From Primula veris (lineage: Eukaryota; Streptophyta; Magnoliopsida; Ericales; Primulaceae): a stretch of DNA of 64,000 nt. The notes under the pieces were generated by a model that did no database searches, was not told where the DNA came from, and saw nothing but the letters and a program-made list of their open reading frames with translations. A program made the position numbers and the translations under genes. Location: assembly GCA_963682055.1 (NCBI GenBank), contig OY821742.1, positions 7,153,816 to 7,217,815 on the forward strand, in the 5' to 3' direction. Shown here piece by piece: positions 1 to 64,000 of this stretch; within the stretch, counting starts at the first letter, position 1, and each line of letters opens with the position of its first letter.

Positions 1-179
1 ATGAACAAAAAATTCTATAACAATCTTATAAATTCTCATATCATCACAATGTTCATATAGCACCAACTGCAGAATTTACATATGGTAAAGTTCTCCTTTT
101 TCACACTTCCTGTTTTTTATGGAAAATATTTGTTTCCTCACATTGTCAAAGCAATTTCATCAAGTCTGTGTCTCTCAAG

Positions 180-1259
180 TTGTAAATTAATTTAATAAAG
201 TATAAATTAACAAAACATACTATTTTTTAAACTAAATTAACAAAAACATATCCAAAAATTTTTCATTATCAAAAACATACCAAACAAATTTAATATGATT
301 TATTCTCTTCTTTCTCTCTCTCTCATCTTACTCTCTTTCTCTCCTTCATTCTTCTCTCTCCTCCATTCTTCTCTCTCTCACCAATTATTCTCTATATCTC
401 TCTATGATATTATCCTTTCTCTTCTCCATTCTTTTCTGTATCTTTCTTTCATATCCCACTCTATCTCTCTCCATTATTCTACTACGAAAACCCGTCACTG
501 ACTACCGAATATCATCTAAATTATATAAACATCCATATACATATAAATGCAGATATATGCATACGTAATACACAAATATTATATTGGTTGATACCTCGTA
601 ATATATGAAAAATATATGAAATTGGTGATATTTTTTTCTATTTATTGAGATTTGAGACTATTGTAAACTTTGTGAATTTTAAGTTGAAATAATAAAATAC
701 ATATATACAGTATTGAGAGAAATTCATATGTAGGGTATGAAATTTTAAAATTAGAGTATAAAGTTTTGAAATTAGGGTATGAAATTTTAAAATTAGTGTA
801 TGAAGTTTTGAAATTATGATATGAAATTTTGAAATTAGGGTATGAAATTTTGAAATTAAGGTATGAACTATTTTTTAGATATTTGATTGTGATTCAGAAT
901 ATTTAGGGTATGAAAATTTAAAATTATGTTATAATGTTTTATAATTAGCATATGAATATTTTGTTTGTTTTTAGTCATTTTTAGAAAGAGAGATGTGTGA
1001 TTAGCACGTGTTAGAAATATGTGTAATTATCGTGTGTTAAAGAGAGAGAGGTGCGATTACAGAGAGAGGGAGTTGCGGTGAGAGAGAGAGGGGTTAGATT
1101 AGAAAAAGATGTTAGATTATGGTTTGATTAGAATTACAGAAATAATAAGTATATATAGGTATGTTTTTGATAATTTAAATTATTATGGTATGTTTTTGTT
1201 AATATAATAGGGTTATGGTATGTTTTTATTAATTGTTCGTTTAATAAACTTGTAAATTA
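180..1259. mobile_element. Non-autonomous Mutator-like element
   Basis: The 10-bp direct repeat ttgtaaatta occurs at 180-189 and 1250-1259, fitting a 9-10 bp target duplication. Inside it, about 100 bp at each end are imperfect inverted repeats built from copies of a unit close to attaacaaaaacatacc. The interior has a CT-rich tract (303-480), a tandem repeat (733-870) and GA-rich tracts (1040-1100), with no coding capacity. Long terminal inverted repeats with a 9-bp duplication suggest a Mutator-like derivative. The assignment rests on structure alone. Confidence 0.6.
733..870. repeat. 22-bp AT-rich tandem repeat
   Basis: About six degenerate copies of a 22-bp unit close to gggtatgaaattttgaaat run head to tail inside the Mutator-like element. 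No coding frame or known motif is seen. Confidence 0.75.
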
Positions 1260-1704
1260 CAAGAATGATATTAATTGTTGTGGTCCTATGGTTAAACTTA
1301 ATTAGGAAAGCGGGGAGAGGGAATAGTTGGGAAAGGAGTAAAATGAGTAGATTAGTAGAAAACAGTTGCGGTTTTTTTTTTCTAGAAAAGTGTTTTATGA
1401 GCAAGTAATCAAGATAAAAAAAACGTGTTTGACTAATGATTGTTGGAAAAAAAATAACACAGTAATCCTGATGACTATATTATCATACGTCGAACTCTTA
1501 GAGTAATTATTGTGAAATTTCAAAAAAAATCTGTCAAGTCCATCTCCTAATTAAGACACAAAGTCCCTTAAACAAATCTTCAAGAATTTAGAACGAAAAG
1601 TAATTTTGCTAAGGTTTCTGTCTGTTTGAAAGTTCTGCCAGCTCTTAAAGCACTTGATATAATACAAGTCCAACCTAAATAGTACAAATAAAATCATAAA
1701 AACA
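1260..1704. other. Intergenic, 3' flank of the DHHC gene
   Basis: AT-rich sequence between the Mutator-like element and the stop codon of the minus-strand DHHC gene. Part of it is presumably the 3' UTR. No other feature was seen. Confidence 0.4.
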
Positions 1705-4021
1705 CTAATTGTGGCAGCTTTCGAGCTCATCCGGCATAATTTCTTCGCGAAAATCGATTCGAGAAGGTGGCAATGAGGAAAACAATGCCTCCTTTACATT
1801 ACTCAGAATCCCTTTGTCGTAAGGATTTGGAGAACCCGCATAGCATTTCCGGAAATTCTCATAAAAGGTCTGCTCCAAAAACAAAGAAAAGTGTTAATTT
1901 AGAATTGTAAAGGATACACGTATTTATAACTATTTATAAACAATTGTCAAATATGTACATTGACTCAAGATTAGAGTCTCTAAATATCATTCTTTTAACA
2001 AACTTGAGATAGACTTGGTTATCTATTAGATGCTGTTTGGGAGAAATTTCCAGGAGAAGACCTAATTTTGTTTGCAGAAAAGCTAAACTGCTGAAGTAAC
2101 TTTTCCTCAAGAAAATTACGCCACTGTGCTTACACGACTAACTTGACTTATACATATTTGCATCCAGCATAACAGGATTAGTAAAATCACACTTATTAGA
2201 TTAGAGGAAGATTAACGGCAACTTTTTTGCGCCTGAACTAGTCAGTTGTTCATCCTAGGAGTTTCTTTCTGAAGCGTTTTTCCAAATGTCACAAACTGTT
2301 TACTCGCAGAAATAGAGTAATTCTTGAATCTTAATTGCTCTAGTCTATTCAGGTCGATTGTCACGGATACTAATATAGTCTGGCGGTGCTTTCGTTACAC
2401 TTACTCAAAACACATTTAAGGAACACTAAATACCCCAGTATGCTTAACTTAGTCTCGGATACAAATATTAGACATATACAAGTATGAGTGTAAACATATG
2501 ATCTGATGAAATAAAATGTGAATACTGACCTGGTTGATCGCGATCAAATACATATGATATGAAGCAAGGCAACCCATTAACCATATAGCCCCGAAACTAA
2601 ACAACGCCAAACCCACTGTTTCAGGAGAAATTCTCAGCAACTTAAGAAACTCGGTCCCGTCCTTGAAAATTATCTCATGGATCCTCCAAAAGCAGTACGT
2701 GAAAATGTAAAAAAAGAACACGAAACCCAGGACTAAAAATGACAAGTAAAACCGATAGTTTCTCTGCACTCAAACAAACAAAAGTTAAGGTTAGAATAAA
2801 TACTTTATGTATGACCATTTATAAGGTTAAGATTAAAAACTCGGGAGAAATGTGTATTTATAAATACCAATCCAATACATTGACCAATCCAAGGGCAATG
2901 ATGATCAAATCTTTCGACACAATTGTCACATATAGCGCAGTGGCAAGACCTTGGTGGTCTAAAAATCTTGCAGATGCGGCAATACTTCGATTTTACCTGG
3001 ATACCATTTACATTTATCACTGTAATTGTTGGACTTTTGCCTATTCCAACTTTTTTAACTGTATGTTGGCCATTTCTAGGAATAATTCCTGGATCAATCG
3101 TACCAACTAATATCAAATTCCCAAGAACCTGCAATACCAACAAGACATCAAATTATTAATCCAATGATACAAAAATATTGTGCTGGTTATTTCATGGAAA
3201 AATATCATAACTTTCATTATATTGTGACAGTATTAAATTTTCTAATTAAAACAAATGGAAGACTATAAACAGCATTTTCTTTAATTCAACTGTAAATTTA
3301 AAAATAGAAAGGATTAATTTATTTTTTTGCGTTATGTATTGCCAAAGGAAAATGCCAACAAGTAACCTGGAATTCTAAATTTATATACATGTGATCTCCC
3401 CAGATTTCTACGAATAACAGTTATCTTCTCATCTCCTATGATAATTTCATTTTAATACTAGGATAAAAGTGAACATTGAAGGTATTTGATTCTGTAAAAA
3501 ATATTAACCAGAGTATGACTCACTACTAAACTGAAAATCGAAGAAACGATGATCATATGACTGGAGTGCTTTGGAACGTCATGTGCAACATACACACTAA
3601 AAATCCAACACGAAAGCCCAATCGAAACAGCAGTCAATAACAACCCCCTCGGATCAGGCCCGCATACGAATCGCCCCCTAAAGAAGAACACCTGCAATAA
3701 TTTTTTCAAAAAAAATATCACAAAGTTTATAATTTTGCATTAAACTTAAAATAGATCCCTTTAAAACTAGTAGTTAATTACGTTATTTCCGGGCCAGACT
3801 TGATAAGCTTTGGTCTTTTTGTCGCCACTATCAGAGAAAATCTTTTTCCGTTGTTCAAGAACGAAATTTTTAACCCTTTCCCAAAAAGAAACGAATATGT
3901 TAATTTTCTTTTCTACTTCGGCATTGGCCGATAACTCCATAGATTTGAACTCCAGTGGGTCCGAGAGGGTTATTGCTTCCATCTCGTCTACAGTGATCTC
4001 ATTTTCCTTTTTTCCAGACAT
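1705..4021 (-). CDS. DHHC-type protein S-acyltransferase, five exons
   Basis: Predicted palmitoyltransferase that adds a fatty acyl group to cysteines of target proteins at endomembranes. Exons on the minus strand are 4021-3782, 3691-3524, 3128-2868, 2763-2530 and 1869-1705. All introns have GT..AG borders and are phase 0, giving 355 residues without a stop. The N-terminal ~80 residues are soluble and acidic and end in the WPGNN motif of plant PATs. Membrane segments follow, then a DPG motif (residues 148-150), a cysteine-rich domain with Cys/His pairs, and DHHC at 211-214 followed by CPW. Two further membrane segments come next, then the C-terminal NQTFYENF stretch in the place of the TTxE motif (second Thr replaced by Phe). 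The start is the first ATG of the open frame. It is slightly shorter than typical plant PATs (about 400 residues) but all family landmarks are present. It matches no specific Arabidopsis PAT closely enough for me to name it. Confidence 0.9.
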
Positions 4022-4320
4022 ATTTATGATACTCTAATTTGCTTTGTTTTTTGTAAAATTAAGAAACTTGAAATGAAATACCTATAAACTTTTTAAAAAA
4101 CTAATTGGCGGTTTATTCTGTTCCTGCCGTTTAGATTTGTTATCACCAAAGGCCTAAATTGTTTGCAACTGTATCTCATTTGGGCTTAAATGTATTGGCT
4201 TTTCCTAAAATGACATATATTTACCAAATTTTACTTTCCTCTTCAATTTATTTTTAAGTATCAATTCGGTACCTTATTTTCTGCATTTCACATTGATATT
4301 TTGTTCTTTTCTACTTTGGT

Positions 4321-4640
4321 AATACGTGACTGACCCCATAATTTGTTAACTTTGTAACTGTACCATATTTCTCAAATGTAAAATGCAATTATTCCCTATG
4401 TTCTATGAGTTTTTTTTTTAGAAAATAACCCCTTATACTTTCATAATACGTGACTGACCCCATAATTTGTTAACTTTGCAAATAACCACCAGGCCCAATT
4501 TTGAACTTCATTATAGTACTTCTTTTTCTAAAGGATTTGAGTGTGGGGATTTTTCAAATGTACATCCTTTTGTGTTTCTTCTTCTAAAGGATTTGGCTGT
4601 GGGGATTTCAAATGCATATCCTTTTATGTTTCTTTTTGTA
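4321..4640. repeat. Short direct repeats upstream of the DHHC gene
   Basis: A 34-bp sequence beginning aatacgtgactgacccc occurs at 4321-4354 and again at 4446-4479. An imperfect ~53-bp unit containing aaaggatttg and tgtggggattt is repeated in tandem at about 4525-4636. The function is unknown. The rest of 4022-4690 shows nothing recognisable. Confidence 0.7.
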
Positions 4641-4693
4641 TTTCAAACTCTTATACTATATATGATCAACTTATCGCGAGTCATATACACCTA

Positions 4694-4964
4694 AGACTCG
4701 TTTGGTTGCATGATTAGTAATCTCAAGACTATGACTACAAATGTGATTAAACTTGACAGTTCAAATAATCCTTCACTTTTAATCATGTGATAACTAATAC
4801 CACAACCCCCATGCTATTACAAATACACCACTTTAGGGTCATTTGAAGTCCGAAGTGAAAAAATAGTCCGAACCCAAAATATGTTATCAAACACAGAATT
4901 TGTGAGGTTCACATAATCTATAATCCTATGCCACTTTATAATACTTCTACCAAACAAGGCTCTA
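4694..4964. mobile_element. MITE with GTTTGGT-type termini (Harbinger-like)
   Basis: The ends agactcgtttggttg and ccaaacaaggctct form imperfect inverted repeats flanked by the trinucleotide cta on both sides. A 3-bp duplication with such termini fits PIF/Harbinger MITEs. A related element with similar termini is at about 11541-11812. Confidence 0.5.
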
Positions 4965-5089
4965 GCCTTAACATCTAGGATTGGTCACTCATACGTATTA
5001 AATGCATTAGTTGAAAAATAGGTTATTTACACCCAGAGCGGACACTAAGGGAGGACAACATTCCACGTGGAATGAATTTCCTCGCATTG

Positions 5090-5631
5090 GTTTGCTATCG
5101 AAATTTTTAACTACATACCGATAACGTACAAAACTAGTTTGGTTTGAGAATTTTTATACCATTACCGAACCAAAAAATTCGGTATACCGAACTTTCGTTA
5201 TACCAAACTATTCGGTTGGTTCGGTTCGGTTCGGTTTCAGTTTTATACCAAATTTTAGAGTTTATAAGTGATGATAGAAAAATAGTGCGCTTTGAAAAAA
5301 AAAATAGTATAACGTTTTAAAAATAGTAGATTAAAAATATATATTTATTTATATTATTGTTGCCTTTATTGTTTTTTTGCATAAAAGAGTAAACACTAGT
5401 AGACATTTCTAATAAAATTTATAAATAAATAAAAATATTATAAGTATTTACTGAGAAACTAATATAAGTATATTATAACAACGTTAATAATTAAGTGTAT
5501 ATAAGTGTTTTATTTTATTTGTCTATATAATATATTTTAATATTTCGGTTTGAATCGGTACCATACCGAACTTACCAAACGAATACCGAAACCAAACAGT
5601 TGGTACAAGTCGGTAGAAAATGCCACCCCTA
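5090..5631. mobile_element. Degraded hAT-like element rich in CCGAA/TTCGG
   Basis: The right end, tgccacccctaa at 5621-5632, resembles the TAGGGGTGGCA terminus of plant hAT elements. The interior is rich in ttcggt/accgaa motifs. A matching left terminus was not found, so the element is truncated or too diverged. No coding sequence is seen in 4965-6590. Confidence 0.35.
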
Positions 5632-6335
5632 ATCCCACCCAGGCAAAAAACATAGACAATTTTTTTATACTAACTATTTATACTTTTTTATGTTTCTCAA
5701 TTTTAGGCAAAAATCATATTTTTTGAAATAGGTAACCTAACTCATGTTAAGAAGATTCATTTTTTTATAAGAAATTAAGACGATTTACTTACTAAATTAA
5801 GCTAAGGAAGCGATAAATTATTTAGGTACGTCTCAAAATATATCAATATCAATTATTTAGGAGCAAATGAAATATACTAGAATCGCATAAGCTTTCGTCT
5901 AGAAAACTAGAAAGAAGGGACTTAATAAATACACCATCTTTTTTAGACATCAGACTAATAAATGTTACTAAGTACAATTTAAACTTTGAATATTGAAGAG
6001 AGGATTTGTAGGGTGCCCATTTTGTCTAGTCAAATTATTAGACACGATACTGATACGTTAATTCAACACCGTTTGATTAGAGTTTTTAATTAGATAGTTA
6101 CTTCTTTATATCTAATTTTCTTTTTCTTTTGTAATTATCTGAAACACAAATTTAATTTGGTAGATTAAAAAAAAAATTAGAACTCAATAAAAAAACTAAA
6201 TAAAAATATATAACCTTATTTGAGAGTTTGAGACTACTAAAACTTAAATATTAGTTAAAATAATTAAAAAAAAAATATTGTTTTTAATAGATTTTATCAT
6301 GACTGAACATTATCATGTATAACACTATGACCGAA

Positions 6336-6374
6336 CAAAACAAAACAAAACAAAACAAAACAAAACAAAACAAA
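6336..6374. repeat. (caaaa)n microsatellite
   Basis: About eight consecutive caaaa pentanucleotides in otherwise AT-rich intergenic DNA. Confidence 0.85.
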
Positions 6375-6589
6375 CATAACAAAAGCACGAAATTGTATTA
6401 ACTCTAGGAACCACTAATGTAAATAATTTTATTATGTGACTGAACATTATATTTTTCTCATATAACGCCGTAACTTTGTATTAAATTCAGGAACCACTTG
6501 TGTAAATACAAATTACTTGGGGCTTACTCCTACAATCCATATCCAAATAAAAACATGCCTTACTTATCACCCGCGTATATAATAAATGT

Positions 6590-6945
6590 GGAGCATTTAT
6601 CAATATATCACGTCAACTTATAAATCAACTTCTAACATTTTTTTTTTTTATATAAAAACGCTCAAATTTGGTTAATGCAAATCTTCACAGTTTCACGACG
6701 GCAATATAAATATGCGGCTTGTTTTTTTTTTTCCGGAGATGTATAATGACATGTTTTAAATTTTAACATAATTTTCAAAACATGTCATTATACATCTTCG
6801 AAAAAAAAAATAATACACATATTTGTGTTGACGTCGTGAAATCGTCGAGATTTGCATTAGGCAAATCTTGATTTGAAACGTTTTTGTAAAAAAATATCCA
6901 AGTTAATGTATAAGTTATGTTATGTAACCTCTCTCGTGATAAATA
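6590..6945. mobile_element. Palindromic MITE, copy 1
   Basis: A long imperfect palindrome centred near 6767. Both arms contain aaacgct/tttgg, gcaaatct, the gtttcacgacg/cgtcgtgaaa pair and atgtataatgacatgttt. The same palindrome recurs at 36942-37282, where the borders are clear. The borders here are approximate and no target duplication was resolved. Confidence 0.65.
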
Positions 6946-7135
6946 TCCTATAAATAAATACATACTTACACACATATACATGCATATTATATTTATATCT
7001 ATAATCTCATAAACCCTAACCCTATTTTAAATATAAGATGTCTACGTGTTTGATGAACCCTCGACTTATCTTGATACTATTAAGCAGAGGCTTAAAGCTG
7101 CTAAAGTAATCAGATCTCTATTGACACCCGATGGG

Positions 7136-7268
7136 TAGGGCTGGCCGAAAAACCGGACCGATAGCCGAACCAAAAAGCCGAAAAAGACCGAAAAATAACC
7201 GAACCGAAAAATATGCTCGGTTTCAGTTTTATTAAAAACCGAACCGAACCAGACCGAACACAGCCCTA
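7136..7268. mobile_element. 133-bp hAT MITE
   Basis: It starts tagggctgg and ends cagcccta. It is flanked by the 8-bp imperfect duplication ccgatggg (7128-7135) / ccgacagg (7269-7276). The interior is rich in accgaaaa. It lies at the end of the first ABCE-like exon and disrupts it. It is structurally akin to the element at 18175-18485. Confidence 0.75.
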
Positions 7269-8775
7269 CCGACAGGTTTATCTTGGCTGTCTATCGTAAT
7301 AAGAAAAAAAGCTCCAGGGTTGTTTCTTTTTGAAGTACTACGTGATGCTTTTATACAAAAAGATAGATTGATGTTCATATGCAAGCTTGTTAGTTTTTTC
7401 AGCATGTCTTATTGCCTTTTCCATAAAATGTACTGTAGAAGTTTCGGGAGAAAATTAGAGATAAGGAAAGAGAAGCAAGCTCTTCGTATCTTTTAGTAGT
7501 TAGTACACAGTCCTATCAAGTCTCACTATGTAGGTTGTTATATAATCTTAGACAAAATCGAAAATTTGGTACACCAAGTTATAAATAAATCAGGACCTTA
7601 TTACAAGTCTGAACAAAATCAAAACCATTGGTTACCAACCTATCAAAAGTCACCATTTTGATGCCGTTATACCGACTGTTATTTGTTTAGATTGGTTGTT
7701 GGTACAGAAGTGTGATCAAAGAGAGTACATAGGTTGGCGTCGTGAAGTACTTGATTTATGTAAAATATACAGTGCTGTATTAATTGTGAACTTTAATTAG
7801 TAGCATGTTGTACTTTATTTTCAAAACTATAGGTTGGTACACAAACAGCGGTATTTTTCCTCTCATTTTGCTTCTATATTGAGCTTTATTCAGCTCAACT
7901 AGAAACTAAACCTTGTCCAACAATATCGACTTCGATTTTAAAATACAATCTAATCTTTTGCACTTTAATTCAAGTTATATAATTGTCGTGGAGCATGATC
8001 TGAGCGTCCTTGATTACTTGTCGGGCTTTGTGTGCTGTTTATATGGGAATTATGGAGCATATGTTGTTGTTACACTTCCCTTTTCTGTGAGAGAAGGAAT
8101 TAATGTATTTTTGGACGGATTCATCCCCATCGAAAATCTCCGTTTCCGTGATGAATCACTTACTTTCAAGGTATATTTAGAAAATTTGTTGTTGGCATTC
8201 TGTAGATCCTTGATAATACTGGAAAAATTCTGGTCCTCAATTAGATGATACTTTTGGTTGGTTCTTTACTCCGGACTTGGGGCAATCTACTAAATAAAAA
8301 GTTTGCTCAATTATATGCTAATACATTTTTAAATTCTTTCAACTCGATTATGAGATAATTATAGGAAATTAATCAATTGTCCTTGTTCTTAAAATTAATA
8401 TGATGCTGATCTATCTATGAGACTACGACTTCCTTTAAAACATAATAAGAAAGAAATACTGACGTGGCTTTCTCGTGCTGCACAAAAAGCACACACAATC
8501 ATTCAACGTCGTCACGTAAACATTGTTTCTTTGATGATCATCTTTTCTAGGAGATTAGATATATCAAAAAAAATTTTTGTTAATAATCATCTTTTCTACA
8601 AAATAAGATGTATCTAAAGACCATTAGGCCTTATTTGATGTCATCATTACTACAGCTAACAATTCCATTTGATTTTAAGGTGCTTATGGTTATATTTGTT
8701 GTACTGCTCAATAGTTTGAGCATTTTATCCCCTGTTGTTAATTTCTTTGTACTGTAAATATGAGAATATATGTTG

Positions 8776-9236
8776 CACGGATACGAGTATCTTATCTGAT
8801 ACGATACGTGTATGCGGATACTATATTTTGGAAAATTGAGGATACGATACGGCTATGATACGTCAATCATTAAAATATCTATCTATCTATATATATATAT
8901 ATATATTATGTATAATAAAAGGTAGCTGTGGAGGAATAGCAGGAGAAAGTTGATCGTGGGAGAATAAACTGATCTCGCTATATTAATGTGTATCTTTATT
9001 TTGTGTGAAGATAGAAAAAGTAGTCTGTAAAAGATGGAGTACCTTTTATCTCTTTATTACATGTTTGACCCTTAAATATTTTAACTTTTTATTTTTCCTC
9101 AATTTTTTTAAACAATATCATTTTTACCCCGCCGTATCTAAAGCGTATCCTAGCCGTATCCAGATTGGTCAAATCTCAAAATAGTCAACGATACTAATCA
9201 CGTATCAGTATCCCTGTATCGGGGGAATATCCGAAT
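8776..9236. repeat. Inverted gatacg-rich insertion in an ABCE intron
   Basis: Sequence near 8776 (cggatacgagtatc) is roughly the inverse of sequence near 9200-9233 (gtatcagtatccctgtatcg). This suggests a MITE-like insertion inside the intron, with an (at)n run near 8890. No clean target duplication was seen. Confidence 0.35.
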
Positions 9237-11170
9237 TCTATACTCCAAAGAAAAAATCAAAGTGCGCGTGCTATATGAGAAGCTGTTGTGTGTATGATTT
9301 ATTGGTTTATTACGTCATTTTTTTTCATTGAGTTTTGCTTAATAATTTAAAATTGTGGTAAAAAATCTTCATTTTTCTAAATTACTTTAGTATATGTTAA
9401 TTTATCGATAATCTACTGTTAACTGAATAAGATTTTTTTGTCCTGATGAAATTAATAAATTTATCCTAGGTTTTACTGTAGTTTATCAACTTTATTTTTA
9501 ATGGTGTTTTTGTTACCCGTAGATTGCTGAGACCGCACAGGAATGTGCCATGGGAGCTGAACCATTGTATGCACGTTACAAGTATCCAACGATGTCTAAA
9601 AGGCAAGGGAATTTCTACCTTCGTGTGGTTGAAGGAGAATTCACCGATTCTCAAATTGTAGTACTGCTTGGCGAGAATGGTACAGGAAAAACTACCTTCA
9701 TCCGCATGCTGGTAAACATTCTTAGCTTGTTGAATCAGATATTTGTATGCAGTTTAATGTTTCCTTTTTTAAAATTATGTATTTTACTTTAATAGTTGTG
9801 ATATTGGATATCAAACCAAGAGAAACCTGCAACAGAATATCGAAATTCACTTTTGATAGAAAAAGAAAATTAACCTTCACTGAAGAAGGAATCCGTTCGT
9901 ACCAACCCCAAATAAAAGAGGAGCATCAAACTGTACAGAGTGTTTCATACCCAAACTCAGTTTTAATTACAGCTATTTATGTATATCCTATATTACTTGT
10001 TTTTTCAGCCGTTTATCTAATTGTGTGGATCGTTATCAGTAGCCGCTGTTTTGACAATCGCAGGCTGGTTTATTGAAACCTGATAGAGTAGAAGGTTCTG
10101 ACGTGGATTTGCCTATGTTTAAAATCTCTTATAAGCCCCAGAAGATCGAATCTAATGTTGGAAACAAACTGCATGAAAAAATTTATGTTTTTAAAACAGA
10201 TAGTCAGTTTGAGTCAGATGTGATGAAGCCACTTAAGATTGAGCAATTAATGAATCAAGATTTGGAGAATCTTTCTGGCAGGGAGGAGCAAAGAGTTGCA
10301 TATGCCTTGGAGAGGTGAATTTTTAATTTATAATATATTTTACATGGATTCTTCGTTGAAATATATCGGTATTTGAATTTTGACAGTAAGATACCGAGTA
10401 CTAGCCCAATGAGTATGATCTAGTTGCTTCCACCCTCCCATTCCTTGTCGAGTCTCATTTAGTTTGCCTATGGTGTGACTGTATATCTACGATATTTTGT
10501 AAGGATATACATGTAGTTTTTGATAGGTGATTAATGACCGAATTAGTTTATAATTAATAGTTTCCGATGATGTCTAATCAGTGATGATTTTGTATGGTAT
10601 AGTTGCCACATTTTTTTGGGAACTTTAAACGAGCATAAATAAACTGTATAAATGTAAATTCTTCGTTATTTGACATAGATTATCGCTTTTGATTGCAGCC
10701 TGCAGATATTTATCTGATAGACGAACCAAGTGCATCTCTTGACTCTGAACAGTGTATCATAGCCTCAAAAGCTATCAAAAGATTTATTCTTCATGCTAAG
10801 AAGACAGCGTTTGTGGTGGAACATGACTTAATTATGGCCAATTATTTAGCAGATAAGGTCATTGTATTTGAGGGGACCTCATCGGTAAATTGTTGTGCCA
10901 ATGTACCCCAATCGTCTTCTGCAGGGATGGATTTATTCTTATCGGTGCGTTTCGGAAGTCACTATTTTCGTCTCTCTTTTTCATGTTAAATCTGTTTTCT
11001 GTCTTATCAGTATGATCTTTTATTATATTAATTTTCTTGTTCCTTTTACATAGCATATGGGCGTAACGGTTAGGCGGGATCCAGCAAATCATCGTTTAAA
11101 GTTCAACAAACCGGATTCTACCAAGGACACTCAGCAAAAAGCTAGTGGTTCTTATTACCAAAGATCCTAA

Positions 11171-13780
11171 CTGACCTTGCTTTTGGAGAGGTAAGGTCAC
11201 TAAATGTATCCTCGTATAGTTTTGGTATAATTCCGTTTCAAATTATAGGTCCATGTTCCCAAAACATTTGGGTTGTTCCATTCTATTTGTCCACTCTCCT
11301 TAAATATAGAAACTGCTTTTTGGTTAATTTTACATATATGTCCTTATCACGTTAAGTAGGTGCAAAAGAAGGATAATCATGATGTCTGTTTAAATTTGGA
11401 GATTTTCCGTAATGGACTTATAAATTGGAACGGAGGGAGTTGTTATAATTTCGCTACTTTTAAGTTGTTTAGTTAAATATTCTACGAACCCGTATGGCCG
11501 TATCCTATTTTTATTAGTTTGGTAGGTAGGTAGTGGTCTTGGGCTTTGTTTGATTGCGTCATTGGAGTGTCGGGATTGGACTAGAAGTCCTACCGGGCCC
11601 GCAAATGATGGGCTTTGTTGTGTAAAGTGTAACCTTACTAATCAAACTAGAAATGAGGCACTTTTGAAGTATTTGCAATATCATAAAGGATGTGGTTTAG
11701 ATTAGTGCAAGCCCGTCCGGATTGCTAATCCGACTTTTATTTTAATCTCGCTCACAATTTGGACCGGATTAGTAGTCTTAGGACTACTAATCCCGCAACC
11801 AAACGAGGCTAGCACTTTGAAAGATCTCCTATCTTGCTTTAATTTTTCAAAAACTAATCGGATACCAGTACCTCAAATAGCTTTCAGAAACCATAGCTAG
11901 CCATATGAATGTATTGGTTGGTAGTTCCATCCTCACTGTAGTTACAATTATATGCTTTAGCTATAAGTACGCTACTAAGAAAATGAGCAATGGCTACCAT
12001 TGTACTTTAGGTACCATCCGCTTGTTTCCGTTTTAATAGATTAGGTCCCTTCAACCATCAGGGCAATTGTATAAACAACAACGTCCTTGAGTGGTAATTT
12101 TGGAAATTTAGAGCCAAATTTGATATGGCAAAGGGCCCAGTAGATTGCCAGTTTACTTCCGTGATATTGCCTAAAGAACCATTATTATCTATGTTCTTTT
12201 ACAAACATGAATAGATTTCAATGATCTTGGCTGCTGAAATGCCTATTTGTTGCTACTTTTCTTCGTACACAGCAGGCAAGTGCATGGTACTAATGGCGCA
12301 CAGAGTGCATTCAATTTTTTTTTCAACCACTCGCCTCCATAACATTTCTCTCTTTCTCTTCCTTCATAACTCTAATTTTTCTGTATGAGCAGAGTTTCAC
12401 CTCTAGAGGACCAGCTATCGGCCATCTTTGGCAACGCTGTCTGCGTGCTTATCATCGCGGACAATCTTCACTCTGGTAAACCAGTTATCTCCTTCTTATT
12501 TATACTTTTTTTTATATGCAGAAATTAAGCATATTAGTTGCAAACAATTTCCTTGTGATGTTCTCGTAGTTTCTAGTTTTGAGATGGTTTTTTAATACAC
12601 TCCGCTTTCATATTCTTCTGCAAACTATTTCATTTTAAATGTCATGAATATCTAAATTTCTGTTGAAAAGTTCCCATATCAAGAAACTTATTTCTATCTA
12701 TTTCAGGTATTACGAGCTGCGATTGGAGAACTTCCAGCAAAGAAGCAGGTACACCGTCTCACATCTCCTTCGTCTTTTCTATAAGTACAATAGTGTTCAT
12801 GTACACGGATCAATGGCATGATCTGCGCCCCATGCTCAACTACATTTTAGGAACCACATTTAGAATATGTGAAGAAGGAGATGCCACATATACAATCGTG
12901 GTGTATGGATCTGATTATTGATTTGTATAGAATGCAGAAATTGGGAACTCATGGGATCATTTAGATGGCTGCTGCATCACTGCATATGAGCTGTTGCTTC
13001 TTCCTTGAGGTGTGCTTGAATTTTATTTGAATTTTAGACTTGAATTTTACACTTGAATATGATATTTATATCTTACATTTTTATTTTCTAATTCTTCAGT
13101 AGTTAGTGACACCTCTTGATGTGTTGAATGGAATTTACAGGAATGCTGTTGGAGAAAATGCAGAAAAGAAGAACAAGAAATTTGCTGGTGTTTTCGATTT
13201 GTTGCGTTTTCAGTTTAGTTTCATTCTAGGTTTCTTTACATGAGTGTGTTGCTTTTATTGGGAAGTTGATGCTAATGAGAGTGACTTGAGAGCCGAGACT
13301 CATTATATGATTGGTTATTATGTCGAATTAGTTCTTGGTTGTGGTAAACAAGTTTTGAATCGGATATTGTTTTTTATCCATCACTCTACTCCAGAATAAG
13401 TTATCCTTTTCTAATAATCCACCTCGCATGGCAGATTGGCATCTGCGGTATATAATAGAGATATAAACATATCACCTATGCTTATACATGTCATTGATTA
13501 ACCGAACAAAATGACATTTCACCGGCCGAACTGTGTTTTACTCGCGATTGGCTCGTTTACCAAAAGGCAAAACCTACATTTCGTTCATGTTTGTTTCATT
13601 TAAAAACGAAAGAAACTTGGACCGAAAGTTTCACGCGGATTTCAAGACTTTTTAGGAAATAATCGTTTCATTCGTCTGCACCCACCCTCCGAGTATATGC
13701 TTCAACAAGAATCACACAAAGGTAAATTAGAAACCTCTGGGAAAATGAAATGGCTGCTCCTACAGATAAAATACATCACA
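11171..13780. other. Intergenic; one MITE and unexplained exon-like pieces
   Basis: No complete gene was found. A short open stretch at about 12391-12475 followed by gtaaacc, and another at about 12709-12748 bounded by ttcag and gtacac, look like exon remnants of an unrecognised gene. Neither could be assigned to a family. Confidence 0.3.
11541..11812. mobile_element. MITE with GTTTG(G/A)TTGCG termini
   Basis: The left end ggctttgtttgattgcg and the right end cgcaaccaaacgaggct are inverted repeats of about 17 bp with few mismatches. It belongs to the same terminal type as the element at 4694-4964. The target duplication is not clear. Confidence 0.5.
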
Positions 13781-13789
13781 TAGTCCGTT

Positions 13790-14230
13790 TTAGTAATTGG
13801 TGACTTACCCATTCAGTGACTTTGGCACTGGACGTTCCCAAAATGGGTACTATCGGTTGGGGTGAATTCAATAATAGACGTCTGCTGGCATTCTAGCCTT
13901 CCTTCTCCTTTCAGGGCCTATCCGAAAAAAAATCCAATAATTCTTGGTTGTGAATATCTGAACCGGTTGTTCGTTGTTCAAGAATTCTTATTTAGGCAGT
14001 TCATACAATCCATACATAGTGTCTTGATCTAATATTTCAATTCTTCCCTGTTTCAGCAGTAGTATAGTATGATGTTCCATAGAGCTAAGGTCCAAAATAT
14101 GAAAGAAAAAAGTGTTTCCATGACTAGTCAATTCGGTTCCACTTAAGTTATAACCCCTCGAGTAGGACATTCTGGATTTGCCCGAAGACAAATCCAAAAA
14201 AAAGAAGGATCAAATTGTATATTCAAAGCT
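13790..14230 (-). pseudogene. Nuclear plastid DNA insert (probable ycf2 C-terminal region)
   Basis: The minus strand encodes a stretch with [17 protein letters not shown] and, past an in-frame stop and in the same frame, QIFTTKNYW and FRIGPERRRKARMP. I recognise these as the C-terminal part of a large plastid Ycf protein, most probably Ycf2. The stop at 13988-13990 replaces a codon expected to be Gln (CAA to TAA), a C-to-T change typical of nuclear plastid insertions. Borders are approximate. It is non-functional here. Confidence 0.65.
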
Positions 14231-14339
14231 AAGGATTTGTTCTGCATGTAAGGTAAAGGCGTAAGATTGACTAAAATATTATTGAAACATGACATCCATT
14301 TGAATATATATATATAAATATTATAGTAATCGTGACCTA

Positions 14340-14700
14340 CACTGTTGATGCAATAAAAATATAGAAAATATGTATAGTTATAATATAAATATGTGAATAA
14401 AAAAAAAACATATACGTAATGAAATAAAAATATAGAAAATATGTATAGTTATGATATAAATATGTGAATAATACAAAAAAAAAATAGTTTAAGATTTAAA
14501 ATAATGTTTGTTTGTTAAAGATGAATAAATAGTTTTATTAGTTTTTACTTTTTTATATTTTTATGGGAGTATGGTATTATTGTAATTAATATAAATTTTT
14601 ATATTTTTATGTGAGTATGATATTATTGTAATTAATATAAAAATATGTAGGTATTTTTGAAAAAAAAATATCTAAATTGAACAGACTTATTTGGTTTGGC
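14340..14700. repeat. AT-rich direct repeats
   Basis: A ~50-bp unit containing atagaaaatatgtatagtta is repeated at about 14350 and 14427. A second unit containing gtatgatattattgtaatta is repeated at about 14568 and 14617. A (ta)n tract follows at 14707-14733. Confidence 0.65.
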
Positions 14701-15156
14701 TTGGATTATATATATATATATATATATATATATGATTATTTATAACAATACTAAATACTGTAAGAAATTGTGGGGACCTGCACTCAGTTATCAGTTAACA
14801 ATTTTTTTTATTCCTTTAATAATTCTAACAAAATTGTCGCCTTTGTTTATGTATATCAAGAGTGATAGTTTTGTCGTCACATATAAAGACATACGAGAAT
14901 TTTTTTTTATTACTCTCTCCATGCTATTTAATTTCTCAATTATAAAATTAGTTGTAATTTTGATCGATCAATAACTTGTATCAATATTGTCAGAATGAAA
15001 TTTTTTAAAAATTAATTATTTAATTCAAATGTTAAATTTTATAATTACATTTAAAAAAAAATTATTTCCATAATTTTGATAAAAGTTAGAAACCGATCAA
15101 AATTACATATAGTTTCGTAATGTATAATTAAATGGGTAGGGATGGACTATTAGTTA

Positions 15157-15463
15157 TCTATATTATTATAATAAGCCAACTCAAGATTTTTTAAGCCTGC
15201 CAAATTTTACTATTTTTTTCCAAAAATACCCTTACACTTTTTTATTAATTACCACAATACCATATTCTCATAAAAAATAGAGAAAAATTAATAACTAATA
15301 ACACTTTTTATCCCTATTTAAGCTCTCAAAATTCTTTTGAGTCTTCTCATCTTATACTCTTATCTTTTTTTATTCTCCAAATATTTGTATCATAACTACA
15401 CTTATTTTCTAAATTTTATCGCATTACGCGTCTCACACGCAAAGCGTGGGGCACGATTACTAG
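15157..15463 (+). mobile_element. Non-autonomous Helitron, 307 bp
   Basis: It begins TC (tctatattattataataag) after an A and ends CTAG before a T, the A|T insertion rule of Helitrons. A short hairpin cacgc-aaa-gcgtg at 15436-15448 lies about 15 bp from the 3' end. There is no target duplication and no coding capacity. These are the structural hallmarks of a Helitron. Confidence 0.8.
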
Positions 15464-15762
15464 TGTTTAGATAGGTATTCCACGATTTTAGCATCGAATA
15501 TTTGTCTTACTGTACCTAATACTTTATCAATTAGGACAAGAATTTCCCTTATTAAAAAGGAAGAACGAAAGAGAAAAGGGCTTATTTATGTTATCATGTT
15601 GGCCGGTTGAATGGTATGATATATTTCATATAAAACTAGAAAACCTTACCAAATGGCAAAAAACTGTAAGATTCTCATGTAAATAAATAGCATAGGAGAT
15701 CCGATTACAAAAAAAAATATATATAGCGTAGGACATAAATAAATAATAAATAGACAAGTAAT

Positions 15763-16625
15763 CACTACAAAAAAATATCCAAATAGCGACGGGATTAGTG
15801 ACGGTATTTTTTGTTACGAGCTTATTAGCGACGGTTTTTGTGACGGTTTTATGACAGTTTAGTCAATTTGTGACAGTTTTTTAAACTAATGACAAAATTG
15901 TGACAGTTTTTTATTCTCACTAAATAAAAAATTATTTTATAATGAATGTGTCTATATGATATGGAGCATGATTGGGTTATAAAAAAATACACATCCTTGT
16001 TTCGGAGAAGTAATTCAATTTCTCTTCTTTTGTTACGAGATTTTAAGGTTTTCAATAATTGTATATATTCATTAATCATTATTGCACTAATATGTCATTT
16101 TTTTATCCGTTTATATAATAATATACAGTTTTGACCATGTTTGACGGTCATTTCTGGGGGGCTATAGATTGGATTCGTACGTCATGGATGAAGTTTTGGT
16201 TAGTAAGATATTTTCATTGGCAAGATACCTAGGTTTTTTTTTTTGTAATTTTAAAATGTTACTACTACTCAGATTTCATTAGATACAACAACTAATATTG
16301 TATCTGCTCAAATGATTTGTTATTGACTTGCATATATTGTTCAACCAAACTCAACACCTATTTTGTGTTTTTTTTTTTTTTATAGATTTAATGTATTGTT
16401 CCTTGAAATTGTGAGAGTTGCATCGACCCATAAAAATATTTTCATGCTAAAACCGTAAATTCAAATTACAAACCGTAAATTCAAATTACAAACCGTAATT
16501 CTAATTTACGGTTTACCTTTTTAATTTTTTTTTCATAAAAAATAAATAAAAATAAATTGTGATTCTGAATTACGATTTGTATTTTGAAATTACGGTTTTG
16601 ACGTGAAAAAATATTTTTTGTAGTT
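15763..16625. mobile_element. CACTA-like element (left end clear, right end tentative)
   Basis: The left end cactacaaaaaaa is the typical CACTA terminus. It is followed by subterminal gacgg/gacag motifs repeated several times between 15786 and 15905. The right end, tttttttgtagttg near 16612-16625, is close to the inverse but has an extra base, and no 3-bp duplication was confirmed. The open frames inside are short and not convincing. Confidence 0.4.
16449..16514. repeat. 22-bp tandem repeat (aaaccgtaaattcaaattac)
   Basis: Two exact copies and one diverged copy run head to tail, followed by an inverted copy (taatttacggttta), making a small hairpin-forming region. Confidence 0.75.
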
Positions 16626-16972
16626 GAAAAATTGAGTCTCTTAATTACATACTACTTGTTATGTGTATATAATGGTCTAATGGGGTTACCAAAATGGATT
16701 CATCTTTTGATGAATGTAGTGGACCAAAGTCTTTACCTTAATCAATTATACTATTATAGTATCATGAAAATGACAGAAAGACGAGAATTAATGATTAAAA
16801 GAATATTTGTTAGTCGAGGACTCTCAGAAAAACTTATGTAATAATACAAATTTCAGCCAAATGGGTGTTGATTATAAACTTTGTCTAGAAACAATAAATT
16901 ATGTAATGAGTTGCTACTTTCTAGACGAATAGAGATAAGAGTTTGTTCCTTATTGACAAATGAATTAATTAA

Positions 16973-17832
16973 TATAAGGGGCAATTCCCTTTTAGTAAAA
17001 AATAATAATAATTTATTTTTAGTGCTAGTTTAAAAAACTAGTTCATTTTTAGTGTAATTTTTCTCTCATTCACTTCGTGATTATAAAAAAAAAATTAGAA
17101 GAAAACCAAAATAAAATATATATAAATTAAAAAAATAAAAAATACGTAAAAAATTATTCAAAATATATAAAATGTAAAAAATAAAAAAAAATTAAAAATG
17201 TTTATGCACTTCAATATTTTAGAGTGAATGGACCAACAAAATCTCATTCACTTCAAAAAAAAAAAGATAAAAAAAAATTCATTCACTTTAAAAATTTGAA
17301 GTAAATGGATTAAAAAAAAACGTTCATTCACTTCAAGATTTTAGAGTGAATGGATCAAACAAAATCTCATTAACTTAAAAAAAACATAAAAAAATCTCAT
17401 TCACTTCAAAAATTTGAAGTGAGTGGATCAGACAAAATATTATTCATTTCAAAATAACAAACAAAAAGTCCATTCATTTCAATATTTTGAAGTGAATGTA
17501 TCGAACAAAAGATTATGCACTTCATGTTTTTAAAATGAATGGATAAAAAATAACTCATTTACTTCGGTATTTTAAAATGAATGCAGCAAACAAAAACTCA
17601 TTCACTTTAAAAAATTAAACAAAATATCATTCACTTCAATATTATTTAGCAAACAAAAGTTCATTCAATTCAAAATAGCAAACAAAAACTCATTCACTTT
17701 AGCTTTTTCAAGTGGATGTATCAGACAAAAAGTTCTTCACTTCAAAGTTTAATAGGAGAAAGATGCACCAAAACATAATTAATTTTTTTGAACGTACGAC
17801 TTTTGGAAATTATAACTAAAATTAATTTACTC
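16973..17832. mobile_element. 860-bp insertion with 9-bp duplication, full of tandem repeats
   Basis: It is flanked by attaattaa at 16964-16972 and 17833-17841. The homologous point in unit 2 (near 38345) lacks it. Most of it (about 17040-17745) is a degenerate array of attcacttcaaaa...ttgaagtgaatgg units, each a small inverted repeat. A 9-bp duplication suggests Mutator-type insertion, but no terminal inverted repeats were recognised. Confidence 0.6.
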
Positions 17833-18174
17833 ATTAATTAAGCTACATACGTATGGGAAACATAACAATCTTAACATGACACGGAGATATATTTTGCTAA
17901 TATGGACGGTTTCCACTCTAACTAAGGGCATCCGCGACAAACGTCTCTTTAATTAGTTACATCGAATCAATAAAATGAACTAGATTCAACGTGGTCGTAT
18001 GCAATGTCTTAAACGATGTATACACACGTTGAAATTGGTCATCTAGCATTTAATTCCGTCAAATTCTACATATATATTCACCGTCTAATCCGCTTAATAC
18101 CGCGTACTACCGTTTAGACTCTGTCTAATTTCCGATTAAACTACGCTTAATTTCTATCCCGTACTACCTAGGCT

Positions 18175-18485
18175 TAGGGCCGGGCGAAAAACCAGAAAAA
18201 CCGAACCGAACCGATAAACGGACCTAAAAAGACCGAAATCGAAAAACCAAAAAATTTCAGGTCGGTTTCGGTTTTCAGTAAAACCGAACCGAAAAAGACC
18301 GAAAAAACCCGAAAAAAACCGAAAAAAACTGAAAAAAACCGAAACTGGACCGAAAAAAAGGTCTGGTTCGGTCCAAAAAATAAAAAGACCGAAACCGAAA
18401 AAAACCGAACCGAAAAATATGCTCGGTTTTGGTTTCGGTTTTGCCAAAAACCGAATCGGATCGAACCGAACCGAACCCAGCACTA
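18175..18485. mobile_element. 311-bp hAT MITE upstream of MATE copy 1
   Basis: It starts tagggccgg and ends cagcacta. It is flanked by cctaggct (18167-18174) and cataggct (18486-18493), 7 of 8 identical. The interior is almost entirely aaaccgaa/ttcggttt repeats, which create spurious long open frames on the minus strand. The equivalent site in unit 2 (about 38640) is empty. It lies about 340 bp upstream of the MATE ATG. Confidence 0.8.
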
Positions 18486-18761
18486 CATAGGCTCCACCTA
18501 ACCCATAAGTTCCGTCTAAAACTTGTACTTGTATTCATCCGATCTGTTATACTAATTACTAATACATCTCACAATTGAGCATTTTATATGCATGTACCTA
18601 GTAAATAATCTAAATTAAATATTTAATGCTTATTTAATTGTAATTACTACTATTAATTATTAGTTAATATTCCGAGCTCCACAATATATAATCACGCAAT
18701 CCTCTACTCCACAATTTTGCTTTGGCAACATATATGCGTTTTACCCCTTTCTATACACACT

Positions 18762-18768
18762 TTATAAA
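18762..18768 (+). promoter_or_regulatory. TATA box of MATE copy 1
   Basis: ttataaa, 53 bp upstream of the ATG, in a stretch conserved with copy 2. Confidence 0.6.
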
Positions 18769-18821
18769 GCCACTATCTCTACACTAATAATTTCACCACA
18801 AAAACTAACATCATAATATCC

Positions 18822-21800
18822 ATGGGAACTACTAATACTAAAAAAGAAGAAATGCAACAACCTATGCTAGCCCACCACGGCGAGTCGTCGACTCATGACC
18901 TGGAAATAATATTGTGCGACACGAGCAGACCGGTGATGGAGCGTTACAAACGTGCAACATGGATAGAGATGAAACTGTTGATGCACCTAGCTGGTCCCGC
19001 GGTGGTCGTTTACATGATAAATTATTGTATGTCGATGTCCACGCAAATATTTTCGGGTCATCTTGGGAACCTTGAATTAGCCGCAGCCTCACTTGGTAAC
19101 AACGGGATACAGCTTTTCGCTTACGGCCTCATGGTATGACGGATTCATGGTAGTTTAGAATAATTTAATATGTCTCTATTTATTTCAATTTCATTAGGTA
19201 AATAGTGATGGTCCTATAAGACTAATGATTCAAATATTTAAATAGTGTTATTATGATTGATCTAAGTTAAACTCTAAAACATGAAAAAATATAACCAATA
19301 TATATATAGTACCCATGTGTAATTTTCAGACGGTCAATTTTTTTATTTTATTTTTGAAATGCTGGAAATCACTAATGAAGAAAGATGACCATTGACAAAC
19401 CACAGTTATTATATATAGATCATATACTAATTCTTCTCGCTTAGTAGTAAGTGTCTGTGTTGAAATGAATGTTCACTTGTTTTGGTGATTAACTTATAAG
19501 TTATAGTTAAAAGTATTTGTATTTCTTGTCTTAAATGTTTGATTCTCTGATCTATAAAATATTTAACTTAATTGAGGCATAATATAAATTCTTGGCAACT
19601 TTTAATTTTTAAATGTAATTTTTATGTTAACTTGCATTAGGATGGTGAAATATTAAGGAGATCACAATTGTTGTATGATTTTTAATGTGCTAAATTTTGA
19701 AAGAACGAAATCCTAGCCACTTCAGTATACTAAACTGTAAAATATGAAGACCAAATTGGTGCTAAGAAATTTATCTTTATCTTTTCCTTTTAATCGTTAT
19801 GCATTTCATTTCGCTCAAAAAGTAGTTCTCTTTTTATTCATCTTTTATCAGTACTCAATTTTGGAATATTGCAAGTATTAACAATCCCTATTAAATTTTC
19901 ATCTAGCTGGCAGGACCCACATTATCGTTTATTATTCGTTAAATTTTGACTTATCTTGCATTAGTTATTGTTGTAGCACAGGGAATCTTAGCCGATTTGG
20001 ATCTAATATAAGCTTTTTATATTTGTAATTTTGTAACCATGTCAATTGTTTCATATATGCCATAACTTCGCAATATTTATAAGTTATAATTTTCTTATTA
20101 ACAAACACCGTGAAAGTTCACCCTTCACATCATTATTAGTCAATACAAGTCGTCTTCGTTCATGGTTCACTTAGACTGAACTATTGTTTTTACTTAAAAT
20201 ATGGCCGCAAATGAATCGATTCGAGTCGAGTCGAGCCGAGTTTAACTGTACTCAAGTTCGGCTTGTTTAATAAACGAGCTTTAAAATTTTGCTCAAACGA
20301 GCTGTTCACGAGTCTGTTCATAGCCTTTTCTCAACACGTTTTATGACAAATTTAATATCGTTTTGCTTAAAAAAATATTTTTTACTTTGCTAAAATAAAT
20401 GTTAAGATAAGCAATAATAAATTTAGTTATTGTGATTTTAGTTTTAATTAGATTTAGTTTTAAAAATAAATTTATTACATAAATTAAAGAGTATTTATCG
20501 ACCATCAATATTATATTAGATAACTTTTACATATATAAGCAGGAATATATATGAAAAATGTATAGCCGAACATGTTCACGAAGCTTATTCTATTATGTTC
20601 AAGCTCGTCTAATTAGTAAATGAACAAGCTCGACCCGAGTTTTTAACGAAACGAACACGAACAGGTTCATAAACGGTTTGGTTTATTAGCGGCCCTAACT
20701 TCAAACGAAAAAGACCAAGTGATAGAAAATGAAATAAAAATTGACCAACTTGTGCTTATTGCTTACCTGGCAGTATGAGGGATGGAGGTAGGTGGAGGAT
20801 GGCACGAGGGGCCCTCCATATTTTAAAAACAACAACTTTTTACGGTACAAAATTTAATTTATAATTTTATATTATGAAAATAACAATTTAGTCCTCCCAT
20901 TTGCCATATTTGGTGCCCAAGTAACTGTGATTTAATACAAGTTGATCATTTTTAAAAAAAAATTATTCTAGTTACTAAACTGTAAAAGGGCAAGTAGGAA
21001 CTAATATGTTTGTCATATATTACATACAATTAATTATATTCGACCCCGCTGTAATTTTCTAATGCCTCTGTAACATTAATTAAGTTGCAAAGCCTTAGAA
21101 CAATATTGTACTTATGTTATGCCCTATCATATGATATAGTTTTCCAAATACTTGGTAGTTGGTAATACAATGGAAATTCCAATTTTGATACTGAGTAATA
21201 TCTTCCCTCCAACTTAAGAAAATAGAAAAATCACATAATTTACAATCAATGGATTCAATGTTTCATTTTTTAGATGAGAGATTTCCACATTTAAATTGTG
21301 TTAGATTTTTCATAGAGGTTGACGATAGGCAAAAACTTCCGCTGAATTACAACTTTCATCATATTATGCTCTCGAGAAGAGCAACTTTTCTCAAAATCTC
21401 ACTCAAGGGGTGGAATCTCATTCTAACTTAGGATTCTTATGGTTCCGGAGGATCCGAAAATCAGTAACATGGATTTTCCCCCATTTTTCTGCCTAAGAAA
21501 CCATATATTAAGTTACTCAAGACTTTTCGGTCTTATTTACAAAGAAAAATCATAAGCAAGATCAAACGTATACAATAAATCCTTAATACAAACTTAGTAG
21601 TCATTTGTCAAGGCGTAAATGTTGCTCACTGCACATATAGTGCTAGACTGTTAGTGTATGCTTAAATCTAACATCTGTGAACTGTGTATAACCTCTATTG
21701 GCTTTTGTTACCGGGAACTAAATCAAAATTTGATTTTCTTTTTACGTTAATTAATAGCTAGGCATGGGAAGCGCAGTCGAAACTTTATGTGGCCAAGCAT

Positions 21801-24800
21801 ATGGTGCACACAAGTATGACATGTTGGGTGTGTATATGCAAAGGTCTTCGATCCTCTTATCAGCAACTGGACTCTTACTTTGTCTAATCTATATATTTTG
21901 TGAGCCCATCCTCATATTTCTAGGCGAATCAGCCGGAATCGCCTCTGCAACTTCCCTTTTTGTATACGGGCTAATCCCCCAAATATTTGCATATGCATTG
22001 AATTTTCCTATACAAAAATTCCTCCAGGCCCAGAGCATCGTCATGCCAAGTGCATATATATCCGCAGCTACATTGGGCCTACACATACTATTATCATGGA
22101 TTGCAGCATATAAGATTGGGCTTGGTCTTTTGGGCGCATCGCTAGTGTTGAGTTTATCTTGGTGGATCATTGTGGGGGCTCAATTTGTGTATATAGTGAA
22201 AAGTGAAAAATGCAAGTATACATGGGTCGGTTTCAGCTTAGAGGCTTTTACGGGCTTGCCTGAGTTTTTTAAGCTCTCGGCAGCATCTGCTGTCATGTTG
22301 TGTCTGGAGACATGGTATTTTCAGATACTCGTTTTGTTGGCTGGGATGCTCGAGAATCCTGAAGTGGCGCTTGATTCTCTTTCTATATGGTAAGCACACA
22401 TTCAGATAGAATTATGGAAACAGTTAGCGGAGAATAGTTTTGTTTCTAATTTAATACTAAAATATAGCAAATCGAAGAATATACATAACTGAAAAACAGG
22501 TGGACCAGAGCCACGTTTTTACTTCAACTCGTCGCGTTTTTGAGCTCACCTATAGCCCAGAAGAGGCACCAAAGGTATAACGCTCTTTTCTTTTCGTTGA
22601 CTGTTGATTTAAATCCTTACGCCTTTTATTCCGCATATTTCTTCTCTTTATGATAACTTATTATGTTTTCTAAATTAGGTAGAACTAATTCATCTCATAA
22701 TTTTTCTCAAGGAAGTTATACTTCCAATTCCAATAAAAATTCTGCCAATATAAGGCAAGAAGAATGTCAATATAATGATATTCCTGAAATGGCTAACTTT
22801 GAAGAACAGTTAGCAAATTGGCACCTTCCAAAGGTGAAGCCTTCTGGCATATATTCTATTGGTATGCTTGATTTTAAAATGGCTATGACCATTAAAACTA
22901 TTGAACAAACTATCCCTGTTAATCGGGATATGGAGACTATTCAGTTACTTCATAAAGAAGAACTACGCAAGTATTTTGATAAATACAAGTATGTCCATCT
23001 CGGTATGGTACAAGTAGCTGTGAAACCCCTTACAGCTCAAGGATTAAATACTTCAGTCTTTATTGCTTTACGCGACTGTCGCCACCTAGAATTTAAAGAT
23101 TCTTTATTAGATCCAAACGAGTTTATGTAACGGTCCAGTCTATTTTAACTGTTTTCCAAATTTCTCTGTTTCTTTAACAGATAAAAATATTTTAGATGTT
23201 CTAACTTTGAATATTAAAACCCATGGTTATAAACTCAAAGAAGGTACTGAACCTTTAAATATCACTTATAGAGTTCATTATAAAGCTATGACTACTCTTA
23301 GTCCTAGAGCTAAAATATTTGACACAAAAGGAAAAACTGTTTTAATAGAAACAAACTTATTGAAATCAGATGTCCAGACTCCACAGACTATTAAATGGGA
23401 TGATATTGAACCTCTCACAGAATGGAATTTATTGTCAGCAAGCCCAGCTGAACCCGTTGAGAATAAAAATATTGAAGAAATTATTCAAACCAAAGAAGGT
23501 CATGTTTTCGTCAAATTTGATAAAGGAAAACGTTTAGCTGCTAGAAGCTCCTTTTCAGATTATGAAAGTTCTTTTAAACAGAGTCAATCTGCTCGGTTTT
23601 ATACTCCAAACCCTTCTTTAGCATCTTTTAAAACTTCTAATTTAGTTTTTGATGGTGTTAACACCCAACAAAGTATTCCTCGTGCTATTTATCACGAAGA
23701 GAAAAATGAACCAGAAACTTTATCTGAGTTTGACAATATTTCTACTATTAATATGTTATCTATTCCTTTTTCTTATGATAGGCAAACTTGTGTTCAAGAC
23801 ATGAACCAAGAAAAATATACTTCTTTTAAGAACTGGTTTTTCTCTACTTATACCAGAGAAGAACAACAAATTTATAAAACCTTATTTTATAAACATATTG
23901 ATCATATCCAACAATTAGTTTCTTTTCCTATTTGGTTTATTAACCAAGCTACTATCGAGCAAAGTCCTTTTTTAAATGTATTAAAAACTTTTCAAAAAAA
24001 TTGGACTACAGCAAAAGGGGAAACTATTTCTGCTATTCATCCCCCTTGTGAGCATTTAAAAATTCGTGCTGGAGAAGCTGTGTCGCTTTTTCTAAAGATG
24101 AAAAACAGCTTAATTTTACTAATTTAACTCTCCAAACTATTTGTTCACAACTAGGTCGTATTGAAGACCAGGGAACTATTATTGTTCATAAAGAAGCACC
24201 AGTTGTTGCTAGTTCGTCTAGTTTTTATGTTCCACAAACGGTTATTGAACCTACTTTATTAAAACCCAGTATTGATATTACTGTTCCTGAGAATAATAAT
24301 AATAATGATATTATCACGATACTGACGCAGCAATTAGAAAACCTAAATATAAAAGGTAAGAATATAGCAACCTTATCAGAGGATATAGAAAATATAAATA
24401 TTTTTGAAAAACAACTTTTGGATATGGATACTAAGCCTGAACCAATTGAACCGGCTAGTATTAATCAAAATGTTTTTGGGAAATCAACTGCTTATGGACG
24501 GAAATCCGTTCCAACTGCACCTGTCAAACATTATTATACGCGACCCAGTCCTCAAGATCTTCTTTATGAAGAAGAAAATATTAATAATTTTTCTTGTTTT
24601 AGTGCTCGCACCATCTATGAATGGAATATTGATGGTATGACAGAATACCAAATTATGATTGTGTTACATAGAATGACTATGTATTCGACCGTATGTCTTA
24701 GTGCTAATAACACCGACTATCAAATTGCTGAATTTATGGTAGCTGGTTTTGCTGGTCAACTACGTGGTTGGTGGGATAACATTTTATCCCCTGATCAACA

Positions 24801-27800
24801 ACGGTCTATATTAACAGCCACAAAAATAGTTAGGAACCATATAAAGACTGAACAAGGTATAGATACTTATACAGATACAGTCTTACCCAATGCAGTTTAT
24901 ACCCTTCTCACTGCCATCGTACAAGCCTTTATTGGTTCTAATCCTATTTCTATAGAAAGAAATAAAGATCTATTAATCAATCTGAAATGCCCCACGCTAA
25001 CACAGTTTAGATGGTATAAGGATGTTTTTCTAACCAAAATTATGATGCGACCTGATGCAAATGCTGATTTCTGGAAAGAAAAATTTATTGCAGGTCTTCC
25101 TAATCTATTTGCCCAAAAGGTTAAAGATAGGATTTTACGCCAAACTGGGAATACTACAATCCCTTACCATGAATTTACATATGGTCAACTTATTAGTGAG
25201 TGTGTCGGTGAAGGTTTATCCCTTTGTAATGACATAAAATTGAAAGCCCAATTAAAAAGTCAAAATTTGACAGGAAGGAAAGAAATAGGTACTTTCTGTG
25301 ATCAATTCGGATTTGATCTTCAACTCCCTCACAATTCTCATCAGAAATCTTATTCTAAGAAAAAACATTTTTCTAATTCTAAGAGATTTTCTCGAAAAAC
25401 CTCTAAACCAAGACATAATACCCAGCATATTGGTACATCTCGACCTAAGCCTTATAGGTCTAAACCGAAACCTAACCCAAACAATCCTATTATTTGTCAG
25501 AAATGTGGCAAAACAGGTCATTATGCCAACAGATGTTGGACAAAGAAGAGATTAAATGAGATCTCTGATGAAAGACTTAGGAAACAACTTATAGCTGTTA
25601 TGTTATATTCTTCTGACGAAGAAGCAGCAACAAATGATATAGAAGTCTATACTAGTAGTGAGTCTGAACATTATAGTTCATCATCCTCCTCTTCAGATTG
25701 TGAATGTAAGGATAATACTTATAAAGCTATGCTTGATATGAATGGTTTAAGTTTGAATGTTCTTACTTCCCATGAAAAATCTATATTAGATCTTATTAAT
25801 GAAATTGATAATGCTGAAATAAAAAAGAAATTGATTAAACATTATCTAGATGTCCTTACAAAAGACAAGAAAAAGGACACTCCTTATATTCCTCAGGAAG
25901 CTTATTCTCTAAAACATGTTTTTCAAGGACTTCCATCTCCTTCCAAACAATTTTGTAGTGAAGATATGTATAAAGAGGTAAAAGCTCTTAAAGAAGACAG
26001 TAATAGCAAAGCTATTTCTATCTCTGATTTATATAGTGAAATTCACATATTAAAAAATGAAGTTAAATTCCTACGAAATATCATTCAAACAGAAAAGGAT
26101 ATTCCTTTTATAGAAGAAAAAGAAAAGGACACTTTTTTAAATATAATTGATAAAATTACTTATCAGAAGTGGCATTCTTATGTCACAATTGTTATTAATA
26201 AAGAATTTACTTTTTCTGGTCCTGCACTTATTGATAGTGGGGCTGATTTAAATTGCATATGTGAAGGGTTAATTCCTACCCACTATTATGACAAAACTAC
26301 ACAATCTTTAAATACTGCTGATGGATCTCGTATGAAGATTCATTATAAATTGTCTAATGCATATATTTGTAATTCTGACATGTGTTTTCAAACAACATTT
26401 GTTATGGTTAAGGTCTTACTCAACAAATCATTTTGGGTACTCCTTTTTTAAACTTAATAGAACCTTTTATGGTTACCTCAAAGGGTATTATTTTTGAAAC
26501 CAATGGTCAAGAAATTATATTTGACTTTATTACAAAGCCACAAACTAGAGAAGTTGATATGATCAAAGAGACTTTGGTTTTTAAAGAAAAGCAAATCAAT
26601 TTCTTACAAAAGGATTTAAAAGTTATGAATATTTCTCGACAAATTATTTCACAAAAAGATAAAATTAGTATTATCACTAATCTCATCAAAAGAGAGATTT
26701 GCAGTGATCTCCCTACTGCTTTTTGGGAAAGAAAGAAACATATTGTCACACTTCCCTATGTGGAAGATTTTCAAGACAGTAGTATTACTACAGTAGCTAG
26801 GCCTGCCCAAATGGGTCCAGATTTAATTGAATATTGTAAAGAGGAGATAAACTCTTTATTAAATAAAAAACTTATTCGTAAATCCTATTCCCCTTGGAGC
26901 TGCACTGATTTTTATGTTTATAAAAATGCTGAAATTGAAAGAGGTGCTCCTCGATTAGTTATTAACTACAAACCTTTAAACAAGGTTCTTAAATGGATTA
27001 GGTATCCTATTCCCAATAAAAAAGATTTACTTACCAGAATTCAATCTGCTAATGTCTTTTCAAAATTTGATCTAAAATCTAGTTATTGGCAAATACAGAT
27101 AGCTGAGCAAGATAAATATAAAACTGCTTTTGTTGTTCCTATGGGACATTATGAATGGAATGTAATGTCATTCGGTTTAAAAAATGATCCTTCTGAGTTT
27201 CAAAACATTATGAATGATATTTTTTTATCCTTATTCTTCCTTTAGCATTGTTTATATTGATGATATTCTCATCTTTTCTCAAGATATAGATCAACATTTT
27301 AAGCACATAAATATTTTTATAAAATTAATAAAAAATGTTGGATTAGTAGTATCTGCTACTAAAATGTCTTTATTTCAGACTCATATTCGTTTTTTGGGAC
27401 AAGAAATTGACCAGGGCAAAATTATCCCTATTGATCGCGCTATACAATTTGCGGATAAATTTCCTGATATTTTACATGAAAAAACCCAATTACAAAGGTT
27501 TTTGGGAAGTCTCAATTATATTGCTGACTATTATAAAAATCTTGCTATAGACAGCTCTCCTTTATATGAGAGATTAAAGAAAGATCCTCCTTTATGGACT
27601 GATATTCATACGAATGCAGTTAGACTTATTAAGTCTAAAGTAAAAAGTTTACCCTGTTTAGCATTAATTTCTCCTAAAAGTTTTAAAATTGTAGAAACTG
27701 ATGCATCAGATATTGGTTATGGAGGAATATTAAAACAAAAATTTCCTTCCAAAAATAAAGAGATATTATCTCGTTATACTTCTGGCAAGTGGAATTCTGC

Positions 27801-30800
27801 CCAAATCAATTTACTTCTGGTTAGTGCGCTTATAGTGCGCTTTGGTGCTTTTCTTTTTTGTTTTGTTTTTTAGCATAAGAAAAAGCAAAAGCGCACAGCC
27901 CGCGCACTAAGGCTAAAAAACAAAACAAAAAAGAAAAGCACCAAAGCGCACTATAAGCGCACTAACTTAAAGTAAAAGAAGAAGCCAAAACATGGGCGGC
28001 TCCTCATGAATACTGGCCAACATATTGACCCACATATAAAGAGAGATTCTCAGCTTTTCCATAAATCACGCCGGGTGCTCATTGGGCCCCATCGAACACG
28101 TGAAAAAGTGGTAGTGATTGAAGGAATCATTCTTTATAAAAAATTACAAATAAAAATTATAATAAAAATTACAAACTGACATATTAAGCCTTAGCTTTGC
28201 CTTTGTCTTTTGTAGCAATATTCTTCTCATCCATACTGAGAGGGTTGCGCAAGGTGGCGAGGTTATCTAAATAGTCCTCCATATCTTCATTATCTGTTTC
28301 TGCATCGTCTTCCATGAGAGATTCAGATTTTGAAGAATTAGCTTGAAAACATTCAGAAAAATCAACATCTAACTGTTGTTGAATAAATTCCAAATATTTT
28401 TCCTTGAGTTCAATATTGGATACAGAAGGAAATAAATCTTTAAAGTCAGACATAGATGGGATACCCACAGTCTTTTTCTCGGGAGCATATTCCCGTTCCA
28501 TTTTCTTAAAGGCTTCAATGGCTTCTTGTATTTTTATAAGGACTAGTTTGCAATCAAACTTCGCCCACCATTTATAATAAGATTGCCTTGTTAAGGCCAT
28601 AATACCAATATCAGTTCTTTTTATGGCATAAGACCATTGCCATATCCAAGGTAAGCTGAATGTGATAAGAAAACGAAGTAAATGACTTCCTGTAACCACT
28701 TTGGCCCCCGTAATTTTTGGATTACTGGAACAATGAAGGGTATATTTATCAGCAATATCAGGGGGGAAAATATCCTCATTAGGCCCAATAAAAGAAAACC
28801 AATCATAAAACCAATATGGTAGGTCTTGACCCAATAATGTTGGTTCTAAGCGGATAAACCAAGTATGTTTTTCGGCCCGATTTTGATAATAAAAGGCATG
28901 ACGCCAAGCAGACATATAATCCCAATAATTATAGTGTTGGTGGGAAAATTTAAGCTGCATAGGCTTATTGGGGTTTAATCCCCATTCAGTAATAGAGATG
29001 ACCTTTCTAATGAAGGCTTTGCTAAAGGAAATATCCCTAGTATTTTTATGTTGATTCATATGATTGATCATCACTGAACCAGTTTCAATAAGAATAGACT
29101 GAAAATATTTCAAGTTCTTATTATCAATAAGAGGAAAATGTTCCTCAGTCTCAAAATATCTCTTAGCCAAGGTATTAGGTGAGGTAAATAACCTCTCATC
29201 TCCTTTATTCAGAAGAATAATAATTCCTTCGTTCACCTTTTGCTTGCCAGGAATAACTGGTTCCTTGAGTGCTTCTAAGAAGCTTTCTTGTGTTTTACCA
29301 GAGGATAAATAATCCTCATAATTAGCAGGCTCTCTTTTAGAGTGAGCAGCCGATCCCCTAGAAGAGCCGGAGTCGGACTGGGAAGAGGAATATCTCTTCT
29401 TGTCGAATTCATGGCGAGCATGCGAAGAGGATAATCCTCGACGCCCACGGCTAGATTGGCTCATGAGGAGCTAATAGGGCCAAGAATATATTCCCTGGTG
29501 AGAAAATCAGGAAGAGAATTATGTTCTCCTTTAATATATTCAATATCGAAATCAAAAATAGACAAAATAGATTGCCATCGAGCAAATATTTGCTTGGATG
29601 CCAGATTTTTGACATCTTTTTCTAAAACTTCCTTAGCTGCTTTACAATCAATTCGCAGGAGGAATTTTTGATTTAATAAATCATCTTGGAATTTAGTAAT
29701 ACAATTGACTATAGAAAGAATTTCTTTCTTTATTGTGGAATAATTGATTTGGGCAGAATTCCACTTGCCAGAAGTATAACGAGATAATATCTCTTTATTT
29801 TTGGAAGGAAATTTTTGTTTTAATATTCCTCCATAACCAATATCTGATGCATCAGTTTCTACAATTTTAAAACTTTTAGGAGAAATTAATGCTAAACAGG
29901 GTAAACTTTTTACTTTAGACTTAATAAGTCTAACTGCATTCGTATGAATATCAGTCCATAAAGGAGGATCTTTCTTTAATCTCTCATATAAAGGAGAGCT
30001 GTCTATAGCAAGATTTTTATAATAGTCAGCAATATAATTGAGACTTCCCAAAAACCTTTGTAATTGGGTTTTTTCATGTAAAATATCAGGAAATTTATCC
30101 GCAAATTGTATAGCGCGATCAATAGGGATAATTTTGCCCTGGTCAATTTCTTGTCCCAAAAAACGAATATGAGTCTGAAATAAAGACATTTTAGTAGCAG
30201 ATACTACTAATCCAACATTTTTTATTAATTTTATAAAAATATTTATGTGCTTAAAATGTTGATCTATATCTTGAGAAAAGATGAGAATATCATCAATATA
30301 AACAATGCTAAAGGAAGAATAAGGATAAAAAAATATCATTCATAATGTTTTGAAACTCAGAAGGATCATTTTTTAAACCGAATGACATTACATTCCATTC
30401 ATAATGTCCCATAGGAACAACAAAAGCAGTTTTATATTTATCTTGCTCAGCTATCTGTATTTGCCAATAACTAGATTTTAGATCAAATTTTGAAAAGACA
30501 TTAGCAGATTGAATTCTGGTAAGTAAATCTTTTTTATTGGGAATAGGATACCTAATCCATTTAAGAACCTTGTTTAAAGGTTTGTAGTTAATAACTAATC
30601 GAGGAGCACCTCTTTCAATTTCAGCATTTTTATAAACATAAAAATCAGTGCAGCTCCAAGGGGAATAGGATTTACGAATAAGTTTTTTATTTAATAAAGA
30701 GTTTATCTCCTCTTTACAATATTCAATTAAATCTGGACCCATTTGGGCAGGCCTAGCTACTGTAGTAATACTACTGTCTTGAAAATCTTCCACATAGGGA

Positions 30801-33800
30801 AGTGTGACAATATGTTTCTTTCTTTCCCAAAAAGCAGTAGGGAGATCACTGCAAATCTCTCTTTTGATGAGATTAGTGATAATACTAATTTTATCTTTTT
30901 GTGAAATAATTTGTCGAGAAATATTCATAACTTTTAAATCCTTTTGTAAGAAATTGATTTGCTTTTCTTTAAAAACCAAAGTCTCTTTGATCATATCAAC
31001 TTCTCTAGTTTGTGGCTTTGTAATAAAGTCAAATATAATTTCTTGACCATTGGTTTCAAAAATAATACCCTTTGAGGTAACCATAAAAGGTTCTATTAAG
31101 TTTAAAAAAGGAGTACCCAAAATGATTTGTTGAGTAAGACCTTAACCATAACAAATGTTGTTTGAAAACACATGTCAGAATTACAAATATATGCATTAGA
31201 CAATTTATAATGAATCTTCATACGAGATCCATCAGCAGTATTTAAAGATTGTGTAGTTTTGTCATAATAGTGGGTAGGAATTAACCCTTCACATATGCAA
31301 TTTAAATCAGCCCCACTATCAATAAGTGCAGGACCAGAAAAAGTAAATTCTTTATTAATAACAATTGTGACATAAGAATGCCACTTCTGATAAGTAATTT
31401 TATCAATTATATTTAAAAAAGTGTCCTTTTCTTTTTCTTCTATAAAAGGAATATCCTTTTCTGTTTGAATGATATTTCGTAGGAATTTAACTTCATTTTT
31501 TAATATGTGAATTTCACTATATAAATCAGAGATAGAAATAGCTTTGCTATTACTGTCTTCTTTAAGAGCTTTTACCTCTTTATACATATCTTCACTACAA
31601 AATTGTTTGGAAGGAGATGGAAGTCCTTGAAAAACATGTTTTAGAGAATAAGCTTCCTGAGGAATATAAGGAGTGTCCTTTTTCTTGTCTTTTGTAAGGA
31701 CATCTAGATAATGTTTAATCAATTTCTTTTTTATTTCAGCATTATCAATTTCATTAATAAGATCTAATATAGATTTTTCATGGGAAGTAAGAACATTCAA
31801 ACTTAAACCATTCATATCAAGCATAGCTTTATAAGTATTATCCTTACATTCACAATCTGAAGAGGAGGATGATGAACTATAATGTTCAGACTCACTACTA
31901 GTATAGACTTCTATATCATTTGTTGCTGCTTCTTCGTCAGAAGAATATAACATAACAGCTATAAGTTGTTTCCTAAGTCTTTCATCAGAGATCTCATTTA
32001 ATCTCTTCTTTGTCCAACATCTGTTGGCATAATGACCTGTTTTGCCACATTTCTGACAAATAATAGGATTGTTTGGGTTAGGTTTCGGTTTAGACCTATA
32101 AGGCTTAGGTCGAGATGTACCAATATGCTGGGTATTATGTCTTGGTTTAGAGGTTTTTCGAGAAAATCTCTTAGAATTAGAAAAATGTTTTTTCTTAGAA
32201 TAAGATTTCTGATGAGAATTGTGAGGGAGTTGAAGATCAAATCCGAATTGATCACAGAAAGTACCTATTTCTTTCCTTCCTGTCAAATTTTGACTTTTTA
32301 ATTGGGCTTTCAATTTTATGTCATTACAAAGGGATAAACCTTCACCGACACACTCACTAATAAGTTGACCATATGTAAATTCATGGTAAGGGATTGTAGT
32401 ATTCCCAGTTTGGCGTAAAATCCTATCTTTAACCTTTTGGGCAAATAGATTAGGAAGACCTGCAATAAATTTTTCTTTCCAGAAATCAGCATTTGCATCA
32501 GGTCGCATCATAATTTTGGTTAGAAAAACATCCTTATACCATCTAAACTGTGTTAGCGTGGGGCATTTCAGATTGATTAATAGATCTTTATTTCTTTCTA
32601 TAGAAATAGGATTAGAACCAATAAAGGCTTGTACGATGGCAGTGAGAAGGGTATAAACTGCATTGGGTAAGACTGTATCTGTATAAGTATCTATACCTTG
32701 TTCAGTCTTTATATGGTTCCTAACTATTTTTGTGGCTGTTAATATAGACCGTTGTTGATCAGGGGATAAAATGTTATCCCACCAACCACGTAGTTGACCA
32801 GCAAAACCAGCTACCATAAATTCAGCAATTTGATAGTCGGTGTTATTAGCACTAAGACATACGGTCGAATACATAGTCATTCTATGTAACACAATCATAA
32901 TTTGGTATTCTGTCATACCATCAATATTCCATTCATAGATGGTGCGAGCACTAAAACAAGAAAAATTATTAATATTTTCTTCTTCATAAAGAAGATCTTG
33001 AGGACTGGGTCGCGTATAATAATGTTTGACAGGTGCAGTTGGAACGGATTTCCGTCCATAAGCAGTTGATTTCCCAAAAACATTTTGATTAATACTAGCC
33101 GGTTCAATTGGTTCAGGCTTAGTATCCATATCCAAAAGTTGTTTTTCAAAAATATTTATATTTTCTATATCCTCTGATAAGGTTGCTATATTCTTACCTT
33201 TTATATTTAGGTTTTCTAATTGCTGCGTCAGTATCGTGATAATATCATTATTATTATTATTCTCAGGAACAGTAATATCAATACTGGGTTTTAATAAAGT
33301 AGGTTCAATAACCGTTTGTGGAACATAAAAACTAGACGAACTAGCAACAACTGGTGCTTCTTTATGAACAATAATAGTTCCCTGGTCTTCAATACGACCT
33401 AGTTGTGAACAAATAGTTTGGAGAGTTAAATTAGTAAAATTAAGCTGTTTTTCATCTTTAGAAAAAGCGACACAGCTTCTCCAGCACGAATTTTTAAATG
33501 CTCACAAGGGGGATGAATAGCAGAAATAGTTTCCCCTTTTGCTGTAGTCCAATTTTTTTGAAAAGTTTTTAATACATTTAAAAAAGGACTTTGCTCGATA
33601 GTAGCTTGGTTAATAAACCAAATAGGAAAAGAAACTAATTGTTGGATATGATCAATATGTTTATAAAATAAGGTTTTATAAATTTGTTGTTCTTCTCTGG
33701 TATAAGTAGAGAAAAACCAGTTCTTAAAAGAAGTATATTTTTCTTGGTTCATGTCTTGAACACAAGTTTGCCTATCATAAGAAAAAGGAATAGATAACAT

Positions 33801-36246
33801 ATTAATAGTAGAAATATTGTCAAACTCAGATAAAGTTTCTGGTTCATTTTTCTCTTCGTGATAAATAGCACGAGGAATACTTTGTTGGGTGTTAACACCA
33901 TCAAAAACTAAATTAGAAGTTTTAAAAGATGCTAAAGAAGGGTTTGGAGTATAAAACCGAGCAGATTGACTCTGTTTAAAAGAACTTTCATAATCTGAAA
34001 AGGAGCTTCTAGCAGCTAAACGTTTTCCTTTATCAAATTTGACGAAAACATGACCTTCTTTGGTTTGAATAATTTCTTCAATATTTTTATTCTCAACGGG
34101 TTCAGCTGGGCTTGCTGACAATAAATTCCATTCTGTGAGAGGTTCAATATCATCCCATTTAATAGTCTGTGGAGTCTGGACATCTGATTTCAATAAGTTT
34201 GTTTCTATTAAAACAGTTTTTCCTTTTGTGTCAAATATTTTAGCTCTAGGACTAAGAGTAGTCATAGCTTTATAATGAACTCTATAAGTGATATTTAAAG
34301 GTTCAGTACCTTCTTTGAGTTTATAACCATGGGTTTTAATATTCAAAGTTAGAACATCTAAAATATTTTTATCTGTTAAAGAAACAGAGAAATTTGGAAA
34401 ACAGTTAAAATAGACTGGACCGTTACATAAACTCGTTTGGATCTAATAAAGAATCTTTAAATTCTAGGTGGCGACAGTCGCGTAAAGCAATAAAGACTGA
34501 AGTATTTAATCCTTGAGCTGTAAGGGGTTTCACAGCTACTTGTACCATACCGAGATGGACATACTTGTATTTATCAAAATACTTGCGTAGTTCTTCTTTA
34601 TGAAGTAACTGAATAGTCTCCATATCCCGATTAACAGGGATAGTTTGTTCAATAGTTTTAATGGTCATAGCCATTTTAAAATCAAGCATACCAATAGAAT
34701 ATATGCCAGAAGGCTTCACCTTTGGAAGGTGCCAATTTGCTAACTGTTCTTCAAAGTTAGCCATTTCAGGAATATCATTATATTGACATTCTTCTTGCCT
34801 TATATTGGCAGAATTTTTATTGGAATTGGAAGTATAACTTCCTTGAGAAAAATTATGAGATGAATTAGTTCTACCTAATTTAGAAAACATAATAAGTTAT
34901 CATAAAGAGAAGAAATATGCGGAATAAAAGGCGTAAGGATTTAAATCAACAGTCAACGAAAAGAAAAGAGCGTTATACCTTTGGTGCCTCTTCTGGGCTA
35001 TAGGTGAGCTCAAAAACGCGACGAGTTGAAGTAAAAACGTGGCTCTGATACCAAACGTATTCTTCCTCTATATAAATTTAACTTATTATTTAACTTAAGA
35101 AAAAAACAGTCTTGTACAGGTACACTAACTATCTTGTATATTTTTTTGTAGCATGTCAATATCGGGATGGGTCTTTATGATATCCATCGGGTTCAATGCA
35201 GCAGCAAGGTCATTCTTTTATTTACTTATCTTTACTTTTCTTATATCTATTAGCATCTTTTCAGTTTAGATGTGATTATTAACTAAAGTCAAAGTTTATG
35301 TAATGAATTGCAGTGTGAGAGTAAGCAATGAGCTCGGTGCTGGACACCCAAAGTCAGCTTCATTTTCTGTTTCATTGGTCACTTCCGTCTCATTTCTCAT
35401 TTCCATCGTTTCCGCAATTGTGGTACTAGCTTTGCGCGACAACATAAGCTACGTATTCACTGATGGTGAAATTGTAGCGAATGCAGTCTCTGATCTCTGT
35501 CCACTTCTAGCTCTCACGCTCCTTCTCAACGGTTTCCAACCCGTATTGTCCGGTGTGGCTGTTGGTTGTGGATGGCAATCGTTTGTTGCATACGTGAATG
35601 TGTGTTGTTATTATATCGTTGGAGTACCGCTTGGTGTGTTGCTCGGATTCTACTTTAATTATGGAGCTAAGGTAAATTTTGACCTCAAATTGGTAGCTAT
35701 CAAGTTTTGATGTCACAGGTAATTAATATTTGTATTTATTTTTGATGCACCTGTAGGGAATATGGATAGGCATGTTAAGCGGCACGGTGATGCAAACTCT
35801 CATTCTGATGTGGGTCACTTTTCGAGCAGACTGGAACAAAGAGGTAATATAGCGGTCGTTTAATTCTCACACTTCGTCTTCCCCTTCAATTGCTACCTCC
35901 TTCGAAATTAGCCATAGGTGATTCTATTAGGGTCATGGTACTAAATACTAAAAACATTAAACTAATATGTGAATGATTCCAGCTACAACCTTGTTTTGCA
36001 ATTTCCTCATTATCGAAGTCTTTGTAACCTTCTAAACTCTTCTGAGTCAACTTTGATAGTAAAAGACGGTCATATTCATTATCGATTATTTTAGAAAACA
36101 AAGAAAGTAATCCACTTTCATAACGATCCTAATAAAATATCGTCATTTGTTAACTTATAACAATAATCTCACTTGATTTGCAGGTAGAAGAAGCTTTGAA
36201 AAGAATGGATAAGTGGGACGAGAAAAAGAAACCACTAGAGGACTAA
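18822..36246 (+). CDS. MATE/DETOXIFICATION efflux transporter, copy 1
   Basis: Cation-coupled multidrug and toxic compound extrusion carrier, probably on the tonoplast or plasma membrane, resembling Arabidopsis DTX40. Exons are 18822-19133, 21758-22389, 35152-35208, 35314-35671, 35757-35843 and 36184-36246. All have GT..AG borders and consistent phases, giving 502 residues with no stop. The 12 membrane segments expected of the family are visible. Motifs include [37 protein letters not shown] (Glu at residue 112), [16 protein letters not shown] and [11 protein letters not shown]. The length is normal. Intron 1 is 2.6 kb. Intron 2 is 12.8 kb because a 12.5-kb pararetroviral insertion occupies it. 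The coding sequence is intact, but correct splicing over this intron is not assured. It is tandem to copy 2 at 56719. Confidence 0.88.
20200..20697. mobile_element. hAT-like element in MATE intron 1
   Basis: The termini tatggccgc and gcggcccta are flanked by acttaaaa (20192-20199) and acttcaaa (20698-20705), 7 of 8 identical. The interior has the tcgagccgag/gttcgttta motifs common in plant MITEs. In MATE copy 2 only the right part survives (about 58755-58890), so it inserted before the duplication and was later partly deleted there. Confidence 0.7.
22663..24127 (+). pseudogene. Pararetroviral movement-protein region, left copy
   Basis: Begins with the ATG 157 bp after the primer site. The first frame (22663-23130) and second frame (23207-24127) are different frames of one original polyprotein. 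The first is ended by a shift just before 23130 and the second by another near 24090. The content fits the 30K-type cell-to-cell movement protein that opens florendovirus ORF1. This rests mainly on position and partial resemblance. Confidence 0.65.
24128..26451 (+). pseudogene. Pararetroviral coat/zinc-knuckle and aspartic protease region, left copy
   Basis: The main open frame is 24418-26451. At residue ~360 is a CCHC knuckle, [14 protein letters not shown], diagnostic of caulimovirid coat protein, preceded by a basic [21 protein letters not shown] tract and followed by a Ser/Glu-rich acidic stretch. Near residue ~604 is the protease motif LIDSGAD. The frame ends at 26451 by a shift near a T6 run, and the reverse transcriptase continues in another frame. 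Confidence 0.8.
26433..27811 (+). pseudogene. Pararetroviral reverse transcriptase/RNase H, left copy, truncated
   Basis: 26433-27245 carries RT blocks ([31 protein letters not shown]). A shift at a T7 run near 27222 puts the catalytic YIDD and the RNase H start ([11 protein letters not shown]) in the frame from 27214. Viral sequence stops at 27811, so about 70 C-terminal residues of RNase H are missing. The ORF continues to 27873 in junction sequence only. Confidence 0.85.
27820..27966. repeat. 55-bp perfect hairpin at the centre of the viral insertion
   Basis: 27820-27874 and 27912-27966 are exact reverse complements (55/55), separated by a 37-bp loop. The stems contain two copies of agtgcgctt. 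The hairpin lies 8 bp from the end of the left arm and runs into viral 3' non-coding DNA on the right. It is either a foldback MITE or the product of snap-back synthesis when the two genomes joined. Confidence 0.9.
27967..28183 (-). other. Viral 3' intergenic region
   Basis: Non-coding sequence beyond the ORF2 stop of the right-hand viral copy. It may hold the viral promoter and polyadenylation region (TATA-like minus-strand motifs at about 28031-28038 and 28131-28138), but neither can be fixed from sequence alone. Confidence 0.4.
28184..29464 (-). CDS. Pararetroviral ORF2 protein, intact, function unknown
   Basis: A 426-residue open frame whose ATG overlaps the stop of ORF1 in an ATGA quartet (29461-29464), as in a compact viral genome. 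The N-terminus is Ser/Arg-rich (residues 1-45). A long middle part with many aromatic residues, such as WFIRLEP and [11 protein letters not shown], follows. The C-terminus is acidic and ends in a Lys-rich tail. I recognise no enzymatic motif. Florendoviruses carry an ORF2 of unknown role in this position. It is present only in the right-hand viral copy because the left copy is cut before it. Unlike ORF1, it has no frame break. Confidence 0.75.
   Translation of the reverse strand: MSQSSRGRRGLSSSHARHEFDKKRYSSSQSDSGSSRGSAAHSKREPANYEDYLSSGKTQESFLEALKEPVIPGKQKVNEGIIILLNKGDERLFTSPNTLAKRYFETEEHFPLIDNKNLKYFQSILIETGSVMINHMNQHKNTRDISFSKAFIRKVISITEWGLNPNKPMQLKFSHQHYNYWDYMSAWRHAFYYQNRAEKHTWFIRLEPTLLGQDLPYWFYDWFSFIGPNEDIFPPDIADKYTLHCSSNPKITGAKVVTGSHLLRFLITFSLPWIWQWSYAIKRTDIGIMALTRQSYYKWWAKFDCKLVLIKIQEAIEAFKKMEREYAPEKKTVGIPSMSDFKDLFPSVSNIELKEKYLEFIQQQLDVDFSECFQANSSKSESLMEDDAETDNEDMEDYLDNLATLRNPLSMDEKNIATKDKGKAKA
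29461..31120 (-). pseudogene. Pararetroviral reverse transcriptase/RNase H, right copy
   Basis: Mirror of the left copy, but RNase H is complete to its stop at 29461 (292-residue frame from 30339). The RT frame 31120-30308 and the YIDD/RNase H frame overlap out of register through the same shift as in the left arm. RNase H contains [11 protein letters not shown] and a C-terminal [16 protein letters not shown] stretch. Confidence 0.85.
31102..33425 (-). pseudogene. Pararetroviral coat/zinc-knuckle and protease region, right copy
   Basis: Main frame 33135-31102, 677 residues, identical in translation to the left-arm frame, with the CCHC knuckle and the LIDSGAD protease site. It is separated by shifts from the movement-protein frame upstream and the RT frame downstream. 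Confidence 0.8.
33426..34890 (-). pseudogene. Pararetroviral movement-protein region, right copy
   Basis: Frames 34890-34423 and 34346-33426 are identical in translation to the left arm and broken at the same points. Confidence 0.65.
35041..35053 (-). promoter_or_regulatory. Viral tRNA-Met primer-binding site
   Basis: The minus strand reads TGGTATCAGAGCC, the complement of the plant initiator tRNA-Met 3' end used by caulimovirids and many LTR elements. At the left end only the cagagcc part remains, fused to host gtggac. Confidence 0.85.
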
Positions 36247-36556
36247 ATTTCAGTATATTCTTGGTTAATTACAAGAATATACAAAAACTTATTCAAAAGA
36301 TTGGGAATTGAGTGAAACAAGGCCAATTGAGAGTGGGTAAAGTGTATTTTCGTTCTATTGAATTTGGTACTTATGTTAGATACCTACAAAAGTCTTTGAT
36401 TATATATATAAAAAAAATGCCTACTAAAGGCAAATGCAGAAAAGTTTGAGAAATAGACAGTTTTTTTCTTCTTTTTGTTAACTTTTCTTTCGGATCAATG
36501 GTAAATGTAAGTTTTTAAATACACAAAAGAACCTATTAGCAGGAGATATAGCTTAT

Positions 36557-37490
36557 GGCGGTGGCCACGACCGGATTGGGGCGGATTTGTTTCAATTCTA
36601 ATTCAATCCGTAAAATAAATGACGGAACGGATTGAAACGGATTGATGAAATTTAAATCTCCAACCAACCAAATCCAACCCGTAACAATTAAAACCCCAAC
36701 CCAACTTAATCCAACCAGCAAAATAAATTATGGGTTGGGACGGATTGGGTTTAGATTGATCCTTAAATTTTTATTTTGGTCCTTTATTTTTCATAGTTTG
36801 CATAATCAACCAAAATTTTAAAATAAATTGAATATTTCAAACAGAAATATAAATTAAACTCAATCAAAGTACGTTTAAAATATTCACGAACAAGTAATAA
36901 AACTAAAATATAACAATAATTAAATGTTGGTATTTTAAAATGGGGGAGAATATATGTACACCATGAAAAACACCAAAATAGACACTTTTTTTCAAAAACG
37001 CTCCAAATCAAGATTTGATTAATGCAAATCTTTACGGTTTCATGACGGGAACACAAATATGCGTCTTGTTTTTTTCTGAGATGTATAATGATATGTTTTG
37101 AATTTTTAAATTTTAACATAATTTCGAAAACATGTCATTATACATCTCGAAAAAAAAAACAAAACGCATATTTGTGTTCCCGTCGTGAAACCGTGGAGAT
37201 TTGCATTAACCAAATCTTGATTTGGAGCGTTGTTACGAAAAAGTGTCCAAGATATCTAAGTCGATGTTCATATACCTCTCCCTTTTAAAATACACACAAT
37301 ATATATATATTACGGATTGTGACGGATTAACCCGCGGTTTGTGAAACTCAAACCTAACCCAACCCACAAAATATATAACGGATTGGAGCGGAACGGATTG
37401 ATTTTTTTTGAACATTCAAACCATCTCAACTCGCCCCAATCCATACGAATTGGGTTACGAGACGGATTTACGAATTTTTTATCCATCGCA
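36557..37490. mobile_element. hAT-like insertion rich in cggattgg, downstream of MATE copy 1
   Basis: It is flanked by atagcttat at 36548-36556 and 37490-37498. The equivalent site in unit 2 (about 62266-62275) is uninterrupted. The ends carry cggattggggcg-type repeats in inverted orientation. A palindromic MITE is nested inside it (36942-37282). Confidence 0.6.
36942..37282. mobile_element. Palindromic Mutator-type MITE, copy 2, 341 bp
   Basis: It is flanked by the 9-bp duplication ttttaaaat (36933-36941 and 37283-37291). It starts gggggagaatatatg and ends catatacctctccc. It is nearly palindromic over its length, with the same internal blocks as the copy at 6590-6945. Terminal ggggaga plus a 9-bp duplication supports a Mutator-type origin. 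Confidence 0.8.
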
Positions 37491-37541
37491 TAGCTTATAA
37501 TAAATCACAACCGAACGTCTGTAGTCAAGTAGCAAAATTCT

Positions 37542-38204
37542 GGATAAAACTTGGCTCCTATCTGAGTAGAGGATCAGCCTCCTTCCCGTTTAATTGCCCC
37601 AATAACTTGACATATCTTAAATATAATAAGAAAAATAATTAATTATTGATATATTTTACTACCAAAACAATTTTTATAGGTAACAGATCAAATTAATTAA
37701 TTTTTTTTATAAAAATAACATATTGTTCCTATGTAAAATCATATACAAGTATTACGAAATAATCAAAAAATTTAAAAAATATAATATATAACAATCACAA
37801 AAAGACAATTTTAATTAAAATGAGCAAAATGATAAGGATTAATAAATCTTTATTCGGTAACATATATATGGTAAAAAAAAATCATAATTATCTTTATTAC
37901 AAATCTCGTCAAATATGAGGTCAAAAAAAATGTAAGAACTAAGGAAGCTTGAGTCAAAACATGAAAAAAAATTATAATTTATTGATAATTTTTTAGTAAA
38001 AAAATATATATTAGAGGTAGGAAACTATATGTTCAATTATAGATATATATAAAAAATGACATTATGTGTATTTGTGTTATAGGACATTATGTGCATTTGT
38101 GTTATAGATTCACATGTGTCGATGTTATAATTTTGACAAAAATTTTAAAGTGTCAAACCCTTTTTGTGCAATAAAATAAAATATTAACAGAATTGTTAAT
38201 TGAT
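37542..38204. other. Spacer between the MATE duplication units
   Basis: AT-rich sequence with no gene and no recognised element. A short direct repeat containing gacattatgtg and atttgtgttatag occurs near 38057-38107. Confidence 0.4.
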
Positions 38205-39008
38205 GGACTCTCAGAAATATGTAATACAAATTTCAGCCAAATGGATGTTGATTATAAACTTTGTCTAGAAACAATAAATTATGCAACGAGTTGCTATTTT
38301 CTAGCCGAATGGAAATAAAAGTGTATTCGTTATTGATAAACGAATTAATTACATTTTGCGTATGGAAGACAGAATAATCTTAACATGGCATGGAGATATA
38401 TTTTGCTAATATGGACGGGGTTCCACTCTAACTAAGAGCATCCGCGACAAACGTCTCTTTAATTAGTTACATCGAATCAATAAAATGAACTAGATTCAAC
38501 GGGGTCGTATGCAATGTCCTAAAAGATGTATACAAGCATTGAAATTGGTCAATATTTAGCATTTAATTCCATCAATTTCTGCATATTCATCGCCTGATCC
38601 GTTTAAACTCCGCTTAATTTCTGTCTAATACCGTCTACGTTCCACTTAACTAGTAAGCTCCATCTAAGACTTGTACTTGTATGAGTCCAATAGAGAAATG
38701 ATATACGCACAGACTGAGTTGCACAGTATATGCACAAAATGACTATATGAAATGTAATAATATGTAATATGTAAATAGTGATAGGGTCCGGTTTGACTTT
38801 TCTGCTATGTAATTAGTCATTATGTACACCATTATTTGTATATCATTATGTGAATATAACATTACTCAATATGTTATAATGCATCTCACAATTGAGTATT
38901 TACATGTATGTACCTAGTAAATAATCTAAATTAAATATTTAATGCTTATTTAATTGTAATTAGTACTATTAATTATTGGTCAATATTCCGCCCTCCACAA
39001 TATATAAT
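38205..39008 (+). promoter_or_regulatory. Displaced upstream region of MATE copy 2
   Basis: Matches 16818-18695 of unit 1 minus its insertions. It now lies more than 17.5 kb from the copy 2 ATG because of the retrotransposon. Any distal control elements here are separated from the gene. Only about 230 bp of the ancestral promoter, partly duplicated internally, remains next to the ATG. Confidence 0.6.
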
Positions 39009-39246
39009 TCGGGGTGACCCATGATTAAGTCGAGTAACCCTTGGGCCTGGGGCACAGACTGAGCCTGGGGCAAAAAAAAATAAAAAAATTAGGGCCGTGG
39101 TTCAGCCCAATTATATAAAGCCTAGATTATTATAAACTCGATTTTAGCCCAAATTGACAATTAAATTAATTCAAGATTTGCAAAAATAAAACATCCATAT
39201 ATATATATATATATACGTATATATCAATTAAAATGAAACTGATTTT
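39009..39246. mobile_element. Left part of a split ~316-bp element (rest at 56406-56483)
   Basis: tatataat occurs at 39001-39008 and 56484-56491, flanking sequence absent from MATE unit 1. The 5-bp atttt duplication of the Tat retrotransposon lies within this element, so the retrotransposon is nested in it. An 8-bp duplication fits hAT, but the termini (cggggtg/ctcccg) are weak. Confidence 0.45.
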
Positions 39247-39834
39247 TGATAAAGTCATAACTTTGGTCGGTCACGTTAGGCTTTTCAACAATATAATAAT
39301 GGTAAATCAACAGTAAAGAATGGACATTTCTTGATCTTTATTATTACTCGAATTATTATCCTTATTCGGACTATTACACTTGCTCGGATTGTTACACTTG
39401 CTCGGATTAGTACTTCTTTATCACAATTGTGCTCGATTTGGCTACTTAATCTCTTATCTTGGTCGTTCTTCTTTCTCTTCGATATTCGGCTCTATCGCTG
39501 TTCGGCTTGCTTCTTTTCAGACTAAGCTTTGACTAGTTTCTCTCTTTTCTCAACTTCTCTCTATATTTTTTGGATAGATTTCTGGTCCTTTTCTAGGAGG
39601 GGTAGTTGGCTATTTATAGGCAACTATGCTTTCTAGGATGTTGACAAATGTCTCCATCTCAGGGGGTTTTTCAGACATGGGTCCCCAATTGAGTGGGCTT
39701 GACCTTTTGGTAGTAATACCTTATTTTCCTATAAAAGGCATGTGATGACCCATTTAAGCGTTGGATACCCATTTATAAAGTGGGTTGATTACTACCCGAA
39801 TAGAATATTCGAGTCTAATTTTTATGTTCTATCA
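39247..39834 (-). repeat. 3' LTR of the Tat element (588 bp)
   Basis: Differs from the 5' LTR by about nine substitutions and one 1-bp indel (counted by eye), roughly 1.5%. It contains TATA-like motifs on both strands, including a plus-strand tataaaa at 39730-39736 that could feed transcription into the antisense genes. Confidence 0.92.
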
Positions 39835-39836
39835 AG

Positions 39837-39855
39837 TGCTCCCTGACTTCCTCGG
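39837..39855 (-). promoter_or_regulatory. Probable polypurine tract
   Basis: On the minus strand the bases just before the 3' LTR read gaggaagtcagggagca, the expected place of the plus-strand primer. It is only moderately purine-pure. Confidence 0.5.
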
Positions 39856-40022
39856 CGTGGTTTCCATGTCGAGGGAGTCATGCTCGGTCTATCGAGGATA
39901 TTTCTTCGGTCTCGTTGTTCCCAATGCTTCGTTGAGAAACGTAGTGGATTTATGACGGTTCCTTGGGGGGGGGGGCCCATTTAAAGTTTCATATACTAAT
40001 ATCTTTCTTCGAGAAAAACTCC

Positions 40023-40028
40023 TATAAA
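40023..40028 (+). promoter_or_regulatory. TATA box of antisense ORF A
   Basis: tataaa, 55 bp before the ATG at 40083. It is preceded by tctttcttcgaga, also found before the TATA of ORF B. Confidence 0.55.
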
Positions 40029-40082
40029 GGGGAATGCCCCCTCCATAATTAGGCATTTTATTTCTACTTTGCTCGTGACGTA

Positions 40083-40403
40083 ATGGCTTCCTCTGGTTAT
40101 ACTGGTGAGAGCTCCTTTAATTATATTTCTTATTTAGAAACTGAGATCAAGAAATCTCGTACCGCGAATAAGAAACTCGTGGCCAAGGTTTCAGACTACA
40201 AGAAAAGGTTGTCCGACATGGATTCTGCTCATCATGTGACGATGGCCGATCGGGATTGGGCTTATGAGCGTATAAAGAGGCTTGAGGCTTATCTGGCTAA
40301 GCAGAAGGCAGCAAAAAGGGCATATAAGCTTGCCTTCAAGGAGTTGCATGCTCGATCTAAACCAAGTTCGGATGACGATGAAGAAGGCTCTTCCTCGAAA
40401 TAA
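40083..40403 (+). CDS. Antisense ORF A: small coiled-coil protein
   Basis: 106 residues, antisense to the retrotransposon. Residues ~18-90 are heptad-rich charged helix (YLETEIKKSR, ERIKRLEAYL), ending in an acidic, Ser-rich tail (DDDEEGSSSK). The C-terminal AKRAYKLAFKELHARSK block is shared with ORF B (SKRAYKLALEEVYARSK), so the two are paralogues. It has its own TATA box and an aataaa signal at 40472-40477. I do not recognise a family. It could be structural or nucleic-acid associated, or a relic of the coiled-coil part of the larger antisense gene. Confidence 0.6.
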   Translation: MASSGYTGESSFNYISYLETEIKKSRTANKKLVAKVSDYKKRLSDMDSAHHVTMADRDWAYERIKRLEAYLAKQKAAKRAYKLAFKELHARSKPSSDDDEEGSSSK

Positions 40404-40634
40404 TTAGTCTTTTGTGATTTCTTTGTATCTGGTGTTGTCACCTAGTTGTAATCGAATCACGGAAGAATCTTAATAAAACATATTTTACTTACGTTCTTGT
40501 CTGTTTATTTCTTTGATTTCTTATTGGATGACTCCATTGGACTTGAATTGCTGTAGTTAACCATAAATGCTCTCGGGAAGTTCAAGAGGTTTGTCTTTCT
40601 TCGAGACGACCTTTGATCCACCCTTGTTTCTTCC

Positions 40635-40640
40635 TATAAA
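40635..40640 (+). promoter_or_regulatory. TATA box of antisense ORF B
   Basis: tataaa in cctataaaagagg, 52 bp before the ATG at 40692. Confidence 0.55.
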
Positions 40641-40691
40641 AGAGGACTGTCTATATATTCTTTGAGCAGCTCATTCTTTATTATCGAACAC

Positions 40692-41030
40692 ATGGCTTCT
40701 CCTCATGACACTAATGGTGACAATCTTCCTGAATATGTTGCTCATCTTGAAGAGGAAGTTAAAAAAATGCGTTATCTCGAGAAGAGGGTTGCCCGGTTGT
40801 CGGTGGAAGCTCGTCGGGCCGTCGAACTAGACGAGCGATTGGACGCCCTGGAGAAGGAGCACCAAATGTCTTTGCTCGACAGTATTCGTGCTCGTGCTCG
40901 GATCAAAGAGCTCGAGGCCTCTAGAGACAGGCAAATTGCTTCCAAGAGGGCTTACAAATTAGCCCTTGAGGAAGTGTATGCTCGGTCGAAGAAGAAGCCC
41001 GGTGAAGAAGCTGGTCCTTCTACAAAATAA
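40692..41030 (+). CDS. Antisense ORF B: small coiled-coil protein, paralogue of A
   Basis: 112 residues from the ATG at 40692. An earlier non-ATG start of the same frame at 40662 lies too close to the TATA. It is an almost continuous heptad pattern from residue ~12 to ~95 (HLEEEVKKM, ARLSVEARRAVELDERL), with a C-terminal AGPSTK tail. It shares layout and the RAYKLA block with ORF A. The gene is compact: TATA, about 50 bp, ORF, then an aatgaa-type signal near 41099. Function unknown. Confidence 0.6.
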   Translation: MASPHDTNGDNLPEYVAHLEEEVKKMRYLEKRVARLSVEARRAVELDERLDALEKEHQMSLLDSIRARARIKELEASRDRQIASKRAYKLALEEVYARSKKKPGEEAGPSTK

Positions 41031-41582
41031 TACTATTTTTCTTTGTGACTCAATGTCTTTTTGTCGAGAAGTATCTTGTAATGAAGTTCCCCTAGATTAA
41101 TGAAAACTCTTCTTTTTCTCGTTCTTGTATGATTTATTTTCCCAATGCATTTAATTTTGACTGCGCACGCTTGTGGCCTCATGAATGCTTTTTCTTGGGT
41201 CTTGCGTTTGACCTTATCCATTGAACCTTCTGACTCTTTGTATCTAGGGACCAATGGGATTTCTTGAGCCTCGTGCATAAGATCTTATTCACCAGAGTTT
41301 TCTTGAGCTCTGTGTAAAAGATCTTTAACATTTATTTGAACTGCTGCCTTTTCCCAAAATGACGCGTGTTTCGATGCCATTATGACTTACCCCCTTTAAA
41401 TATTGGTAAGAATCCAAGCGTTTTTTGAACAAGAGTGGCTTTTAATTACTCACGCTTTTTTAGAGCCTTTTGGCAATCCAACCGTTTTTTCTTGAACAGA
41501 CACATCTTTTAATTGCCGTCGCTTCTTAGTACCCATTGGCGAACGGTTGCGACTCTCAATACCAGCCCTCATCTAATTGATC

Positions 41583-41590
41583 TATAAATA
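41583..41590 (+). promoter_or_regulatory. TATA box of antisense ORF C
   Basis: tataaata, 85 bp before the preferred ATG at 41675. Confidence 0.55.
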
Positions 41591-41674
41591 CCCGCTTACA
41601 GCATGGTTATATCCACAATCCTCATCATATTATTTTCCCCCATATACAGATCCTCATCTTATAATTTCCTTAAG

Positions 41675-41968
41675 ATGTCTAGTTCTTTCACCCAATCAGC
41701 ATTAGCTTTGCAAGTGGAGGCTTTTGAAGCCTCCTATGGCCATGTACAAAGGCTGTTGAAGGATGCCGAGGAGGAATTGAAGGTGATGCGTTATCACCAT
41801 ACCGAGATGGTTCGGGAATTAACTTGGCTAAGATCCGAACTGGATTACTGCCGACGTGCTCGTCAGGCTCTAGTCGAAGAGAATGAGGTGCTAAGGGGGA
41901 ACCCGACACTACGAGACAGGAATGTCTCTGCCGGGCCCTCTCATCGATACCGATCGACTTCCCCCTAA
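41675..41968 (+). CDS. Antisense ORF C: small coiled-coil protein
   Basis: 97 residues. The ATG at 41675 is preferred because the in-frame ATG at 41603 is only 12 bp beyond the TATA box, before the expected transcription start. The heptad region LLKDAEEELKVMRYHHTEMV lies at the centre, with a basic, Ser/Arg-rich tail ending RYRSTSP. It has the same general form as A, B, D and E but no shared sequence block. Function unknown. Confidence 0.5.
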   Translation: MSSSFTQSALALQVEAFEASYGHVQRLLKDAEEELKVMRYHHTEMVRELTWLRSELDYCRRARQALVEENEVLRGNPTLRDRNVSAGPSHRYRSTSP

Positions 41969-42320
41969 CCTTCCCCCTTCTTTTTTATTTTTTTCTTCTG
42001 CTGCGTCCCCTCTTCCTCATCCTTTTCTTTCTATACTCTTTCAGTCTCTCTTCTCTCTATCCTCCATTTTCTTCTTACTATCTTTTCCCCATCTTTTCCC
42101 ATCTCCTTCTTTTTCTTCTTTTTATTTCTCATTTTCCCTCATTTCTTCCTCTTCCTCTTTTGTTTTTTATGCTCTGTTCTCTCTACTTTCTTTTTTTTTC
42201 ATTTTTTTCTTTTTCCCTTTCTTTTTTGTTTTGTTTCTTTGACTTCCTTTTTATTTGTCAGTTTCCTTCATTTCTTCCTCCTCTGCTCTTTCTCTTCCTT
42301 TTTTCTTCATCTTCTTTTTT
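41969..42320. repeat. Long pyrimidine-rich tract
   Basis: About 350 bp almost wholly of C and T on the plus strand (purine-rich on the element's sense strand), continued in part at 42390-42520. Long open frames here are artefacts of composition. It could act as an extra polypurine priming tract, but that is speculative. Confidence 0.7.
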
Positions 42321-42584
42321 TGCACCATTATGATGTAACAATCAACCCTGTGATCCTAAGGGTTTTGTGTTATGTCTAGGGTTTTTGTCATTTTTATTTT
42401 CCTCTTCTTTCTTTTCACTTCTGTTCCCTCCACTTTCTTCCTTTTTCTTTCTTCGTTCTCTTGCACTCTTCTTCTTTTCCTTTCTCTTTCTCTCTTTACT
42501 TTTTCTTTTTGGCGTCTCCTGCTCACTTGGTCTGCTGATATAGTTGATCTTCTTTGCCTGATCTTCTGTACTAGCTCTTCTCGG

Positions 42585-42768
42585 ATGTAATAGATCTTTA
42601 TCTCGGATGTAACAGATTTTCTTTTCGGATGTAATAGATTTCCTCTTCGGATGTAATAGATTTCCTTTTCGGATGCAATAGATTTCTTTTTCGGATGTAA
42701 TAGATTTCTTTTTCGGATGTAATAGATTTTCTTTTCGGATGTAATAGATTTTCTTTTCGGATGTACTC
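42585..42768. repeat. 22-23 bp minisatellite (cggatgtaatagatttcttt)
   Basis: About eight head-to-tail copies with few differences, inside the antisense region between ORFs C and D. Confidence 0.9.
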
Positions 42769-43034
42769 TTATGTAATGAACAATGATATATCCCATCTTC
42801 ATTAATGAAAATTATATTTGCCCTTCTATTTTTGCACCTTTATCTTGTACTTCTTCTTATTGTTGAATTTGTGGTTTGTTGGGATGTGGACCTTTTGAGC
42901 ATCTTGTACCTTTATTTCTTGCTGGACTGTAGACCTATCCCTCACGTTGTCAATCATAGGTGCACGCTCCCAAGTATTGTCAGTAAACATACATGCTCCC
43001 AAGTATTTATCAGATAACAACACAAACTTTTCTC

Positions 43035-43042
43035 TATAAATA
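43035..43042 (+). promoter_or_regulatory. TATA box of antisense ORF D
   Basis: tataaata, 79 bp before the ATG at 43121. Confidence 0.55.
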
Positions 43043-43120
43043 CTCAACCTTGATTATTCCTTACCATAAACTTGTGTTGGCTTCACTTATCCCTCTTCTT
43101 TTATATCATAACTTATCATA

Positions 43121-43600
43121 ATGTCTGAGCCCGTGATGAGATATCATGCTCAGATGAAGGACTTAGATGCTAAGGTATCTTGGGTCCGTCATAGAATGGC
43201 CAGTCTTGAGAAAGAATATGGGGTTTTGGCTTTGAGTTTATTCGACTCTCATCCCGAGGAGACAATGAAGTGGACCGAGATTTCGGCCTTGAGTCGCCAA
43301 CTTGATAATTTGTTGTTGCACAGAAATCACTTGGCCAACTCTTGGTACGAGGCCGAGGAAATTTGGGATCATGCTCAGGACAAGTTCGATAACTCCCCTC
43401 AAGGCCTAGCCAGTATGATAGTAAGGAATGCTCGGCTTGAGGAGCGCGTCCGTGTCCTTACTAGGACGAACACCGAACTCTCCAGGGAGAATGAGTGCTT
43501 GGTAGTCATGAATGACTCTTACCAAGCTCGGTTTGACAGCTCTGCTCGGGCAGCTTTCTCTCGGTCTGGTAGTTCGGTTTTTCCCTCCATTGATCCTTAG
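43121..43600 (+). CDS. Antisense ORF D: coiled-coil protein, 159 residues
   Basis: The largest of the five short units. There are two helical stretches, residues ~5-35 (MKDLDAKVSWVRHRMASLEK) and ~100-135 (ARLEERVRVLTRTNTELSRE), with a Ser-rich C-terminus. It is preceded by its own TATA box. No known domain was recognised. The order after a minisatellite and before ORF E suggests independent small transcription units rather than exons, since each begins with an ATG and ends with a stop. Confidence 0.55.
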   Translation: MSEPVMRYHAQMKDLDAKVSWVRHRMASLEKEYGVLALSLFDSHPEETMKWTEISALSRQLDNLLLHRNHLANSWYEAEEIWDHAQDKFDNSPQGLASMIVRNARLEERVRVLTRTNTELSRENECLVVMNDSYQARFDSSARAAFSRSGSSVFPSIDP

Positions 43601-43747
43601 TTGGATTGGGATAGTTTTTTGACGTATTTCTCGTCTTGTAATTTGTATTTTCTTATCCGTTTTGGTAATTTGTACCCTGTTGTATTTCGTGTCTCTCTGT
43701 TTATTGAACCGTTTGCAACGCTTCGTATTTCGTGCCCTTTGATTCTT

Positions 43748-43754
43748 TATAAAT
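43748..43754 (+). promoter_or_regulatory. TATA box of antisense ORF E
   Basis: tataaat, 67 bp before the ATG at 43821. Confidence 0.5.
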
Positions 43755-43820
43755 GCTCCCTTTTGCCTGTATTTCATTGCCAGTTCTTCATTTCTCTCTT
43801 TTGTTTCTCCTACTTGCAAG

Positions 43821-44183
43821 ATGGCTCTCATTACTAGATCTGCCTCTAAAAAGAAAGTCCTTATGGAAGAGGAGCCTACCTTCTTGCTACCCCGTCCCCC
43901 TGGTTTCGGGAAAGAGGATTTAACTCCTCTTCAGTTAAAAGAAATTGAGATGTCGTGGCTGAAGCATGACCTTAAATGTGCTCAGACCGAAATGAGGCGG
44001 TTCAAACAGTATTGGCAGGAAGAAAGTGCTGCTCGTTTTGAAGCCGAGCAGAAGTGCAAGGCTCAATCTTATTCTCTTAAACAAGTGGAGATTGGCATTT
44101 CTCATTTGATTAGGGACAAAAAGCGTCTGGAAGAGCTCTTGGCAAAGAAGGATGCGGATATGGGGGGTAGTTCGAAGAAGTAG
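43821..44183 (+). CDS. Antisense ORF E: coiled-coil protein, 120 residues
   Basis: Begins MALITRSASKKK, a basic N-terminus, then a helical charged region (LKEIEMSWLKHDLKCAQTEM, residues ~39-58; KKRLEELLAKKDAD near the end) and a GGSSKK tail like the SSK tail of ORF A. The ATG context (aagatggc) is good. An aataaa signal lies at 44258-44263. Function unknown. Confidence 0.55.
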   Translation: MALITRSASKKKVLMEEEPTFLLPRPPGFGKEDLTPLQLKEIEMSWLKHDLKCAQTEMRRFKQYWQEESAARFEAEQKCKAQSYSLKQVEIGISHLIRDKKRLEELLAKKDADMGGSSKK

Positions 44184-44946
44184 GATGGGTGTTGTATTTT
44201 TATTGTAGACTTTTATTTTTCTGTTGTATCGTTTGTTTGTATCCCCCTTTGTGGATGAATAAAATTTTATGCTTTGCAACTCGATCCTGTCTATTTTATT
44301 TTGTATCTGCTTTGCCTTTATGTTAATATCCTTCGATGTCGATCCTGTCTTTTTTATTTTGTATCTGTGCCGAACACCGAGCGAGGTGCACCGTGGTTAT
44401 CCCCCCGGAGAGCGTTGTTAGACTCGAAGCTGAAATGCCGTCGAGCTAGGAACGGTATCCGTTCACCTTGTTCGGTGTGCTATTCGGGTAAGACGGTTTG
44501 GCGTCGAGGAACTTAATCGGATGACATCCTTGGTGTGGTAATATTGGTAGCGTATGCTAGAAGCTTTTCGTGGTAGGGTCCACTGGCCGTTTATTTAGGT
44601 GTAATGATGTGAACTGCATTGGGTAGTGGGATACACTCTGACGTGGCAGAATCTGGAGCGTTGATCTGTAAAAATAGCAGCGGTTGTGGACTTTTGTATG
44701 GTTGGAAAAAGTAAACCTCTGTCACACGAAAGGTTGGTTATTATTTTATTCTGTTTGTGACTCCACTCCCTTTTACTGTGCCAAGTAATCCCTTTTGTTT
44801 TTATCACACAATTTGCTGAAGAAAATATCTGTCTCTCTTTCTAAGGTATATTTTTCCCGCCAAAAACGAAAATCGTTCCGCCGCTCGAACTAGGGTTTCG
44901 TTGTAGTGTCGGTAGACTTGCTGCTGTTCTCGCTTGCCTGCCCATA

Positions 44947-47432
44947 ATGATAACTGTAAGTGTTTTTTCTTTATTTATCATGATTATTTTGTGGCGTTGG
45001 TATGTGGTCTAGGTTGTCTATATATGTCTGATGGTTCTTATGTATTGGATTTGTGTTGATTGGGATGGTAGTAAAACGTAGGGTGTCTGGTTAATTTGAG
45101 TGGGGGGGGGGGGTGGCTCTCGTTGTTTGATGTGCTTTTGGTTAGTGTTTTGATGGAATTTTTTATGTTTGGATAGGAAATTCTGTCCCAAAGTCTGGCC
45201 CAAGTGGGCACATTTGTGGAAGAGGACTTTAAGAGGCTCGCCGGAATACCGGATAACATACACATTAGGCTGTCTGTTTCTGACGAGGAGGTGATGGGAT
45301 TTGTTCCTGTCGGGGAAGTTGTTGCACGTTCTTCGGCATTCTTTACTGGGGGTCTTCGGCTTCCGTTTACTAACTGGGTGGCTTCGTTCTTTGAGGCCGT
45401 CCAGATTGCTCCGGCCCAACTGGCCCTAAATGGTTACCGTACGCTGAATGGTATCCAAAGGTTATCGGAGTTGTCCGGAATACCTATTGAACTGAAGGAC
45501 GTCTTCGGAGTCTATAGTTTGAGCTTTGAGCGTCGCAGCTCGTATTTGAAGACCATGCGTGCCTTTTGCCGGCTCGTTACCGGTTTGCCGGATACCAACA
45601 AAGAGCGCAATCTTGGTATCGTTATTGCTTCCGGTGAATGGGGTTGTGCGGGACACCAGATTCCTGGACCGGCTACCAATGCTCCCACTATGCCAGGCCT
45701 CGGCGCTCCCAATGTAGAGGCTCTGTTAGCTCTTTGGAAATGGTGGGGGCCTGGACCGACGCCGGATCCTGCGAGCCGTACTGCTCCCATGCTGCTCGGG
45801 TACCCTATGGGGCCGGTGACCAAGGGGAATCCTGCGCCCGAGATCCCCAAAGAGCCCGAGGAGGAATTCTTGAAAGTGGTCCGGGCTCGAAGCGCTGCTA
45901 GGGGAGGGAAAAAGACCACTCGTTCTAAGCGCCGAGTATCGGACCCCGCTGTTGGCTCCCCGAAGAGGGCCAAAGGGGGTGAGACCTCAAGTAGTGTGGA
46001 GGTTGCCGAAGCTGGCTGGGGTGTGGAGGTGATCGCTTCGACTAAAGGTGATACCACCGGGGAGGCTGCTGCGAACCTCGATGTAAGTGTTTGTTTTTGT
46101 GAATATTTGCCTTTTGACTTCGCTGTTCCCTGCTTTATATGTCGTCTTGTTTCAGTTTTTGACTTCTTCATTGGTTACCCTTGCGCTTGCCCGGTCCATG
46201 GGTATTATTGTGTTTCAGGGGTCGATCGACGATGTATTCGGACATATGAACCTCTTGACTAACATGGGAGAGGATACGATGACCTTGCCTGTCATCTCGC
46301 CTATCCCTACCGAGGATCCGATAGATCTGCCCATTTGCTCGGACATATGAGGAAGCGATCGAGCATAGGGCCCCTGAGATCGATCATTTGAAGGACGTGG
46401 GGGTGGAAGTGGAGGTCGGCAAGGAGAATGCCGTGGATGTTGTGATGGGTGTCGAGGATGAGGCTCTCGACGAACCCGAGAAGGTGTTGGTGGACGGGGT
46501 TGCAATGACCCGTTACATTGATCGGTGTGGGGGTGAACTGTTGGAGCAACCCCGAGTCTTGAGGATGGGGTATACTGCTCTTAAACCCCTCGTGGTCAAG
46601 GATGCAGAGAAGATAGCTGCTCTTCCTGCAATGTCGGTTATAGAGCGGGCCAGTACTGACGCGCTTCGGGTATGTTGCGTACATATTTTGTTATATAAGT
46701 CGTGATGCTCTTATCTCGGCTGGTGTCTGATGTTTCTAAATACAGGTTTTCTTGGACATCGCGGTGTTAAAGGACCAGTTGTCAGCACTAGAGGCTGAGA
46801 ACGATAAGCTGATGGCCGAAAAGAAAGCCATGGTCGAGGATAAAGCTCAGCAAGTGCAGTTGGTCGCCGAGCTAGAGGCGGAGAAAGAGAAGCTAACGGC
46901 CGAAAGCAAAATAACGGCCGAGGAGAAACAGCAGATGGCTAAGTTGACCTCTGATAATGAGAAGTTGGTGGGGGACAACTTACGCCTGACTGAGGAAATC
47001 GAGAAGTTGGGGGCCGAAAAAGAGGAGTGGGTCAAGAAGCACGACCTTTTAGAAGACGATAATTTGCTCCTGGCAGAGGATGTAGAGGCCGGAACATCCG
47101 AGGTGGTGGCCCTGAAGGCGGCGCACGCAGAGGATAAGGCAAAGCTCGCAATGATGGCGAATTTCTCCGTTTACTGCGCCCATGTTCGGGCGCTAAGCTT
47201 TGCTAAGGTTCCGTTATCGGATTGGGCATGGTCGGAGTTGGTTTATCCCTGTCCGCAAGGAGCACCTCCGAAACCGCAGGATTGGGCCAATCTTCGAGAT
47301 GAGGAACTCCCGCGGCTGCCTGGACATGCTACTTCGACGGCCCCTCGTCCCCATGTCGGTTCGGCTCCTACTACTCCTCAATCTGCTGCGGCCGTGGTCC
47401 CCCCACCCGTGTCCCCTCAGGTGGAGCCTTGA
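44947..47432 (+). pseudogene. Antisense intron-containing gene, 'putative gypsy type transposon' family
   Basis: Exons inferred from GT/AG borders: 44947-44955 (Met-Ile-Thr), 45177-46082, 46219-46669 and 46746-47432. Phases agree except for a 1-bp shift in exon 3 between about 46325 and 46349. Exon 2 (302 codons) has the globular region FTNWVASFFEAVQIAPAQLA and RTLNGIQRLSELSGIP, resembling the plant 'putative gypsy type transposon' (transposase_28) family found as extra ORFs in Tat elements. A Lys/Arg-rich probable nuclear signal (GKKTTRSKRR) follows. Exon 4 is a long coiled coil (EAENDKLMAEKK onward) with a Pro-rich tail. It lies antisense to gag-pol. Its role in the element is unknown. Confidence 0.65.
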
Positions 47433-47654
47433 CCATTTACTTGTAATATATGTCTCTGTATCTTAGCATAAAGTCTTTTGGTACCCGAGTTATGGGTCTT
47501 GTTTGTAACTAGAAAGATATTCTTTTGGGAAGTGATAATATAGGTGCTATGTTTTCTTTCTGTTGGGCTTTTCTTGTTAATTTCCCTGTTTGTGGGTCGT
47601 CGTCTTTTGAAGGATGTAAAAACAACTTGTCAGGTACCCGCTAACCCCCGTGCC

Positions 47655-48227
47655 ATGGTGGTCGGGACCTCGCCTAGTCGTAGCGAAGGTGATGTTATAA
47701 ATGGTCTTAAAAAAGCTAACGCGTCCCTAACTTCTGAACTGGATTCTGCTCGTCGTGAAATCGATGGTCTGAATATTCATATTTCAAACTTGGCCATTCG
47801 ACTACGTGACTTGGGTGAGAAGTTCAGCAAGAAGACCGCCTATTATACGGCGAATAAGGGAAAGGCTAAAGAGCTTCTTGATGCGCTTAGGCGCTCTCGT
47901 GATGAAGCCCGAGGCCGTGTGACGAGCCTGAACTTGGTGCTCGGGGCCGTTTTCGAGGACGCGGATCTGTTGTTATCCTTTGCCAAAGCGTATTGGGCCC
48001 GAAGTCGCGCATTAGAGGTGCTTGAACATGTAAAAGGAATGCGTGGTGTTGCCCGGGCAGAGCGCATGGGTGATGCTATGGACGGGGTAACTGAGACCAC
48101 GGCTGCCTTGAACCGATTGGATGCGGTCGTACAGGAACGTTTGGGGACTCAAATTGTCTCGTTGCGAGATATTCATTTTGCTGACACTGTAGAGGCCTCT
48201 TCGTCTGTTGATGGGTTATCGGATTAA
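47655..48227 (+). CDS. Antisense ORF F: coiled-coil protein, 190 residues
   Basis: The start at 47655 is chosen for the strong context gccatgg. The frame is open upstream but without an earlier ATG. The helical region (LTSELDSARREIDGLNIHIS) is followed by an Ala/Arg-rich part. It may be a separate gene or a further exon of the antisense gene. A weak donor at act|gtagag (about 48188) would join in phase to the next ORF. Confidence 0.45.
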   Translation: MVVGTSPSRSEGDVINGLKKANASLTSELDSARREIDGLNIHISNLAIRLRDLGEKFSKKTAYYTANKGKAKELLDALRRSRDEARGRVTSLNLVLGAVFEDADLLLSFAKAYWARSRALEVLEHVKGMRGVARAERMGDAMDGVTETTAALNRLDAVVQERLGTQIVSLRDIHFADTVEASSSVDGLSD

Positions 48228-48387
48228 TGATGTAGCAGTTTGTTTTGTCATTTTACTCGTAGCTTTGTATAAAAAGTCTTCGTTCTTCTATTGCAGGCCG
48301 TTTTTTTTTTTTGTTTTTTTTGTTTTTTTTTTGTTTTTTTTTGTATGAATATTCATTTGTGCCCTTCTTCCCCATTTTTTTTTATAG

Positions 48388-49035
48388 GCTCACGCTACTA
48401 CGTCGCATCAGGCTGGTTCTCCATGCCTAGTTAGCCCGGGGTTAGGACCTACTGGTGCTGCCCGGGACGAGGTCTCATCTGGTGCGGCTAGTGAAGTGCA
48501 TGACAAATGGCCTTACATCGTTTTAATGGGCAAAAACGTCGAACTGCTCGATCAGTGTGCCCGACTTAAGTCGAAGTTGAAAACCCAGGCGTCCTCTTTC
48601 CGGGAATATGTTCGTCATGCCGAGCATGTTGTCAAGGTTCAGGAACGTCGTTTGGATCGATATTGGCGTGTAAAGGGAAAATACTTCGATAAACTAAAAG
48701 TGCTGGTAACTAAAGCCAACATGTTGGTGAAGTATTTCCTTCTGTCCCGATCCAGGTATGATGCTTCGGCGGCGATGACTGAAGCGCGTGCGCTTTCCTT
48801 CGATGATGCCCGCCGCAAAGCGGCCTCAGATGCTCACGAGATTGCTAAAGGAGCCGAGTTCGCAGCGCGGCTTAAGACGCTGACCTGCGTTGGTGCTCAT
48901 ACGACCAATTTCGACGCACTCATCTCTGAGGAACGGTTTGATGGCGATGAGACAGATGGGGACACGGCGACGGATGACGAAGAGGTTGAGCTCGGTCAGT
49001 TACCGTCGTGTTCCTCCTGTAGTAGCAGTTCTTAA
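48388..49035 (+). CDS. Antisense ORF G: probable downstream exon or gene
   Basis: Open from a splice acceptor (poly-T then atag|gct at 48388) to the stop at 49035, 215 codons. As a separate gene it could start at the ATG at 48526. It is Lys/Arg-rich and helical (CARLKSKLKTQASSFREYVR), with an acidic DDEEVE stretch and a Cys/Ser-rich end (SCSSCSSSS). No family was recognised. It is followed by poly-T DNA. Confidence 0.4.
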   Translation, partial: AHATTSHQAGSPCLVSPGLGPTGAARDEVSSGAASEVHDKWPYIVLMGKNVELLDQCARLKSKLKTQASSFREYVRHAEHVVKVQERRLDRYWRVKGKYFDKLKVLVTKANMLVKYFLLSRSRYDASAAMTEARALSFDDARRKAASDAHEIAKGAEFAARLKTLTCVGAHTTNFDALISEERFDGDETDGDTATDDEEVELGQLPSCSSCSSSS

Positions 49036-49397
49036 ATCGGTTTTTTTTTTTTTTGGCCTCCGTAATGCGGGCGAGGACTATATATCTTTTTTTTTTGTTC
49101 TGAGCTTCCTATTGTCGTACTGATATTTCCTTGATTGGTTCATTTTTCCTGTACTGATTTCTTCATTACTGATATTTCCCATTGTCGTACTAATATTTCC
49201 TTGATTGTATTTCTTTATTCCTGTTTGTTCCCTTTGACGAGATTGCTGTTCCTTTGATTACTTTATTTCCTGCATTATTCTTCTAGTTTCTTTTCTGCCT
49301 TTAATCCTTGCTCATTGGATCAGCTGGTACCTGCATATGTTTAAGTATTCCTAGGCATTCTTTTAGACATGCCATGTTGGGAATTTCACAGTATTCC

Positions 49398-49621
49398 TAG
49401 GCACTTGGCCATGTTGGAAATTTCACAGTATTCCTAGGCACTTGGCCATGTTGGGAATTTCACAGTATTCCTAGGCACTTGGCCATGTTGGGAATTTCAC
49501 AGTATTCCTAGGCACTTGGCCATGTTGGGAATTTCACAGTATTCCTAGGCACTTGGCCATGTTGGGAATTTCACAGTATTCCTAGGCACTTGGCCATGTT
49601 GGGAATTTCATAGTATTCCTA
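49398..49621. repeat. 37-bp minisatellite
   Basis: Six head-to-tail copies of a 37-bp unit containing cttggccatgttgggaattt, nearly identical, with degenerate copies on each side (from about 49340 to 49650). It lies between the ends of the convergent antisense genes and pol. Confidence 0.9.
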
Positions 49622-49807
49622 GGCCTACCCGTAGGCATGCCGTTTGGGAATTTCAGCTGCACTCGTTAGACAGCATAACAAGATATTTTATTCATTCAAA
49701 AGATGAAAGATAATGCCATTAAGCTGAAAGATACGAGCAATTATAGCTGTATTTTATTATTCAACATACAAGATAATGTCATTAAACAGGAGGGGTAAGG
49801 TAGCACC

Positions 49808-52800
49808 TTATACGTAGTACTTCTTTAGGTTAGCCACGTTCCAAGAAATTTTCTCCCCTCTGCTGTTTTCGAACAGAACGCTTTTGAGTTTGTAGGTAAC
49901 CGGTATTGTTTTCTTGACGATCTCATATGGTCCTTCCCAGGTGGGGCTTAATTTGCCATGTGTTTCATTTCGGATATAGACCATTACTCGTCGCAGCACC
50001 AATTCTCCGACCATGAACTCCTTGGTCCCTTCTTTCTTGTCATACGTTTGCTTAACGCCTTGTTGATACTTCGCTAGTGTAAGAGCTGCTATCTCTCGTT
50101 TCTCGTCTAGCATGTCGAGTTCCTCTCTCATTCTTTGTTCGTTGTTTCCTTGTTCGACTAAAGTTGTTCGTAATGTGGGTAGCCCGATTTCGGTTGGTAT
50201 GACGGCCTCGACGCCATATGCTAAGCTGAACGGGGTTTCTTTGGTGCCCGTCTTCGGCGTGGTTCGGCACGACCATAAGACGTTAAGTAGCCGCACGGGC
50301 CATCTCCCCTTTGCTTGTTCGAGGGTTGTCTTGATGCCGTCTAGTACGGTTCGGTTTGATACCTCTGCCTGGCCGTTACCCTGTGGGTATATTGGCGTCG
50401 AATAGAACTTTCGGATACCGAGCTCTTCGTACCAAAGCTGCAAGTTGGCTTCCTTGAACTGGGTGCCATTATCTGCGACGATGGCGTACGGTATACCGAA
50501 CCTTGTGATGATGTGCTCCCAGATGAACTGTTTGACATTACTGGCTTTAATTTCACGGAGAGGTTTAGCCTCAACCCATTTGGTGAAGTAGTCCGTCGCC
50601 ACTATCAGATATTCGACGCTGCCGGAAGCTTCCCGACTATATCAATTGCCCATTGAGCGAATGGCCATGGTGCCGATACCGGGGTCATCATTGATGAGGG
50701 GAGCCGAGGTATCTTGGCGAATCGTTGGCACTTGTCGCAACGTTGGACGTATACATCAGCGTCTCGCTTGATATAGGGCCACCAATATCCTTGGGTGATT
50801 GCCTTGTTGGCAAGGGACCGCCCTTTGATGTGTGCTCCGTAGGATCCTTCGTGGATTTCCTCCAATACCGGTAGCTGCATTTCGGACCGGACACACAGAA
50901 GATGGGGTCCTCGATAACTGGATTTGTGCAGTTTATCGTCGTCGGACAGCCAGAAACGAGGAGCCTTTCTCGTAATTTTCAATGCTTTTATCTTATCTGT
51001 CGGGAGGGTTCCGCTCCGCAGGTAGTGAATCATGTCGTCCATCCAACCTAGTTCATATTGTACTGACGTTACTCGGTCTATTCTTTTGGTTATGCTCGAG
51101 GTCGGCAGTAGTTCCACTGTGATCGACCGAGTGTCAGTTAGTGTTAATGTCGAGGCTAGGGTGGCCAAGGCATCGGCATGTGCATTTTCAGTGCGGTTGA
51201 TTTTTATTAGCTCGCACTGCTCGAAAGTAGTCATCAAGCTTTGGACTTTTTCCTGGTAGAGGATCATTCTATCATCCTTGGCTTGGTACTCGCCGATGGC
51301 TTGATTGACGATCAGCATGGAATCTGAACTTGCAATTAAGTGGGAGCACCCAAGGGACCGGACAATGAGCATGCCATTTATCATGGCTTCGTATTCTGCC
51401 TCATTGTTGGTAGCTCGGAAGCCCAGTTTTATGCTTTTTTCGATGATTGCTCCCTCTTTAGACTTTAGGACGATTCTTGCTCCGGATCCGTCCTTGGTGG
51501 CTGATCCGTCGACATGTATCTGCCAGTGTGATTGTGGAGAGAGTGCCAAAGGCTCGTCATAGCCTTCGGTGAACTCCGCGACGAAATCGGCCAAGACTTT
51601 TCCCTTTATGGCATGACGGGGTACGAACTCGATATGAAATTGGGATAATTCTACTCCCCATGCGGCCACTCTGCCACTGATGTCAGTCCGTCAAAGCGAT
51701 TCCTTGATATGGAATTTCGTGTATACTTGGACCTGATGAGCTACAAAATAGTGTGGCAATTTTCTGGTCGCGACGACCAATGACAGACATAGCTTCTCCA
51801 AGGGTAGGTAATGTGTTTCGGCTTCGACCAGAGTCTTGCTGACGAAGTAGATCGGAAATTGTTCGCGACCTTCTTCTCTTAGGATAACTGCGCTCACAGC
51901 TGTAGTGGAAACTGCTAGATAGCACGCCAGAATATCTCCTTTGTTCGGCCTCACTAGCAGTGGCAGCGTCCTCAAGTACTCTTTGAGATTGTTGAATGAA
52001 GCTTCACATTCCGGGTCCCACTCGAATTTCTTATCCTTCTTGAGTGATTCAAAAAACGGCCGTCCCTTGTCTGCGGATCCGCTGATGAACCTGCTCAACA
52101 CGGCCATCATTCCCGTGAAAACTTGTACCTGCTTCTTATTTTTGGGTGTTGCTAGGTTCCGTAGAGCTGCGATTTGATCGGGATTAGCCTCTATTCCTCG
52201 TCGGCTAACCATATGCCCCAAAAATTTCCCTTTGCTGATGCCGAACGCACACTTGCTCGCGTTGAGCTTTAGTTTGTGTTCGCCCAACGTTTGGAAGACG
52301 TCTCTAAGGTCTTTAAGGTAGGATGTAGCCTTTTTTGCTTTTGACGACCATGTCATCTATGTATACCTCCATTGTTTTCCCTATATGATCTCTACATACC
52401 TTTGTTATCATCCTTTGGTAGGTTGCTCCCGCGTTGCGTAGGCCGAACGGCATTACCGTATAGCAATAGTTTCCCAAAGGCGATATAAACGACGTCTTCT
52501 CTTGATCTTCGTGGGCGAGGGGGATTTGGTGATACCCTGAATACGCATCCAGGAAGGTCATCCGTTCCGCCCCTGCAGTTGCGTCCACCAATTGATCAAT
52601 TCTTGGGAGGGGAAAGTGGTCCCTCGGACAGGCTTTATTGAGATTGGTGAAGTCTATATAGACTCTCTCCTTTCCATTCTTCTTGGGGACGATGACAGGA
52701 TTGGATAACCATTTCGGATAGAAGACCTCCCTTATGGCTCCAGCCTCTAATAGCTTGTGGACCTCAGCAATTATAGTTGCCCTGTGCTGTACAGACACTT

Positions 52801-53854
52801 TTCTGCTCCTCTGAGCTATCGGTTTGCATTCGGCGTCAACACTCATGTGGTGACATGCCGTTTTAGGGTCTAGGCCTGGCATGTCTTTAGGGCTCCAGAC
52901 AAATTTATCAATGTTGTTGAAGAGGAACGCTTCTAACTCCTCGGATTCCTGTTTTGGAAGGTTATCGCCGAGGAGGAAATAGTGCTCCTTGTCCGTACCC
53001 GGGATATACACCTTCCTAAGTGTCTCTCCTACTTGTTCTTCGACAACCCTCTCGGTTTTGGCTATGTGGTTGATCAGCTTCTTTGTGCTGGTGGGTTGTT
53101 CGACAACACTCAGCTGTTTTTGAAGGGCAGCAGTAATGTCCTCACAGCGTCTTGAATCTTCTTGACATCCTCTGGCTATCTCGATCTCTCCCCGATCATT
53201 TGGGTATTTGACTTTTTGGTGGTAGGTCGAGGGTATGGCCTTCATGGCGTGAAGCCAAGGTCGACCCAAGATCGCGTTGTGGCCGGAGTTGTTGTTGACT
53301 ACTAAGAACTCCACGGGAACAGACACGGATCCAGTTGTGACATTGAGGACGATCTTACCCAACGGTTTAGTCATTTCGGAGATGAATCCGATCAGTGTGA
53401 CATCGGTAAGCTGTAGATCTTGCAGCTTGAGTTCCGTCTTGTCGAAGAGCTCCCTGTACATTATATCACAAGAGGCTCCTTGGTCGATAAGAACCCTGCT
53501 GACCATGTCAAGGCCGATTTGAACACGGAGGTTAATGGCATCTCCGTGGGGGTAAATCACTCCTTCTTCGTCAAGGCCCGAGAAAGAAATGGGCGGATAT
53601 TGTCGAGGTGTGCATTGTCGTTTAGAAGTCGACGACTGTGATGCCTTGGCTACTTGGCCAAAGTGCGCCAATTTCCGTTGTCGTGATCGATCCCCACCTG
53701 TGATCTTGGGTCGTGACATGTGGACGACGTTGATTGTTTTGCCTTGCCGGTTGTCGGCTCCCTCAATGGCCAGTTGTTTGCCTTTATTTCTGACGCCTTT
53801 GATGAACTTGGCCAGGTACCCCGCATCGCCCCACAGGTTCATTTTCCACAGCAT
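49808..53854 (-). pseudogene. Tat pol: protease, RT, RNase H, aRNase H, integrase (broken)
   Basis: Pieces on the minus strand: 53854-52313 (protease DQGASCD; RT with YIDDMV), 52356-51691 (RT thumb and first RNase H), 51669-50605 (second, archaeal-type RNase H with HVDGSATKDGSG, then the integrase zinc finger ending RCDKCQRF) and 50602-49808 (integrase core TDYFTKWVEA, VADNGTQF). Breaks are a shift at the T6 run 52331-52336, a TGA at 51691-51693 in place of a likely Arg codon (CGA to TGA), and a shift near 50610-50620. The second RNase H between RT and integrase identifies the Tat lineage. Confidence 0.9.
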
Positions 53855-55732
53855 GTTACGGCAGTGCTTGGTGAGGTGTCCGTAGTCCTCGTGATAGGCG
53901 CAGAAAAGCTTGGGGTCTCTAAGCTCAGGGGGGTAGCGAGCGGCTCTGGCCGCGAATACCAGCTTTCTCTGCGGATATTCTTGAGGATATCTTCAGCCGA
54001 CAGGTTGAAAGAGTATCTCAATTCGACCAGTTCGAAGCTCTTTTGCTTTTCCCTTCCCTGGAACCGGCCTTGTTGTGACTGCTTGGTTGGTACAGGGTAG
54101 GTGAGCTGGAGCGGCTTATGTTCGTTTGTCGGTGTTGGGTATGCGATCTGGAGCGGTTTGGGCTCGGGTTCTCGTGGTCGCTCTACCCTGCTACGGACCT
54201 CGGGACCTTTGTCCTTTCTGGTCGGTTGGAACGTTTCCCCCTGATTATTCCTAACTCTTTTGCGACCCACCTGTGCCTCTCGGACCGATTCTCTTCTTGG
54301 TAGAGTTCGGTTGAGGACACGCAGTTCGTCGTTTTTATCGGTGAGGTGGGTACAATAGGCTAGCAGGGAATCAGTGGTCGGAAAATTTTTGCCTATGAAC
54401 TTCCTTCTCGCCCAATAGCTATTAGGGATGGAGTTGATAAAGTTCTGGATGGCTATATTACTGGCGTACTGTGGAATCTGGTTTGCTACGTCGATGAAAC
54501 GTATGCAGTAGTCGTTGATCCTTTCATTTGGCATCATCGTCATTTTTAGAAGGGTTTCAATACTAACCTTCTTCTTCCGATGAGCAGCATATCGGGTGGA
54601 GTACGCTCTTAGCAGCTCCGCCCAGTCTCTTATAGAGCCCCGTGGTAAGTTATGGTACCACGACGAAGCCTCTTGGCCCAAACTATTTTTGAAAAACTTG
54701 CACATCATCGCATGGTCATCACTCCACAGCTCCATCTTCGTCTTGTAGTGCCTTAGATGGTCAATGGGACAACTCCTTCCATCATAGAGCCTGAACTCGG
54801 GGATGACGAACCCCACAGGATTGCGGTACCACGTGATCTGTTCGGTAGATGGGGTTTTTTGGCATACGTTCCAAGCCTGTTGGAACGCTTCATCCGTGGC
54901 TTGGTAGGGGGGGTGTATCCCCCTGTTGTGGTGGTGGGCCGTATCCTCCCCCGATCATGTGTTCGGAATATCTATCGTCCTTCGGGTTTCTATCGAGGAC
55001 ATGTTCCGTATACGCGTTTGGGTGGGCGAAGGTCGGAGGGATTGTTATCGGGACGTTGCCCCCTTGATGGGGCACTTCTTGATCTGGTCGCCGGCCCGCC
55101 GCTTCCAAGGCGGCCCTATAGGCGGAATCTTCCGCTTCAGGACGTGTATCTTTGTCTGCGTTGGCAGGTTGAGTACCCGGCAGTCTGATCCCGGCTGCTG
55201 CCATGGCCGTCATACACGCTGCCAGCTGAGCTTGCAGCTGGGCGTTGTTCCTTTCATCAGCTATTGGAACGATGTGTTGTGCTTCCACCGTGGGTGGTGT
55301 AATCATCCTTGGTGGGTGAGTCGGTACTCGGGACAACTGTTCGAGTTCATGACCTTCAGGCATACCAAGCCGGTCAGCTTCGTTCGTTTGTAAACGGGCA
55401 CCAGAGTTGACCGAGGCCGTTGGCAAAAGGACTCTTGAGCTCGGTCCTGCCTGGGATCCGGGTATGCGTCTTCTTGCGCGCCTTAGTACGGGCAAGGCTT
55501 GTTCGTCCTCCGAGGACGTTTGGTATTCTTCGACGATCCCTTCAAGATGTTGGGATTGTTCGATCGGTTGTTCTCGGTGGACATTGGAGGTGTTCGGTTG
55601 GTTTTCGGATTGGATAGCGTCGTATCTATCGCGGATGGTGAGTAGATCGTCGAGGTCTTGTTGGCTAATCTGCACGTGTTGGTTATTGGTTTCTACTATC
55701 TCGGGATGGGTTTCTTCTATATTGGTCACCAT
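53839..55732 (-). pseudogene. Tat gag (broken)
   Basis: The N-terminal frame 55732-54890 begins with an ATG about 57 bp after the primer site. The capsid-like frame 54816-53839 has FRLYDGRSCPIDHLRHYK and FIDVANQIPQYAS, typical of plant retrotransposon gag. The two are separated by a shift at the G7 run 54907-54913. A second shift at the G6 run 53928-53933 throws out the CCHC-type knuckle, which is visible in the next frame. With both runs corrected, gag and pol would be one frame. Confidence 0.85.
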
Positions 55733-55789
55733 TGTCGCTCGTCTGGTAGAGTATTGATATTCGAAGTCTAAGCTAGTTGGGAACTAGAT

Positions 55790-55809
55790 GATTCCCGGAG
55801 ACGGCGCCA
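55790..55809 (-). promoter_or_regulatory. Retrotransposon primer-binding site
   Basis: The minus strand reads TGGCGCCGTCTCCGGGAATC, 2 bp after the 5' LTR. It resembles the complement of the tRNA-Asp 3' end. This fixes the element's orientation. Confidence 0.8.
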
Positions 55810-55811
55810 TT

Positions 55812-56400
55812 TGATAAAGCCATAACTTTGGTCGGTCACGTTAGGCTTTTCAACAATATAATAATGGTAAATCAACAGTAAAGAATGGACATTTCTTGAT
55901 CTTTATTATTGCTCGGATTATTATCCTTATTCGGACTATTACACTTGCTCGGATTGTTACACTTGCTCGGATTAGTACTTCTTTATCACAATTGTGCTCG
56001 ATTTGGCTACTTAATCTCTTATCTTGGTCGTTCTTCTTTCTCTTCGATATTCGGCTCTATCGCTGTTCGGCTTGCTTCTTTTCAGACTAAGTTTTGACTA
56101 GTTTCTCTCTTTTCTCAACTTCTCTCTATATTTTTTGGATAGATTTTCTGGTCCTTTTCTAGGAGGGGTAGTTGGCTATTTATAGGCAACTATGCTTTCT
56201 AGGATGTTGACAAATGTCTCCATCTCAGGGGGTTTTTCAGACATGGGTCCCCAATTGAGTGGGCTTGGTCTTTTGGTAGTAATACCTTATTTTCCTATAA
56301 AAGGCATGTGATGACCCATTTAAGCGTTGTATACCCATTTATAAAGTGGGTTGATTACTACCCGAATAGAATATTCGGGTCTAATTTTTATGTTTTATCA
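55812..56400 (-). repeat. 5' LTR of the Tat element (589 bp)
   Basis: TGATA..ATCA termini, next to the primer site. The minus strand carries a TATA-like motif (RC of 56338-56345). Confidence 0.92.
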
Positions 56401-56405
56401 ATTTT

Positions 56406-56483
56406 ATTTTACTTTTGTTTAATAAAAATACTACAGGCAAACCGAATAATTTGGGAGTCCGGAAATTTGGATTCCGGCTCCCG
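56406..56483. mobile_element. Right part of the split element interrupted by Tat
   Basis: Continuation of 39009-39246, ending before tatataat at 56484-56491. Confidence 0.4.
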
Positions 56484-56658
56484 TATATAATCACGCAATC
56501 CTCCGGCTCCAAGATTTTACTTTGGCAACGTGTTTCACACCTTATTTTCACTAGTCTCTTTAGTCCCTACACACTTTATGAAGCAACTACCTCTACAGTC
56601 TACACTGATAATCTTGCTTTGGCAACATATATGCGTTTCACCCCTTTCTATACACACT

Positions 56659-56665
56659 TTATAAA
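56659..56665 (+). promoter_or_regulatory. TATA box of MATE copy 2
   Basis: ttataaa, 53 bp before the ATG, as in copy 1. Upstream (56500-56650) the ctttggcaac..cactttat block is present twice, an internal duplication not seen in copy 1. Confidence 0.6.
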
Positions 56666-56718
56666 GCCACTATCTCTACACTAATAATTTCACCACAAAA
56701 ACTAACATCATAATATCC

Positions 56719-59700
56719 ATGGGAACTACTAATACTAAAAAAGAAGAAATGCAACAACCTATGCTAGCCCACCACGGCGAGTCGTCGACTCATGACCTGG
56801 AAATAATATTGTGCGACACGAGCAGACCGGTGATGGAGCGTTACAAACGTGCAACATGGATAGAGATGAAGCTGTTAATACACCTAGCTGGTCCGGCGGT
56901 GGTCGTTTACATGATAAATTATGGTATGTCGTTGTCCACGCAAATATTTTCGGGTCATCTTGGGAACCTTGAATTAGCCGCAGCCTCACTTGGTAACAAC
57001 GGGATACAGCTTTTCGCTTACGGCCTCATGGTAGGGCGAATTCATGGTAGTTTAGAATAATTTAGTGTCTCTATTTATTTCAATTTCATTAGGTAAATAG
57101 TAATGGTCCTATAAGACTAATGATTCAAATATTTAGATAGTGTTATTATGATTGATCTATGTTACACTAAAACATGAAAAAATATAACCAATATATATAT
57201 ATATTAGCCATTTGTTGTTGGTTTATGTATACGAAATAAAAATTAATAAATAACAAAAGACTAAAAAGAATAAACAAACAAACAGTGTGATATTTATTAA
57301 TTCAAAATTGAAATTGAAATTACTGATTACAAAACTGTACGGACTGAATCGTAATTAAAAAAAACATTAGTCAGATTATTATTAATTAATAATCTGACGG
57401 ACTGAATTGTAATAAATAGAAACTATCGGACCGGAAAGTATAAACTTAACAGCCGGACTGTTCTGATTGAAAATTAACTTATATGACTGAAATGAAACTA
57501 TTCTAATTAAATAATTGAAATTACAGAACATAAACAATATTTTAAGTAAATTACAGAAAGGTAAAATAGAATTGAAATATTACAGCTAATTACAGCAAAT
57601 TAAAATACTGAAATAAAATTGCGTAATTGAAAACACAGAATATAAATTGCAGAATTGAAAAGACGAGGCGACTGTTAAACAGTCTGATGCCCTTAACCAA
57701 TAGTCGCCCAACCACCTTAATTTTCTGGTTGCTTTGACGCTTCGATCCCAAGGTACAACGTACCGGATGACTCGTCGAAAACTGGCGACGAGTCAAGGTC
57801 GAACTTTTGCTGGATAGTTCTCTCTCTTTCTAGAATGGCTACTATTTATAGACTGAGCTGAAATCTTTACAAGCTTATTAGAATTTTTGGGGACTGTTTT
57901 GTAATTATCCAAAACTTTTAGACTTTCTTGGAACATTCCCACATTCCCCCGAGCCCAAGGCCAAAGCCCAAGACTGAGCGCACACGTGGTGATGCTTTTG
58001 CCTACACACCTAAGATGCTACATATTATTACCATGTATATAAACTATTCAAAATATTTTTTACTTTTTGATGTGGGATAAACATTTGGTGGTCTTTTCAT
58101 CTCTTTATTTTTTCACTCTCTTCCCAAATTCCAGATTTCGTCTCTCCATAGTCTAATTTAGTAGTCAATTTTCATTCATACTCATTCACTGAATAGGTCA
58201 TGCGATATACCGTTTCGAAACTCGTCACACGAGCTACTCAAACAATTTGAGTAGGGAGTCTAAACTTTAAATTATTCACATGAAATTTGACCAAAAACAT
58301 GTTTTTTCCAACATGTGTAATTTTCAGACTGTCAATTTTTTTATTTTATTTTTGAAATGCTGGAAATCACCGATGAAGAGAGATGACCATTGACAAACCA
58401 AAGTTATTATACTAATTCTTCTCGCTTAGTAGTAAGTGTCTGTGTTGAAATGAATGTTCACTTGTTTTGGTGATTAACTTGCAAGTTATAGTTAAAAGTA
58501 TTTGTATTTCTTGTCTTAAATGTTTGATACTCTGGTCTATAAAATATTTAACTTAATTGAGGCATAATATAAATTCTTGGCAACTTTTAATTTTTAAATG
58601 TAATTTTTATGTTAACTTGCATTAGGATGGTGAAATATTAAGGAGATCACAATTGTTGTATGATTTTTAATGTGCTAAATTTTGAAAGAACGAAATCCTA
58701 CTTTAGTATACTAAACTGTAAAATATGAAGAACAAATTGGTGTAAAGAAATTTATCAAACTCGGCTCACGAGCGTTATTATTATTATGTTCAAACTCGGC
58801 TCATTGGTAAATGAACAAGTTCGAGCCGAGTTTTTAACGAGGCGAACACGAACATGTTTCATAAACGATTCGGTTTATTAGTACCCCCAACTTGAAATGA
58901 CAAAAACCATGTGATAGAAAATAAAATAAAAATTGACCAGCTCGTGCTTATTGCTTACCCAAGAGTACGAGGGATGAAGCTAGATGGAGGATGGCAGTAA
59001 TTATAACCCCTTCATATTTTAAAAAAACAACTTTTTATAATATACATTTTTATTTATATTATGAAAATAACGATTTAGTGATGCCCATATTGTCATATAT
59101 TTGGTGCCCAAGTAACTGTGATTTAATCCAAGATGATATATATATTTTTTAAATTAATTCTAGTTACTAAACTGTAAAAGGGCAAGTAGGAACTAATATG
59201 TTTGTCATATATTACATACAATTAATTATATTCGACCTCGTTATAACTTTCTAATGCCTCTGTAACATTAAGTTGCTTAGCCTTAGAACAATATTGTACT
59301 TATGTTATGCCCTATCATATGATATAGTTTTCCAAATACTTGGTGGTTGGTAATACAATGGAAATTCCAATTTTGATACCGAGTAATATCTTCCTTCCAA
59401 CGTAATGAAATAGTAAAATCACATAATTTACAATCAATGGATTCAATGTTTCATTTTTTAGATGAGAAATTTGCACATTTAAATTGTGTTAGATTTTTCA
59501 TAGAGGTTGACGATAGACAAAAACTTCCGCTGAACACAGCTTACAACTTTCATCATATTATGCTCTCGAGAAGAGCAACTTTTCTCAAAATCTCACTCAA
59601 GGGGTATTGAGCTGGAAACTTATTCTAACTTAGGATTCTTATGGTTCCGGAGGATCCGAAAACCAGTAACACAGATTTTTACCCATTTTTCTACCTAAGA

Positions 59701-61977
59701 AACCATATATTAAGTTAGTCAAGACTTTTCGGTCTTACTTACAAAGAAAATTCACAAGCAAGATCAAAGGTTTACAATAAATCCTTAATACAAACTTAGT
59801 AGTCATTTGTCAAGGCGTAAATGTTGCTCACTGCACATATAGTGCTAGACTGTTAGTGTATGCTTAAGTCTAACATCGGTGAACTGTGTATAACCTCTAT
59901 TGGCTTTTGTTGCCGGGAACTAAATCAAAATTTGATTTTCTTTTTTACGTTAATTAACAGCTAGGCATGGGAAGCGCACTCCAAACTTTATGTGGCCAAG
60001 CATATGGTGCACACAAATATGAAATGTTGGGTGTGTATATGCAAAGGTCTTCGATCCTCTTATCAGCAACTGGACTCTTACTTTGTCTAATCTATATATT
60101 TTGCGAGCCCATCCTCATATTTCTAGGCGAATCAGCCGAAATCGCCTCTGCAACTTCCCTTTTTGTATACGGGCTAATCCCCCAAATATTTGCATATGCA
60201 TTGAATTTTCCTATACAAAAATTCCTCCAGGCCCAGAGCATCGTCATGCCAAGTGCATATATATCCGCCGCTACATTGGGCCTACACATACTATTATCAT
60301 GGATTGCAGCATATAAGATTGGGCTTGGTCTTTTGGGCGCATCCCTAGTGTTGAGTTTATCTTGGTGGATCATTGTGGGGGCTCAATTTGTGTATATAGT
60401 GAAAAGTGAAAAGTGCAAGTATACGTGGGTCGGTTTCACCTTAGAGGCTTTTACGGGCTTGCCTGAGTTTTTGAAGCTCTCAGTAGCATCTGCTGTCATG
60501 TTGTGTCTGGAGACATGGTATTTTCAGATACTCGTTTTGTTGGCTGGGATGCTCGAGAATCCTGAGGTGGCGCTTGATTCTCTTTCTATATGGTAAGCAC
60601 ACGCATTCAGATAGAATTATAGAAACATCTATGGGAGAATAGTTTGTTTCTAATTTAATACGAAAATAGAGCAAACCGAAGAATATACATAACTGAAAAA
60701 CAGGTGGACGGAAATAATGAAAAATATAATAGATTCATTCCGGAAATAGGTTACTATTGAATTTACAAGAAAAAAACAGTTTTGTACAGGTACACTAACT
60801 ATCTTGTATATTTTTTTTATTTTTTTTTGTAGCATGTCAGTATCGGGATTGTTCCTCATGATTTCTGCCGGGTTCAGTGCAGCAGCAAGGTCATTCTATT
60901 ATTAAATTATCTTTAATTTTATTATATATGTGCGGCTAAGAGCCTAAGACATCTATTAGCAAGATCTTTTCAGTTTGATTATTAACTAAAGTCAATGTTT
61001 ATCGAATGAATTGCAGTGTGAGAGTAAGCAATGAGCTCGGTGCTGGACACCCAAAGTCAGCTTCATTTTCCGTCTCGGTGGTCACTTCCATTTCATTTCT
61101 CATTTCCGTCGTTTCCGCAATTGTGCTACTAGTTTTGCGCGACGACATAAGCTACGTATTCACTGATGGTGAAATTGTAGCGAATGCAGTCTCTGATCTA
61201 TGTCCACTTCTAGCTCTCACGCTCCTTCTCAACGGTTTCTATCCTGTATTTTCCGGTGTGGCTCTCGGTTGTGGATGGCAATCGTTTGTTGCATACGTGA
61301 ATGTGTGTTGTTATTATATCGTTGGAGTACCGCTTGGTATATTGCTCGGATTTTACTTTAATTATGGAGCTAAGGTAAATTTATTTTAACCTCAAATTGG
61401 TAGGCGGTAGCTATCAAGTTTTGATGTCACTAGTAATTTTTATTTGTTTTGATTTTCCATGCGTGTGTAGGGAATATGGATAGGTATGTTAGGTGGCACG
61501 GTGATGCAAACTCTCATTCTGATGTGGGTCACTTTTCGAGCAGACTGGAACAAAGAGGTAATATAGCGATCGTTTAATTCTCACACTTCGTCTTCCCCTT
61601 CAATTGCTACCTCCTTCGAAATTAGCCATAGGTGATTCTATTAGGGTCATGGCACTAAATACTAAAAACATAAAACCAATATGTGAATGATTCCAGCTAC
61701 AACCTTGTTTTGCAATTTCCTCATTATCGAAGTCTTTGTAACCTTCTAAACTCTTCTGAGTCGACTTTGATAGTAATATTCTTACAAAAGACGGTCATAT
61801 TCATTATCGATTATTTTAGAAAACAAATAAAGTAACCCACTTTCATAACGATCCTAATAAAATATCGTCATTTGTTAACTTATAACAATAATCTCACTTG
61901 ATTTTCAGGTAGAAGCAGCTTTGATAAGAATGGATAAGTGGGACGAGAAAAAGAAACCACTTCTTGTAGGGGACTAA
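56719..61977 (+). CDS. MATE/DETOXIFICATION efflux transporter, copy 2
   Basis: Tandem paralogue of the gene at 18822, with the same six-exon plan: 56719-57030, 59961-60592, 60833-60889, 61017-61374, 61471-61557 and 61909-61977 (504 residues, no stop). Exon lengths match copy 1 except for a 6-nt longer last exon. Differences include MSLS for MSMS in the first membrane segment and ALQTLCGQ for AVETLCGQ, which replaces Glu112 by Gln in a conserved block. The exon 1 donor is atg|gtaggg rather than gtatga. Intron 1 carries a solo LTR. Its distal promoter is separated by the 17-kb retrotransposon. The role is presumably transport of an organic cation or specialised metabolite; substrate unknown. 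Confidence 0.88.
57216..58313. mobile_element. Probable solo LTR in MATE copy 2 intron 1 (1098 bp)
   Basis: It begins TGTTGG and ends CCAACA (perfect 6-bp inverted ends). It is flanked by tttgt (57211-57215) and tgtgt (58314-58318), 4 of 5 identical. Copy 1 has uninterrupted catgtgtaa at this point. It has no coding capacity. Confidence 0.6.
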
Positions 61978-62420
61978 ATTTCAGTATATTCTTGGTTAAT
62001 TACAAGAATATACAAAAACTTATTCAAAAGATTGGGAATTGAGTGAAACAAGGCCAATTGAGAGTGGGTAAAGTGTATTTTCATGCTATTGAATTTGGTA
62101 CTTAAGTTAGATGCCTACAAAAGTATTGATTATTAAAAAAAAAAATGCCTACTAAAGGCAAATGCAGAAAAGTTTGAACAATAGACAGTTTTTTTCTTCT
62201 TATTTTTGTTAACTTTTCTTTCGGATCAATGGTAAATGCAAGTTTTTAAATACACAAAAGAGCCTATTAATAATAAATCACAACCGAACGTCTGTAGTCA
62301 AGTAGCAAAATTCTACTCCAAACACTTCACTTGCTTGTGAAAAAATTGGCTAACTCGTGACTCGATCGTGACTTGTACAATAGCGGATGGAGGTACACGA
62401 ACACGATCCATCAATTGCTC

Positions 62421-62570
62421 GGTTTGATACCATGCATGTTAGAACCTGGAACCCATATATCTTGTCATAAGAAAATAAGGAAGACAAACTCTTGACAACT
62501 TTGGAGATTATCAAGTATATACTCGATGTGAAACAGAACAAGTTCTAATGTTTTAGAGTTCAAGGTTACA
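62421..62570 (-). mobile_element. LTR/primer-site fragment
   Basis: The minus strand reads TGGTATCAAACC at 62432-62421, next to a tgttagaacc end at 62437 that resembles an LTR terminus. No partner LTR or coding part was found, so it is a remnant at most. Confidence 0.35.
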
Positions 62571-63129
62571 AGATATGAATTAAATTTTCTCAACGTTAAC
62601 TTTATGTCTCCTAAAAAAAGAAATTTATATGGCAGTTTCATACAGAGTCAATAAAATATCGTTTTATTTTCTGAATAAAAATACTGTAATGTCATCATAT
62701 ATTCATGGTCCCCTTCATTGATTTAGTTTGTTAATTTTCCTTGAAAATTTAGCAGTTATCGGAGTAAATATGGTATGTCAATCAAAAGAATCTACAGTAT
62801 CTAATCGAAGGCAAAGAAATTGGATAGGATATTGAGATGAAGTTAATAATATATTTTTTACATCTTTGTACTTAAAGCCTCAAATATACAAATCCTGACT
62901 TACTGGTAAGAATTTTTTTCGTCTTTCTATATATAGCATATGTCCATTTAAATTGTTGCTCTTTAATTATTTAGTCAATATTACATCTATATGGTCCGCA
63001 TTACATAGAAGTGCAACACAAAAATCATAATAACATATGATATATTATTCTCTTGAATGCAAATCGAACAAAAAATATTTTAAACATATACTGCTATATT
63101 TCATTTCCTTTTTCGCCTAAACAGTTCCC

Positions 63130-63136
63130 TATATAT
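63130..63136 (+). promoter_or_regulatory. TATA box of the glycosyltransferase
   Basis: tatatat, 75 bp before the ATG. Confidence 0.5.
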
Positions 63137-63211
63137 GTTTGTGCAACCAAACAATTCAATCCATCAAAGTTTTACACGTTATTCATAAACACAAATAGAA
63201 GAAAAAGAAAA

Positions 63212-64000
63212 ATGGAGAAATCACTCAAGGTTCTTATGTTTCCTTGGTTGGCTCATGGCCATATTTCTCCCTTCTTGGAGTTGGCGAAAGCGCTAACTCA
63301 AAGAAACTTTTCGGTTTATTTTTGTTCTACCGCAGTAAACCTCGCATCGATCCAAAAAACTCTAACCAAAATCGAGTATAATAACTCGATAGAGTTAGTC
63401 GAACTGAAGTTAGACACTTCTCCTGATTTTCCACCGGAATATCACACCACAAAAAACCTTCCTCCACAACTCATGCTTACGTTAAAAAAATCGTTGGACA
63501 GTGCTGGCCCTAAATTGTCATCTATTCTCGAAAGTGTTAAACCCGACATCCTTATTTATGACTTTATGCAACCATGGGCTCCTGTCGTTGCTTCGAAGTT
63601 TAACATACCTTCTGTTCCTTTTTTAACATCTAGTGTTGCCATGTCATCTTTAAAGCTATTTTATTACTACAATCCAAGTTTGGAGTATCCATTTTCGAGT
63701 ATTTACCATCACGGTTGTGATTTACCTGCACTGATGGAGAACGTCACGTGTACGAATAAGGAAGATTATGGAGGTAAAGACCGATTCGTGGAGGCTATTG
63801 AGAAGTCTAGTGGCATAATCTTGGTTAAAAGCTCCAAGGAAATTGAAGGAAAGTATGTCAACTTTCTTTCTTCAGTAATTAAGGAGAAGGTTGTTCTTGT
63901 TGGCCCGCTTGTCCAAGGGCCTACAAACGATATTGACGATGGGACACAAATTACTAATTGGTTGGACGAAAAGGAAGCTGGATCCACGGTCTTTGTTTCT
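63212..64000 (+). CDS. Family-1 UDP-glycosyltransferase, UGT94-like, 5' part
   Basis: Open from the ATG at 63212 to the window end (263 codons, no intron), about the N-terminal half to 60% of a usual 450-480 residue enzyme. The start VLMFPWLAHGHISPFLELAK carries the probable catalytic His17 in the GH-I-S-P block. The partner acid is probably Asp117 in YDFMQPWAP. LPPQLMLTLK and the GPLVQGP linker are typical of sugar-sugar glycosyltransferases of the UGT94 type, which extend a sugar already attached to a flavonoid, terpenoid or apocarotenoid. The PSPG sugar-donor box lies beyond the window, so donor and product cannot be judged. A related group such as UGT79 or UGT91 is possible. Confidence 0.88.
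   Translation, partial: MEKSLKVLMFPWLAHGHISPFLELAKALTQRNFSVYFCSTAVNLASIQKTLTKIEYNNSIELVELKLDTSPDFPPEYHTTKNLPPQLMLTLKKSLDSAGPKLSSILESVKPDILIYDFMQPWAPVVASKFNIPSVPFLTSSVAMSSLKLFYYYNPSLEYPFSSIYHHGCDLPALMENVTCTNKEDYGGKDRFVEAIEKSSGIILVKSSKEIEGKYVNFLSSVIKEKVVLVGPLVQGPTNDIDDGTQITNWLDEKEAGSTVFVS

Follow-up and report, generated by a model that had tools for sequence, protein, structure and literature searches.

Intron 2 of an open MATE gene (MATE A) was found to hold a perfect inverted repeat of pararetroviral DNA. The window (the whole 64,000-bp stretch that was analysed, C3:7153816–7217815) contains no N and belongs to an assembly of 436.5 Mb in 34 contigs; what stands out is that perfect arms, an open host gene and a paralogue (MATE B) with the empty site occur together in one window. 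We favor, at a probability of roughly 0.6, the reading that a florendovirus-like inverted composite was captured by end joining in MATE A intron 2 and tolerated there, and that read-through transcripts could fold and give rise to siRNAs acting mainly locally.

Inverted viral arms within MATE A intron 2

The features of the locus and of its tandem paralogue are as follows.

18822..19133, plus strand: MATE A exon 1, open frame, GT donor
21758..22389, plus strand: MATE A exon 2, Pfam MatE, open frame
22390..35151, plus strand: MATE A intron 2, 12,762 bp, or about 207 bp minus the insert (MATE B counterpart: 240 bp)
22506..27811, plus strand: left arm, a viral copy that begins at the primer-binding site and is cut off within RNase H
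27812..35060, minus strand: near-complete viral copy of about 7.25 kb (~7,249 bp), which includes the right arm and ends shortly past the leader stem-loop
27812..27976, minus strand: presumed stem-loop of the pregenomic-RNA leader; a short upstream ORF terminates at the base of the stem
28184..29464, minus strand: viral ORF2, 426 aa, 49.7 kDa, uninterrupted
29461..30339, minus strand: uninterrupted terminal part of viral ORF1, covering the RT end and RNase H
29742..35047, minus strand: right arm, the same viral stretch as the left arm
35048..35060, minus strand: outer end of the right viral copy, where the primer-binding site TGGTATCAGAGC straddles the arm edge
35061..35083 (approximate), no strand: filler or unaligned sequence separating the virus from the host intron, absent from the paralogue
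35152–35208, 35314–35671, 35757–35843 and 36184–36246, plus strand: MATE A exons 3–6, open frame
56719..61977, plus strand: MATE B, tandem paralogue with a 504-aa open frame and the empty site
60709..60751, plus strand: empty site within intron 2 of MATE B, a break in homology to the MATE A flanks

The repeat search of the window returned a single inverted pair, with arms of 5,306 bp each that are 100% complementary and lie 1,930 bp apart (loop 27812–29741), in agreement with the initial annotation, which had described 5,306-bp inverted arms about 1.9 kb apart. Its remark that the arms show no net indel was right but too weak, since they differ at zero bases; a script found the arm strings identical base for base, and the flanking base on either side of the match differs. 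A perfect inverted repeat of this length cannot be a product of chance. None of the 5,286 21-mers of the arm recurred elsewhere in the window once the insert was excluded.

Both arms lie within one MATE A intron whose splice sites are intact, as judged from position and splice signals. MATE A consists of six exons with a joined open frame of 502 aa and no lesion, and intron 2 is bounded by GT and AG, which supports the earlier placement of the arms inside intron 2 of an open MATE gene. Native intron 2 sequence around the insert amounts to 116 bp on the left and 69–91 bp on the right. Exon 2 resembles solved plant MATE transporters by sequence match, and the best 120 of 5,227 protein relatives were plant MATE proteins with 62–85% identity (mostly 73–85%), many of them named DETOXIFICATION 40. 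The open frame and a dN/dS of ~0.37 against MATE B suggest that the gene is probably still used. Flanked by intact splice sites, the insert would probably be removed together with the 12.8-kb intron and hence be tolerated.

Anatomy and classification of the viral copies

Read from 35060 on the minus strand, the near-complete copy comprises TGGTATCAGAGC, ORF1, ORF2, TATA-like motifs, a short ORF and, at the inner join, a very stable stem-loop. We take TGGTATCAGAGC to be a tRNA-Met primer site. The plus-strand copy starts six bases into this site and is truncated within RNase H; the outer ends of both copies are located at the primer site, and the copies are joined tail to tail. The locus had been described as two opposed viral genomes, of which the opposite orientation holds and the presence of two whole genomes does not, as the minus-strand copy is near-complete and the plus-strand copy ends in RNase H.

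Pfam matches to the ORF1 pieces appeared in the order MP, Caulimovir_coat_dom, zf-CCHC (under its cut-off), RVP, RVT_1 and RNase H, and this succession of movement, coat, zinc-knuckle, protease, RT and RNase H domains bears out the pararetroviral origin proposed for the arms. ORF1 contains four frame changes, every one of them in the arms; since open frames overlap at these positions, a nonsense codon is not required. In the loop, ORF2 and the end of ORF1 are both open, in different frames. ORF2 had no Pfam match, and 2,653 candidates yielded no named relative of it, only two unnamed proteins with 33–34% identity. ORF2 and these two proteins have in common a conserved core containing tryptophan.

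For the leader stem, folding of 171 nt gave about −106 kcal/mol, a value without a shuffled control. In a relative on C5 the leader stem is followed by about 140 bp and then the primer site, so that the near-complete copy seems to miss only the final stretch (roughly 100-odd bases) before the primer site. The palindrome at 27810–27976 was also considered as a MITE; this was rejected in favor of the leader stem-loop, given that its base coincides with the end of the short ORF and that parts of it match the C5 relative between ORF2 and the primer site. Rfam gave no match at gathering thresholds.

The RT relatives (120 listed of 830) were mostly unnamed, and the named ones were nearly all plant genome proteins. 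The virus appears florendovirus-like by gene plan and genome size: the ORF1 domain order, ORF2 size and frame, genome length, and primer site with leader stem-loop all correspond. In the account of Geering et al. 2014 (PMC4241990), the florendovirus plan has two ORFs, MP-CP-AP-RT-RH1 in ORF1 and a 45–58 kDa ORF2 product with no known relatives, in a genome of 7.2–8.5 kb, and the loci described there include intronic cases, compound insertions, and joins at which host sequence was gained or lost. The insert thus resembles endogenous florendoviruses in ORF plan, ORF2 size, genome length, intronic site, composite structure and base changes at the join, whereas its ORF1 frame changes and perfectly inverted arms set it apart from those in that account. 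A leader stem-loop preceded by the end of a short ORF is the caulimovirid shunt form outlined in PMC5902531. No long (TA)n repeat was seen at the insert joins, a further difference from the endogenous florendoviruses of PMC4241990.

Origin and age of the composite

Alignment of MATE B to MATE A revealed homology through base 22505, resuming at about 35083. A genome search with 22300–22520 matched MATE A and MATE B only, and the MATE B match stopped at query base 206, the join. From this empty site, the insert is younger than the A/B duplication, barring precise loss from MATE B; that MATE B never carried the insert is assumed, and precise loss would alter the order of events. The synonymous difference between the two genes was 7.7% (dN 0.029; 472 of 502 aligned residues identical), corresponding to about 6 My at an assumed 6.5e-9 substitutions/site/year. 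By region, divergence was 9.0% in part of intron 1, 2.7% around exon 1 and 2.4% in intron 5 (35844–36183 versus 61558–61908), and the low values around exon 1 and in intron 5 relative to intron 1 suggest gene conversion between the tandem genes in some stretches.

At the insertion join, comparison with MATE B revealed that host bases had been lost and ~20 unrelated bases gained, and no target-site duplication was seen at the insert joins in the MATE A/MATE B comparison; this is the pattern that end joining would leave. Near-complete and truncated viral DNA, tail to tail and with outer ends at the presumed tRNA-Met primer site, probably entered intron 2 of one of the two tandem MATE genes through end-joining repair. 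The bases at 35061–35083, whose pattern occurs once in the window, were also considered as further viral sequence, which was rejected since the C5 relative has different bases ahead of its primer site.

Related loci were sought with two probes. The RT/RNase H probe gave at least 41 genome matches (40 of 116 candidates scored), of which the two arms stood at 100%, four more at 94–98% and the others at 83–88%, and the ORF2 probe likewise gave at least 41 (40 of 109 candidates scored). Pooled, the 82 matches fell into at least 50 loci by 12-kb clustering, and at least eight loci, the MATE A insert included, held both orientations. Inspection within about 1.5 kb revealed both orientations in four of 28 loci, none of them among the eight from the probes; the total of at least 12 of 50 is a lower bound, as close inspection covered 28 loci. 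Mixed-orientation composites are a recurrent product in this genome, and this recurrence means that no host function or selection is needed to explain the inverted arrangement. The MATE A composite was probably not built for function, inverted composites having arisen repeatedly.

The longest pieces of other inverted pairs were 99.5% identical over 1,759 bp (C5), 99.1% over 2,232 bp (C4) and 98.3% over 2,092 bp (C7), and a pair on C8 had an arm identity of 97.8% over 179 bp. In a comparison confined to the C5, C4 and C7 arms, their own mates and the window ORF2, the mates were more alike than either was to the window copy (98% for C5, 85% for C4 and 77–81% for C7). Inverted viral composites thus recur in one genome with arm divergence graded from 0 to ~1.7% over the measured pieces, which could perhaps serve for dating, much like LTRs. 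For the MATE A arms, 0 differences in 5,306 bases gave a 95% upper bound of about 43,000 years at 6.5e-9 (9,000–81,000 years across the rates tried), on the assumption that the arms evolve apart. Their identity reflects either a very recent inverted duplication or upkeep by gene conversion.

The damage shared by the arms bears on this choice. All ORF1 frame changes are common to both arms; at the two of four sites compared with relatives, both outside the MP and CP parts, length differed from that of the arm in 27 of 27 readable copies at one and in 26 of 28 at the other. Frame changes present in both arms yet lacking in nearly all other copies tested indicate that the damage predates the duplication or spread from arm to arm. 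Five private substitutions in 877 sites are also common to both arms (three siblings have 3, 7 and 3), and together with the frame changes they are at odds with a simple capture of two viral genomes that were fresh and working. An older damaged insert, whose arms were recently made identical by late inverted duplication, templated repair or arm-to-arm conversion, would account for these shared changes, and we consider this possible, at odds clearly short of even. Additional frame-changing gaps in 24 of 28 related copies, which mark such damage as normal here, point the same way, as do the ORF2 gaps of the C4 mates (6 shared, 0 and 2 unique) and C7 mates (11 shared, 3 and 4 unique); however, the C5 mates share none and have one unique gap each, and the ORF2 gaps were counted against an ORF2 diverged by 15–20%, so that they may reflect lineage rather than damage. 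Moreover, both outer ends fall at the primer site, where a viral genome naturally ends; in a copied segment this would be a coincidence. The other pairs retain 0.5–1.7% arm difference, so that conversion is not general. The alternatives are therefore a recent origin from an already defective molecule, either captured twice or snapped back on itself, and an older insert with later duplication or homogenization; primer-site ends favor the former and shared private damage the latter.

An identity of exactly 100% over 5.3 kb could also have been inflated by consensus, and the shared frame changes, two of which adjoin runs of 6–7 A, could be uncorrected errors in unmappable repeats. That a fold-back read or consensus collapse produced the repeat is nevertheless improbable. 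The two host/virus joins are unlike, one being without six primer-site bases, and they flank one intron as the empty site predicts, which is impossible from a single copy or fold-back; three other pairs in the same assembly retain differences (98.3–99.5% identity), which argues against collapse. A single-read fold-back or collapse was therefore disfavored as the cause.

Transcription, hairpin formation and siRNA reach

Ahead of both arms, the host promoter appears to be the sole obvious one. The loop holds a presumed viral promoter that points left; its transcript would cover one arm only, before running antisense into MATE exon 2. Because both arms are spanned only by a transcript that enters from outside, running rightward from the MATE promoter, a read-through pre-mRNA or the excised intron could fold into ~5.3 kb of perfect dsRNA; if MATE read-through occurs, base pairing alone would yield the hairpin. 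The hairpin-capable layout noted earlier is supported on that condition, namely that MATE transcription crosses both arms. AATAAA motifs lie on the plus strand of the loop at 28149 and 28161, and read-through could stop there, ahead of the second arm.

These polyadenylation motifs favor a neutral passenger that is fully silenced, with little transcription or early termination and a hairpin that never forms, as does the CpG observed/expected ratio, which was 0.48 in the arm (22506–27811) and 0.58 in the loop, against 0.87–0.90 in three neighboring stretches, as in methylated DNA. On the other hand, MATE A is open and by its dN/dS probably in use, and the CpG depletion is possibly viral in origin; we put full silencing at not quite an even chance.

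Under the preferred reading of a tolerated composite, some DCL2/DCL3-type siRNAs would be expected, acting mainly on their own locus and a few close relatives; near relatives of the insert lie on C2, C5 and C8. Among 28 loci examined with a single 1.5-kb RT piece (26300–27811), its 22-mers were unchanged at 65%, 44% and 59% in three same-lineage loci (L005, L006 and L007) and at 2–6% in each of the 25 others, so perfect siRNA matches would be limited largely to this small lineage. A silencing role of the inverted repeat is plausible. A natural intron-hairpin RNAi gene, in which MATE transcription gives both mRNA and viral siRNAs and has been selected as heritable antiviral immunity, would have the layout of constructed intron hairpins, the lesion-free MATE A frame, and tomato and soybean precedents (PMC10377300) in its favor; we consider it unlikely, given that at least 12 of 50 loci are of mixed orientation without any need for selection and that unchanged 22-mers are concentrated in three loci. 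More doubtful still is the full form of this idea, in which MATE A yields transporter mRNA and heritable siRNAs against one florendovirus lineage, is recently fixed or still polymorphic, and has MATE B as its hairpin-free twin.

The long hairpin RNA of maize Mu killer silences relatives in trans, and "sirtrons" are intron-derived siRNAs; function was tested in both. They resemble the MATE A locus in having a long hairpin RNA or an intron as siRNA source, and differ from it in being non-viral. The review PMC10377300 indicates that endogenous caulimovirid inverted repeats have previously been reported to yield hairpin siRNAs. As summarized there, tomato TSAs are rearranged caulimovirid inverted repeats that give 22-nt siRNAs via DCL2 (Valli et al.), tomato ECV inverted repeats yield 22-nt siRNAs able to degrade matching transcripts (section 3.5), and soybean long inverted repeats, of caulimovirid or TE origin, feed DCL2 and are alike in small-RNA output (Jia et al. 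2020). The MATE A repeat shares with the tomato TSAs endogenous caulimovirid DNA in a rearranged, hairpin-capable inverted repeat and with the soybean repeats its long inverted form, but it is intronic to a host gene with an open frame, unlike the TSAs as reviewed, and its siRNAs are predicted, whereas small RNAs are demonstrated in soybean. According to Geering et al. (PMC4241990), gene overlap concerns about 9% of the florendovirus loci in grapevine and is intronic in nearly every case; florendoviruses are reported there as small-RNA sources. Titles and abstract openings of the open-licence PMC literature searched held no intronic ECV hairpin, which is weak evidence of absence. For the question of heritable RNA immunity from endogenous pararetroviruses in plants, the locus offers a built-in control, with one tandem gene carrying a perfect intronic viral hairpin and the other an empty site.

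Elsewhere in the window, ORFs at 9550–10989 resemble fragments of a gene of the ABCE (RNase L inhibitor) type; the one ORF piece scanned had no Pfam match. Palindromic, MITE-like sequences at 36981–37247 and 6662–6902 were 87% and 80% self-complementary, respectively, and 82–83% alike. Between MATE A and MATE B lies a ~17-kb LTR retrotransposon (39245–56401) with LTRs of ~591 bp that are 1.5% apart and with ATTTT on both sides, which looks like a target-site duplication. Its minus strand carries domains of gag, RT, RNase H and integrase as well as a weak match to a protease, several extra plus-strand ORFs lie at 40.6–49 kb, and two tandem arrays are located within it (49371–49624, 37-bp unit, 6.9 copies; 42576–42765, 22-bp unit, 8.6 copies).
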